Of a DNA stretch of 64,000 nucleotides, positions 1-64,000 are shown in pieces (position 1 is the stretch's first letter; each line of letters begins with the position of its first letter). The stretch is from the NCBI GenBank assembly GCA_022575985.1, contig JAKSXM010000132.1:7936001-8000000 (forward strand), read 5' to 3'. Position numbers and translations under genes: made by a program. This stretch comes from Anagrus nilaparvatae (Eukaryota > Arthropoda > Insecta > Hymenoptera > Mymaridae). The notes below the pieces were generated by a model. That model saw only the letters and a program-made list of their open reading frames with translations. It had not been told where the DNA came from and searched no databases.

Positions 1-3000
1 TTATATTGTATATTTTTTTTAAATTACTAATTCAATAATTTTCATGAATCTTTAGTAGCATTTATTTTAAAAAGTGACTTATGCATGAATGAGGACCTAA
101 ATTTATTAAACGATCTAGAAAATTGAAACTAATCATGAAAATTTTAACTCATGATTATACTTCAAAATTCTACTAAACCTATTACGTAGGATCTTGTAAA
201 GATAATTTAAGTCACATGAGACTTCATATACACTTCATGTCAGTTATAACTAGCAGTGCTATTACACGGTGAGGAGCAATTCACTTAAAATTTCAAGCAA
301 AAATTTTAAAATTTGCTTTAAAATTCTAAGACCTTTTCTACATTATAGCATATAACTATCTTTTATTTTAATCATATCTGCTAGACATTTTTTAGAGTAG
401 CCGGCGTAATTATATGTTTGTATGTTATAATTACGCCAGCTACACCAAGAAATGTCTTTCAGACATGATTGTAATAAAAGATGGTTATGTGCTGGTGTCG
501 AAACGGCCTAGCAGATGCTTCAAACCTCTTTAATTTCAAATAATTAATATAACTAAAAATTAAAATATTTAAAACAAACCGCAAAACTTTCCCTCGATTA
601 ACCCTTTGATATTTCAAGTTCAACAATCTAACAGAATAAATAAACTCAATTTTTTAAATTATGGGTGGTTACTTTCATTTCTTTATTTGATCAGTATTTG
701 ATACATTGATACAAATTTATTAAAAATTTATCAAACTTCTTAGTAAATTTTTTAACGACGCATAGTTTTGAGAATTTGTGTAATCTCGTGTGGCACATTT
801 TGAAATTGAGATATTTTAACCATATATTTATTTGTAAAAATTTTTTAATTAAAAAGTAAATTTTTTTCAGTATTTCGTACAAGAAAAAAAAAATAAAAAA
901 AAAATAAATAATAAAAAATTATAAATTTTCTATTATTCTTAATTTTTTTTGTAAACAATTGGCTGTAACTTATTACTCAAAGGGTTCAGCGAAAATTTTT
1001 TTACGATACCATCCCTAAAATAAGATGCTATTCAATATGAGCCAAGCAGAATTTTGATCCAAAGTGCCCAAACCTAGAATTTCAGGCATTTATAACCAAA
1101 AAATTTCAAAAATTTAACAAACCACATTTGTTTAAAAAAATAAACATTTTCAATTTTTGAAATATCTCAATTTCAAAATGTACTACATGACTACACTCAG
1201 TGTTGAATAGAGCATCTGTAACTTTTTGTCACTTATTAAATCTAAAGAAACTGAATACACTGTTAAAATTTTTAACGAAATTAATGATTTTTTGAATGGC
1301 CAATTTTTAATCAAATTTTGAAAAATGATTATTTTGAGATGACACTAAAAAGTAACTAAAATTTTAAAAAATATAGAATATTTTTTGAATTTATTGACCA
1401 AGTTCATCATTTTACAAATGAATTGTATATTGCCACTAAAATTCTTTTTTCTAAATAGATTTTTAATATTTTATTGTTAGAAAGTGTATTTCATTAATTT
1501 GAAATTGTAACATAAGAAAACTGTTTCACTTTATTTCACATAAAAAAAAACCTTTGTTAACTAACTAAACTTTGCACTATCTTAAACTATTGCTGACGAA
1601 AAATTGTACTCGCAATTTTTTACAAACCTTTAATAATACATTTACAAACATACTAATAAACTTAAATCCACGATGAAAACAACAAAAAAATCTTCATAAA
1701 AACGCTCAAATCTTAAATAAATTAAAATAAAAAAAAATTGCTACTTTACAAGATAATAATTATTGATAAAAATAAAAACTTTAATGAAACATCCAGTTAT
1801 AGAAAATTTATATGAATGAATAAATATAACTAATTTATTTGATGTTTAAAAAAGTAAAAAAATACTGTTTACCCTTCTCTTGTGTATAGTAAAATGAGAT
1901 AGATGTTAAATAAAATTTATCAATCTCGATTGAATAATAGCTATAATAATTTAATATATAAAACAAAACACCCGCAATCTTTCTCTCTCTTTTTTATTTT
2001 TACTCATCTTTAATTCATTTTCATTTTATGACCCTGGTGACAAACCTTATGTGTATATTGGTCATTTTATTAAAAATAAACTAATTTTCAGTTATTTACG
2101 AGTCAGACAGACTTAATGAAGTAATTGTGTCTAATGATTTGAGTAATTTTCTTTCATTAAATATTTTTTGACCATATCCAGACAAGAAAAGTGTAAAATC
2201 CGTTACGCATATCCGTAATACTTTACCTGCTGTACTAGGAAGTGTGTGATAATATGATTTCTATATCATCCGTGCCTATTGCGAGTATCATCAGAAGTTT
2301 GCAATAGTAATTGCTTTGAAGTAACTTCTACCAATTGAAGGGACTTGGGACATATTTATTCTTTGAAATGGATCCATATCGAAAGGGTGGATCTTTGGTA
2401 GTCTACTATGATTAAAATTTTTAGATTCTATATTGTTTGACAATAATTCAGATTTTAACCTTATCAATTTTAAACATTTTCTCCTGTAGCCTTTAGCATT
2501 TTCCGTAAAACAATGAACTTTTTCATATCTACAACGTCATCTGTCTTAGCGTTTTCAATTCAGAGCTTACAAAATATTGCTTTAATTTTTCGGTATTTTG
2601 TCTATTTTCTCTAGACTTGTAATACGTGTTTTGACTGTTAATTAAACTGTTACTTGGACCTAGATCCATAGTCAGATGCTCGTATCTTAGGCAACATCGT
2701 GGTAACTAATGGGTTAAGCCAAAATCATTCCTACCGCATAAGCAAAATATCAAGAACCTCAGCTAATTCATCATTTTCCACAGTAACCACTCTTTTTTTC
2801 TATTTTTAGAACTTTGTAAAGCACCTTTTCCACGTGTTATACCTTCACTAGTGAATTAAGATTTCTGATTTCTAAACTTTTGGACACAGATGCCGTAGTT
2901 TCCTTGATTATTTCCTAAGGTTTAAAAAATAGCAACATTTTTATCTTCCTTCTCGAGCCCTTCTTAATTGGCTGAACAACACATCGGCTCTTTTGGTCTT

Positions 3001-3452
3001 TTCGGTGGAGTTAGCACATGTTTATGCATTCTTAAATCCTATGATAACTTTCGCCTCTTCAAGGTATCCGATTTACATCTAAGAATCTAAAATTTTGTTT
3101 CTTGCGTCCCTTCTGGAAATTCAATGGCAATTAACTTTGTCCCCACCCATCATTTATCTTTCGATAAAATTTTCTTAAATTTTGACTTTAATTTTGGTTC
3201 TTAACCACATAGTAAATATAAGTATAATATGTGACAGACCATTTAAACTAAAATTACCCATATACGCTGTAATTTTTATTTAAATAACAGCACTCAACCT
3301 TGAGTATAGCTTACGGAAGTCTATGGATAAAATTAATATAGTTAGTACTAGGAAATTTTGTTTTATCATAATATTAATTATATTACTTATTTGATTAAAT
3401 TTAAATTTAATATAATAAATTACTATATAAATTTGATTTAACTTTTTTTCAG
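1..3452. other. AT-rich non-coding stretch, probably PLOD intron/upstream
   Basis: No open frame here looks like a protein. The stretch ends at a splice acceptor (AG at 3451-3452) of the PLOD gene, so at least its right part should be intron. A weak inverted repeat pairs about 797-819 with 1158-1182, and a strong hairpin lies at 347-493 (listed separately). I see nothing else I can name. Confidence 0.6.
347..493. repeat. 147-bp near-perfect hairpin (MITE or small-RNA precursor)
   Basis: The left arm (347 to about 415) and right arm (about 428-493) are reverse complements with few mismatches and enclose a loop of about 12 nt. The inner stem reads GTAGCCGGCGTAATTATA against ATAATTACGCCAGCTAC. 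No clear target duplication was seen. It could be a miniature inverted-repeat element or a long-hairpin RNA precursor. Confidence 0.6.
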
Positions 3453-5549
3453 AGGGTTATGGAATGTGCCTTTTGTTACTTCTTGTTATTTAATAAATTC
3501 AACCATTTTACGTAATCCTGATACAAAACCAACTTATGATATTGCCGGATTAGATCCAGACATGGCATTTGCTTATTCAAATAGAGAAAAAGATAATTTT
3601 ATGTACGTTAGTAATAGATTGGATTTTGGTCATTTAGTTAATCCAGATTCGTACAATATTTCTCAAACTAATCCAGAAATGTATCAATTATTTGATAATA
3701 AAATTGACTGGGAAAATCGATATCTTCATGAAAATTATTCGAAAATTTTTGAACCTGAATACAAACTCTTACAGGTATGACGTGATAATTTTACTTAAAT
3801 TATATTTTTCAGTAATTGTTAAATTAAATTAATTTTTGTGTATTTAAATTTCAGCCATGTCCAGATGTTTATTGGTTCCCAATAGTCACTGAAAGATTCA
3901 ATAAAGAATTTGTAGAAATTATGGAAACTTTTGGTCAATGGTCTGATGGTTCTAATTACGTAAGTTATTAATTTTTTTTACATTTTTAATTAACTTTTAG
4001 TAAAAATTCAATTTACTAAAACACTTGTAAAAATTAAAAAGATTTTTTATTTTAAAAAATGGGAATTATCATTTTGAAATAAAAATCTTTGTTATTACAA
4101 ATATTTATTATTCAGGATCCTAGATTATCCGATGGCTACGAAAATGTGCCAACTCGTGATATTCACATGAGACAAGTTGGTTTAGACCAACATTGGTTAC
4201 TATTTTTAAAGGATTATGTTAGACCACTTCAAGAATTAGTCTTCATTGGATATTTTCATGATGTAAGCTAATATTTACAAAATATTAATTTTGTTTTTTT
4301 TTTTACTTTTTCATATAGGATTCAAGATTAGCAACTGGTTATGAAGCTGTACCTACTCGCGATATTCATATGAATCAAGTTAACTTTGATGATAATTGGT
4401 TAGAGTTTCTTAAATTATATGTTAATCCATTGCAGAGACTTGTATTTACTGGATATTATGATTATGTAAGAGTTAAATGATTCAAAGTAGTTCAAAATTA
4501 AATTTATTTCTTCATAAATATAGTTTTTATTTTTGGTTACTAATTGGTTTCAAATGTAAATACATAAACAGGTGTAACACCAAAAGAGATATCCATTTAA
4601 CCTTGTTAGATTCTGCACAGTTTAGGATTAAAGGTTTCTTAAAGTATTGTAGATATTAATTTTATTTGGGCAAGGTTGTACTACTTAAATTAGGGTGATC
4701 ACACCAATTAGTGATCACCAACCATTTAATAATCGATACATGTTTTTCTTTATGAAGAAGGATGATCACTAATTGGAGTTTATAGCCTACTTTTTATAAT
4801 TGATAGTCAAGAAGCCTTTATAATTTATTTTGTATTTGCTTTTTTATGGCTTTTATTATGCTAAATCAGGCAAATTTCAATAGTTTAATTATTTGTCTTT
4901 ACTTAAAATAAAAGCTATTAAAAAAAGTGAATGGGAAATACATTACTAACTTATTGACTTTATTTTCATTTGATTTTATATATTACAATTTTTTTTTATT
5001 TATTTATTTTTAATCAATTTTGTACTGCGTTCATTGAAAGAAATAAATTTAAAATTTGGTACTGATTTCATACATTATTTATATTCGCAGGCAGGCAAAA
5101 GATGTTTAATGGGTCATTCAAGTTTCATAACTTTTACAAATTTGTTGAATAAAAATAAATTAATAAAAAAATTTTAATTTAAAATCAAATGAAATAAAAT
5201 AAAAATATTAATTATTCTATAATACTAAAACCAATTATTTTAACATAAAAATTATTTTGTTTAGCCACCACGTTCTCTGATGAATTTCATCGTTAGATAC
5301 CGTCCAGATGAGCAGCCATCATTAAAACCACACCACGATAGTTCAACATACACAATAAATATTGCATTAAATAAAGTTGGAGTTGATTACGAAGGTGGAG
5401 GCTGCAGATTTATCAGATACAATTGTTCAGTAACTGATACTAAACCAGGTTGGTTATTAATGCATCCTGGTAGATTAACACATTATCACGAAGGATTAAA
5501 AGTAACAAAAGGAACAAGATATATCATGATTTCATTTGTTGATCCATAA
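3453..5549 (+). CDS. Plod: Procollagen-lysine 2-oxoglutarate 5-dioxygenase, C-terminal exons (5' part outside or undetected)
   Basis: Lysyl hydroxylase acts in the endoplasmic reticulum, hydroxylating collagen lysines with Fe(II), 2-oxoglutarate and ascorbate. Visible exons are 3453-3774, 3855-3959, then either 4116-4262 or 4319-4465, then 5265-5549 with the stop. All have GT/AG borders; the junctions after the first exon are phase 0. Family motifs occur in order: [47 protein letters not shown] and [10 protein letters not shown]. The last exon carries the dioxygenase core: [20 protein letters not shown] gives the HxD iron ligands, then [12 protein letters not shown] and an Arg in [13 protein letters not shown] for 2-oxoglutarate. 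The protein ends at ...SFVDP as in animal PLODs. The first visible exon starts in split phase, so upstream exons must exist; none was recognised in 1-3452. Identity is secure. Confidence 0.95.
4116..4262 (+). other. Plod: PLOD alternative exon A
   Basis: This 147-nt exon (49 codons, phase 0 at both ends) encodes [20 protein letters not shown] and continues to VFIGYFHD. It is preceded by TTATTCAG and followed by GTAAGC. It lines up residue for residue with exon B 56 nt downstream. Vertebrate PLODs have one such block, so normal mRNA should use A or B, not both. Confidence 0.9.
4319..4465 (+). other. Plod: PLOD alternative exon B
   Basis: Same length (147 nt) and phase as exon A. It encodes [20 protein letters not shown] and continues to VFTGYYDY. 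The acceptor is TCATATAG and the donor GTAAGA. The intervening intron is only 56 nt (4263-4318), which may hinder splicing of A directly to B. The exon keeps an open frame, so it is not an obvious relic. Confidence 0.9.
4466..5264 (+). other. PLOD last intron, 799 bp
   Basis: AT-rich intron between exon B and the final exon. I looked for a third copy of the duplicated exon and saw none. Confidence 0.7.
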
Positions 5550-7339
5550 ATTCCATAATTTTATTTCTGCAGATTTTTTTTACTTATTTTTTCACTGCCA
5601 ATAAAAAACAAAGAGAATTATAAATTTATATAATTGTGTATTTTAATATTTTAAATATGAAACTAAAAAGACTTAAATAATAACGATAATAAATAAAATT
5701 GAAATCTCATATCATGAATATTGTAAATATAAATGTAAATATTTATATAAAACAACTTAATATTAATTGTAAGAAATTTTTGTTTAAAAAAAAAAATTGT
5801 CAAAATTTTTAAAGAAAAAATTTTTTAAATTGTGAATCAAAATTTATTAGACAAAGTAGTAGAATTATAGATTATTTCTTATGTCATATGATATTAAAAA
5901 ATTAGTTTAATTGATGAAAAGAAATCTGAATTATTTTGGTTGTAGCTTTTTAAAAATGATTCAATTTTAAATGCTTATTCTGCTTAAACCTATAATTTAG
6001 GTTTCATAGAATTAAAAATCAAATTAATAAAGCAAGCATTTTTGAAATTTGCTCATTTTACTTTGAAACTTGAATCAACATAAATTCAGATTTCTACTTA
6101 GGCATCTATGTAATATCAATTAGTAAAAAAAATATAAATATTGTTAATTTGTCATCGTTGCGAATTTTCTGTGATGTACATGCATTGCTTTATTCATATA
6201 TATTACAACAAACGATAGTAATATCGGTGCTAATAAAATATAGCTCAAAATATAATTTAATTAATACTTTTATTGTTTTCAAATATAAGCATTATAAAAA
6301 CATTTTGACCTTAAAAAAAATATTTTTTAAACTGTATGTAATTTAATGTTCGATTTTTCATTTAATATCATGTGAATTACATGAAATATAAATTACAATT
6401 TTATTAATATTTAATGTTATTATGTGTTTGATATTTTTATGTAATAAAAAATTATTTAAAAAATTACAAATTTTTGTGTTTACTTATTTAACTTCATACT
6501 AATTTTTTAGGTTTATTTCAGTTATTGGTTGATAAGTCGAAAATTTTGACGGAAGTTCTTAATATTGATGGCCTACAGATTTAGAAATTATCTTGTCTGT
6601 TTTGCCAAAAACTATCGCGAATTGACTAAAAGAGTGATTCATGGATAAATATCAAGGTCTCAAAAAGTAAAAAATTTGTTTTTTTTTTCGATAAAAAAAA
6701 TAAAAAATAGATGATTCCCCGAATTTGAAGGTTTTCTATAAATTTTTAAATGTATTTATTCTGTTATAAAGTTTTTTGGTAAAACTGCTCTAATCAGGCT
6801 CTACTCAGCCTCTACTCAGGCACCATTTTTGAAAGTACCATAAAAAAGCTCAAGAAAATGTTTTTAAAAAAAAATTTACCTCAAAATTTTCCAAAATTGC
6901 ATATATATTTTAATAAAATTTAAATTTAAATTTTAAATTAAATTAAATTTTTTATAAACATTCATTTAATGGAACATATTTTTTCTTAATTAACTTATAG
7001 TTAATATGTCATGTTTTTTTTTAGCATAACAAATAACAGGTCATAAGAGGGAAAAGAGGGCTTTAAATGGATTGTCATTAAATAAATTATTAGTATATAA
7101 TTCTGAATAATTTTCTTATTTTAAATAATGATTTTTAAAAATACGACCTTTTAGTAAATTCTAATAGACGTGCCGATAATTCAGAAATCGAAAAAAAATA
7201 CCAACAAAATGGCGTATCACTATCCTAATACCTTAAAGATTTTTTTTTATAAAAGTTCAGTTTAAAGCTGCAGCTGCTAAAAATGAAAATAAGACGATTC
7301 AGGAAAAGGTAGTTAGTGATAAAGACGGATCAACTTCTG
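5550..7339. other. PLOD 3' UTR and intergenic DNA
   Basis: Several AATAAA-type signals follow the PLOD stop, for example near 5690. No coding sequence is recognised. About 6956-7165 is a dispersed repeat that recurs near 41277-41485. Confidence 0.5.
6956..7165. repeat. Dispersed repeat, copy 1
   Basis: About 210 bp beginning near ATTTAATGGAACATATTTTT and ending near ACGACCTTTTAGTAAATT recur at about 41277-41485 with small indels. The family is unknown. This copy lies about 200 bp before the promoter array. Confidence 0.6.
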
Positions 7340-10300
7340 CATCATTTTGCTAAAGCTATATAAATACTGTTGGTTGTAGTTGATATTCATTCTTACAAAA
7401 ACTTTCGTTGAGTAAACAAGCAGGTATTATATTTATTTTATTATCACTAGATGATGACTTTTTTCATCACCAGATGTTGACTTTTTCATCATTTCGCTAA
7501 AGCTATATAAATACTGTTGGTTGTAGTTTATAGTCATTCTTACAAAAACTTTCGTTGGGTAAACAAGCAGGTATTATATTTATTTTATTATCACTAGATG
7601 GTGACTTTTTTCATCACAGGATGATGACTTTTTTCATCACAGGATGATGACTTTTTTCATCACGGGATGAGACTTTTTTCATTACGGGATGATGAATTTT
7701 TTCATTACGGGATGATGACTTTTTCATCTTTTTGCTAAGGCTATATAAATACTGTCGGTTGTAGTTTATATTCATTCTTACAAGAAAGACAAACAAGCAG
7801 GTATTACATTTATTTTATTATCACCAGATAATGATTTTTTCATCAAGGGATGATGTCTTTTTCAGCATTTCGCTAAAGCTATACTAATACTGTTGGTTGT
7901 AGTTGATACTCATTGTTACAAAAACCTTCGTTGAGTAAACAAGCAGGTATTATATTTATTTTATTATCACTAGATGATGACTTTTTTCATCACAGGATGA
8001 TGACTTTTTTCATCACGGGATGACACTTTTTTCATCACGGGATGAGACTTTTTTCATTACGGGATGATGATTTTTTTCATTACGGGATGAGACTTTTTTC
8101 ATTACGGGATGATGACTTTTTTCATTACGGGATGATGACTTTTTCATCTTTTTGCTAAGGCTATATAAATACTGTTGGTTGTAGTTTATATTCATTCTTA
8201 CAAGAAAGACAAACAAGCAGGTATTGCATTTATTTTATTATCACCAGATAATGATTTTTTCATCAAGGGATGATGTCTTTTTCAGCATTTCGCTAAAGCT
8301 ATACAAATACTGTTGGTTGTAGTTGATATTCATTGTTACAAAAACCTTCGTTGAGTAAACAAGCAGGTATATATATTATATTTATTTTATTATCACTAGA
8401 TGATGACTTTTTTCATCACAGTATGATGACTTTTTTCATCACGGGATGAGACTTTTTTCATTACGGGATGATGACTTATCATCATTTCGCTAAGGCTATA
8501 TAATCACTGTCGGTTGTAGTTTATTTTCATTCTTACAAGAAAGACAAACAAGCAGGTATTACATTTATTTTATTATCACCAGATAATGATTTTTTCCTCA
8601 AGGGATGATGTCTTTTTCAGCATTTCGCTAAAGCTATACAAATACTGTTGGTTGTAGTTGATATTAATTGTTACAAAAACCTTCGTTGGGTAAACAAGCA
8701 GGTATTATATTTATTTTATTATCACTAGATGGTGACTTTTTTCATCACAGGATGATGACTTTTTTCATCACAGGATGATGACTTTTTTCATCACGGGATG
8801 AGACTTTTTTCATTACGGGATGATGAATTTTTTCATTACGGGATGATGACTTTTTCATCTTTTTGCTAAGGCTATATAAATACTGCTGGTTGTAGTTTAT
8901 ATTCATTCTTACAAGAAAGACAAACAAGCAGGTATTACATTTATTTTATTATCACCAGATAATGATTTTTTCATCAAGGGATGATGTCTTTTTCAGCATT
9001 TCACTAAAGCTATACTAATACTGTTGGTTGTAGTTGATACTCATTGTTACGAAAACCTTCGTTGAGTAAACAAGCAGGTATTATATTTATTTTATTATCA
9101 CTAGATGATGACTTTTTTCATCACAGGATGATGACTTTTTTCATCACGGGATGTCACTTTTTTCATCACGGGATGAGACTTTTTTCATTACGGGATGATG
9201 ATTTTTTTCATTACGGGATGAGACTTTTTTCATTACGGGATGATGACTTTTTTCATTACGGGATGATGACTTTTTCATCTTTTTGCTAAGGCTATATAAA
9301 TACTGTTGGTTGTAGTTTATATTCATTCTTACAAGAAAGACAAACAAGCAGGTATTATATTTATTTTATTATCACTAGATGATGACTTTTTTCATCACGG
9401 GATGAGACTTTTTTCATTACGGGATGATGAATTTTTTCATTACGGGATGATGAATTTTTTTATTACGGGATGATGACTTTTTACATTACGGGATGATGAC
9501 TTTTTCATCTTTTCGCTAAGGCTATATAAATGCTGATGGTTGTAGTTGATATTCATTTTTACAAAAACCTTCGTTGAGTAAACAAGCAGGTATTATATTT
9601 ATTTTATTATCACTAGATGATGACTTTTTTCATCACGGGATGACACTTTTTTCATCACGGGATGAGACTTTTTTCATTACGGGATGATGAATTTTTTCAT
9701 TACGGGATGATGACTTTTTTCATTACGGGATGATGAATTTTTTCATTACGGGATGATGACTTTTTACATTACGGGCTGATGACTTTTTCATCTTTTCGCT
9801 AAGGCTATATACATGCTGTTGGTTGTAGTTGATATTCATTTTTACAAAAACCTTCGTTGAGTAAACAAGCAGGTATTATATTTATTTTATTATCACTAGA
9901 TGATGACTTTTTTCATCACGGGATGAGACTTTTTTCATTACGGGATGATGAATTTTTTCATTACGGGATGATGACTTTTTTCATTACGGGATGATGACTT
10001 TTTCATCTTTTCGCTAAGGCTATATACATGCTGTTGGTTGTAGTTGATATTCATTTTTACAAAAACCTTCGTTGAGTAAACAAGCAGGTATTATATTTAT
10101 TTTATTATCACTAGATGATGACTTTTTTCATCACGGGATGAGACTTTTTTCATTACGGGATGATGAATTTTTTCATTACGGGATGATGAATTTTTTCATT
10201 ACGGGATGATGACTTTTTCATATTTTCGCTAAGACTATATAATTACTGTTGGTTGTAGTTTATACTCATTCTTACAAGAATTTTGGTTGGGTAAACTTTT

Positions 10301-11510
10301 TCATCACTAGATGATGACTTTTTTCATCACGTAACGATGACTTTTTTCATCACGGGATGATGACTTTGATGTTGACTTTTTCATCATTTCGCTAAAGCTA
10401 TATAATTACTGTTGGTTGTAGTTTATATTCATTCTTACAAAAACTTTCGCTGGGTTAACAAGCAGGTATTATATTTATTTTATTATCACTAGATGATGAC
10501 TTTTTTCATCACGGGATGATGACTTTGATGTTGACTTTTTTCATGATGGCTTTTTCATTACGGGATGATGACTTTTTCATCATTTCGCAAAAGCTATATA
10601 ATTTCTGTCGGTTGTAGTTTATATTCATTCTTACAAGAACTTTCGTTGTGTAAACAAGCAGGTATTACAATTATTTTGTATATCATCTTATATTATAATA
10701 TTTCTTCTTCAAAACTTTTTGATCTTTGGATGATGAATTTTCGATTATATAATTACTGTCGGTTGTAGTTTATTTTCATTCTTACAAGAAAGACAAAGCA
10801 GGTATTATATTTATTTTATTATCATCAGATAATGATTTTTTCATCAAGGGATGATGACTTTTTCTTCATTTTGCTGAAGCTATATAATTACTGTCGGTTG
10901 TAGTTTATATTCATGTAATTATGACTTTCTTATAGCGGGATTATATATTATGGATCAAGAAATGATGGCTTTTTCATTACGGGATGATGACTCTTTCATC
11001 ATTTGGCTAAAGCTATATAATTACTGTTGGTTGTAGTTTATATTCATTCTTACAAGAACTTTGGTTGGGTAAACTTTTTCATCACTAGATGATGACTTTT
11101 TTCATCACGAAATGATGACTTTTTTCATCACTGGATGATGACTTTGATGTTCACTTTTTTCATCACCAGATGTTGACTTTTTCATCATTTCGCTAAAGCT
11201 ATATAAACACTGTTGGTTGTAGTTTATAGTCATTCTTACAAAAACTTTCGTTGGGTAAACAAGCAGGTATTATATTTATTTTATTATCACTAGATGATGA
11301 CTTTTTTCATAAAGGGATGAGACTTTTTTCATTACGGGATGATGACTTTTTTCATTACGGGATGATGACTTTTTCATCTTTTCGCTAAGGCTATATAAAT
11401 ACTGTTGGTTGTAGTTTATATTCATTCTTACAAAAACTTTTGTTGGGTAAACAAGCAGGTATTGCATTTATTTTATTATCACTAGATAATGACTTTCATC
11501 ATTTGATGAT
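7340..11510 (+). repeat. 4.2-kb complex tandem array of promoter-like units
   Basis: The array alternates a conserved promoter/leader module with clusters of a short repeat of about 23 bp, consensus near TTTTTTCATTACGGGATGATGA. The core GATGACTTTTTTCATC is an imperfect palindrome and occurs dozens of times. Between about 7.35 and 9.35 kb, units with a 35-nt leader alternate with units whose leader is 27 nt, forming a dimeric higher-order repeat. From 9.5 kb on, nearly all units are the 35-nt type. Reading frames on either strand here merely follow the repeat period and are not counted as genes. Confidence 0.9.
7357..11461 (+). promoter_or_regulatory. 22 tandem TATA-initiator-leader-splice-donor modules
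   Basis: Each module reads TATATAAATACTG (or a TATAAT/TATACA variant), then GGTTGTAGTT and a TCATTC-like initiator. TATA-type boxes start at 7359, 7506, 7744, 7882, 8164, 8302, 8499, 8637, 8875, 9013, 9295, 9535, 9808, 10023, 10238, 10401, 10597, 10748, 10883, 11016, 11202 and 11394. The initiator A lies 30 nt downstream, matching a metazoan TATA at -30 with TCA(+1)KTY. In 19 modules the leader then runs 35 nt (27 nt in the short type, 24 nt at 10748) to AAGCAG|GTATT, a good 5' splice site. Modules at 10238, 10883 and 11016 lack the donor. A remnant lies at 11517-11550. The leader contains no ATG. The last complete module splices plausibly to the acceptor at 11569-11570 or 11578-11579, giving an intron of about 111-120 nt. 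Function is inferred from layout. Confidence 0.7.
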
Positions 11511-12670
11511 TACTTTTTGAATATAGTTTATATTCATTCTTAGTTATATAACATCATTGTATGTTTTTAGCAATTTCAGCGATTAATGATGTCATTTATG
11601 AGCGCAGACGAAATTTTAGAAATTGAGGATGGATCGTACACATCTGATGATATTGATATATTAAATGGAATTATTTCTGAATATTGTTGTTATTTGGTTT
11701 GTAAAAGATTAACTTATTTTACTTTCCTGAAATTATATTAAATTAATTTTATTTCAGAATGTATTTAACAACCTAGATGCAAAATTTGAAATGTTTAGTA
11801 AAATATCTGATATTAATATTAAATCATTTATTGACTGGGATTCTTTTATTTTACTGAGCCGTAATTTAAAACCTTTCATTAAAGATTATAATGTAAGAGA
11901 CCTGGAAGATTTAAAGGATGTTAATAATTTTCTTCTAAACATTAATTATGATGGTACGTTTAAATTTAAGTTATAATACTGATTAATCATTACATTTAAA
12001 ATTATTTTTTTGTATTATTTATTAATATATCATATTATTTATTAATATATCAAAATTTTATGTTGCACTTATCTTTTATTTTTAGACTTAAATAAATACA
12101 TTGTTAAATTACCATTTTTGAGAAACAGTACCTATACCTTATATATGTTAATTAAGAATGCACAAGATATTATTGACGGTGACAAATTTCTTGGATTTTT
12201 GTAAGTATTATTTAATAATTTTTAAAAATTGTTTGAATTGTTTTAAAAAATTTTATTTATTTTAGATTGATATTAGAAAGCTTAGTATCTAAAACTTGCA
12301 ATCAAATAAATTTAACGAGTTTTACGTCATTTGTTATAAATTTTCAAGCTACTATGGATATCAGTAACTATTTTAAGTTTATAAAATATTTCAGCGAGAA
12401 TATGGATTTTGGTGATTTCTCATCTTCGATTCAATTCAGGTATAAAAAAATAATGTTTAAAATTTCGAATTTAATTATAATAATGCTTATAATGAATTTT
12501 TATAAATTTTATAGTTTACAAATGAATTCTAGAAATATTTCTATAAATAGTGACACATCGTGTTTAAATAAAATTTGTAACTTAGAGCACAAAGATATTG
12601 TATCAGTAAATTTTGATCATATTATCAGGATTTCGTCTACGTCTCCAGGTGAAGGAATTGATATTGATTT

Positions 12671-13869
12671 TGAGATGGTCACTACCCACTCCTATAATTA
12701 TTTAATTTAATTTTATGTAAATTTTGTAAATAATAAACCATTCCCATTTATGTACCTAGCCCTAGCTTAACTTATTCAAAAACGTGTAACATACTCTTAG
12801 GGGCACTTACGTAATAGTTAACTCAATGACATTTTTTAATTTAATTTAATGATTAATTAATAATAATCAATTGAATTTGTATATAATAATTTGATTTAGA
12901 GTTTTTTCATTCATATTTTATAATTTTTGGTTATTAAAAATATTTTGTTTTGTTAATCACAAGCTCCAAACTTTTCGTATAATTTCGTCTTTACCGACAA
13001 CTATAATATAATATCTATCGCGCTCTTTCTATCTTATGTAAATCATGGGGCGAAAAGGGTATAAATAGCGTGAACTAAATACATAAAGCAAGCATTCGTG
13101 CATTATACACTGTATTGTGTAGAAGGTCCAAAAGGTCCTGGTGAACATCCTCTCAACGAGTGTAAGTTAAAAAGGTATAAATTTTTCTTTTCTTTTTTTA
13201 TTACTATAACGCGATCCCCCTACGTGATGCCGCTATTCCACGTTTAAGGGAAGAAAACATTTAATTATTCACGAGATCCCCCTACGTGATGCCGTTAATT
13301 CCACGTCTAAGGGAAGATATTATAATTCCTCATGTGAGATTCATATACCGCATGAGAGTACGTGTCTAGGTGATGCTTTACCACCTGAATGTATATAATC
13401 GCGTATTTATAGTTGTGAGCTTTAATTAAAACCATTCGCTGAAACGTCATTTTTATCAAGCGCGGGTAAACGGCTGAAATCTCCTTAAGAGGCTGTCGTT
13501 CATTTTTATAAAAAGCGCGGGTAAACGGACGTGTCCCTTTTTAAATATTATTTATTAAATATTTATTTTACGCGGGTAAACGGCGGTGCATAAATAGTTG
13601 TATATGTGAGTTTCCTTATGTAAAATATTTATAATTATTGTTATATTCTATTAGTACACATACTTTATAACTTAATTATATTAAATTATTCGCAACGTTA
13701 TTAAATCCTGTATATATTTTTGATATTAATAAAATTAATCAATATTTTTGTTTATTCTCTTGTATAAACCATTGAGTTGTTATTTACAAACCTTATCCTG
13801 GTATCCTATATTTTTATAATATAAGTAAAAGAACCTGTGGTCTACCACCCCCTGGGTGTGACCATTACA
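12671..13869 (+). repeat. 5' LTR (1,199 bp)
   Basis: Contains a TATA box in GGGTATAAATAGCG near 13060. A direct repeat built on GATCCCCCTACGTGATGCCG occurs twice near 13211 and 13276. CGCGGGTAAACGG occurs three times (about 13462, 13517 and 13571). AATAAAATTAAT near 13728 is a possible poly(A) signal. These fit an LTR with an upstream promoter and downstream R/U5. Confidence 0.9.
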
Positions 13870-13978
13870 TTGGTGCCGAAACCCGGATACCAGGAAGGGA
13901 AAATAACCTTAAATTCTTTGATTTTAATTTCGTAAACTCATTTTTAATCTCGTTTATTTTTTAAAATCACGTACTAAC

Positions 13979-14305
13979 ATGGCGTATGATGATATGAGGT
14001 TAAATCTCAATTCCTCTTTTATAAGAGACGATCGAATTAATGCAGACCATTGTAAAGTAGTGGCAGACTTTCTAAACACATTATTGGAAACTCGCATAAG
14101 TGATTTCCCTAATGGTAGTTTTCTTCAAGATACCGTAGATACATTGCCCATTGAAGCAATGAATAAAAATCTAAAAAATGGTAGTGCTGGTAGAAGCTTT
14201 TCCTCCAGACTAATTTTAACTACTCGACAAGTAAATACTATCGAGCATGCTGGAGCCGTAACTCAAACTAACATGCTTGGTGAGGAATCTAACTTAAAAC
14301 ACTAG
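13979..14305 (+). CDS. Small ORF inside the LTR element, 108 aa
   Basis: The ATG follows the primer site by about 90 nt, where gag would start. The product begins MAYDDMRLNLNSSF. I see no zinc knuckle, protease or other named motif. It may be a truncated gag start or an unrelated leader ORF. Confidence 0.4.
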   Translation: MAYDDMRLNLNSSFIRDDRINADHCKVVADFLNTLLETRISDFPNGSFLQDTVDTLPIEAMNKNLKNGSAGRSFSSRLILTTRQVNTIEHAGAVTQTNMLGEESNLKH

Positions 14306-15817
14306 ATGGCATGACCAAATATGCCTTGGGAAATGATGAATTCCCATAAATTCATCAAACATAAAACTTAGAAAATAAATTAAAATATTTTTTTTTTAAA
14401 CAAAAAATCTAATCAAATAAATACGATGATACAATACATAAAAAAGATTTAAAGTGAATTTTATTTAAAATTTAAGATGCTGATTATTAAAGTTATAATA
14501 CAACTACATAAAATATATTGAAACTCTTTGTTAATAAATCTTAAAACTTCAAATAAAAAATTAAAATAAAAATACAAATAAATATTAAACGAAAATCTTC
14601 AAGAAGAAAGTGATCTAAAATAAATATTATGAAAAATTAAATAAAAACATTGCGAAAACTAAAAAAACGGGATAATCATTCAATATTCTTTTCTTTACTC
14701 AAAAAAGTGTTTACATTCGGTGAGGGTACAGCTTTCGCTGAGTTCCAAACTACCACAGTAGGTCTCGTAACCGAATAAGGGCGTGATAACCAACAAACTG
14801 TAGGAAAAGAGTTTGACTCACTCCAAATGGCAACAAGAAGATTTGCTTCATTTTGTGAGAGATCCTGTATATACCTCTGAAGCCGAAAAATGTTAAACCA
14901 GAAAAAGGTATTAAACAGAAATTGATGAAATACCCAAATAAGTACTTTCACAATAATAAAATTAATTCTAATAATATAAAAATGATCCAATTTTAATTGA
15001 AATTTTCAAGATAAATAAACTAAAATAATCAACATAATACTCAAGAATTATTACAAAGTTAACCAAACAATTTAAAATAAACTTAAAACATAAAAAAACT
15101 TCAAGAATTACAGCAATTAAATTTACAATAAAAATATCTAAAATCATTAAAATGAAATATAAAATGATACTCATCAAAAATTTTATTTAAAATAAAAAAA
15201 GTTTTTTTGGAATCTGTAAAAATAAAGATTCGTACTACAAGAAAATAAATCAATTAAAATATTCCAAAAACAAGATAAATAATACTACAGAAAATTTCAT
15301 AATTTCGATAGCTGACTTCAAGATCTACTGGTTCCTGTTTATCAAGATCCTGTGTTCAAAGTGAAAAGTGCTAAGTGTTAAAAAGTGTTTAGTAATAAAA
15401 ATAAAAAAAAAGTGATTTCTGATAAAAAAATTTATAGTGTGATAAAATAGTGTTTAGAATTTAAGATTTTTCATTATTTTGTTACAATATATTTAAGTCC
15501 TTATTTTTAGGTAATAATATTGAAAAAGACTTTAAAAAAGACTCATTATTAAAAAATTGTAAATACCAAATAATTTGAAATTAAAATTTTTTTTTTATAT
15601 ATACTATGTTATATCTAAATTAAATGTAAAAAGTTTTAGTTAATAATTTTTTTTATTTTAGGAAAATAATTTAAAAAGTGATAAAGTGAACACTAAAAGA
15701 CTAATTTATATTTAAGAAAGAGATACAAGTTTCTAGACTATTAAATTAAATAATTTTTTATAATTTTTTAAAAGTTAAAAAAATGTAATTTTTTATTTTC
15801 AAAAAAGTGGGGGGCTA
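14306..15817. other. LTR element interior without recognisable genes
   Basis: AT-rich sequence with no pol motif on either strand. It ends in the polypurine tract at about 15801-15814. Confidence 0.6.
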
Positions 15818-17016
15818 TGAGATGGTCACTACCCACTCCTATAATTATTTAATTTAATTTTATGTAAATTTTGTAAATAATAAACCATTCCCATTTATGT
15901 ACCTAGCCCTAGCTTAACTTATTCAAAAACGTGTAACATACTCTTAGGGGCACTTACGTAATAGTTAACTCAATGACATTTTTTAATTTAATTTAATGAT
16001 TAATTAATAATAATCAATTGAATTTGTATATAATAATTTGATTTAGAGTTTTTTCATTCATATTTTATAATTTTTGGTTATTAAAAATATTTTGTTTTGT
16101 TAATCACAAGCTCCAAACTTTTCGTATAATTTCGTCTTTACCGACAACTATAATATAATATCTATCGCGCTCTTTCTATCTTATGTAAATCATGGGGCGA
16201 AAAGGGTATAAATAGCGTGAACTAAATACATAAAGCAAGCATTCGTGCATTATACACTGTATTGTGTAGAAGGTCCAAAAGGTCCTGGTGAACATCCTCT
16301 CAACGAGTGTAAGTTAAAAAGGTATAAATTTTTCTTTTCTTTTTTTATTACTATAACGCGATCCCCCTACGTGATGCCGCTATTCCACGTTTAAGGGAAG
16401 AAAACATTTAATTATTCACGAGATCCCCCTACGTGATGCCGTTAATTCCACGTCTAAGGGAAGATATTATAATTCCTCATGTGAGATTCATATACCGCAT
16501 GAGAGTACGTGTCTAGGTGATGCTTTACCACCTGAATGTATATAATCGCGTATTTATAGTTGTGAGCTTTAATTAAAACCATTCGCTGAAACGTCATTTT
16601 TATCAAGCGCGGGTAAACGGCTGAAATCTCCTTAAGAGGCTGTCGTTCATTTTTATAAAAAGCGCGGGTAAACGGACGTGTCCCTTTTTAAATATTATTT
16701 ATTAAATATTTATTTTACGCGGGTAAACGGCGGTGCATAAATAGTTGTATATGTGAGTTTCCTTATGTAAAATATTTATAATTATTGTTATATTCTATTA
16801 GTACACATACTTTATAACTTAATTATATTAAATTATTCGCAACGTTATTAAATCCTGTATATATTTTTGATATTAATAAAATTAATCAATATTTTTGTTT
16901 ATTCTCTTGTATAAACCATTGAGTTGTTATTTACAAACCTTATCCTGGTATCCTATATTTTTATAATATAAGTAAAAGAACCTGTGGTCTACCACCCCCT
17001 GGGTGTGACCATTACA
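15818..17016 (+). repeat. 3' LTR (1,199 bp)
   Basis: Read side by side with the 5' LTR, I found no difference over its length. It ends ACCATTACA at 17016, after which the host gene sequence resumes. Confidence 0.9.
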
Positions 17017-18323
17017 TTTAAACGTGTTGAAAAATTTAAAAATTAAGGGTCTAAAACTTGACAAAATAGCTTATTCTGTAAGTTATCATTAACATATTTT
17101 GTATCTAGATTAAATGCAAAAAAATTGAATAAATTTTTTATTTTAATAGGATAATGTTTTTACTACTCCATTAGATAATTACATTTTAAATAATTTCTCT
17201 GTTTTATTGTATAAGTTACTTAATATAAATGATTTGAAAAAAAATTTGTATGCTGTTTCGAATGCAGTTAAAAACTATGAATACATTACAATAAATTCAA
17301 GAAAACATTACATTAATTTTTTTTAAAACTATTATAAAGTCGATATTAAATTTCCAGTTGAATTATTCAATGATGATAAATTTAATTTAGTTTTGGAGTT
17401 TCAACATTATTCTTAAAACTCAAATATTATAAAAGAAGGTAAATTTTTTTATGGATTCATTTTATTTAATTATTAAATAATTATTTATTTTAATTCTAGC
17501 TGTAGCCAATTGTTTGTTTAAAAATAATTCTATAAGGCGTTTTGTAAATTTAAAAAGTTTTATGCATCAAATATATTCATTATTAATAGAAGATCTAAAT
17601 TCTGAGGAAATGGGGATTTTCAGCAAAGAAGGCTTACATAATTTTTTTTTAAAGAATACTTTATAACTTTATGGCTTTTAAAATGCAAGTTTGGAAGATT
17701 TAGTAATCGAAAAGGAGTAATTCAAGAAATAAAATTTAAAAGAGATATGTTGTATCCCATGAAGTACTTCAAGCATTTACCAAAGAAAATAATTCCAGTT
17801 TTTAAAAGTTTTCTTAATTTGAACGGACTGATTTCTTTAATAACTGACAATTCACATATTACGGCTACAGAAGAGTCCGTAAGTTATTTTATTATTTTTT
17901 TTTTTTTCATTATTAATCTTATAATAATTAATTTTTTAGGCAAACATTTTATTGACAACGTATAGAGTATTAATACGAGAGCATTTATATGCTGATGTTA
18001 AAAAAAAATTAAAGATTAAAAAACATTGTTGCATTCACAAAATTATCAAGAGACACGACATTTCTCTACAGAGAAACAGATTTGTTAAAATAGTAGGCGA
18101 AAAAAAATATTCAGAGTTGCTTCAAGTATTATTTAAACCAGTTTCGTTAATAGGTTATTTATTAAACAATCAAGTAGGATTTGTAAAAAGTTCATCTACG
18201 TATACTCAAAAATATTCAATATTAAAAGAAACTTGCAAAAATGTAATAGTATTTCCGAAGTACTTTTTTCAATCTGACAATTTTATAATTAAATTTGATG
18301 AATGGTACAATATTGTGCCCTAA

Positions 18324-19103
18324 TTAACAAATCGTAAAACAATGTCAACTCTTTTTGTTGTTTAAAAAGAGTTCATAAAACTAAAAAAGTTAACTTTTCT
18401 ATTTATTGATAGAATTGTACATTAATAATAATCAATTTATCTGAAATATTATATTTAACACTTTAATTATTCATTGTAATCTACATGAATTATTAATTTA
18501 ATATACAATAAATCTTTTATATCTATTGTAATTGTAATCAGTAAATAATTTTTGTTAATTTCTAAATTCTGTTTTTTATATATAGCAAAATATAAAATAG
18601 AGTTTATTACTAAACAAGTAGGATTTGTCAAAAGTTCAACTACGGATATTTAATATTAAAAAATTCTTGACAACAGGGTTGTCTAACGTACGCTATCGAA
18701 ATTTTTTGATATTCTGAAAATATATAAAAAAATATTCGACACGTATTTTTTTTTAATTATTAATTTTATATATTTTTTATTTACATTAAAATTGTTATAA
18801 ACAAATTTATTTAAATATTTCTTGAATATCCTTACCTATCCTACTGTATGAATGCGTGAGTGAAAGGTGGCCCATAAGTTCTAGTTTGTATTTATTCTTA
18901 TTGGATCTTTTGAAACGTAAACAAGTACGTATTGGATATATAACTTGATCTTTCGTTACTTTTAATCACTACTTATGATCATCTGTGTTGCTCACCACTT
19001 TTATTCACCATTTTTGATCATCACTTTTGATCATCACTTTTGATCATAACTTTTGATCATCACTTTTGATCATCACTTTTGATCATCACTTTCGTCGTGT
19101 TTA
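18324..19103. other. Decayed relatives of the unknown gene and its leader
   Basis: About 18598-18670 resembles the last exon (compare 18163-18240; shared AAGTAGGATTTGT and AAAAGTTCA). About 18878-18940 resembles the array's leader module, keeping TTTATTCTTA and GTAAACAAGTACGTATT. Together they suggest the locus was once a tandem gene family of which only fragments remain. Confidence 0.4.
18995..19091. repeat. Minisatellite with unit ATCACTTTTGATC
   Basis: About seven tandem copies of a 13-bp unit whose core TTTTGATCATCAC is close to the ATGATGACTTTTTTCATCAC motif of the 7-11 kb array. It lies just after the leader-like relic, so the two together may be the remains of another promoter region. 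Confidence 0.6.
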
Positions 19104-19920
19104 GGACTTGTGTGTCTATGATCATAAAATATAAAATTTTTTAATTTTTAGAAAAGTCTGTTTTATCTCGTCGCATGAAGGAGAGAGACAGAGATAAATA
19201 TGAAAATATGAATAAATCTAATGCTACTTACCTACTCTCTTCTTCATGCGACGGCAATTTATTTTTATGTTATTCTAGCCAGAAAAATTTGTTTTTATTT
19301 TTTCTGTGATTATCTTTTCTATCCTTATTAGACAAGGACATATTAAAGATCCAAAGGGGGTTTGAATCTTTTGAGTTAAGATTAGGGTCATATAAAAATT
19401 TTTTTTTGTAGCTTTTTTCCTATTAATGTGATAGATTATAGGGACATTATTATAATCTTGGATAAAATTTTTATAAGTTTTAAAATGAAGCAATCTATTC
19501 GGTGAATGTTTGCTTCATTGTATAATTTTTCATTGCTGATAAAGTACCAGAATTCAGTTTCTGGGGATCTATATTTTTTTTCCATTTGAGAAGCTGAAAT
19601 ATTATACCAGATTGGGCAACCATATATTATAATGGGTCGAATAAATGTTTGATAGCATAAAATTTTTGTTCTTTGAGTTAGATACTTTGAGTAAAATACC
19701 CTATTTAGTTTAATAAAAGCATTCTAATCTTTTTGAAGCTGAATAACTATATGTCTGTTAAATAAGAGGCAGTCATCGATGTTAATTCCTAAGTATTTGA
19801 CAGTATTTTTATGAGGGATGATTTGACCTTCATTTTTTTTCTCGGATTTGAAAATTTTGGACGTATCTTCTACTTACTATAATTTCAGATAAGGGGGGGC
19901 GGAGACCAGGTACATTCAAA
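19104..19920 (-). pseudogene. Reverse transcriptase relic, copy 1
   Basis: Decayed, internally deleted copy of the minus-strand retrotransposon at 45.2-46.6 kb. The C-terminal part is readable at 19275-19493 on the minus strand. Compared with copy 2 it lost about 130 bp near 19465 and about 400 bp near 19900. Confidence 0.8.
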
Positions 19921-20119
19921 GGGAATGAACGTTGGACGAAAGTAAATATTTAAAAGATATACTGGTTGTAATAGCCTTAAACAATTAGTTGATTAAAATT
20001 TTAACAGCCTTTTAAAAAATTTTTTTATGTTAAAACGATTGGGTTGCCTCTTTCCGAGATTTTTTGAGTAACTGCGTAAGAAATGTTACGACCAACATTC
20101 AAATTTTAGCTTTGACCTC

Positions 20120-20250
20120 GAGGGTAATTCTTGTTTTCCGTTTTATAGTATTTTATAGTTTTCTTACATACCAACTTCATTTAAATAACATTACGTCGGT
20201 ATGAAAGAAAACTACAAAATACTATAAAACGGAAAACAAGAATTACCCTC
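20120..20250. mobile_element. 131-bp hairpin MITE with empty site in the duplicate
   Basis: Arms GAGGGTAATTCTTGTTTTCC and the reverse complement ending ...GAATTACCCTC enclose a short loop. Copy 2 at about 46765-46785 reads TTTGACCTGTCTTACC without it. The insert is flanked by a 2-3 bp duplication (CT or CCT). Confidence 0.85.
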
Positions 20251-21009
20251 CTGTCTTACCTTGTGACATAATCATCGTATAACAAAATATTTATATCAAA
20301 ATATTTATTTAAATGAGGTTTCAAAAATTTGTTATTACATGTTTTGAACTTACGTTAATTATTTTCCCACAGTTTCAAAAAAACGGAAAATTGGCTTTTT
20401 TCAAAAAAACATTTTTGAGCTTTTTCGAAGCCATTGCTCGAAAAATACGTGATCTAGAGCTTTTCAATTTTTTAAGCGTCATAAGGAATATTTATTTAAA
20501 CTTTCCGTGAAGAATTTTTTTTTGTTGCTTCTATCCTTTTTCAAACTCTAGCCACCCTTTAGAAAATGGGCAAAATAGAATCATTGGTTTTTTGCCTGTT
20601 ACGCCTTTATTTTTTGTACCAAACTTTTACAAATAATCGTATTTTCATAATAATATTATACTGAAATTATGTCTGATTGTTTTTTTTTGTTTACAGTTAA
20701 CAGTTTGCGCGATATTCCAACAAAAAGATTCAATTTCGACTCATCAATTTTTGCTGCGACACACTTTATAAGCTATATCTTCGTTTTTATTAGTCTTAAA
20801 GAAATTTAAAAAAAAACGAGTCAATTTGTAATATTATAATACTCAAAATACGTTATTACAACTTTTTCACAAAATAAAGAATCTTAAAAATTTTAATCTT
20901 TGATTAAAAATCTACGATTATGTATGCTTCAAAACCTTAAATTCTATAGGTTTCAAATTGGTATACCGCAAAATACGTATTTTTTTTTAAATTTCTTATT
21001 CCCAATTTT
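20251..21009. other. Duplicated non-coding spacer
   Basis: Corresponds to about 46780-47590 of copy 2. No gene recognised. Confidence 0.6.
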
Positions 21010-21395
21010 TTTCCGGCTGATTCATTATATAAAAAGTATTTAAAATGAATGGAATTAAACTGTTTTTATCACCAATTTAGTTCAAGTAAATAATCATTCA
21101 GGACAGGTGTGTCTCTTCTGGGAAATTGTCACAAAATTATAAAAATTCTAAGATTCCTCTTTTCTGAAGGTTAAGGCTAGTAGGCTCAATCATAAAAATT
21201 TAAGGCAAATTTAGTATTTTGAAACACACCTCTCTTGAAGTTGTCTTACAAACTGAAAAATTATATCAGGTGAATATAATGTAAAATGAATTTACTTACA
21301 GTTGATAATAATTCTTGGCCGAAGTGACAATACATGAAAAATTGAATCAATATTGCAATTACTTCAGTTAAATTGATTATGGCATTAATGTCATA
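21010..21395 (-). pseudogene. Odorant receptor relic copy 1: exon 4 and 3' half of exon 3
   Basis: The minus strand from 21395 to 21300 encodes DINAIINLTEVIAILIQFFM and CHFGQELLST, a late transmembrane stretch of an insect odorant receptor, ending at donor GTAAGT. Below 21252 a degenerate exon 4 carries stop codons shared with copy 2. Exon 3 is broken at 21395 by the 15.85-kb element; its other half is at 37249-37365. Confidence 0.8.
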
Positions 21396-23010
21396 CCCAG
21401 CCGTAAATATTCACATGATTAGTCATATGATTAATCATATGATTATCATGTCCTTTATCATATGATTAAACACATGAGGAATTGACCGATATTCTCACGT
21501 GAGTGATCACGTGATTTTATTGTATAAAAATTTTTTTCAAAAAAGCAGTTAAAAATTTCTGTAATTTGTTTAAATTTAATTATTCAATATAGATTTTTCA
21601 TTAAAAATATATTTTTTTAATAACAAATACAGATTAAAAAGTCTTAATTCAAATTTTTTCTTATCATTCCAATTTTGTATTTAGAAATTAAAAAAATTAG
21701 TGATTATAAATTATTGTTTATTAAAACAAAGTATTTTTATATAAAAATTAAAATGACCCCGGTACACAAGTTAAATAAATTTTAACGTGAATTTTAACGT
21801 TAATTTAGGGTTGATTTAAGGTTTTTTTAATGTTAAATTTTTGCATTAAATTTAAAGTTAATATGATCGCGAAAAATTAAAAAAAAAAAATGTTAATAAT
21901 TTGTTTTATTTTTCTAATTCAATCATAGTTACTTTGGAAATATTTCTGATGCTTCTATAAGTATTACTATTTTATAATCAATTTTCATTCAATTTAGATC
22001 GATGAATTTTACTTAAATAAAAAGTAACATCTTATTTCATGACTAAATTTTTTTATAATAAATAATAATAGTTACGTTATGAAATGAACCAAACATTTTT
22101 TTCATAAAAAAATTGCATTTTGGCCTATTTGCAGATTTTCGGCATAAAAAAGAAATAAAGAATAAAGAAAATTTTGTATTATTTTCATTTTTTTTCATTA
22201 TATTAAATAATTTAGTAAATATATTTAATTTATTTATCGAGAATTTGATTAACTAATATTATTTAAATATTATGGGCAATAAAGTCATTAATAAAACATT
22301 TAATCCAAATTTTATTCAGAATTCGCCTTCAGAAGTCATGGTTCACCCAAAGGATTTAATTCCAATCGAAGAGTTCTGATTCTTGAAAAAAAATGTTTCA
22401 ACAGCAACTAAAAAAATAAAGATAAATATTTTTTTTAAATATTTGTTTAATAAGTATTTTGATTTAGGAACTAAATTAATCCAGAATTAGGGATTTAAAA
22501 AAACTTGATTCACATTTTTAAGAATTAAAAAAGCGCAAAAACGAGCCGATAGAATTCCGTAAATCGTAAATGATATCTTTGCTATTTTCACACTTTGATT
22601 GTCTAATTTTGAACCATATGGGTTTTTTTTGGTTACTGATCAATTATTTCGGGAAGTTTTTTGAGAAATATTATTATTATTTTAATTAAATAGGCCCAGC
22701 GGCCCAAAAAATCAGCAAGCGACCGAAAGCGACATTAAAAAGTGCAGAAAGTTGTGGATGCATGGTGTGATTGTTGTAAGTCTCTGCAATACGGGATTAG
22801 AGCGCTGAGGATAAACAATAATAAATAAAACCTCTTTTTGAAGGCAGTTTTTGCAAATTTAAGGGTGTTCCACAAATATTTCCCGGAGAGACCCCAAATT
22901 TCGTGATCAGCGACCTAAAAAACCTACAGTAGAACTAATTTCATGACGACCAGTAACTTAACACCATAAACCACGATTTGACTTGAGTAAATGTGATAAA
23001 ATGTGAATAA
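21396..23010 (+). repeat. Left terminal inverted repeat of the 15.85-kb element
   Basis: Pairs with 34478-37248 on the opposite strand. Shared blocks include the (CAYATGATTA) end, 22260-22430 against 35640-35830, and 22690-23000 against 34495-34810. Indels interrupt the match. The inner part contains the GATCAGCGACC / GGAACACCCTTAAA module shared with other elements here. Confidence 0.8.
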
Positions 23011-23283
23011 TATTCAAGTTTTTAAGCTAAAAGCGACTTTTTTTATCCTCTGTCGACGATTTAATTAATTTTTAATGAATAAAATAAAATTGGTATTTGA
23101 ACGATGCTCTTATTGAAAAATTGTCTTAAGCTTCAGTGGCGGATACGGGGGGGGGGGAAGTCAAAGGGGTCAATTGACCCTCTCTCAGCGGTCAGTTTTA
23201 CGTTTTTTTAACTAATTTTATTTTACATAATTAACGAGAAGTAACATTAAAAAGTAGGGTGTTGTTGAGCAATGAAACTTAAG
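23011..23283. other. Non-coding DNA with a G-run
   Basis: Holds a G-run near 23147-23157 and a GA-rich patch. No gene. Confidence 0.5.
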
Positions 23284-24820
23284 GGTACTCGCGCAAAAAA
23301 AACCATGATGGTTTACCATATGGTTAACCACCAGGTATTTTAAAAAAAATAATAAAACCCCAGGGTGAAAGTAAACCTTGCAGGTAGAAGCGGATACCCT
23401 GGGGGTATAATTTTCAATTTTTCAACCCAAAATATTTTCCGATTTTTCAAGATGCCATACCATAAAACATAAAAATATTAATTTTTAATTGTACAAGGGG
23501 GTTTTTTAGGGTCAGAAAAATGAATTTGAGGTTGAAAATTGTTTACCCTCACGCATTTTAAAGTATTCTATGTTAAAGAAATATGTACTATGATAACGAA
23601 AATTTGTACATTGAATATGAGTTTTGAAGTTTTTTAAAAGAAAATAATTTTACACATTAGTTATAAATCGGAAAATACGTTTGGACGAAAAATTGTATAT
23701 TTTCCATCCAAAATTTATTTTTCTCACCCTCAAAAACCCCTTGTAAAGTTAAAAGTTAATATTTTTAAGTTTTATGGTCCGCCATCTTGAAAAATCGGAA
23801 AATATGTTGGATCGAAAAATTGAATATTTTCCATCCTAAATTCATATTTCTTTCCCTAAAAAACCCTCTTGTAAAGTTAAAAGTCATTAATTTTAATTTT
23901 TATGGTCCGCCATCTTGGAAAATCGGAAAATATTTTGGGTTGAAAAATTGAAAATTATACCCCCAGATTATCCGCTTCTACCTGCAAGGTTTATAGGGAT
24001 CATCCTGGGGTCTCTTTATTTTTTTTTTTTGGTGACGTCCCACTGTGATGAAAATTTTTTTTCCAAAATTTTTTTATTTTTTATTCTTATACTAAAACTC
24101 TCTAAAAATACATAAAAAAAATTTTAGAATGATTCAAAAATTATTAATAGTATTTAAGTCCCCTTTTATAAAGCGCCCAGCTACTCTTTCTTTATAAAAA
24201 AAAATCTTTAAACGTGTTTTTCTCGAAACTACTTTTTGGTACCTGGTTACATAAATTACCAAAAATTGTCTGGTCCGATTGTCTCCAAATTTTTTCCAGA
24301 TACTCTCCACAAGTGTAGTTTTTGCGTGAACTAGAAGTTTGCAAAAAATTTTATTTCCTTCCATATTTTTTTGTAAAATAACCAGAAAAAAAAATTGCGT
24401 TTTTGAAAAATTTTTTTAAAATTTGCATAACTTTTTTTTTTTTTTGCCAATCTTGATAATTGTAGGTCACGCTATAACTATACTCATATTATTTAAGATT
24501 TTTGTTGTGTTTTTTTTCTACGTGCTGTCAAACTTCAGTTATCCATGTAACCATCAGGACGTTTTAGCAAAAACACATGAATTTAAAAGAAAAATTTTAT
24601 GTATAAAGAATAAAAAAAATTAATAAAAAAAAATTATTTTTACATACTTCTATACTTTATTTATATAATCCTAAAAAATGTTTCCATTATCTCAAACCGT
24701 TTTCCCTAAAATCAATTTTTTATTTTTACTCAAATACCGAGCGCGCACAGTGGGACGTTACCTTAAATACCTGGTGGTTAAAAATCTGGTAAACCATCAT
24801 GGTTTTTTTGCACGAGTACC
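23284..24820. mobile_element. 1.54-kb palindromic element, GGTACTCG ends
   Basis: Starts GGTACTCGCGCAAAAAAA then CCATGATGGTTTACC, and ends with the reverse complement, GGTTTTTTTGCACGAGTACC. Both arms carry ACCACCAGGTATTT / AAATACCTGGTGGT. Inside are repeated blocks around GGTCCGCCATCTTG, shared with the element at 38.6-39.3 kb. No coding capacity. Confidence 0.75.
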
Positions 24821-25960
24821 ATCTCCCAGTTTTGAAATTAAAAATCGATTTTTATTTTAAATTGATTTGTGTTCAAAAAATATTCAAGAATATAGAAAAA
24901 AAATTTTAATGAATCCCGCAAATAATAAAGCAACAACAGCGCCTAAAAATGAAATGACTAATATGCACGAATACAAGTTAAACGCCTTTTTCTCAAAATG
25001 ATAACAAAAAAAGTATTGGTCCGTTTTTTTTTTAAATCTATTTTTTATGAAATTCTACGAATCTTCATCTAAAATGAACCTGATCGGAAGATTATTTTGG
25101 TCTTTAGACCTCCGTTTTGAGGTTAAAATTACGTCAAATTTCGCCTTTTTCTATTACCTTCATAACTTTTTTAATAGTTAATATTTTTCATTAACGTATG
25201 AAGATTCGCAAAAACTCGTGTACTTTATTATTTTTTATTATATTTTTATGTTTTTCCATCTCATCTTATGTAAAAAAAGAGAACATAAAAAAATTTTTTT
25301 ATTGTGTTCATTATTAGTGTATATAATCGCAGTAAAAAATCTTTATATTATGGAATGAACATTTTGAGCAAACTATATAAAAAAAAACTTTATTTTTACT
25401 CAAAACTGACGGGACCCAGATAAATAATTAAATTAAATAATTAAAACAGATAAATAATTATTTAACGTTTACTACCCCGATTAGTTTTACATGCTTTATC
25501 GCCTTAAATACAATAATTTAATAAAAATCACATAGAAATACGTAACATAACCAAAAAGTTTGACTTTCGCGCTGTCTCGCTTAATCTTCTATAACTTCCA
25601 TATTATTCAATATAACATTATAAATTTTTTTTCCATATTCTTAAGCTATTTTCGAACCCAAAAAAACCAAAAACAAAAAATCGATTTTTTTTTCCGTCGG
25701 GTACGACCTGCCACCTTAAATAAAAGTGCATACCTTTAACATATACGGTTTCTGAACAATAAGTGAAGCAGGTATTTGCAAATCTTTAAAACCAGTACCT
25801 TAAAAATTTATATGGCATAATATTCTTGGTATTAGGGCTAAGGACCTAAAAATTTTAAATCAGCGTATCAAAAAACTTATCTTCCACTTTTAAGTAGTAT
25901 TGCACATAGTTCAAATAAAAATGCATACCTGTAACATATACGGCTTCTGGACAATAAGTG
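24821..25960. other. Featureless AT-rich DNA
   Basis: No gene seen. A block of about 50 bp near 25725 recurs near 25913 (GCATACCTTTAACATATACGG and its variant). Confidence 0.5.
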
Positions 25961-25964
25961 TAAA

Positions 25965-27270
25965 AGAAACATTAGAAAACTTGAATCCAATTTTTTATGT
26001 CATAATATTTTTCGAAAATTTCTCTTTGCTTCATTTTCTTTTGCTCATAGGCAATTTTCAAGAAAAAAATCTATATAAAATTCCCCTAAAATCTTAATTA
26101 AAAAGATATGAAAAAATAAATTATAATATGAATTTGCTAATTAAGCTTACCTATGTATCGGAATATCTATAATGCAAATCTAATTAAAAATAAAACTTTA
26201 TACAGTATTTGAAATTTCTTTGAAAGTTTCCTTTTTCCAAAACTAGTGATTAAAAAACCCCTGCAGAAAATTTCGTGGAATAGAAAAAGCCTCAGCGAAA
26301 GAACCAGGTTTCAAATTTATGCTGTTGGATTTTATAATTTTCTACATTGAAAGCAATAATTTTTTTAAAATAATAAAAGAAATTTAAATTTTAAAGGTTA
26401 CCTTAAAGATATTTTATTTCTGTACATAAGATTTAAAACAATGAAATTTATGGAATTGAACTTAAATAATATGTCCGTTTCTGTTATCATCTCATTAATT
26501 TAATAAACGTTGATTTATTGGATTTTTTTAAATTTTATTTCTTGAAATTTTTTTTTGCATTATTGACTTTATAATTCAAATTTGAAAAAAAAATGTTTTT
26601 ATTTTTTTTGTTTGGTTAAGTTTGTAATATTCAAAAGATTTCTTAATGTTTGGTTTAAAAAAACCAACAAGGTCAATGTTCAATTAATTTAACCTAAAAT
26701 AAAAATAATTTTTTCAATTTTGAATTAATGTCAATAATGCGATGAAAGTTTTCAAGACGTAAAATTAAAAAAAATCCAATAAATTATGTTTGATAAATTA
26801 ATAAGATGATAACTGAAACGGCCATATTATTTACGTTCAATTCCATAAATTTGATTGTTATAAATCTTATTTGCAGAAGTAAAATATCTACAAGGTAACC
26901 TTTAAAATTTAATTTTGTTTTGAATTTAAAAAAAAATTATTTCTTTTAATGTAGGAATTAAACAAACCAATAACATAAATTTCAAACCTGGTTCTTTCGC
27001 TGATTCTTTTCCTTTTCCACGAAATATGCTTTGGGTTTTTGGTCAACAAATTTTCAAAGAGTGTATGCAATTTTATATTTAATTAAATTTGCATTATAGA
27101 TATTTAAATTCTTCACTCCCTAGAAAAAAAAAATAGATATTTCGATATATTGGTAAGCTTAATTATCAAATTCATATTACAGTTTATTTTTTCTTATCTT
27201 TTTAAATAATGCGAAGAGAAATTTTTGAAAAATGTCATGACATAAAAAATTTCAGTCAAGTTTTCTATTT
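25965..27270. repeat. 1.3-kb inverted repeat, diverged arms
   Basis: The left arm (about 25965-26560) pairs with the right arm (about 26690-27270) in reverse complement. Matching blocks include GAACCAGGTTTCAAATTTAT against ATAAATTTCAAACCTGGTTC, and GGTTACCTT against AAGGTAACC. Arms have many differences, so this is an older palindromic insertion. No ORF. Confidence 0.75.
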
Positions 27271-27829
27271 ATTCTTTTCCAGTTATTAGAGGTACCCACT
27301 TTAATTTGAAGTTTGTGCAGAGCTTATCAAGGTTGAATCTGTGAATAAAAATAGGATTTTTCGATTTAAAATTCTAGAAATTGAAACTTCTGGATTCTTT
27401 AATTCATATATAGCCATTAATCAAGTTATATGTCCTTTTGAATTTAAAAAAAAAATTTGAAAATTTATTGCCTATGGGCGGTGATGTTAGAGCTTGAAAT
27501 TTCTTTCATTTTTGAAGTATTTAATTAACAAAGACTTTCTTATTAAACTAGAGGGCAAGCCCTCTCAGATCATATTTCACGTTGAATCGAAATAAAACTG
27601 TGGTTTAATTCATAAATAAAATTAATTGTACAGTGAGATGTCAATTTCAAATAATGAACTTTTTTCATAATTTTAACAAACCATCATTATTTTTATTTTC
27701 AATTTATCTCAACAAAAAAATATTGCATTATTGCCAGAACCCTTTTCATCCCTCAAAATAAATTTTTCTTTTAAATTTTTTAACAGGATGACGAAATACT
27801 CGAATTTATTTTTATATGTTATGTGTTGC
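27271..27829. other. Non-coding AT-rich DNA
   Basis: No gene or repeat recognised. Confidence 0.5.
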
Positions 27830-30187
27830 ATCTACAAATATAATTAATTTTCGGTTAAGTTAGGTTAGAAATTTAGAGTAAAAACCATATTTTCAGATCT
27901 TAATACTTTTATAGAAATAAATTAGGTACTACATTCAAAAAGAAAAAATGTTGCTATTAATTTTATTTCTTTAGGCAAAAAATTGTAAAAAAAAATTTTT
28001 TTAAACATTACAAATCAGATCCAAAATTTGACTATAAACGGGTTATGCTAAGCTAGATTAAGTTAGGTTGAAATTAATTTTTTTTTAGGTTGAGTTTAAT
28101 ATATACTTGAAGATTAATCAGATATTGTAATCAAATTTAGAAACTTAATTTTTATATTTTCTCAGCATACTTTAGTAAATTATTATAAAAGAAAGTTGGT
28201 AACAGTTTTAATGTTCAAAAATCTTCAGCAAAGGATCTTGTTATAGTAAAAAATAAATAAATTAGGTACTACATTCAAAAAGAAAAAATATTGCTATTAG
28301 GTAATTTTATTTTTTTAGGTAAAAAATGTTGAAAAAAAATATTTTCAAAAATTAAGTTTTAGATCCAAAAAATTGACTATAAAATATATTTCTAAAACTA
28401 GTACTCCAACAGAAAAAAATGAGGTACTACTTTCAAAAAGGAAAAAATATCGATGTTTTTTTTATTTTCTTAGGCAAGGTTGGATTGGGTTAGGTTGGGG
28501 TGGGTTGGGTTAGGTTAGGTTAGGTTGGGTTGGGTTGGGTTCGGTTGGTTGGGTTGGGTTGGGTTGGGTTGGGCTAGGTTGGGTTGAGTTCGGTTGGGTT
28601 GGGTTGAGTTGGGTTAGGTTCGGTTGGGTTAGGTTTGGTTGGGTTGGGTTGGGTTGGGTTGGGTTGGGCTAGGTTGGGTTGGGTTGGGTTCTATTCGTTT
28701 AGGTTAGGTTAGAAATTTAGAGTAAAAACCATATTTTCAGATCTTAATACTTTTATAGAAATAAATTAGGTACTAAATTCAAAAAGAAAAAATGTTGCTA
28801 TTAACATTTTTAAAAATTAAGTTTCAGATCCAAAAAATTGATTATAAAAGATATTTCTAAAACTAGTACTCCAACAGAAAAAAATGAGGTACTACTTTCA
28901 AACAGGAAAAAATATCGATGTTTTTTTTTATTTTCTTATGCAAGGTTGGATTGGGTTGGGTTGGGTTGGGTTGGGTTGGGTTGGGTTGGGTTGGGTTGAG
29001 TTCGGTTAGGTTGGGTTGGGTTGGGTTGGGTTCGGTTGGGTTGGGTTGGGCTAGGTTGGGTTGAGTTCGGTTAGGTTGGGTTGGGTTAGGTTGGGGTGGG
29101 TTGGGTTGGGTTCGGTTGGGTTGGGTTAGGTTAGGTTAGGTTGGGTTGGGTTAGGTTAGGTTGGTTTGGGTTGGGTTAGGTTCGGTTAGGTTGGGTTGGG
29201 TTAGGTTGGGGTGGGTTGGGTTGGGTTCGGTTGGGTTGGGTTAGGTTAGGTTGGGTTGGGTTGGGTTCGGTTGGTTGGGTTGGGTTGGGTTGGGTTGGGC
29301 TAGGTTGGGTTGAGTTCGGTTGGGTTGGGTTGGGTTGGGTTGGGTTAGGTTTGGTTGGGTTGGGTTGGGTTGGGTTGGGTTGGGTTGGGTTGGGCTAGGT
29401 TGGGTTGGGTTGGGTTCTATTCGTTTAGGTTAGGTTAGAAATTTAGAGTAAAAACCATATTTTCAGATCTTAATACTTTTATAGAAATAAATTAGGTACT
29501 AAATTCAAAAAGAAAAAATGTTGCTATTAACATTTTTAAAAATTAAGTTTCAGATCCAAAAAATTGATTATAAAAGATATTTCTAAAACTAGTACTCCAA
29601 CAGAAAAAAATGAGGTACTACTTTCAAACAGGAAAAAATATCGATGTTTTTTTTATTTTCTTATGCAAGGTTGGATTGGGTTGGGTTGGGTTCGGTTGGG
29701 TTCGGTTGGGTTGGGTTGGGTTGGGTTGGGTTGGGTTGGGTTGAGTTCGGTTAGGTTGGGTTGGGTTGGGTTGGGTTGGGTTGGGTTCGGTTGGGTTGGG
29801 TTGGGCTAGGTTGGGTTGAGTTCGGTTAGGTTGGGTTGGGTTAGGTTGGGGTGGTTTGGGTTGGGTTGGGTTGGGTTGGGTTAGGTTAGGTTAGGTTGGG
29901 TTAGGTTAGGTTGGGTTGGGTTAGGTTCGGTTGGGTTGGGTTAGGTTGGGTTGGGTTGGGTTGGGTTGGGTTGGGTTGGGTTGGGCTAGGTTGGGTTGGG
30001 TTGGGTTGGGTTGGGTAGGTTTGGGCTAGGTTGGGTTCTATTCGTTTAGGTTAGGTTAGAAATTTAGAGTAAAAACCATATTTTCAGATCTTAATACTTT
30101 TATAGAAATAAATTAGGTACTACATTCAAAAAGAATAAATGTTGCTATTAATTTTATTTTTTTAGGTAATAAATTTTGAAAAGTAAT

Positions 30188-30572
30188 TATTTTTTTTTTT
30201 TTTTTTTTTTTTTTTTATGAATTTATCGTTCGAATTGATGAATTTTCGAACGAAATTTTTATCTCAAATAAAAAATTTTTTCTGCTTTTTTTAAGATCAG
30301 CAGTTCAATCTAACATCTTTCTATAAATTAAAAATTTAATTTCTTGAAAATTAAAATTTTTAAAAAAATTAATATTTGATATAATGATTTGAAAAAATCG
30401 TTAACTAAATACTACATGTTAGGTTTAATAAAAAAAAGATACGATTAATTCGTACACCTATCAGTGTTGAGTTAAATAAATCAAAAATTGATTTCATTTG
30501 TTCGGTTAATCATCGTTAAAGCCTTAAAATTAATTAATTTCATCAATTCGAACGATAAATTCATAAAAAAAA

Positions 30573-30606
<34 letters not shown>

Positions 30607-31046
30607 ATTATAAATTCAGCTTGGATGCGTAACAGCTGTATTTGAGATAACAAAGCGTTCCTGGAGGCTGAGAATCTGCGGTCCCCCTGGTAGTCTAGTT
30701 GGTTAAAACACCAGTGTACAGAACTGGAGATCGTGGGTTCAAATCCCTCCCAGGGCCCGTTTTTTTATCTCAAATAAAAAATTTTTTCTGCTTTTTTTAA
30801 GATCAGCAGTTCAATCTAACATCTTTCTATAAATTAAAAATTTAATTTCTTGAAAATTAAAATTTTTAAAAAAATTAATATTTGATATAATGATTTGAAA
30901 AAATCGTTAACTAAATACTACATGTTAGGTTTAATAAAAAAAAGATACGATTAATTCGTACACCTATCAGTGTTGAGTTAAATAAATCAAAAATTGATTT
31001 CATTTGTTCGGTTAATCATCGTTAAAGCCTTAAAATTAATTAATTT
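30188..31046. mobile_element. SINE-type insertion with repeated tail and poly(T)/poly(A) runs
   Basis: Flanked by TTGAAAAGTAAT on both sides (about 30174-30185 and 31045-31056), a likely target duplication. A 280-bp block beginning ATCTCAAATAAAAAATTTTT occurs twice in direct order (about 30261 and 30763). The first copy is framed by inverted TCATCAATTCGAACGATAAA and its complement next to long T and A runs. A tRNA-like sequence precedes the second block. Looks like two nested insertions of one SINE. Confidence 0.65.
30684..30756 (+). ncRNA. tRNA-like head of a SINE
   Basis: A 73-nt cloverleaf-like sequence: acceptor CCCCTGG with CCAGGGC (6 of 7 pairs), anticodon arm CCAGT-GTACAGA-ACTGG with U33 and apparent anticodon ACA, T arm GTGGG-TTCAAAT-CCCTC with one mismatch. 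The D stem is poor. A T-run follows. The tail matches the SINE at 38.1 kb, so I read it as tRNA-derived repeat rather than a working tRNA. Confidence 0.6.
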
Positions 31047-31378
31047 GAAAAGTAATATTTTTAAAAATTAAGGTTTAGATCCAAAAAATTGATTATAAAA
31101 GATATTTCTAAAACTAGTACTCCCACAGAAAAAAATGCGGTACTACTTTCAAAAAGTAAAAAATATCTTAGAAAATATCAATTTTCTTAGGCAATAAATT
31201 TAAAAAAAAAATTTTTTTAAACATTACAAATCAGATAAAAAATTTGACTATAAACGGGTTATGCTAAGCTAGATTAAGTTAGGTTGAAATTAATTTTTTT
31301 TTAGGTTGAATTAGGTTTGGTTGTGTTGGGTTTGGTTGGGTTGGGCTAGGTTGGGTTAGGTTAGATTGGGTTAGGTTG

Positions 31379-31740
31379 TTTTTCCAAGGCAAGCAGATCG
31401 ATAGGAATTACCCGAGCCACTACCTGGATTGCCGGCTCTGATACAGTCTTGTATGAGCAAGCCAAGGTTAGGTTATGCCCCCTGCCTCTGTACTGTCTTT
31501 AGTTTCTTACAGTTCTTTTTTATGCGCACATTATCTGCTCACACCGTTGCACGGCACCTTAGAGCAAGTTGGAGTTAACTTTTGTCATCAACAGCCTCCT
31601 TTTCCCTGATCTGGGACCACCGATGTTTGTCATCAGCCACGAGAGATACTTTGTCACCCGGCCAGCCTGGAAAAGAGTTATTACAATGTATATTAACATG
31701 GAACATGTTAATTGGATGGGGTATTTGAAAAGTCCGGCTT
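31379..31740. other. GC-rich island of unknown origin
   Basis: About 360 bp near 48% GC in an otherwise strongly AT-rich region. No long ORF with known motifs; short frames on both strands look incidental. May be part of an unrecognised repeat. Confidence 0.45.
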
Positions 31741-32088
31741 GGAAGGGGGGGGGGTGAAAAAGTGACGCTCTTAGGGGGGTGGTCAAAAATTGACGCTTTT
31801 AGGGGGGGGGGGTCATAAATTGACGTTTTCAGGGGTGGGGGTTAAAAATTGTCGCTTTTAGGGGGGGGGGGGGTCATAAATTGACGCTTTCAGGGGGTGG
31901 GTCAAATTTGACGCTTTTATGGTGGGGGTCAAAAATTGACGTATTCAGGGGTGGGGGTTAAAAATTTACGCTTTTAGGGGGGGGGGGGGGGTGAAAAATT
32001 GACGCTTTTAGGGTGGGGGTCAAAAATTGACGCTTTTAGGGGGGTGTGAAAAAGTGACGTTTTTAGGGGGGGGGGGTGAAATGGACTT
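31741..32088. repeat. G-rich minisatellite around AAAAATTGACGCTTTTAGGG
   Basis: About a dozen imperfect tandem units of 25-40 bp, with GTCAAAAATTGACGCTTTTA separated by G-runs of 4 to 14. The G-run length varies, so local base accuracy may be limited. Confidence 0.85.
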
Positions 32089-32265
32089 CGATTCAGGGAC
32101 TTTTGGTGCAGAAGTACCTAGGACCTATGGTGCAAAAGTACCTAGGGACCTTTGGTGCAGAAGTATCTAGGGACTATGGTGCAGAAGTCCCTAAAGACCT
32201 TTGGTGCAGAAGTCCCTAAAGAACTTTGGTGCAGAAGTAGCTAGGGACCATTGGTGCAGAATTTT
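32089..32265. repeat. Minisatellite, unit GGGACCTTTGGTGCAGAAGT
   Basis: About seven tandem copies of a unit of roughly 25 bp with TTTGGTGCAGAAGTACCTAG. Sits directly before the Penelope fragment. Confidence 0.85.
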
Positions 32266-32383
32266 TAAGAATTTATTGTAAAAATTAATAAAAAATTAAT
32301 TCATATTATTGGTACAGAAAACCCTCCTCATCAGGTAGATATCTCAATTTTAACTTTGCCACACAAAACATCAAAAAATTGGC

Positions 32384-33215
32384 ATGATCTACACTTTAAT
32401 TGATAAGGCCATCCTATTGTCTGAAACATGTTACCATACTGAGAATCTAAATATAGTAAAACAGCTTCTAATTAACAACAGTTATCCAACAAAATTCATT
32501 GACTTTTATATGAAAAAAAGGGTTAATACATTAAAGTATAGGATTACCAATGCTATTGAAAACAACACTCAATATGACATAAACAAGCAAATCTTAGCCA
32601 AGAAACCCAAAGTTAATATTCCACATGTAGAAGGATTTTACAATAGCATGAGTGGTATGCTCAAAAAATATGGCATTGTACCCATACCTAATATCACCAA
32701 CAATAACAGCAATCTAGTCATCAAAGCCAAAGATAGGACTCCTAAGGGTGAAATTACTAATGTGATATACAAAATTGATTGTGAGCAATGCGATGCAACT
32801 TATGTTGGACAAACCAAAAGAGAAGCATCTGTACGTATAGGTGAACATAAAGCTGGTATTGATAGAATCATCAAAAAGGAAATTAAATTGGCTAAAGAAA
32901 AAGAAAAAGAGAAATCAGTACCACCTGTAAGTACAAGAATTCTTAGAAGTATGAATAAGAATAAGAATAATCCTACAATAGAAGTTCCTGATGACAACAA
33001 CAACAATAAAAAAGACGGCACATAGCACCAATAAAAAAGATGAAGAAAAAGTTGTCACACAACATTACATTGATAGCAAACATAATTTTAAATGGGATAA
33101 TTTTTCCATTTTAGACAGAGAACCCAATTATCATAAACGTAATACTTCTGAGGTACTTCACATCAATACACAATTAAACCCTATCAACCTAAAAGAAGAA
33201 TCACAGTCTTTTTAA
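32384..33215 (+). pseudogene. Penelope GIY-YIG endonuclease fragment, frameshifted
   Basis: Residues about 125-150 of the first frame hold the endonuclease core with Y...YVGQT, matching the GIY-YIG signature, with a Cys pair (CEQC) in front as in Penelope elements. A Lys/Glu-rich insertion follows (KEIKLAKEKEKEKS). The continuation in the overlapping frame from 32991 carries the HYIDSKHNFKWDNFSILDRE block. One frame change separates them. Confidence 0.85.
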
Positions 33216-33847
33216 ACCATATTTATCTGTGATTCATAGAATGAAAAAGTACATGCATTAATTGTTTACATAAAACAACTTTACGTTACCATGACAACAT
33301 ACCTAGTCACTATTTCATAATTCTTTTATCGATTAAAAATCATCACATATATTTTAACTAAATATCAATGGATGTCACTACCACTACCTTTTTACAAACA
33401 TATTAAAATTATTATTATTTCAACTGTAATGTTTATTTTAGACATAATTAATGTTATACATTTTACAATCAGATATATTTATTTATTTATTTACTATTGT
33501 TTAATTATTAATTTTAAGCATTCTGTGATAATAGTTTAATAACGTACATTTAATTTATTCTTATATTTTTTATATGACTTGTTAATATGATAATGACTTA
33601 TGGTATGTAATAATTAGAATTTAATATTTGCAAACACATTAGGTTAAATTATTTTTCAAAATTTTTTTTTTTTTTTTTACAGATTTTTTAATCATGAATA
33701 TTAAGATTCTAAGATTTTTATGACCTTAGGCTCTATACACCTATTTTTAATGCTATTAATAATTATATCACAAGTAAGATCCATTTAATTAATAATACAT
33801 CATGTTCAATTCATGTATATTTAAACTTTTGTTAATTTTTTGTAGAT

Positions 33848-33880
33848 TTGATAAGGGTCTCAAATAGAGACCGAAACGTC
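33848..33880 (+). ncRNA. Degenerate hammerhead-ribozyme-like motif
   Basis: TTGATAAG, then stem GGTCTC-AAATA-GAGACC, then GAAACGTC. This matches hammerhead order (CUGAUGA, stem II, GAAAC) with two core changes, and Penelope elements are known to carry hammerheads near their ends. The core changes suggest it no longer cleaves. Confidence 0.55.
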
Positions 33881-33910
33881 ATTATAAAATAAATAAAATC
33901 ATTTTTTACT

Positions 33911-34477
33911 CAAAAGAAGGTCAAATTATTTCATATTTTATTTTTCTTACACTCGAGTAATAACTCTAATCAAAATTATAATTAATTTTCTATTAGTTCA
34001 AACATTTTTCTTTAAAATTTATTATTATTTTTACAGTTCATATTATTAAAAATTAAAAAATTAATAATTAAAAATTGTCTACAAATTTATATACAGTGCG
34101 CCACTAACACTACAGAGCATGAATGAAACGGCCAAGTAGATAAAGATGACGAAATTTTTAGAGATTGTATAATAAAATAATTATTGTATTTCTTATTTCT
34201 GTATTTTTTATACACAATTTTATTAATAATTAAGTATTTTAAAAGATAATAAAAATTAGAACTAATGAAATAAATAATGAAAAAATCAGCTCAACCAATC
34301 ACAACACGAATAAATAAGACGAAAAATTATGTCACATGAGTTTTTTAGAGATAGAAATTTACCTCAAGAAAAAAATATTGAATATGAATGCAAACACTGA
34401 TTACTATTCCTCGAAATAAATTTTTCTTTTGTCCTGGACGGCGAAATTTTACAATTGGATGACGTGTGCACAAACCG
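33911..34477. other. Non-coding DNA between Penelope and the right inverted end
   Basis: No gene recognised. Confidence 0.5.
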
Positions 34478-35927
34478 GTTATAAATTTTTTATTTACGTT
34501 TTATTACATTTACTCAAGTCAAATCGTGGTTTATTGTGTTAAGTTATTGGTCGTCATGAAATTAGTTCTACTGCAGGTTTTTTGAGCCGCTGATCACGAA
34601 ATTTGGGGTCTCTCCGGGAAATATTTGTGGAACACCCTTAAATTTGCAAAAACTGCCTTCAAAAAGAGGTTTTTTTTATTACTGTTTATCCTCTGTACTC
34701 TAATCCCGTATTGCAGAGACTTACAACAATCACACCAAGCATCCACAACTTTCTGCATTGTTTAATGTCGCTTTAGGTCGCTTGCTGAGTTTTTGGGCCG
34801 CTGATAAGTTATTTAATTAAAAAAATATTTCTTAAAAAAATTCCCGAAATAATTGATCAGTAACCAAAAAAACCCATATGGTTCAAAATTAGACAATCAA
34901 AGTGCGAAAATAGCAAAGATATCATTTGCCATTTACGGGATTCTATTGTCCCGTTTTTGCACTTTTTAACATATTACATACATTTATGTAATTTTTAAGG
35001 TTGTTGTTCGGTACAGATAGCGAACCTAGCGGATTATTTCATTTTAACAAAATTTAATATTATTATTATTATAAGTAAAAAAAAATAGAAATATTTGCTT
35101 ATTACGAATTGCAGAAGAAAAATTATGACTATTTTTATTGATGAATACTTTATTTTTTTTATAAAAATTAATAAAAATTAATAAAAACTTAAAAACTTTG
35201 TTTTTTTTCTATTTTGGAGTTTAATATTTCTGATACAAAATGGTCAATTCCCTTGAAATTTTAAAATGATATTCTAATACTATTCATTAACTTTAACATG
35301 AATTTTCGTTTACATCTGACATCTCATTTAGAAGCATTTACAAAAAGACGCTAGATTTCAATGCATTTTCCGCGTCTTCCTATCCTAACAATGTATAAGA
35401 ATTGATATTGGAGTTTAATAACTCGTAATTACAATAAATGGTGATTTATCTTAATTTTTTAACAGTAGATGTATTTTCATGTTATTAATCCCCTGCTAAA
35501 ATTATATTCCTTCCTGACGTTGACGCATGTACCGAACAAATGTGAATTAAGTTTTTTTAAATCCCAAATTCTGGATTAATTTAGTTCCTAAATAAAATTA
35601 CTTATAAAACACATATTTAAAAAAAATATTTATCTGTATTTTTTTAGTTGCTGTTGAAACATAATCTATTCAAGAATCAGAACTTTTAGAGTGGAATTAA
35701 ATCCTTTGGGTGAATCATGACTTCTGAAAGCAAATTCTGAATAAAATTTGGATTAAGTGTTTAATTAATGACTTTATTGAACATAATTTTTAAAGAATAT
35801 TAGTTAATGAATTTCTCGATCAAGAGGGCTAATTAAATAAATCAATGATTTATTAAACTCAACATGATACGTAGATGCCTTCCGCAATGAGTTTTTTTAT
35901 AAATAAACTTTTAATATGGATGTATTA

Positions 35928-36727
35928 CAGGCATCCCTCGTTATCCGCGGGGGATACGTTCCTGAAAAGTACCGCGGATAACAAAACCGCGGATAATAAG
36001 ACCTTACTCTTATGGGAAAATAGGGGTTACGTTCGTAGAAGTTCAAATGATATAAAAATTAATTTTTTTTTTTTATAAAAATGATTTTAAGACTAAAAAA
36101 TACAAAATTTCAATGAAATTAAGTTCAGGATTAATTTTTCTGTTAAAAAAAGTCGTTCATCCGCGACTGTTTTGCTCGTCTTAAAACATCCTTATATAAC
36201 TCTTCATAAATTTCTACTGCGTTTTCACAACTATGTTTATAATTCAAACTCCTTGTCATTATCGGATCATAATTCATTGCCAAATCAATGGCAGTTAAAA
36301 AGGAATTTATGATTTGTAAAATGGTTTTTCGTTGAGAGAAATATTTGGTTCGGTTACTGGCACTTTTTTCACCATTATCAATCAAATCTAAAATTTTGAG
36401 TTTATCCGCGATATTCATGACGCTCCTTGCGCGAGATAGCGTTTTCCTTGATTGAGGAGCCATTATAATTACGAAATACAATTTTATTTTATAAAATTGA
36501 AAATAAAAATGAAAAAAAAATATATGCAGGTTAGGAAAAAATGATAAATATTCTCAAAAATCTGAACATTGTCACACTGAAACAAAATACTTCTTGACGT
36601 TTTTTTTAAAATTAAAACCGCGGATAACAAGAATTTTCCCGCGGAAAACAAGGGATTGGATATTTTGGTCCTACCGCGGATACGGTAAATCGCGGATAAT
36701 AAAACCGCGGATAACGAGGGATCCCTG
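35928..36727 (-). mobile_element. Tigger/pogo-like deletion derivative, 800 bp
   Basis: The inverted ends CAGGCATCCCTCGTTATCCG and GGATAACGAGGGATCCCTG are of pogo/Tigger type, flanked by TA (35926-35927 and 36728-36729). ACCGCGGATAA motifs recur near both ends. It is inserted in the right arm of the 15.85-kb element, whose left arm lacks it. Confidence 0.85.
36143..36481 (-). pseudogene. Tigger transposase remnant, 112 aa
   Basis: The N-terminal part reads like a CENP-B/pogo helix-turn-helix start (IADKLKILDLIDNGEKSAS). The frame then jumps to a tail (KDVLRRAKQSRMNDFF), so the catalytic DDE core is deleted. Non-functional. Confidence 0.7.
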
Positions 36728-37248
36728 TATTTTAATATTAATGGCAAAATACTTTTGAAAATTATAAATTTAATAAAAGAATAAATTAAAATTTAATAAA
36801 AATAATTTATAAAAACTAATTTATTTACTTTTAATTTAGTCAATCACAACCTAAAACAGGATTCAATAAAAATAATTTACAAAAACTAATATTTATAATT
36901 TTAATTTAGGCAATTACTATCTGAAACATGTAAGTTTTGAAAATTTTCTGCAAAAATTTTTTTTTGTTTTTTGGTAAAATTTATAACTTAATTTTTTCGA
37001 TAGCAAAAACAATAAATAAACTTTTAATCAACTCTAAATTATTTCCATTATAATATTTTTGTATTATTAATTTTTAAATATATTCACGCAAAGGTTTTTT
37101 ATTTTACTTGTATGAACTTTAAGTTTTTTATTCTTTAATTTTTTACATTTAATCATGTGATGAATCACGTGATTATTCATATGAGAATATCGGTCAATTC
37201 TTCATGTGATTAATCATGTGATTAATCATATGAATATTTACGGCTGGG

Positions 37249-37365
37249 TAAGTAGTAGTTATTAGTGTCAATACTTGAAAAATGGATAGTGACAAGTACA
37301 TTGATGATAAGAAAAATTGAAAAAAAAGAATATTTTCAAATGCATTAATAATTGAATTTGAATAC
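37249..37365 (-). pseudogene. Odorant receptor relic copy 1: 5' half of exon 3
   Basis: The minus strand encodes YSNSIINAFENILFFQFFLS and continues to VLTLITTTY, then runs into the 15.85-kb element. The acceptor TTTTAG precedes it. Partner half: 21300-21395. Confidence 0.85.
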
Positions 37366-38116
37366 CTAAAACACAAACAAAATTTTATAATAAAATAAAA
37401 TTTATTATTTTTATAAAATTAAGAATTTGCTTCATATAATCTTTATAAAAATATATTATAATTTAAATGACTTTTTTTTAGCCACATTTGAAACATGAAC
37501 CAAAAATTTTGTGTTCGAATTGTCGTATCAGGATAAAAATTTATTCAAAACTTATTAATAAAAATACTCAATTCATGAGCTTACAATTATCTTTATTTAT
37601 GCAATAAATTGATTGTTTTCTTTTAACTCCATACTCAAGATACATCATTACCCCTTTATTTACTATTTTTTCGCTTTATTGACGAGAAAAACCTGGTATG
37701 CGCGGTTAATTCATTTTTAAAAATTACTTGTATATCCAAGATAAGCTTTAGGCTTCCAAGGATATTGGATACTTTATCAATATTTTTAAGATGTTTTTGT
37801 TTTAATATATAGGCGAATTTGAAAGAAATACTCAAAGAAATGCTTAACTGAAAAATTGTTTGTTTCGGGCTTAAAATCTTAAGGTTTGATTTTTTAATAA
37901 ATTTGATTTTTCAACTTATCACTGATGCTTAGACATATAATTGACGTCTCTGTTTTTATTAAAAAACGTATCACACATTTTAATTTTTATTAGCGAGTTT
38001 TTCAAATCTTTGATTTTCAATTCAATAAATTAATAAAATTTTAATAATGTCGTAAATATTAATTGAATTTAAAAATTAATTAATTAAGTTTATAATGACA
38101 GCTTGAAAAATATTTA
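37366..38116. other. Receptor intron DNA, duplicated
   Basis: Matches 48081-48840 of copy 2 with small indels. No gene. Confidence 0.7.
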
Positions 38117-38232
38117 CTGCTGGTGGTCTAGTTGGTTAAGACTTCCGTTCATCATATACTGGAAGTCGAGGGTTCAAATTCATGGAAGATTTTTATATCA
38201 AATAAAAAACTTTTTTCTTACATTAGTTTTTG
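38117..38232 (+). mobile_element. tRNA-derived SINE, copy 1, intact
   Basis: A-box-like TGGTCTAGTTGG and B-box-like GGTTCAAATTC lie at tRNA spacing, followed by tail TTTTTATATCAAATAAAAAA. In copy 2 the same SINE is split by a palindromic element. Homology between the two copies ends at the end of this SINE. Confidence 0.75.
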
Positions 38233-38569
38233 ATTCTAAGTAAGTAAGTAAAGTAAATTGAATTCTACGTTTGGTACGAAATGTTTCACACTATAAAAAA
38301 TAATAAAATTTTAAGAAGTTAATATTAACTTCGTACCCATTAAGTCCCCAAAAGTGAATAATCCCTTGATTCAAGTTAACGGGGTTAAATCAATGCATCC
38401 CAACCTTGAGTCAGCTGACGTATATTTGTTAAAATAGCTGTCTTTTAGACTCAGGTCAACTTAATATTAGGCTGAATCCGGTAACTATATATTTGACTTA
38501 CGTATTAGTTATAACTCCCTGAAATTTCTATCATCTCCTCGAATACCTTCGGGATGAAAATGGACCGTA
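38233..38569. other. Non-coding DNA
   Basis: Nothing recognised. Confidence 0.5.
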
Positions 38570-39285
38570 CGAGGGAAAACTGATATCCTGGAGGAAAAAT
38601 TTTTAATTTTTCATCCAAAACAATTTTCCAAGATGTCGGACCAACAAAACATGAAAATAGAAACTTTCTACATTACCTGGGGGTTTTCAAGGTCGACAAA
38701 AACGTTTCTATTAATGAAAATTTTAATTTTTTTGCCCCAGCATATTTTCCAATTTTCCAATATGGCGGACCAAAAAACATTTCAGAATAAGCTTTTTACA
38801 TTATCAGGGGGTTTTCGAGGTCGAGAAAAACGTTTTTATGAATGAAAATTTTAATTTTTTTGCCCCAGCATATTTTCCAATTTTCCAATATGGCGGACCA
38901 AAAAACATTTCAGAATAAGCTTTTTACATTGTCAGGGGGTTTTCGAGGTCGAGAAAAACGTTTTTACGAATGAAAATTGGAATTTTTTTGCCCCAGCATA
39001 TTTTCCAATTTTCCAATTTGGCAGACCCAAAAACATTTTAGAATAAGCTTTTTACATTGCCAAGGGGTTTAGAAGTCGAGAAAATCGTTTTTATGAAGTT
39101 TTTATTTACATGTTTTTTGGTCCGCCATCTTGAATAATTTGGAAAATATGCTGGGGAAAAAAAATTAAAATTTTCATTTATAAAAACGTTTTTCTCGACC
39201 CCGAAAACCCACAGGTAATGTAGAAAGTTTTTATTTTCATGTTTTTTGGTCCGCCATCTTGGAATATTCGCTTCGCCGTATTTAC
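38570..39285. repeat. Foldback-like block of ATGGCGGACCA repeats
   Basis: Direct units of about 120 bp (starting near 38640, 38760 and 38880) contain CAATATGGCGGACCAAAAAA and a GTTTTCGAGGTCGAGAAAAA block. Inverted copies follow at about 39060-39270. Related to blocks in the element at 23.3-24.8 kb. Confidence 0.75.
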
Positions 39286-39725
39286 CTTCGCGCTTAGGTT
39301 GCGTCAACTTCGCATATAGCTTGGCAATACTCTATATTTTTCATAGTGTAGTGATACATTTGAAACATCTCCAATGCGCGGTCAACAATTGTGTAAATGT
39401 CAAAAAACTATTCATTATCCATAAAGAACATTTTATGTAAAAAATGAAATTAAAAATTGAAAAATAAGTTATTTTTATAAAAAATTAAAATTGTAATTTT
39501 GTAATTAATTGTAATTGCAAATAATTGTAAAAATACTCTAAATTATCTATAAATTTAAAAATCTATAAATTTAATATTTTAAATATTTAAATTATTATAT
39601 CAAATTTTGACCAGTCATCCTCTTTTTAAAGTTTATAAATACCACGATATAAATACAAATTTTGAGATGACCTTGACTATATGTATTGTAAAAAGGGCTC
39701 TACAGCCCGTATATCTTATGTATAA
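39286..39725. other. Non-coding DNA
   Basis: No recognised gene. Confidence 0.5.
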
Positions 39726-40827
39726 GGGGTCGTTCATAAAATACGTAACACGAATTTGGGGTAGGAGGGGTCGCATAGCTTGTTATGGTCTTGTTACGCT
39801 TGAGGAGGGGTATGTCGTTAACAGTGTTACGTTACAAATGAATTTTTATTTATAAAAAAAATTTAAATATACCGCTAATGCTAAGACACTTTATTATTTT
39901 TTTGCCCTCCCGGGCGTAAAACTCGCGCGTAAAGAATTTTCTGCACTCGTTCTACGCCTAGGTATGCAAAAAATATTGTAAGCACCATGGGTGAAATACT
40001 TTAGACACTCGCGTAAACACATATCACTCGTGCCCGGCTTCACCGAGCACTCGTACAAGTGCTCACGCTAGTGCCAAAACTTTTACGCCCTTGATACTTA
40101 ATATACTATTATGTATCTCCACGCGAGAGAACAATTTTGAGACATTTTTTATAATAAATTAGACCTTCACCCTTAAATTGGCCAAAACTACCGCCAAAAT
40201 AGGTTTTTTTTTCAATCAAATTTCAAAGGCTTAGAGTGAATACAGCAAAAATGCCCTTTTTAGTGGTAGTTTTGACCAATTTTAAGGCAAGGCCCCAATT
40301 TCTCATAGAGAAAACCCCGATTTTCGTGATCAGCGACCCAAAAAACCTATAATAGACCAAATCTGATGGTGGCCGGAGACTTTACAACCCCCCCCCCTTA
40401 TTTTGACTGGAGTATTAGTTACCATTCAATTTAATAAAAAAATTATTAATTATTTAAATGTAGCAGTATTATAAAGAAATACTATTTATTTTAACAATAT
40501 ATAATTTTAAAACTGAAAGTGAATTATATAAAATAAAAAAAAGAGCTTTTTTTAATTATAAGCAAAACTTAAAAATATTATTTTTATTATAATAAATTAT
40601 ATGTTGTATGTGAAATGAAGAATTTCATTACAAAAATAAAGAAAGTTAAAAAAAAAATTTTTCTTACTTTTTTTTACAATAATTATGTTCGAAATTTATT
40701 TTATCGATGTTACGTAACGAAATCCTAGAGGTTGGAGGGGTCAGATTATTTGTTACGGTGTGTTACAATAGAGGTAGAGGGTATCCAAAATGTTGAAATT
40801 TTGTGTTACGTATTTTATGAACGGCCC
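39726..40827. mobile_element. 1.1-kb PIF/Harbinger-like non-autonomous element
   Basis: Ends GGGGTCGTTCATAAAATACG and CGTATTTTATGAACGGCCCC, flanked by TAA on each side (39723-39725, 40828-40830). A TWA duplication with GGG ends fits PIF/Harbinger. No transposase. Inside, about 40300-40415 carries the GATCAGCGACCCAAAAAACC / TGACTGGAGTA module shared with other elements. Confidence 0.75.
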
Positions 40828-41276
40828 CTAAATAAAGAAATAAAAAAATATAATAAAAAAAGCAAAATCAAAAATAAAAAATAAAAATATATAGAAAGGG
40901 AAATATAATAAACGAATTTAAAAAATTTTTAATAATTTAAAAAAAAATAAAATTTTTATTACATAGAAATAATTAAAAATCATCATATGTATAAAATAAA
41001 TATTCAAAAAAAAAAAAATTTCATTTAGTCATAAAATAATTGTGAATCTATACAGGCATAATCTAAAGTTACAGTTTAATTATAATACAGACCTGATGAT
41101 GAGAATTTATTCCTGAAACTAGACCTCTAATTATTATACAAAAACAAGTTGTAAAAAGAAGGATCAATAAATAAATTAAAATAAATATGTTTTAATTTAA
41201 TTAATTAAAAATATCAAAAAGAACCAATTATTTTGAAGATATAATTAATTTATTGAAGTTAATATTTTTCTAAGCA
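40828..41276. other. Non-coding DNA with a possible second hammerhead-like motif
   Basis: CTGATGATGAGAATTTATTC then CTGAAAC near 41093-41117 recalls the CUGAUGA...GAAAC core, but stem II has only about four good pairs. It may be another Penelope end. Weak. Confidence 0.3.
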
Positions 41277-41485
41277 TCCATTTAATGGAACATATTTTTT
41301 CTTAATTATCTTTATAGTTAAAAAGTTATATTTTTTTAAAATAACAAATAACAGGCCATGGGAAAAGGGGGGTTTAAATGGATTGTCATTATTTTAAATA
41401 AATTATTAGTATATAATTCTGAGTAATTTCCTTATTTTAAATAATGATTTTTAAAAATACGACCTTTTAGTAAATTATAATGGAA
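41277..41485. repeat. Dispersed repeat, copy 2
   Basis: Same orientation and order as 6956-7165. Contains AAATGGATTGTCATT and ACGACCTTTTAGTAAATTAT. No promoter array follows it here. Confidence 0.6.
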
Positions 41486-42838
41486 GTAAAATTAACTATT
41501 TTAAATAAATTATTAGGATATATTTACTTCTAAGTAATTTACTTATAGTTTTAACGTCATTGTATTTATTGTATTTATTTATTACTATGTAACTGCATGT
41601 GCAATTTTATAAAGGTATCTAGTTGTTTTACAAAAGATTGATTTTACAATATTGGATACATTTTTATATTCATATTAATAATTAAACAAAATTAATACAT
41701 TCTATATGTAAATACATTAATATTTTTTATAAAATTATAGTTAGTTACGACTTTTTAACTTGAGATCATCTTTTATCTTTTCAATTTAATATTCAGTAAA
41801 TTAACCCAATTAAGCCTATTTTATTTTACCTATTTTATTATCTTTTTATCGTAAGCTACCCAGTTTTACGTTATTTTTCTTTTTCAAAATACAAAAATCA
41901 TAAGCATTACACCAATTTTTCTAAATTTACACAAAATTCTTAAATTATTAAATTTTTATCATTCATTTACAGTATTTTCTTCCTTCCCACTCATTCTTTA
42001 AAACATAATTAATTCTCCAAACCCTTAAATTTGACTATAAATTTTTAAAATTTATCCTCAACGTCATGCTCCAAGCATAAAAACCCTTTTTTAACTTTTA
42101 TTATTCAATTACAAATTTTTTATACAATGTAATAATTATAGTATTTATTTCTATATGTCGTAATTAGAGAAATCAATCCTTAGTGGTTTGGCCAAACCAC
42201 TCGGAGTTTATGAGACATTGAATAATTTTTAAGCACAACTATTTTTTTGTTAATATGTATAAATATTAAAAATATTAATCACTTTTGATTAGATAGTTTA
42301 ATTACAATTTATAGGTTACTTTTGGATTTGCTTGTACTACATAATTATATATTACTTTATTTAATATATTAATACGAATATTTTTATAAACAAATTGTAA
42401 AATTATATTTTGTAGTGAAAAACAACAATTTATCTATTATTGTATTGTGATAGTTTATCTTCCATAGTCTTCAGGGCTGTTTTACAGAGGTCCCAAGCAA
42501 TTGCAACTGTAGCCAATTCACTGCACTATTTAATTTATTTCTCAAGGAACCGCTTTAAGTACAGATGTATGTGCATGGAGTCCCTTTTTAAAATTTCTTT
42601 ATCTGTTAAAATGGATTTAGAGATGTGTTTCCAAATTTTATAATTATTAGATGCTGTGAGGTTAGTGAGGGCAGGACTCGGGGCAGGATAATTTGTAACT
42701 GGATTTGAAAATGAAGTCTGGTAGCAGCTGACTTCAAGATATTTCAAAACAACCCGGAAATTTTAAGAACAAAACTCGGTTTTAGCTGTATTCCGACTTT
42801 TGGAACTTAATTCGAATGAGAAATGAAAACGTGATTTA
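41486..42838. other. Non-coding AT-rich DNA
   Basis: Short overlapping frames on both strands at 42440-42747 show no motif I know. GGTTTGGCCAAACC near 42187 is a small palindrome. Confidence 0.4.
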
Positions 42839-42957
42839 TATTATTTCTATGATTCAAAACTCGGAAGCAAGGTTATTCACCATCCGCGTTTATAAATTAT
42901 AAAGAGAAATGATAACGCGAACAACCTTGCTTCCGAGTTCAGAATCACAGAAGTAAT
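42839..42957. repeat. 119-bp hairpin element
   Basis: Left arm ACTCGGAAGCAAGGTT and right arm AACCTTGCTTCCGAGT, with flanking ATTTCTATGATTC / GAATCACAGAAGTAAT, form a long hairpin with a loop of about 45 nt. MITE-like. Confidence 0.7.
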
Positions 42958-44149
42958 GTAGATTTGGATTTGGATTCGGCATCCTAAAAGGATGCTAGGA
43001 CAAGACGCTGCGTGTGCCACAGAGCCATTCACGCTACTGATCAATATCTACAATAATAATTATTCTTAATGTATATTTATATTAAAATATATGAATTTTG
43101 CAAAAATTTTTTTACAAAAAAATATTTAAAGGTTAATATTTTATAAGAAACTAAATAATCGAGGGTGGTTCAAATGAGACTTAAAATAATTTTAAATTTG
43201 AGACACAAAATAATCACAGAATTAGAGAATATTATTTGATCTTAGGAAATTAAAATAATTTGGGATTTGAGAATTGTCCATTTCAACTTTACAACTGCCC
43301 GATTCTGCCCATTAAAATAATCTCTGTAAAATAACATCTATTAAAGGTAATACGAAAGTAAACCGAAGTCTAAAATTAGCTACGAAATATTATTGGAATC
43401 AATGGATAAATCTTCTTAACACATTAATCACTGTATAGATTAATTTTAAAACCTATAAAATAAAATTAATAATTAATAAAATTTTATTAAATTGTAAGAA
43501 AAAAGGATTTTTCTTAGTTTAACAAAAGTATAAAATACTTTTTTTATTATTTTTTTATTTTTTTATTAATTATTTATAAAAAATAAGAATGTAAAATAAA
43601 AAACACGAGTTCATGAAAGGCTAATTCAACTTAAATATATTTTTCAGATTTTGACTAGAAAACCTAGACTTTTGAATTATCTATGAAATAAAGATTAGCA
43701 TTTCATTGAAAAAAATTGTTCCATTATCGTGTGTTGTTTTATTTTACATTCTAAATTTAAAAAAATCAGAAAATAAAAAAATAATATTTTACATAATAAA
43801 ATATTGTTAAAGAATTAAAAAAAAATTATTACCTTCAAGTAAAATGGATAAGATAAGGTTACATAATGGTGGCATACGATGGTTATAGGTCTACTAATGC
43901 GTAAAAGCAGAAAATATATTTTTTTAATATTTTTTATTTGTAAAGATGTCCAATCCATTTCTATTATTGATTCATTTAAATTTTCACTCTGTAAGAAAAA
44001 AAAAATTTTATATTTAGCAAATTAGGTCAGATCAGTTCTGTGAATTTTTCATTTATTTATATATATCCCATTATAGAATAAAATAACAATTATTAAAATC
44101 TACATTCTGGTTTTATACAAAAGAATGTGGTGAAAGGTGCAATTGAAAA
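42958..44149. other. Non-coding DNA
   Basis: A GC-richer patch at about 42970-43030 (GGATGCTAGGACAAGACGCT) is unexplained. Otherwise AT-rich with no gene. Confidence 0.45.
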
Positions 44150-44392
44150 AAAGCAGGGGTTCATTGCCTAGACTTTTTTAAAAATTGTGCTCAAAATAAT
44201 TGCATTAATATGCCTAAAAGACTAGATGAAGATGGTTTTATATCACAGGAAATATAGGAGGCTATGCAGGATAACCGAGAATCAGAAATCGTTGATCATG
44301 AATGTGCCATAGAAAATATGATGGAAACAGAAAATATTTACCAACTTTCTAAAAAATTAATAAATAAAAATAGATATAATTTATTATTGTAA
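44122..44392 (+). pseudogene. Cys-containing exon relic, possibly odorant-binding-protein-like
   Basis: One frame reads KKAGVHCLDFFKNCAQNNC then PKRLDEDGFISQEI, a stop, and EAMQDNRESEIVDHECAIEN. The Cys spacing and LDEDG turn recall insect odorant-binding proteins, but two stops interrupt it and borders are unclear. The resemblance is loose; it may be chance. Confidence 0.25.
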
Positions 44393-44507
44393 ACTTATTT
44401 TTTTTAAATTTTCAACTTTAATGCAAATTTATATTGTTTAAAAAAAAATAAATAATTTATGCAGTGAGAAATTTTAAAATGAGAAAAAGAACCAACAAAT
44501 GGAAAAT

Positions 44508-44615
44508 TAAAAAAAAAAAAAACCAACGTTACGCGGTGTTCCCAAGCGGTCACCCATCCAAGTACTAACCGCGCTCAACTTTGCTTAACTTCTGGGATCG
44601 GACGAGACCAGGTAC
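44508..44615 (-). rRNA. Truncated 5S rRNA gene fragment at a retrotransposon junction
   Basis: On the minus strand the sequence from 44615 reads GGTCTCGTCCGATCCCAGAA, AAGTTGAGCGCGGTTAGTAC, TTGGATGGGTGACCGCTTGG and GAACACCGCG to GTTGG, then a T-run like a Pol III terminator. This is the last ~95 nt of 5S rRNA; the first ~25 nt are missing. The missing side abuts the poly(A) of the retrotransposon at 44616. Not a working gene. Confidence 0.9.
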
Positions 44616-46590
44616 TTTTTTTTTTTTTTTTTTTTTATATAAAAGTTTATTGAAGCCTTCTATGAAAAATACAAAAAAATTATTACAATAAATGAAAATA
44701 ATTCACAATAAACAAAAAGAATATTACAATATCAGTTGATTAAAGTTTAAAGTCTGTTCACTACGCAGAATCACATAAACATACAATCTTGCCTATTATA
44801 AATAATATAGAATTAAAACATTATACAATTTTTTTCTTTTTTGGTAAACATAATATAATAATTATTTTTAACATTTTCGTGTATAATAATTCATCAGAAA
44901 ACAGGCTGAAAAAAAAAAACTGATGATAAACTTGCACTTTTATACTTATACGCCATAAAATAATAGGATTAAAATAAATAAAGAGAAAAATAGGCGGAGA
45001 TGTTAATAAAGTATTTACAAAAATTATTTACAATATAGTACAAAGGGAAGTAATAAAATAATTTGATTTTTAATTATATACGGAGGATGTATATATTATT
45101 TTTCAAGTGGTTTCATATGTTTCTAATATATGAGCATATGATTACTTTTCTTTTACATTATGAACATAGACACACAGGGACTTGTGTGTCTATGATTACA
45201 AAATATAAAATTTTTTTTACTTTTTAGAAAATTCTGTTTTATGTCGTCGCATGAAGGAGAGAGACAGAGATAAATATGAATAATTCTCACGCTATTTACC
45301 TACTCTCTTCTTCATGCGACGACAATTTATTTTTATGTTATTCTAGCCAGAAATATTTATTTTTATTTTTTCTGTGATTATCTTTTCTATCCTTATTAGA
45401 CAAGGACATATTAAAGATCCAAAGGGGGTTTGGATCTTTTGAGTTAAGATTAGGGTCATATAAAAATTTTCTTTTTGTAGCGTTTTTCCTACTAATGTGA
45501 TAAATTATAGGGACATTATTAGAATCTTGGATAAAATTTTTTTTATCCAAGTAAGGAAAAGCTTCGGGAGGAACGTAACCTGTTTTACAGGTATTTTCAA
45601 AATACAGTGGGTTTGGGTAAATAATGCTTGATATTAATGAATTATCGGTTACTGTGTGTATTTGACTAAAATGATTTCTTATGAGTTTTAAAATGAAGCA
45701 ATCTATTCGGTGAATGTTTGCTTCATTGTATAATTTTTTATTGCTGATAAAGTGCCGGAATTCTGTTTCTGGGGATCTATATTTTCCCAGGCAAGCTCTA
45801 ATGCATTTCCTTTCAAAAACCCTTATTTTTTCCATTTGAGAAGCTGAAATATTATACCAGATTGGGCAACCATATGTTATAATGGGTCGAATAAATGTTT
45901 GATAGCATAAAATTTTTGTTCTTTTAGTTAGATACTTTGAGTAAAATACCCTTTTTAGTTTCATAAAAGCATTCTTAGCTTTTTGCAGTTGAATAACTAT
46001 ATGTCTGTTAAATAGGAGGCGGTCATCGATATTAATTCCTAAGTATTTGACAGTATTTTTATGAGGGATGATTTGACCTTCATTTTTTTTTTCACGGATT
46101 TGAAAATTTTTGACGTATCTTCTACTTACTCCAATTTCAGATAAGGGGGGGCGGAATAATATTGTTTCGCACTTACTTGCGTTTATTTTTAGTTTCCAAG
46201 AATGAAAATAAAATTGGATTTTTTCAAAAAGTTCTTGGAGATTATCTATAATAGTTTTTGCTTTAGAGTGGGTAATGTATATTATCAAATCGTCGGCAAA
46301 TGCTATTGAGCGTTTAAATAGGGAAGTATTTTGATCGAAAAGACGCAATATTTCAGCGACATAGATATTGAATAGAATTGGTGAATTAACTGTACCTTGT
46401 TGAAGGCCATTTAAGATTTTAAATTCTTTGCTTGAAGAATGGGATCCATTAGAGGTATAAAAAATTTTGTTAGAAATCATGTTCCAAATAATTTTTACTA
46501 AATGTTTGGGAAAACCCTTTTTTAATAATTTATATATTAGACCTTCTGTCCAAACGGTATCAAAGGTACATTCAAAGTGATATGAACGTT
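44616..46590 (-). mobile_element. Non-LTR retrotransposon, 5'-truncated, joined to 5S rRNA
   Basis: On the minus strand it ends in a poly(A) run (T's at 44616-44637). The 3' part is about 700 bp with a hairpin at about 45242-45325 (GTCGTCGCATGAAGGAGAG against CTCTTCTTCATGCGACGAC). The coding part is listed separately. The 5' half is missing beyond about 46590. The join to 5S rRNA may be the insertion target. Confidence 0.85.
45338..46590 (-). pseudogene. Reverse transcriptase, C-terminal two thirds
   Basis: The ATG-started frame (46480-45338, 380 aa) is open, and the same frame continues upstream as FDTVWTEGLIYKLLKKGFPK to about 46590, so the ATG is internal. Motifs in order: GLQQGTVNSPILFNIY, the catalytic FADDLIIY (Asp-Asp), KCETILFRPP, then VKYLGINIDDRLLFNRHI, as in Jockey/I-group non-LTR elements. 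It ends NKYFWLE. The reverse transcriptase N-terminus and the endonuclease are missing, so it is inactive although this part is open. Copy 1 at 19.1 kb is far more decayed. Confidence 0.88.
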
Positions 46591-47580
46591 GGACAAAAGT
46601 GAATATTTAAAAGATATACTGGTTGTAATTGCCTTTAACAATTAGTTGATTAAAATTTTAACAGCCTTTTTAAAAATTTTTTTAAGTTAAAACGATTGGG
46701 TTGCCCCTTTCCGAGATTTTTTGAGTAACTGCGTAAGAAATGTGACGACCAACATTCAAATTTTAGCTTTGACCTGTCTTACCTTGTGACATAATCATCA
46801 CATAACAAAATATTTATATCAAAATATTTATTTAAATGCGGTTTCAAAAATTTGTTATTACACATTTTGTAGTTACGCCAATTATTTTCCCACAATTTCA
46901 AAAAAACGGAAAATTTGCTTTTTTCAAAAAAACATTTTTGAGCTTTTTCGAAGCCATTGCTCGAAAAATACGTGATCTAGAGCTTTTCAATTTTTTAAGC
47001 GTCATAAGGTATATTTATTTAAACTTTCCGTGAAGAATTTTTTTTTTTGCTTCTATCCCTTTGCAAACTCTAGCCACCCTTTAGAAAATGGACAAAAAAA
47101 GAATCAATGGTTTTTTGCCTGTTATGCCTATATATTTTTTGTACCAAACTTTTACAAATAATCGTATTTTCATAATAATATTATACTGAAATTATGTCTG
47201 ATTGTTTTTTTTTTGTTTACAGTTAACAGTTTGCAAAAAGACTCAATTTCGACTCATCAATTTTTGCTGCGATACACTTTATACCGTTTTTATTAGTCTT
47301 AAAGAAATTAAAAAAAAAAAACGACTCGATTTGTAAAATTATAATACTCAAAATTTGTTATTACAACTTTTTTTCACAAAATAAAGAATTTTAAAAATTT
47401 TAATCTTTGATTGCTATATTTTTTCGGAAAATATAAATAAAAGAGGATAGTATTAAAAAAAAAAAAAATCTACGATTATGTATGCTTAAAAACCTTAAAT
47501 TCTATAGGTTTCAAATTGGTATGCTGCAAAATACGTTTTTTTTTTTTTTAATTTCGTAAAACGCGGAGTCCCAATTTTTT
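46591..47580. other. Duplicated non-coding spacer, copy 2
   Basis: Corresponds to about 19930-21000. No gene seen. Frames at 46836 and 20313 are the same chance ORF in both copies. Confidence 0.6.
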
Positions 47581-49016
47581 CCCGAGTGTTTTCAGTACAT
47601 AAAAAGTATTTAAAATGAGTGGAATTAAACTGTTTTTGTCACCAATTTAGTTCGAGTAAATATTCATTCAGGACAGGTGTGTCTCTTTTGGGAAATTGTC
47701 AGATAATTATAAAAATTCTAAGATTCCTCTTCTCTGAAGGTTAAGGCTAGTAGGCTCAATCATAAAAATTTAAGGTAAATTTAGTATTTTGGTACACACC
47801 TCTCTTGAAGTCGTCTTACAAACTGAAAAATTATATCAGGTGATTATAATGTAAAATGAATTTACTTACAGTTGATAATAATTCTTGGCCGAAGTGACAA
47901 TACATGAAAAATTGAATCAATATTGCAATTACTTCAGTTAAATTGATTATGGCATTAATGTCGTAAGTAGTAGTTATTAGTGTCAATACTTGAAAAATGG
48001 ATATTGACAAGCACATTGATGATAAGAAAAATTGAAGAAAAATAATATTTTCAAATGCATTAATAATTGAATTTGAATACCTAAAACACAAACAAAATTT
48101 TATAATAAAAAAAAATTTATTATTTTTATAAAATTAAGAATTTGCTTCATATAATCTTTATAAAAATATATTATGATTTAAAAGACTTTTTTTTAGCCAC
48201 ATTTGAAACAAGAAGCAAAAATTTTGTGTTCGAATTGTCGTTTCAGGATAAAAATTTATTTAAAACTTTTAAAACTAAAATTTGTTTTGTGTATGTTTTG
48301 TTACAACTCCATACTCAAGATACATCATTTCCCCTTTATTTACTATTTTTTCGTTTTATTGACGAGAAAAAACCTGGTATACGCTAACCGCGTATACTTA
48401 ATACGGTTAATATTTTAATATAATTTACTTAGTACGGTTAATTCATTTTTAAAAATTACTTGTATATCCAAGATAAGCTTTAGGCTTCCAAGAATATTTG
48501 ATACTTTATCAATATTTTTAACATGTTTTTATTTTATATAAGTGAATTTGAAAGAAATACTCAAAGAAATGCTTAACTGAAAAATTGTTTGTTTCGGGCT
48601 TAAAATCTTAAGGTTTGATTTTTTAATAAATTTGATTTTTCAATTTATCACTGATACTTAGACATATAATTGACGTCTCTGTTTTTATTAAAAAATGTAT
48701 CACGTAGTTTTTATTAGCGAGTTTTTCAAATCTTTGATCTTTGATTCAATAAATTAATAAAATTTTAATAATTTCGTGAATATTAATTGAATTTAAAAAT
48801 TAATTAATTAAATTTATAATGACAGCTTGAAAAATATTGACTGCTGGTGGTCTAGTTGGTTAAGACTTCCGTTCAAGGTCGAGCACTCCAGTCAAAACGC
48901 GGGGGGGGGGGTGTATTTTCTACTGCTGGCATGAGATTTGCTCTACTATGTTTTTTGGGTCGCTAATCACGAAAATCGGGGTCTTTTCCGGGAGATATTG
49001 TCGGAACACCCTTAAA

Positions 49017-51920
49017 GGGTATGTCGGGTTAAGATAAGTGAAATGCCCCTGTTCTTGGATTTTCAAACAAACTGTTTTAAAAGTTTTTGGTGGTAAAAAA
49101 AATGTGGTAACCGTTGCCCGTTTGTCCATTTACCCCTCCCCGCCACCAAAACGGCCAAAAAACTGTCCAAAAACCTGTTCTTTTGGTTATAATTTTTTTT
49201 CTCTGGAACGACATTGCCAAAAACCCTGAAAATTGGCCAAAATGGTCCCATTGCATATATTTTTCACCAAAAAATTTTTGGGACCCCTACGACCACTTTA
49301 GACCACTTTAGACCACCAAAAAATAAATTCAAAAATTTCAAAAATCAATTATTTTACAAAATTAAATATTGGGAAGGGGGTTGCACAAAATTTTATTTCA
49401 AATTATTTTTTCTAACATAAAAACACAATTTTTCCAAAAAGTTTTAGACCTCTAGACCCGGTGCGACCCAGTGAAAATTCCAAAAAACTCGTTTTTTTAT
49501 CGTTTTTTTACCGTTTTATCGACGATATCGAACGGAAAATCCAATGCATTCATGTTAAATTTGAAAAATTATATGTATTCTGAACGGAACTTAATAATAA
49601 GACAGATTAAAGACCTTTATACCCCTTTAGACCACATATTTTGCACTTCAAATTTCAAATTTTCAATATTTTTTTTCAATTATTTTGTTTTTTTTATAAT
49701 TTTTTGACGGAATATCCCATATATATAACCATAAAAAAGTTTTTTAGTTAAATATATTATACTTTTGATCATATAACTTATTTTTTTATTTTTAGACCCT
49801 TTAGACCCCATATTTTGAACGATAAAGTTCAAATTTTTGAATTTCTTTCGACTTTTCTTACTACATTGCATGGGAAATCCTATATATATAATTTTTTTAG
49901 TTCAATATATTATATTTTTAAAAAATACGATCTTCTTTTATTTTTTAGACCCTCAAACTCTACTTGTTTCTCTCAAAATTACAAGTATTGTATTTTTTTA
50001 CTTAATAATTTTGGTTTTTTTATAATATTGTGTGGAATCACCCATATATAAACTTTTTTTAGATCAATATTTTATATAAATTTATGCAATATTTTCAATC
50101 AATAAAAAAATTGTTATATTTTTTTAGACCCTCAGACCCTATGTTTAAATTTCATAGCATAATTTATTATATACTATTCCTATATATACTGCTGCTATAT
50201 TATACATCGAAATTGCAGTTTTTGCAATTGCAATTTTAGTCACAAATTGAGATGCATTTGATTCTTCATTTGAAAGTTGCTTTTTTTACCTTTTAAAGCT
50301 GGCATAAGTAATCGATACCCTTTTTCTTCTAAGAGATTTATAACAAAAAAATCTAGCACTTGTAAAATTTGTCAAAAGCTCAAAGATTAGAGTAAGATCG
50401 TTACTCAGTGAAGAATATTGTATATTCTTTACTTTAAAAATATTTAATAAGGTAATGTTTAATTTCAAATTTGGAATTATGTAAAAAAAGTTTTTATAAA
50501 ATTGTAAAATATTGTAAATTTTTAGCCTTGATAATGAAGGCTGAAGGTCTTCGAAAGGTGGGGACTTTATTGAAAAAATAAAGCAAATTGTTAGCTCAGA
50601 AATCAAATATTTTTATTTAATATCTTTAAAACCTATATCTAAAACAAACACGTTTCCTGGTTTTAAAATACTACTTATTCCGTTAGGGTCTTTTAATAAG
50701 TGTTCTTATCATTGAAAACTGCAATTTCGATGTATAATATAGCAGCAGTATATATAGGAATAGTATATAATTAATTAAGCTATGAAGTTTAAACAAAGGG
50801 TCTGAGGGTCTAAAAAAATATAACAATTTTTTATTTGATTGAAAATATTGCATAAATTTATATAAAATATTGATCTAAAAAAAGTTTATATATGGGTGAT
50901 TCCACACAATATAATAAAAAAACCAAAATTATTAAGAAAAAAAATACAATACTTGTAATTTTGAGAGAAACAAGTAGAGTTTGAGGGTCTAAAAAATAAA
51001 AGAAGATCGTATTTTTTAAAAATATAATATATTGAACTAAAAAAATTATATATATAGGATTTCCCATGCAATGTAGTAAGAAAAGTCGAAAGAAATTCAA
51101 AAATTTGAACTTTATCGTTCAAAATATGGGGTCTAAAGGGTCTAAAAATAAAAAAATAAGTTATATGATCAAAAGTATAATATATTTAACTAAAAAACTT
51201 TTTTATGGTTATATATATGGGATATTCCGTCAAAAAATTATAAAAAAAACAAAATAATTGAAAAAAAATATTGAAAATTTGAAATTTGAAGTGCAAAATA
51301 TGTGGTCTAAAGGGGTATAAAGGTCTTTAATCTGTCTTATTATTAAGTTCCGTTCAGAATACATATAATTTTTTAAATTTAACATGAATGCATTGGATTT
51401 TCCATGCGATATCGTCAATAAAACGGTAAAAAAACGATAAAAAAACGAGTTTTTTGGAATTTTCACTGGGTCGCACCAGGTCTAGAGGTCTAAAACTTTT
51501 TGGAAAAATTGTATTTTTATGTTAGAAAAAATAATTTGAAATAAAATTTTGTGCAGCCCCCTTCCCAATATTTAATTTTGTAAAATAATTGATTTTTGAA
51601 ATTTTTGAATTTATTTTTTGGTGGTCTAAAGTGGTCTAAAGTGGTCGTAGGGGTCCCAAAAATTTTTTGGTGAAAAATATATGCAATGGGACCATTTTGG
51701 CCAATTTTCAGGGTTTTTGGCAATGTCGTTCCAGAGAAAAAAAATTATAACCAAAAGAACAGGTTTTTGGACAGTTTTTTGGCCGTTTTGGTAGCGGGGA
51801 GGGGTAAATGGACAAACGGGCAACGGTTACCACATTTTTTTTACCACCAAAAACTTTTAAAACAGTTTGTTTGAAAATCCAAGAACAGGGGCATTTCACT
51901 TATCTTAACCCGACATACCC
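49017..51920. mobile_element. 2.9-kb palindrome with nearly identical 1.2-kb arms
   Basis: The arms 49017-50220 and 50718-51920 are reverse complements; frames read from them are almost letter-identical, so divergence is very low. Ends: GGGTATGTCGGGTTAAGATA and its complement. The outside sequences CCCTTAAA and TTTGCAAAAAC join to restore CCCTTAAATTTGCAAAAAC, which is uninterrupted at 22860 and 34640, so insertion left no visible target duplication. The arms hold repeated TTTAGACC motifs but no plausible gene. Confidence 0.85.
50221..50717. other. Spacer of the 2.9-kb palindrome
   Basis: About 500 bp unique spacer between the arms. One minus-strand frame of 106 aa (50286-50606) shows no motif I know. 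Confidence 0.5.
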
Positions 51921-52927
51921 TTTGCAAAAACTACCCCCAAAAACGGGTTTTTTTGATATATTAGCAAACTGAGTTTCTAGATTTAGCCAAGAATTGGCCT
52001 AAGAGGGTTTTTTGGGTCTCTGAACAAGAATTTGAGGTAATTTTTTAATAAATAATCAATGTTTCACCCTCAAATTAGCAAAAACTACCCCTAAAAGGGG
52101 GTTCTTTTTATTTACGGACTTTGAGCGACCAGATTTCGTCCGTACGGGTTTTTTGGATCGCTAATCAAGAATTTGGGGGAATTTTTTATGAATAAGTAAT
52201 AGTTCACCCTTAAATTAGCAAAAACAACCCCTAAAAGGGGTGTTTTTGCTTTTTCCGCACTTGAGCGACCAAATTAAGTCCTTCAGGATTTTTTGGGTCG
52301 CTGATCAAGAATTTGGGGGAATTTTTTATGAATAATATTTCACCCTTAAATTAGCAAAAACAACCCCTAAGGACCTCATTTGGTCGCTCCAAGTACGGAA
52401 AACCCCAAAAAGGGGTGTTTTTGCTAATTTAAGGCTGAAATATTAATTATTCATAAAAAATTCCCCCAAATTCTTGATCAGTGACCCAAAAAACCCGTAT
52501 GGACGTAATCTGGTCGCTCAAAGTCCGTAAATATAAAAAACCCTCTTTTAGGGGTAGTTTTTGCTAATTTAAGGGTGAAATATTGATTATTTATAAAAAA
52601 TTACCTCAAATTCTTGTTCAGGGAACCAAAAAACCCTCTTAAGCCAATTCTTGGCTAAATCTAGAAAACCAGTTTACTAATATATCAAAAAAACCCGTTT
52701 TTGGGGGTAGTTTTTGCAAATTTAAGTGTGTTCCGACAATATCTCCCAAAAAAGACCCCGATTTTTGTGATCAGCGACCCAAAAAACATATAGTAGAGCG
52801 AATCTCATGCCGGCAGTAGAAAATACACCCTAAACCGCTTTTTGACGGCTCAAATCTCAAATTTGAGGGCTCAAATCCATGGAGGATTTTTATATCAAAT
52901 AAAAAACTTTTTTCTTACATTAGTTTT

Positions 52928-53613
52928 TTAAGTATATTTCAGTTATTTAAGAAATATGTCCAGCAAATCTAAGATGAAAAGAAATTAAATTATTAAAACA
53001 AAAAGAAAATTATTAAAAGAACGAAACATTTGTATTGTTTTTGTTGTATCTAAAAATCTGCAAAGGTTTAAATAATCTATTAGGTACTGATTTTGAGACT
53101 CAAATTTTCCTGACTATGCAAAGATAATAAAACTTTTGATATGGGCATTCGAAAATTTTTTTTCAATTTTTGCAAATTTTTAGAAAAAATGAAAACGTAG
53201 TTATATAGCTATATTCTGGGAAATTTGAGTCCATTAATTAGTACTTAAAAATTTATTTAAATTTTATAGCTCCTCAGTTATTGCTTATTAACTTTATAAT
53301 GATCAAAATCTTAAAATGGTGATATCTAGCGAAAGGGATCAGCTGGATTTTAAATTTTGCAGATTTTTAATGCTCACAGGATACAGAATCATTATATAAA
53401 CGCCAACTTTGAATTCATTTTCATCAAACTTTTTAGCCGGGGTTTTTGAGGATTCCGTATATGTTTAGTCCAAGCGCCAGCGGAAAAATCTTTCAGTTTA
53501 TTAATGTTTTAAATTATTAGAATTCAAATAAAAATTTATAGTTTTATTTAAATATTGGAAAATATTTTTTAAAAATAGATTTTATTTGATTAAAGAGAAA
53601 AAATAAGGCTTAC
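52928..53613. other. Receptor intron 2, upstream part
   Basis: No exon seen; ends at the donor of receptor exon 2. Confidence 0.5.
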
Positions 53614-53985
53614 TGAAGAATGAATTGATGTTGTGCAATTATTCGATTCAAAATGTTTTCTTCAAGTTCCAATTTTTTATTCTGATCTAGTTTCTCGGTT
53701 TGCTTAATATGGACATTTTTTAAGCGCAATTTTAAAATATCTATTATGCCACACCCATAAATCATGAAACCAAAAATTATACAGTCAACAAAAACTGATA
53801 TCACTGATTCAAAAATTAATGTATAAGCATCCCAGGCACAGTTTAAATAAATAAATTTATTTTTCAGTTGAGCTGGCAGCCATCTTTTTTGGAGAAATTG
53901 TGGATTGCGTATATCAAGGTAAAAAGGGAAAAATGCAGAAAATATTGATGCTATGAGTGGCCCACATGTAATCTTCATAATAAAA

Positions 53986-54919
53986 CTGTAAAAAAAATTT
54001 TAATTTATCAAAATGCAAATGATGATTTTAATAAAAAAACAGACTTAAATAGCGGTCGGATTTTCATAAATTAAAATTTATTACTCTATATGAATTTACT
54101 AGAAGCAAAAGTAAATATTTAACTTTATAGGATTTTTGGGTGTTCATGGATACCTATCTTTAAAAAATGTATCAAGTAGAGGTCAGGACAAACTGTGTTT
54201 CCATGAAGCCCAATTTTGGAGAAAAAAAAATCTGCAGTTTTGAAATGAAAAACTGGTACTCCCATATGAAATAATTAGGTAGGTTAATGTATTACATTAC
54301 ATCTAAATAAAAAAGGGCATACTAACTTTGGTCTTATAAAAATTTTACTTAAAAAATATTTGAGAATATTTAAGTGTTTCCAGGCTACTTTAGCTATCAC
54401 TACGGGTTGAAGCATTTATTTTCCAATTATTTATTCAAGGCAACTCAGTTTTTAGACCTTAAAATTGTAAAATAAGCCCACGATAAAGTTAAATATTTCT
54501 ACTTTCTGAGTTTCCCAGAGAAAATTAAAAAAAATTAATGGTAGAACCGAATTTCCGAGAAAATTTTACTGTAAATTTGAATTCCCTTTCTTTTCGTAAT
54601 TTCGAACGTTTCTAGAAGATATTTTTAATTAATTAAATCAAAACACATTTATTTTAATTTATTTATTGATCCTTCTTTTTACAACTTGTTTTTTTATAAT
54701 AATTAGAAGACTGATGGGATAAAAAAGAATAACGGACAGCTTAAACGGGCTCAAAACACCTTTTTTAAAAAAATTCGCCCTGAGCTTATTTTTCAATATA
54801 CTAACTGCTAAAAAATAAGGAAATGGTGTTTGCTTATTCAGTATCAATTATAATATTATAAAATCCAGGAAAAAGAGGAGTTTTTTTTTAGATGACTAAA
54901 AATATTTTTATTCTGTTAC
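53986..54919 (-). other. Receptor intron 1 (934 bp)
   Basis: Bounded by GTAAC at 54919 and TTTACAG at 53986. A short frame inside (54659-54847) is not conserved-looking. Confidence 0.75.
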
Positions 54920-55287
54920 CTTATTTTCTGAGAACATTTTTCGTAAATACTAGATTCTTCTTCAGAGGTTGGAACCAATAATGGATTAGATAAAGATTTA
55001 TCTAATTTAATAATTTTTTCTCTGTTGATTATTAGAAAATTAGCTTTAAAGCAAATTGATGTTATCCATAATTGATATATTAACTGTTCAGCAAAATCAT
55101 AAGAATTTTCAGAATCAAATATTATATACAATATCAGTAAAAAATTATAAAAATGAAGAAGAAAAACAACTAAAATTGTATAAAATGTATAATATTTGTT
55201 GGTTTTGTTAACTGAGCTGTCAAAATTTTCTGGTTTCCAAACACCGAAAATAGATAAAAGTTTAAAAGCTGTTGGTGAAGTATACAT

Positions 55288-56667
55288 TTTGAAGAAAAAT
55301 AAGTAAATTTTTAATGTTAGTTTATGAATGTTTTGAATAAAACTGAAGAGAGTTTAAAGAAAGCATAAGACTTATGTAGAAAAAGTAGTTTCTCTATGCT
55401 ACTTATAGCTGCCTTTTGTCATTGTTGTTTTTTGTCAATAGAATTTCGTTTTAAAATCTGTCCTTGTAAAAGGATAAAATTTAATACTTACTTTTTGTGT
55501 CAAAAATGTGAAAAATACGTCGTACTAATTAACAAAAAACTGTTAGTCGATACTTAGAGCAATCATAAAATTTTTATTTTTTATTATTTTTACTTATTTT
55601 ACTGATAAATAGAAAAAAATCCGAAGTTTTGATGTTGTGTAAACATCATTATATACGATAAAAATTACCAATCTCACATAATTAATGATTATCCTGTTAA
55701 TTGTGGACAGCGAAATCAAAAACGTATAGGAGGTCATAGCTTATCATATTTATAAGAAAAAATGGCCTTATATATATGAAGTTTCTTCTTATGTTGGGCA
55801 AAATTAAAAAAAAAATTTTTTATATTTTATTAATAGAAAAAAGCTTTTTTACTATTTCAAATCTAGGTTTTCTCTGTAAATCAGAATTTATTTATCATGT
55901 AAAATACAAAGTAATAACGATTTTATAAATATTTAATATACATTAATAATTTATACCTATAGTATTATAATATCATAATCAATATTTTCGCCTTAACATG
56001 TTTATAAATTTCAAAAATTTTGTTGAATCAATAAAAAATTAGCATTCCAGACAAAGATAAAAAATAAGCTCCCAACAATTTATTTTAAATTTTATTATAT
56101 GAATATTAAATATATAGGATTAATAATTTCTAGAAAATTCGAAAATATGGATGTTATTTTATTTTTAGGTTATCAGAACTCCTGGAGTCGTAAGGCAAAA
56201 AACCCGGATCAGAAGCAGAAAACAGCCGATTTTTATTTTCTATTTTTGTTTTTCTGAGTTCTCTCTTTCTATTTTGATAGGTTGCTTACAATTATATAAA
56301 ATTAAATTGTACAGAATTATTTTTATATACAATTTATTTACAATCCTGATAGTTTTTTTTACGTGGGAACCATAGTGCCAATAATTTGGAAGCATTTTTT
56401 ATAAAGTAAGAAAATAAATAAGAAAAAGTAAATTTTACACTGGGTCTTAAGAAATTATATTTTTTCAAATTCGAATTTGGTATAATTAACATTTATAACT
56501 TAAGAGTAAATTTTTTATCTGTCAAGATTAATAATGAATGATAATTATGACATGTAAATAATCAGTTAAAATTTGAATGAGTAAATCACCACTAGTAGAG
56601 AAAAAAAGATATTTTGAGGTATAAATTTTACATATAGAGAAATAAAATCTTTAATGAGATATAACAT
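55288..56667. other. Intergenic DNA between receptor and LRR gene
   Basis: Both neighbouring genes run on the minus strand. No gene or repeat recognised. Confidence 0.5.
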
Positions 56668-59600
56668 CTATTTTTTTAAAACGTAAACCAAGTTTTTTTC
56701 TACACAAGTGAAGTCATCGTATTTAATGCTTCTTATATTGAATCCTTCATATTTTTTAGGTCCAGAGCAATGTAAATCATAACTTTTTATTTTCACTGGC
56801 ATGTCTACTTGATCATGAATAGGCTGATTAAGATATTCTAAATACTTGTAATTGGCACAATCGCAGTAAATTGGATTTCTTTCAATATTGAAAGAAAGAT
56901 CTCGAGTCAAGGTCTGATTAGAATTTAAATAATTTGATATTGGAAATTCAATCGTCGTAATATTATTTGAACTTAAGTCTACTTTCATTGAAACTGTTCT
57001 TTGAATGTTTGACATTACCTGAAAAAGACATTGTTAATTAAAATATGGTAACAGAGAAAAATTATTATCTGAAAAATGTAGACCATGCATTTTTATTGGG
57101 CACAATATTATACACTTTCGATTTCTATATATCCATATGTGAAGGATTCAACGCCGATTGGGCCACAATTAGACTGAAGGGTCGCCGAAATGGGTCCGAA
57201 CTATTTTTTCCCGAAAGTAAAACTAATAATAAGTCTCTATGACAATCCTTAGTTTGAATGTAATGCTAATACTTAGTTCAATTCTCGATTTTTGGCATCC
57301 ATTTTCGTGTTTTAGTTGGTTCAGTTAATTTTATAATAAAAGAGTATTTTTCTTATTTTTTCTATAAAAAACTCTTATTACCATGTAAAAATATTTCCCA
57401 CCTAGATCCCGATAGGAAATTTCCCTTAAAATTTGATTTCAGGGCCAAAAAGTTTTTTTGGACTGCGAATGCACAAGAAATTCATTTTTTTACCATTACA
57501 TTTTTGATCTTAAATAACTCAAAAGCTGAGGATTCGATTTTCTTCTATATTACACCATTAAATAAAGGCTAAATTAAGAGGGAACTTGAATAAAAATCTG
57601 TCAGAGAAAAAAAAGTTGTGGAATGTGCTGCTTTTGGGCTTATTTAAAAGGGAAAACTAAATCGGAGATTTCAACCTAGTGCTGGGCCCCCCAGTGAAGC
57701 TAAAGTTGGTGCAAAACGGTTTTTTTTGCAAATAATTCAAAAAGTAAAAGAAATTTAAAAAAAGTTTGAAATAAAAGTTGTAGATGAGAAAATTTCCTAC
57801 AAAAATAGTTCAAATTAATTTTTCAGTTGGATGCCCTGGAACCGAGTTATACGTAGTCAAAGTTTAGACCTTTTTTATCAAATTTTCAAAAAACAATATT
57901 TCACTAGAAAAAAACCCGTTTTTGATAAGTTTTTTGGATTTTTTAATACTCAAAAATCTTAGTTACGAGTATGTAAGGTTTTTTACATATAATAGTATGT
58001 ATGTGGATGTAAAATTTTGCATGTATACGTTTCAGCACCCCCCCCCCCCCATATAGAGTAATAAGAGTTTTTTTATAAAAAAAATAAGAAAAATAAACGC
58101 TCTTTTTTTATAAAATTAACCGAACCAACTAAAACATGAAAATGGCTGCCAAAAATCGAGAATTATACCATTTGAGTTAAAAATTGGCGTAGTGACTTAT
58201 TATTAGTTGCACTTTCGGAAAAAACTAGTTTGAACTCATTTACGGGATCCTTCAGTCCAATTTGGGGACAATTGGCGTGGAATCAATCATATATTGATTT
58301 TTGTAAATGCGGTAAAATTTTCAGACAGATTGGTTTGAAAAATCTCCAGATAAATCTACATATTAAACGGCTTAGCTTCAAATTATGCGTACCACGAATT
58401 TTTTTAAGCGATCTGTCTTGAAATTTCACCGTCTATCTAAAATTCCTATTAACATAATATGCTAAAAAATTTTGGGTGCAGAAAATCAAGAATTAGGTAA
58501 AGGGTTAGTAATTGCAATGAATATGTATATATATATATTAGAGTGGACTTATTTTTGGACTTTGTGGAAAAACTTTGCTCCCCGGGTTTTTTCGTGAAGT
58601 TTTAGTCATAAAAAGTTCCCAGTTCCAAGGATTTTGCTTTAGCCCTGCAAAAACACGTGCCTGTAACCACATCAATTTTCCCATTTAAATAACATGGGAA
58701 TTTTGAGTTTTTAGCTATACAAATTTTCACTAAAGCCAAAAAGCGTTTTAAAATGCTAATTTTTACTGGCAAACATACTTTTATATATTTAAAAGACATA
58801 CAAACCGCCCTGCATTCATTCCAAAGGGAATTTCGGGGCTAGAAATGCAAATTTACCGAGTCCCAATTTCAGGGTTTTCAAAAAAAGTCAATTTTTATCA
58901 TTATCTTTGAAAAGTAATATTTTAAAAACTAATTAAAGAAAAAAGACGAGTAAAAAATTTTTGGAAACTTGAAGCTTGTAAAAAATTATTAAGGCCTTTA
59001 AAACTCAATTTCGTCAAAATTTACAATTTTATTAAATAAAATTTAAAAAATAAATTTAAAAATTGGTCATTTCGGGTCAAAAATTACCAGTAGGTTAATT
59101 GACTATAGCGCTAAGAGAAACAGTGATTAAAATATACGGCTTACGTCGTTTGAATGGTGACACTTATACCAAAAAAAGTGAACCAACCAGAAGTGTTTTG
59201 GTTAATTTTTGAGGTTGTAGCTTTTTATCGAAAATTACCGAAAAACCCTGTTTTATAAGATTGAGCAAAAATGTAAATTTGCGTTTCTAGTCTCGAAATT
59301 CCCTTTGGAATGAATGCAGGGCGGTTTGTATGTCTTTACAACATATAAAAGTATGTTTTCCAGTAAAAATTAGCATTTTAAAACGCTTTTTGGCTTTTGT
59401 GAAAATTTGTATAGCTAAAAACTCAAAATTCCCATGTTATTTAAATGGGAAAATTGATGTGGTTACAGGCACGTGTTTTTGCAGGGCTAAAGCAAAATCC
59501 TTGGAACTGGGAACTTTTTATGACCAAAACTTCACAAAAAAACCCGGGGAGCAAAGTTTTTCCACAAAGTCCAAAAATAGGTCCACTCTAATATATATGT

Positions 59601-62600
59601 ATCTCTATAATTATATTATAAAGTTATAAACGCTGCCGCCGCGGCCGCTGACGTCGCCGCTGTCACCTGAGCCCTTTGGGCCAAATGGACCTTTTGGGCC
59701 AATGTGGTCCTTTTGGGCCAAAATGGACCTTTTGGGTCAATGGGGTCCTTTTGGGCCAATGTGGTCCTTTTGGGTCAATGTGGTCCTTTTGGGCCAAAAT
59801 GGACCTTTTGGGCCAATGTGGTCCTTTTGGGCCAAAGTGGTCCTTTTTGGACAAAATGGTCCTTTTGGGCCAATGTGGTCCTTTTGGGCCAATGCGGTTT
59901 TTTCTATATTTAACCAATTATTATAAAGTTTTATTACGATACCAAATCTACAACCACTGTCAAGAATCAGTTGTTTCAAAAAGAATAAGGTACGCCTTGC
60001 AAGTGATTAAAAATATAGTATCGCAATACTTCAATCACTCTGCGGGGGTTGGCGCGCGTAGCGCGCAGGGGGCGGAGCTCCCTAGTATATATATTTATAT
60101 ATTTTGGTAATTGATAAGAGGTAAACCTCTCCTACAACCAGAAGATTACGGGTTGGAATCTCACCGGCATTGTACTCCAGGCAAAACGCACTAATTCGTC
60201 TGATATCGACAGCCAACTTGAAAAAAGGTCTACTTTCGGTTTTCTGGGTTGCTGAACCCAGGGTCCAAAGTCGCTGGAAAATAAGGAAACCCTTAAATCA
60301 GCAAAAATTACCTCTTTTTAGATTTTTTTGCGAAATTTGCCAACATGCTGATCTTCAACAAGACCTTTCCTCAAATTGGTTGCCAATATCAGACCCCACT
60401 CCCTTGCAAGATAATTGGAGTATTAGGGAGCATTCAGACGAGAAAAAAATTTTATCCAACACCTCCAGAAATTACTCTCTATTTTTTATTATTTAACTTG
60501 CAAGAATGGGACTAGAGGGGGTAAATATCGAAGGTGTGGGTTGCAAATGTTTTCTCGTCTGAATGCTCCCCTAATTGTCAGTGATGCATGACCTTGGCAA
60601 CCATTATGAACAAATTAAAAGTTTAAAAAATTAATTCATAAATTATATATGGTTTCGTGTTTGTGAATGATTGCGTTCACCTACACTGTAAAAAGTAACT
60701 TCCTTTGATTAACAAAAAAAAATAGAATGTTTTCGAGAAATTAGTTAATTTTCAAAAAAATTTGTAAATATTCGATAAAAATCGTAAGTTTACTAAATTT
60801 AGTATATTATCAAAAAATTCAAGAATTCTCTATTTTTTTTTGTGAACTCGCAAGAAAAATTGATAATGTACATTTTTTTGAAAATTTACAAAAAATAGTT
60901 GTAAATTTACAACTTTTTTCGTAAATTCACAAAAAAAATCGATAATTCTCGAATTTTTCGATAATGTGCTAAATTGAGTAAATTTACGATTTTTATCGAA
61001 TATTTACAAATTTTTTTGAAAATTTACTAATTTTTCGAAAACATTCTATTTTTTTTATTAATCTAAGAAAGTTACTTTTTACAGTGTATTAAAGACCGAT
61101 AAAATATTTTTTCTATTTAAATTAAAATATATATGTTATCATAGATAGAACGAGTTCATTGAACTCTTGAAAATATTAAGTAGTAACTGAATAAAGAAAT
61201 TTAATTTGTTTAAAATTTATCAAAGTTTTAATCAAGCGAAAAGAAACCTTCTCTCTTGAATTTAAATTTGTTTAGTAAATAATTCAAATTAGTTTACTGA
61301 TTATGCAAATGTAAGATTATTCAATACATACATAAAAAAAAAAACAAAAAATTAAAAGTGAAATTACATTATGTAATACCGTATTATGATTAACTGTACC
61401 AGGATAAATTTAAATGCACCCTAATAAATAAATAATTAAATATTTACTTACAGTATCAGGAGAAGTTTTATCATAAACGTTAAGAACATCTCTAAATTTC
61501 TTTATCAGTTCATTGTCAAAAGTACTAATGTTATTGAACGATAAATCTATTTCTGTAAGAAATGGGGAATTATAAAATAATTCAGACGAATTTTCCTTGT
61601 TGCTAATAACATTTTCAAATGAAATATTATTTTTTGACAGTGAAATTTCTTCTAAACTGTACAAATGACGGAAAGCTCCAGCATCCATGAAGACTATTTC
61701 ATTGTCTGATAATATAAGATTTCTTAATTTCTTTAAATTTTTGAAATCATCGCTGCGAAAAAAATTAAAACAATCAGTAAAAAATATAAATAAATATAAA
61801 TTTAATTGGCATTCAATACTCACCGGTTAATTGACCTTAAGTAATTGTTTGACAAATCTATGTAATCAAGATTTAGATTAGTTTCGAACAATCCATTTGT
61901 TACAGCTTGAAGACGATTGCCATTCAATTCAAGATGCGACAATTCTTTAAGTCCATTAAAAATGTTTTTGGGAAGATTAGCAATAAAATTATTTGATAGT
62001 ACAATGTGATCAATTTTAAAAGATCCTTTGAACAAATTTTCGCTAACTTCATATAAACCAACATTCGAAAGGTAAGCAGAAAGCAAAGAGAATCTTTTAG
62101 ATAAAAATTTATCTGGTAATTTGTACATCTTTTGTTGATTATTCTTAAGCACAATGTTCTCAAGATTAGGATTATTGAAGAACAATTTTTCTGGAAGCGA
62201 CGTGAAATTATTACCAATCAAATCAATAAATTTTAACCTCCTAAGATATTTGAAAGAATTTTCATGAATCTCTTGAATTTTATTATTTTCGAGATACAAA
62301 TCTTCGACATTTATTAAGCCTTCAAAACTTTCAGAGTCAATGCTGGTTATATAATTATTGGGTAGATAAAGATTTTTCAAATTTGTAAGTCCAGTGAATA
62401 AATTTTTTCTCAATTGCAACTTTTTATTGTAACAAATATGTAAATCTGTTAATTTTTTAGCATCTTCAAAAAGATTTAATGGGATTTCAATTGAGGAAGC
62501 ATGAATTTCGAGTTTTTCTAGATTAACCAATCCTGTAATAAGTATTTTGATTTTAATTAAATACAATTTTTATATTTCTTTAAAAAATCGTTCTTTACCT

Positions 62601-62935
62601 TTAAGAAGATCATTAGCAATTCTACCATCATGAACTTCATTTATTTTGAGCGTCGTTAGATTCGGATAAATGTGAAGATCTGAATTTTTTAAAGTATCAG
62701 TAAAGTTTTCGTAAACAACCTCACTTATGAAATTTTCAAATACCGTTTCATTTTCGGCATGTTCAATTCCGCTTAATATTTTCTGCGTGCCATTTTGACA
62801 TTCAACTATAAAAGTAACTTCATTTTCTTCTTTGCAATTACACTGGTCGTCATTTTTACAATTAACTTCAGTTTTAATGTATCCAAAGTTAATTATTAAG
62901 AAGAAAAATATTATGTAGCTGCAGTACATTTTCAT
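56668..62935 (-). CDS. Secreted leucine-rich-repeat protein, Toll-ectodomain-like, 565 aa
   Basis: Coding exons on the minus strand: 62599-62935, 61824-62532, 61452-61752, 56668-57018. All borders are GT/AG and phases agree, giving 1,698 nt. The protein has a signal peptide (MKMYCSYIIFFFLIINFGYI), a Cys-rich N-cap, then about 13 leucine-rich repeats from residue ~113, e.g. LKNLYLPNNYITSIDSESF and LDYIDLSNNYLRSI. A C-terminal cap follows (NPIYCDCANYKYLEYL, later DLHCSG and FTC). It ends LVYVLKK with no transmembrane helix, GPI signal or TIR domain. It therefore resembles a Toll extracellular part made as a secreted protein. Such LRR proteins without TIR are known from venom of aphid-parasitoid wasps; that role here is inference. 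Binding partner unknown. The start is the first ATG after the signal-peptide exon's acceptor. Confidence 0.93.
57145..58285. mobile_element. 1.1-kb inverted-repeat element
   Basis: Arms of about 250 bp: GGATTCAACGCCGATTGGGC... on the left and ...GGACAATTGGCGTGGAATC on the right, both with a GACTGAAGG/CCTTCAGTC block and TTAGTTGGTTCAGTTAATTT or its complement. No gene. Confidence 0.75.
58541..59588. mobile_element. 1.05-kb inverted-repeat element, TA duplication
   Basis: Arms of about 318 bp (58541-58858, 59272-59588) start GAGTGGACTTATTTTTGGAC and are well matched. Flanking TA at 58539-58540 and 59589-59590. The frames at 58602-58799 (minus) and 59330-59629 (plus) are the same arm read twice and not genes. 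Confidence 0.85.
59602..60085 (+). mobile_element. 484-bp non-autonomous Helitron
   Basis: Begins TCTCTATAATTATATTATAA and ends in a hairpin GCGCGCGTAGCGCGC followed by GGGGGCGGAGCTCCCTAG, then host T: the TC...CTAG|T signature between A and T without target duplication. Includes a GC-rich head (59631-59680) and a minisatellite. No Rep/helicase. Confidence 0.85.
59683..59893. repeat. Minisatellite, unit GGTCCTTTTGGGCCAATGT
   Basis: About eleven tandem copies of a 19-21-bp unit inside the Helitron, alternating CCAATGTGGTCC and CCAAAATGGACC. The period gives long open frames on both strands that are artefacts. Confidence 0.9.
60173..60420. mobile_element. Partial copy of the CTCCAGTCAAAA foldback family
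   Basis: Starts GTACTCCAGGCAAAACGC, then CTGGGTTGCTGAACCCAGGG and AACCCTTAAATCAGCAAAAA, a diverged version of the module at 48.9, 22.9, 34.6 and 40.3 kb. Confidence 0.55.
60426..60570. mobile_element. 145-bp MITE
   Basis: Inverted ends GGGAGCATTCAGACGAGAAA and TTTTCTCGTCTGAATGCTCCC. Flanks TTA and CTAA give no exact duplication. Confidence 0.75.
60684..61086. mobile_element. 403-bp MITE with TA duplication
   Basis: Ends CACTGTAAAAAGTAACTT and AAGTTACTTTTTACAGTG, flanked by TA (60682-60683, 61087-61088). Long arms with TCGATAAAAATCGTAA-type blocks; AT-rich palindromic interior. Confidence 0.85.
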
Positions 62936-63112
62936 ATTCTAAAAAAAATCAGATAAACTTTAAGAAAGAATTATATTCTTATAAATTTTTTAAATAAATT
63001 TACTTTTAAGAAAAATAAACTGACAAAATGAATCTAATTCTTACCTTCTCAAAATAACGTTGAACAAGCTGATGGTTTTAATTTACAGAGAAAAAAAATT
63101 CATATATATATA
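62936..63112 (-). promoter_or_regulatory. LRR gene promoter and non-coding first exon
   Basis: The minus strand shows TATATATATATG (63112-63101), a possible initiator TCAGCT near 63070, and a leader ending TTTTGAGAAG|GTAAGA (donor at 63044). A 106-nt intron ends TTTTTTTTAG at 62939, three bases before the ATG. The layout, TATA then a short untranslated exon then a small intron before the start codon, is like that of the 7-11 kb array. Confidence 0.6.
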
Positions 63113-64000
63113 GATATGAATAACAATTAAATCTTTTTTTTACACACCATTTAATAAAGTCAATAGTATTTTCTATTTCTATTAATCTTTTCTATTCATA
63201 ATCAATTAATAATATTTTTTGGGGTAGTGGTAAGGTGAGACCCCTGCGTTTAGGTCTGGAAGCCGCTTTTTGTAAGCTATTTGAAAACTAATTTTTTCCG
63301 CATCAGTTTTTGGGTAAGCCAAAAATTTGTCAAAAAAACTTAGCATGTACAGTTTTGAATTAGAAATTTCTCCTCAGGTTACAGAAATCAATTAATTTAA
63401 AATTCAGGTTTTTAATTTTTTTTTTAATGATGATTATTTAATCTTTTAATCATATAAATAGCAAAATCTTTTACAATACTCTTCATACAGACAGGAAAAT
63501 TTTGGGTTCAAAACTACCCATAGACCGGTTTCAAAAAATTCATCGGAAACATAAAATTATTAGACTCAACAGATTCATTGTAACTGAATAAAAGTTCATC
63601 ATTCATTTTTTTCCAACGGAAATAATTTACTCTGAAAGTTTATAGCAATTATATTAAGTGGTCCAAAAATTGAGGCCTTTCTTTATTAGCACTTATCGCT
63701 TATCGAAGAATTTCTTTAGTTTTTATTTATTTGAGATAATTTATGAAAATATTAATTTTTCAGAAAAAAAATATTTTATCTAATTTAATTCTTTAAAAAC
63801 TTAATTTAATGTAAAATGGGTAATAATAATTATACATAAAAAGATTAAAAATAAATATCTTATTATAATTTAACTTTAATAACTTTTTGGAAAAAAATTT
63901 TATTCAAATTGTTTTGTGCAATGAGAGAAAATAATTCATAAAATTTTATGAAGTATATAACTACTGATAATAAAAAGTGAATTTAATTGAAAGTTTTATC
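63113..64000. other. AT-rich DNA upstream of the LRR gene
   Basis: No gene or clear repeat recognised. Confidence 0.5.

Follow-up and report, generated by a model that had tools for sequence, protein, structure and literature searches.

The window, a stretch of 64,000 nucleotides from Anagrus nilaparvatae, contains a tandem array of 22 short modules, every one of them on the + strand, and behind it a multi-exon gene (gene 1; Table 1). This gene is broken: an LTR retroelement sits inside one of its coding exons, and two in-frame TAA codons and a frameshift are found in the exons past the element. Of the 742 and 7994 candidates scored in a protein database that includes hymenopteran proteins, none was a homolog at E <= 10 in a search that depends on shared 5-residue words, and on this basis the gene and its family look orphan. 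Pfam gave only matches below the cut-off for the gene (best E 0.0087, 16.4 bits vs 24.7) and none for two distant relatives, and the PDB gave a single chance match at E 2 for the gene and nothing at E <= 1 when a distant relative was used. Homologs were also not found on viral and prokaryote contigs, which in any case are not a place to expect an insect gene, and the predicted folds (mean pLDDT 43 and 37) are uninformative. The genes of the family are under net purifying selection (dN/dS 0.35-0.50 in 6 pairs).

Table 1. Features of the locus by position in the window; module coordinates run from TATA to leader end.
Feature	Position	Strand	Remarks
Type-1 promoter/first-exon array (predicted), whole	7340..11520	+	22 modules
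Module 1	7357..7423	+	A+1 7389; 35-nt leader
Module 2	7504..7570	+	A+1 7536
Module 3	7742..7800	+	A+1 7774; 27-nt leader
Module 4	7880..7946	+	A+1 7912; TATAC, Inr changed; acceptor-like site, exon start 7866
Module 5	8162..8220	+	A+1 8194; 27-nt leader
Module 6	8300..8366	+	A+1 8332; TATAC, Inr changed
Module 7	8497..8555	+	A+1 8529; 27-nt leader
Module 8	8635..8701	+	A+1 8667; TATAC, Inr changed
Module 9	8873..8931	+	A+1 8905; 27-nt leader
Module 10	9011..9077	+	A+1 9043; TATAC, Inr changed
Module 11	9293..9351	+	A+1 9325; 27-nt leader
Module 12	9523..9589	+	A+1 9555
Module 13	9806..9872	+	A+1 9838
Module 14	10021..10087	+	A+1 10053
Module 15	10236..10274	+	A+1 10268; donor absent
Module 16	10399..10465	+	A+1 10431
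Module 17	10595..10661	+	A+1 10627
Module 18	10746..10801	+	A+1 10778; 24-nt leader
Module 19	10881..10919	+	A+1 10913; Inr changed, donor absent
Module 20	11014..11052	+	A+1 11046; donor absent
Module 21	11200..11266	+	A+1 11232
Module 22, gene-nearest	11392..11458	+	A+1 11424; donor at 11459, low score 1.8
Exon 2	11571..11696	+	start 11571 or 11580; ATG at 11586
Coding exon e3	11758-11953	+
Coding exon e4	12086-12200	+
Coding exon e5	12266-12439	+
Coding exon e6	12515-12670	+
LTR retroelement inside a coding exon	12671..17018	+
LTRs of the inserted element	12671-13871, 15818-17018		identical over 1201 bp; exact ends +/- few bases
Remaining exons past the LTR element	17019-17077, 17150-17438, 17500-17878, 17940-18322	+	two in-frame TAA in 17150-17438; frameshift in 17500-17878
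Possible relic of a last-exon copy	18603..18644	+	E 0.66, suggestive only
Decayed type-1 module 3' of the gene	18878..18944	+	E 3e-4
13-bp repeats after the decayed module	18958-19092

TATA and the initiator A are the same distance apart in 22/22 modules, and as the first T of TATATA lies at -32, an overlapping box starts at -30; the first-pass annotation, which had described 22 tandem units with a box starting at -30, is thus borne out in both respects. It had also ascribed a TATA box and an initiator to each unit, of which the spacing stands, but TATAWA is present in only 18/22 modules (the remaining four have TATAC) and TCATTY in only 17/22. The donor CAG|GTA is kept by 19/22, all three elements together by 15, and 7/22 lack one or more. 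As had been claimed, 19 modules have a leader of 24-35 nt (35 nt in 13, 27 nt in five and 24 nt in one) that contains no ATG and ends in the CAG donor. A TATAWA followed at 28-32 nt by TCAKTY was counted 17 times on the array's + strand, never on its - strand, and four times outside it (119.4 kb of strand); the 17 pairs are not independent, because the units are copies. All 22 modules have the same block GGTTGTAGTT (-17..-8), but it was required by the unit finder; a scan of the array with 3 mismatches allowed found no extra unit save a 3-mismatch relic at 11519, and the block is not constant in the arrays on contigs C182 and C292. Within the window array the donor columns are the least variable (permutation p 0.006, 0.013 and 0.031 with 22, 20 and 14 units), whereas no significant reduction in variability is seen for TATA and initiator columns by themselves (p 0.09, 0.22, 0.41), and the combined test weakens when diverged and near-duplicate units are left out (p 0.0025, 0.016, 0.066). 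Between the modules lie 0-4 copies of 23-bp GATGATGACTTTTTTCATCACGG-like repeats, as counted with one strict pattern. On the + strand of the array there is no AATAAA/ATTAAA, with about 3 expected (P 0.033 and 0.060 by two estimates), and likewise none at C62:72.25M (3.8 expected, P 0.020), while the depletion at four other regions is not significant.

The splice signals are in agreement with a use of the leaders as first exons. Among the 19 leader donors, 17 score inside the range of 11 real donors (3.0-9.0) and two, including that of the gene-nearest module, score 1.8 and thus below it. The downstream acceptor and ATG-bearing exon of the first-pass annotation are in place behind the last donor: acceptors are present for both possible starts of exon 2, both AGs recur among paralogs, and an AG-N7-AG acceptor precedes the start codon in 7/7 gene copies, with an eighth being alike by reading. 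The donor is CAG|GTATT in the window and CAA|GTACGT or CAA|GTAAGT at other loci, so its form shifts and yet would stay usable, judged by sequence. An internal-cassette-exon reading was rejected for the units in general, as GGTTGTAG scores as a non-acceptor (-2.1 to -9.2, vs 4.9 to 10.7 for 12 real acceptors). It may hold for the four TATAC units, in which the initiator is also altered and an acceptor-like TCTTTTTCAG, scoring 5.4, is found 46 nt upstream of the A.

The array is a feature of the gene family, and it is the other loci of the genome that give the strongest evidence. All eight gene copies in which exon 2 was read have a tandem module array upstream; they represent six loci when the counterparts of gene 2 are counted once, namely the window, C113:8.027M with its counterparts on C182 and C292, C62:72.25M, C157, C104 and C62:65.59M. 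A generic TATA-to-donor scan gave 3-11 modules in the 4.5 kb ahead of each of six copies, compared with six in 104.6 kb of strand from other parts of the window. The window array itself scores 0, its donor being 4 nt further on. Searching the genome for the module beside other genes, as had been proposed, was productive: the type-2 core alone led to a further, new array at C62:65.5917M, immediately followed by a gene copy, and type-1 arrays precede a sister gene at two loci, both of those where the sister gene was found close. Matches are largely confined to the family, with 69/74 for type 2 and 27/32 for type 1 at family loci or at the C182 counterpart of the window locus. Of the 10 matches at other places, two are next to a telomere; equal numbers of the module in satellite DNA far from genes, a possibility raised by the first-pass annotation, are not what these counts show. 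The arrays on C182 and C292 have 19 and 15 modules (two of these 34 being partial) and resemble that of the window, with TATAWA in 26/32, TCATTY in 27/32 and CAG|GTA in 22/32 units; gene 1 is absent there, and gene 2 is open in every matched exon. At C62:72.25M the donor follows TATA at 32 nt in 18/28 type-2 modules, which are therefore without initiator and leader, and at C113:8.028M the donor GT is lost in 3/7 gene-proximal modules, the nearest one included. Since the array precedes a whole gene family, the earlier description of it as feeding one gene was too narrow; for the window it was also too strong, given that the gene is interrupted by the LTR element and stops, that 7/22 modules are incomplete and that gene-less arrays occur.

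The two module types have TATA, TCATT and donor in common at identical spacing and are otherwise only about 35% identical. With the types in register, 16/18 columns of these elements are near-invariant vs 14/62 of the others (Fisher 5e-7), and identity between types is 0.86 vs 0.35, in a test that used common-spacing modules only and columns chosen after inspection, though for elements that the first-pass annotation had already named. We consider it likely, with a probability of roughly 0.6, that the array consists of tandem alternative promoters for RNA polymerase II, whose first exons are untranslated and share the acceptor of exon 2. The general machinery would bind TATA 32 nt (in the overlapping register 30 nt) upstream of the TCATT initiator, transcripts of a working module would begin with an ATG-free leader of 24-35 nt, and the 5' splice site of the leader would be joined to the shared acceptor, with removal of the intervening sequence; transcription start, splicing and any dose effect are what we infer from the sequence. 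Such a class assignment asks for at least two promoters, each with first exon and donor, and a common downstream acceptor exon, and by sequence this is what 15/22 modules and exon 2 offer. The interchangeable first exons proposed earlier gain strong comparative support, as first exons of predicted promoters, from all eight copies, from the spacing kept while the rest diverged and from the conserved acceptor. Modules were probably multiplied by unequal exchange, in part passively, which would add and delete modules, leave some of them dead and so let promoter number change quickly, and the same design in two diverged types would stand ahead of the orphan family copies and the diverged sister gene. 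A further-reaching view, which is tentative, is that the whole family carries self-expanding arrays of 6 to ~30 promoter/leader-exon modules per copy, alike within a locus and diverged between loci, and that unequal exchange, by adding and removing modules, tunes the transcription of the orphan proteins faster than point mutation could, with differences even between haplotypes.

Some observations count against the promoter array: decayed modules are common, in the window (7/22) as well as at C62:72.25M and C113:8.028M, arrays without an adjacent gene exist at C182, C292 and the C317 telomere, and the window gene is broken. Each array might instead have only one or two real promoters, the rest being a minisatellite of promoter origin that unequal exchange has spread and that has no output of its own. 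This is rather unlikely. In its favour, the window array contains near-identical blocks (7333-8282 vs 8474-9413, 94.7%), decayed modules have been amplified along with intact ones at C62:72.25M, and gene-less arrays are about equally intact. It accounts poorly for arrays at each family locus read, with two module types and with spacing and donor kept, and also the gene-nearest type-2 modules at C113:8.028M, C182, C292 and C104 have no GT donor, so that more distal modules would have to serve. That the array is mainly an enhancer, with 23-bp (elsewhere 13-bp) GATGA...TCATC or GATCATC repeats as factor sites and incidental core promoters, is improbable. There are indeed 34 ATGA[CA]TTTTTTCAT cores in the array and none in the remaining 59.7 kb, and GATCATC-type repeats lie between the modules at C157, C104 and C62, but the spacer at C113:8.028M is different (TTGACCAGATTTAG-like), and the kept donor and TATA-Inr-donor spacing would be left unexplained.

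Still less probable is that a promoter-active repeat, subtelomeric or mobile, hitchhikes alongside the genes. Three type-1 and about two type-2-like modules are located just inside the (TTAGG)n telomere of C317, with no gene, and single matches near contig ends of C157 and C175; however, matches off the family make up only 5/74 for type 2 and 5/32 for type 1, one of these places (C175:3.8-5.8 kb, matched by both types) may hold a gene copy, and the window and C157:10.17M loci are distant from contig ends. Tandem small-RNA genes such as those of spliced-leader RNAs, which also are arranged in tandem units with a short leader and a donor, are very improbable, even though 4/4 folded units have a small hairpin 3' of the donor. 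Leader length (24, 27, 35 nt) and sequence vary between units, Rfam gave no match for the array at gathering scores (sub-threshold only, E 0.4-4.4), folding z is -2.6 to 0.3, and the array is placed ahead of gene copies, with an acceptor exon downstream. Lacking both a uniform leader and a match to a curated RNA family, the modules are thus disfavoured as spliced-leader RNA genes.

Among known systems, the protocadherin and UGT1A clusters have many promoters with their own first exons joined to one set of downstream exons, and they are similar in this clustering, but their first exons are coding and diverse, whereas here they would be untranslated, 24-35 nt long and near-identical within an array. 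In rDNA, too, a promoter is present in repeated copies, the spacer promoters, ahead of that of the gene, but these use RNA polymerase I and have no splice donor, in contrast to the TATA/initiator and splicing signals found here. To our knowledge, a heritable promoter-number dial is known mainly from retrotransposons and rDNA. The 5'UTR of mouse L1 contains tandem promoter monomers in variable number, and a second monomer enhances activity (PMC9022269, PMC6454616). Tandem promoter-like units of variable number (22, 19, 15) upstream of a coding unit are found here as well, but the L1 monomers are part of a retrotransposon, whereas here most units end in a donor and, in place of a LINE with ORFs, a multi-exon gene without above-cut-off Pfam match follows. 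The matches listed in the open-licence PMC literature, as far as their text was accessible, include no comparable array of a host gene.

The layout might let gene output change through gain or loss of start sites, and should many modules be active, the number of promoter copies would be a heritable and rapidly mutable dial for ordinary multi-exon genes. The two module types form a natural alignment that has retained little besides TATA, initiator and donor, and the requirements of core promoter and first exon can therefore be read from it. Such a dose effect can be tested with gene 2, whose matched exons are all open, and with the counterpart loci, which have 22 modules where gene 1 is present and 19 and 15 where it is absent.

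The tandem units of TATA box, initiator (Inr, its A being +1), short untranslated leader and splice donor described in the first-pass annotation are real, and the window (C113:7936001-8000000 of a 488.7-Mb assembly of 393 contigs, here called C plus number) holds 22 of them on the plus strand. The distance between the TATA box and the initiator A is constant in all 22, as had been claimed, but the units are not all complete: TATAWA is found in 18, TCATTY in 17, the CAG/GTA donor in 19, and all three in 15 of the 22. Leaders of 24-35 nt (35 nt in 13 units, 27 nt in five, 24 nt in one) were confirmed, and none of these 19 contains an ATG. The module nearest the gene has every element, its donor being weak. 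The spacers hold 0 to 4 copies of a partly palindromic 23-bp repeat, counted by one strict pattern, and bigger blocks are duplicated inside the array (94.7% over 952 bp), which is the pattern expected from unequal exchange. Four modules with TATAC (sites 7866, 8286, 8621 and 8997) each carry an acceptor-like TCTTTTTCAG, and because this site and the donor of the module before it, one with a 27-nt leader, would bound a 65-nt intron, these four may be internal untranslated exons instead of promoters.

Features of the window (bare coordinates) and of other contigs of the same assembly
Feature	Position	Strand	Remarks
Module array, 22 modules	7340-11490	+	sequence scan
LTR element	12671-17018		LTRs identical over 1,201 bp; within coding exon
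ORF of LTR element	13980-14306		108 aa
Tandem pair of similar exons	4116-4465		DPRLSDGYENVPTRDIHM... and DSRLATGYEAVPTRDIHM..., within one gene
TTGGG/TTAGG-like arrays	28478-31378		interstitial; several repeats with common flanks
tRNA match	30684-30757	+	above Rfam gathering score
5S rRNA match	44521-44650	-	above Rfam gathering score
Jockey-like LINE reverse transcriptase ORF	45338-46606	-	422 aa; kin in bees and other Hymenoptera
Sister-gene distant relatives (n=4)	C62:64148433, C113:2317809, C317:12778343, C62:64997797		genome search
Matches of both module types	C175:3787-5847		near contig start

The window DNA is AT-rich insect DNA with an odorant-receptor domain above the Pfam cut-off, and the named relatives of the reverse-transcriptase ORF are mostly from Hymenoptera (among the best 120 of 226 matches listed). 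The gene with the exon pair, which we take to be PLOD-like, has a 2OG-Fe(II) oxygenase family match in its last exon, and the pair may be mutually exclusive exons.

The gene behind the array (gene 1) has its ATG inside exon 2, which starts at 11571 or 11580, and its spliced frame is open up to exon 6, where the LTR element is located, having inserted very recently into coding sequence; the ORF of the element has no Pfam match. Past the element the frame picks up again, followed by two in-frame stops and a frameshift, and gene 1 is broken in this assembly. Columns of the named functional elements are less changed than the others across the window array (by parsimony, 0.40 vs 1.15 steps per column; p 0.0025). 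It is the donor that carries this signal, TATA plus Inr alone being not significant (p 0.09), and the combined test gives p 0.016 without two diverged units and p 0.066 without these and six more, which is why function is not provable from the window array by itself.

A genome search with the last exon found eight places, the window included, of which C62:9.568M is merely a 3' fragment. Beyond the window, exon 2 is present in gene 2 (C113:8.027M, open in all nine matched exons), in its counterparts on C182 and C292, and in copies at C62:72.25M, C157:10.176M and on C104, and a tandem array lies upstream of every copy with exon 2. With TATA-side seeds and up to 3 mismatches, 11 modules were counted on C113, 14 on C182, 7 on C292, 28 on C62, 6 on C104 and 10 on C157, some of them without a donor; further complete window-like modules (type 1) number five on C157 and one on C62. 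The second type (type 2, TATAAAT..AG.TGCATA...), diverged from type 1, has its donor 63 nt past the TATA in complete modules. The types were compared as ungapped consensuses from four loci each, limited to modules of common spacing (type 1: window 13/22, C104 13/16, C157 5, C62 1; type 2: C62 10/28, C113 7/11, C104 5/6, C157 2/10). They agree (7/8 or better) in 16 of 18 TATA/Inr/donor columns vs 14 of 62 others, with identities of 0.86 and 0.35. Overall identity is 0.459 in register and at most 0.368 at shifts of 1-5, and among 80 circular shifts of the labels the true one alone attains the observed value. On this comparative evidence, it is likely that the modules function as core promoters with first exons.

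Part of each array may nevertheless be passive, as arrays without a gene and decayed or donor-less modules suggest. The window-array flanks are 96-98% identical to C182, and C182 up to 99% to C292, so that these two loci are other haplotypes or duplicates of the window locus; they have the array (19 and 15 units, that of C292 broken up by about 16 kb), and gene 1 is absent. Their 32 full units are about as intact as those of the window (TATA 26, Inr 27, donor 22). At C62:72.25M (72253000-72259200), the donor comes 32 nt past the TATA in 18 of the 28 type-2 modules, leaving no initiator and no leader, and these are amplified alongside intact ones; in five of the 18 the GT is gone as well. Also the gene-nearest type-2 module lacks a GT donor at C113:8.028M and on C182, C292 and C104. 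In the stretch C317:31899001-31902430, a long (TTAGG)n telomere forms the end of the contig, with three modules of type 1 and about two that resemble type 2 immediately internal to it; neither gene family was matched in the 3.4 kb read there.

Genome-wide, with up to 3 mismatches allowed, the type-2 core has 74 matches (reversed control 2), 62 at known loci, five elsewhere and seven at a new place, C62:65.5917-65.5928M. Used as a prediction, the search thus revealed a new array with a family gene copy directly behind it (exons 2-5, one stop in exon 4, then truncated). Behind this copy come five type-1 modules, and behind these a different multi-exon gene, the sister gene, whose resemblance to the family is weak (one-sequence comparison: 36% over 22 residues, E 0.001). 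A second sister-gene copy on C104 (74-95% in most stretches, 49% in one) also has a type-1 array upstream. Its distant relatives have long open frames (535 aa at C62:64148433, 486 aa read at C317:12778343), and the two tested have no Pfam match. The C104/C157-like type-1 core has 32 matches (reversed control 0), 27 of them at loci of the family or at the counterpart of the window locus on C182. The 53 matches of the window-like core are confined to the window array (21), C182 (18) and C292 (14). Away from these loci lie five of the 74 type-2 and five of the 32 type-1 matches, two of these ten beside a telomere.

The single module is less reliable than the first-pass annotation claimed. The annotation's view of an array feeding one gene was too narrow and, with gene 1 broken, too strong here; its proposal to look for the module next to other genes was borne out at all exon-2 copies and at both sister-gene loci, and judged from these sequences the design reaches beyond the one gene to a gene family and its sister gene.
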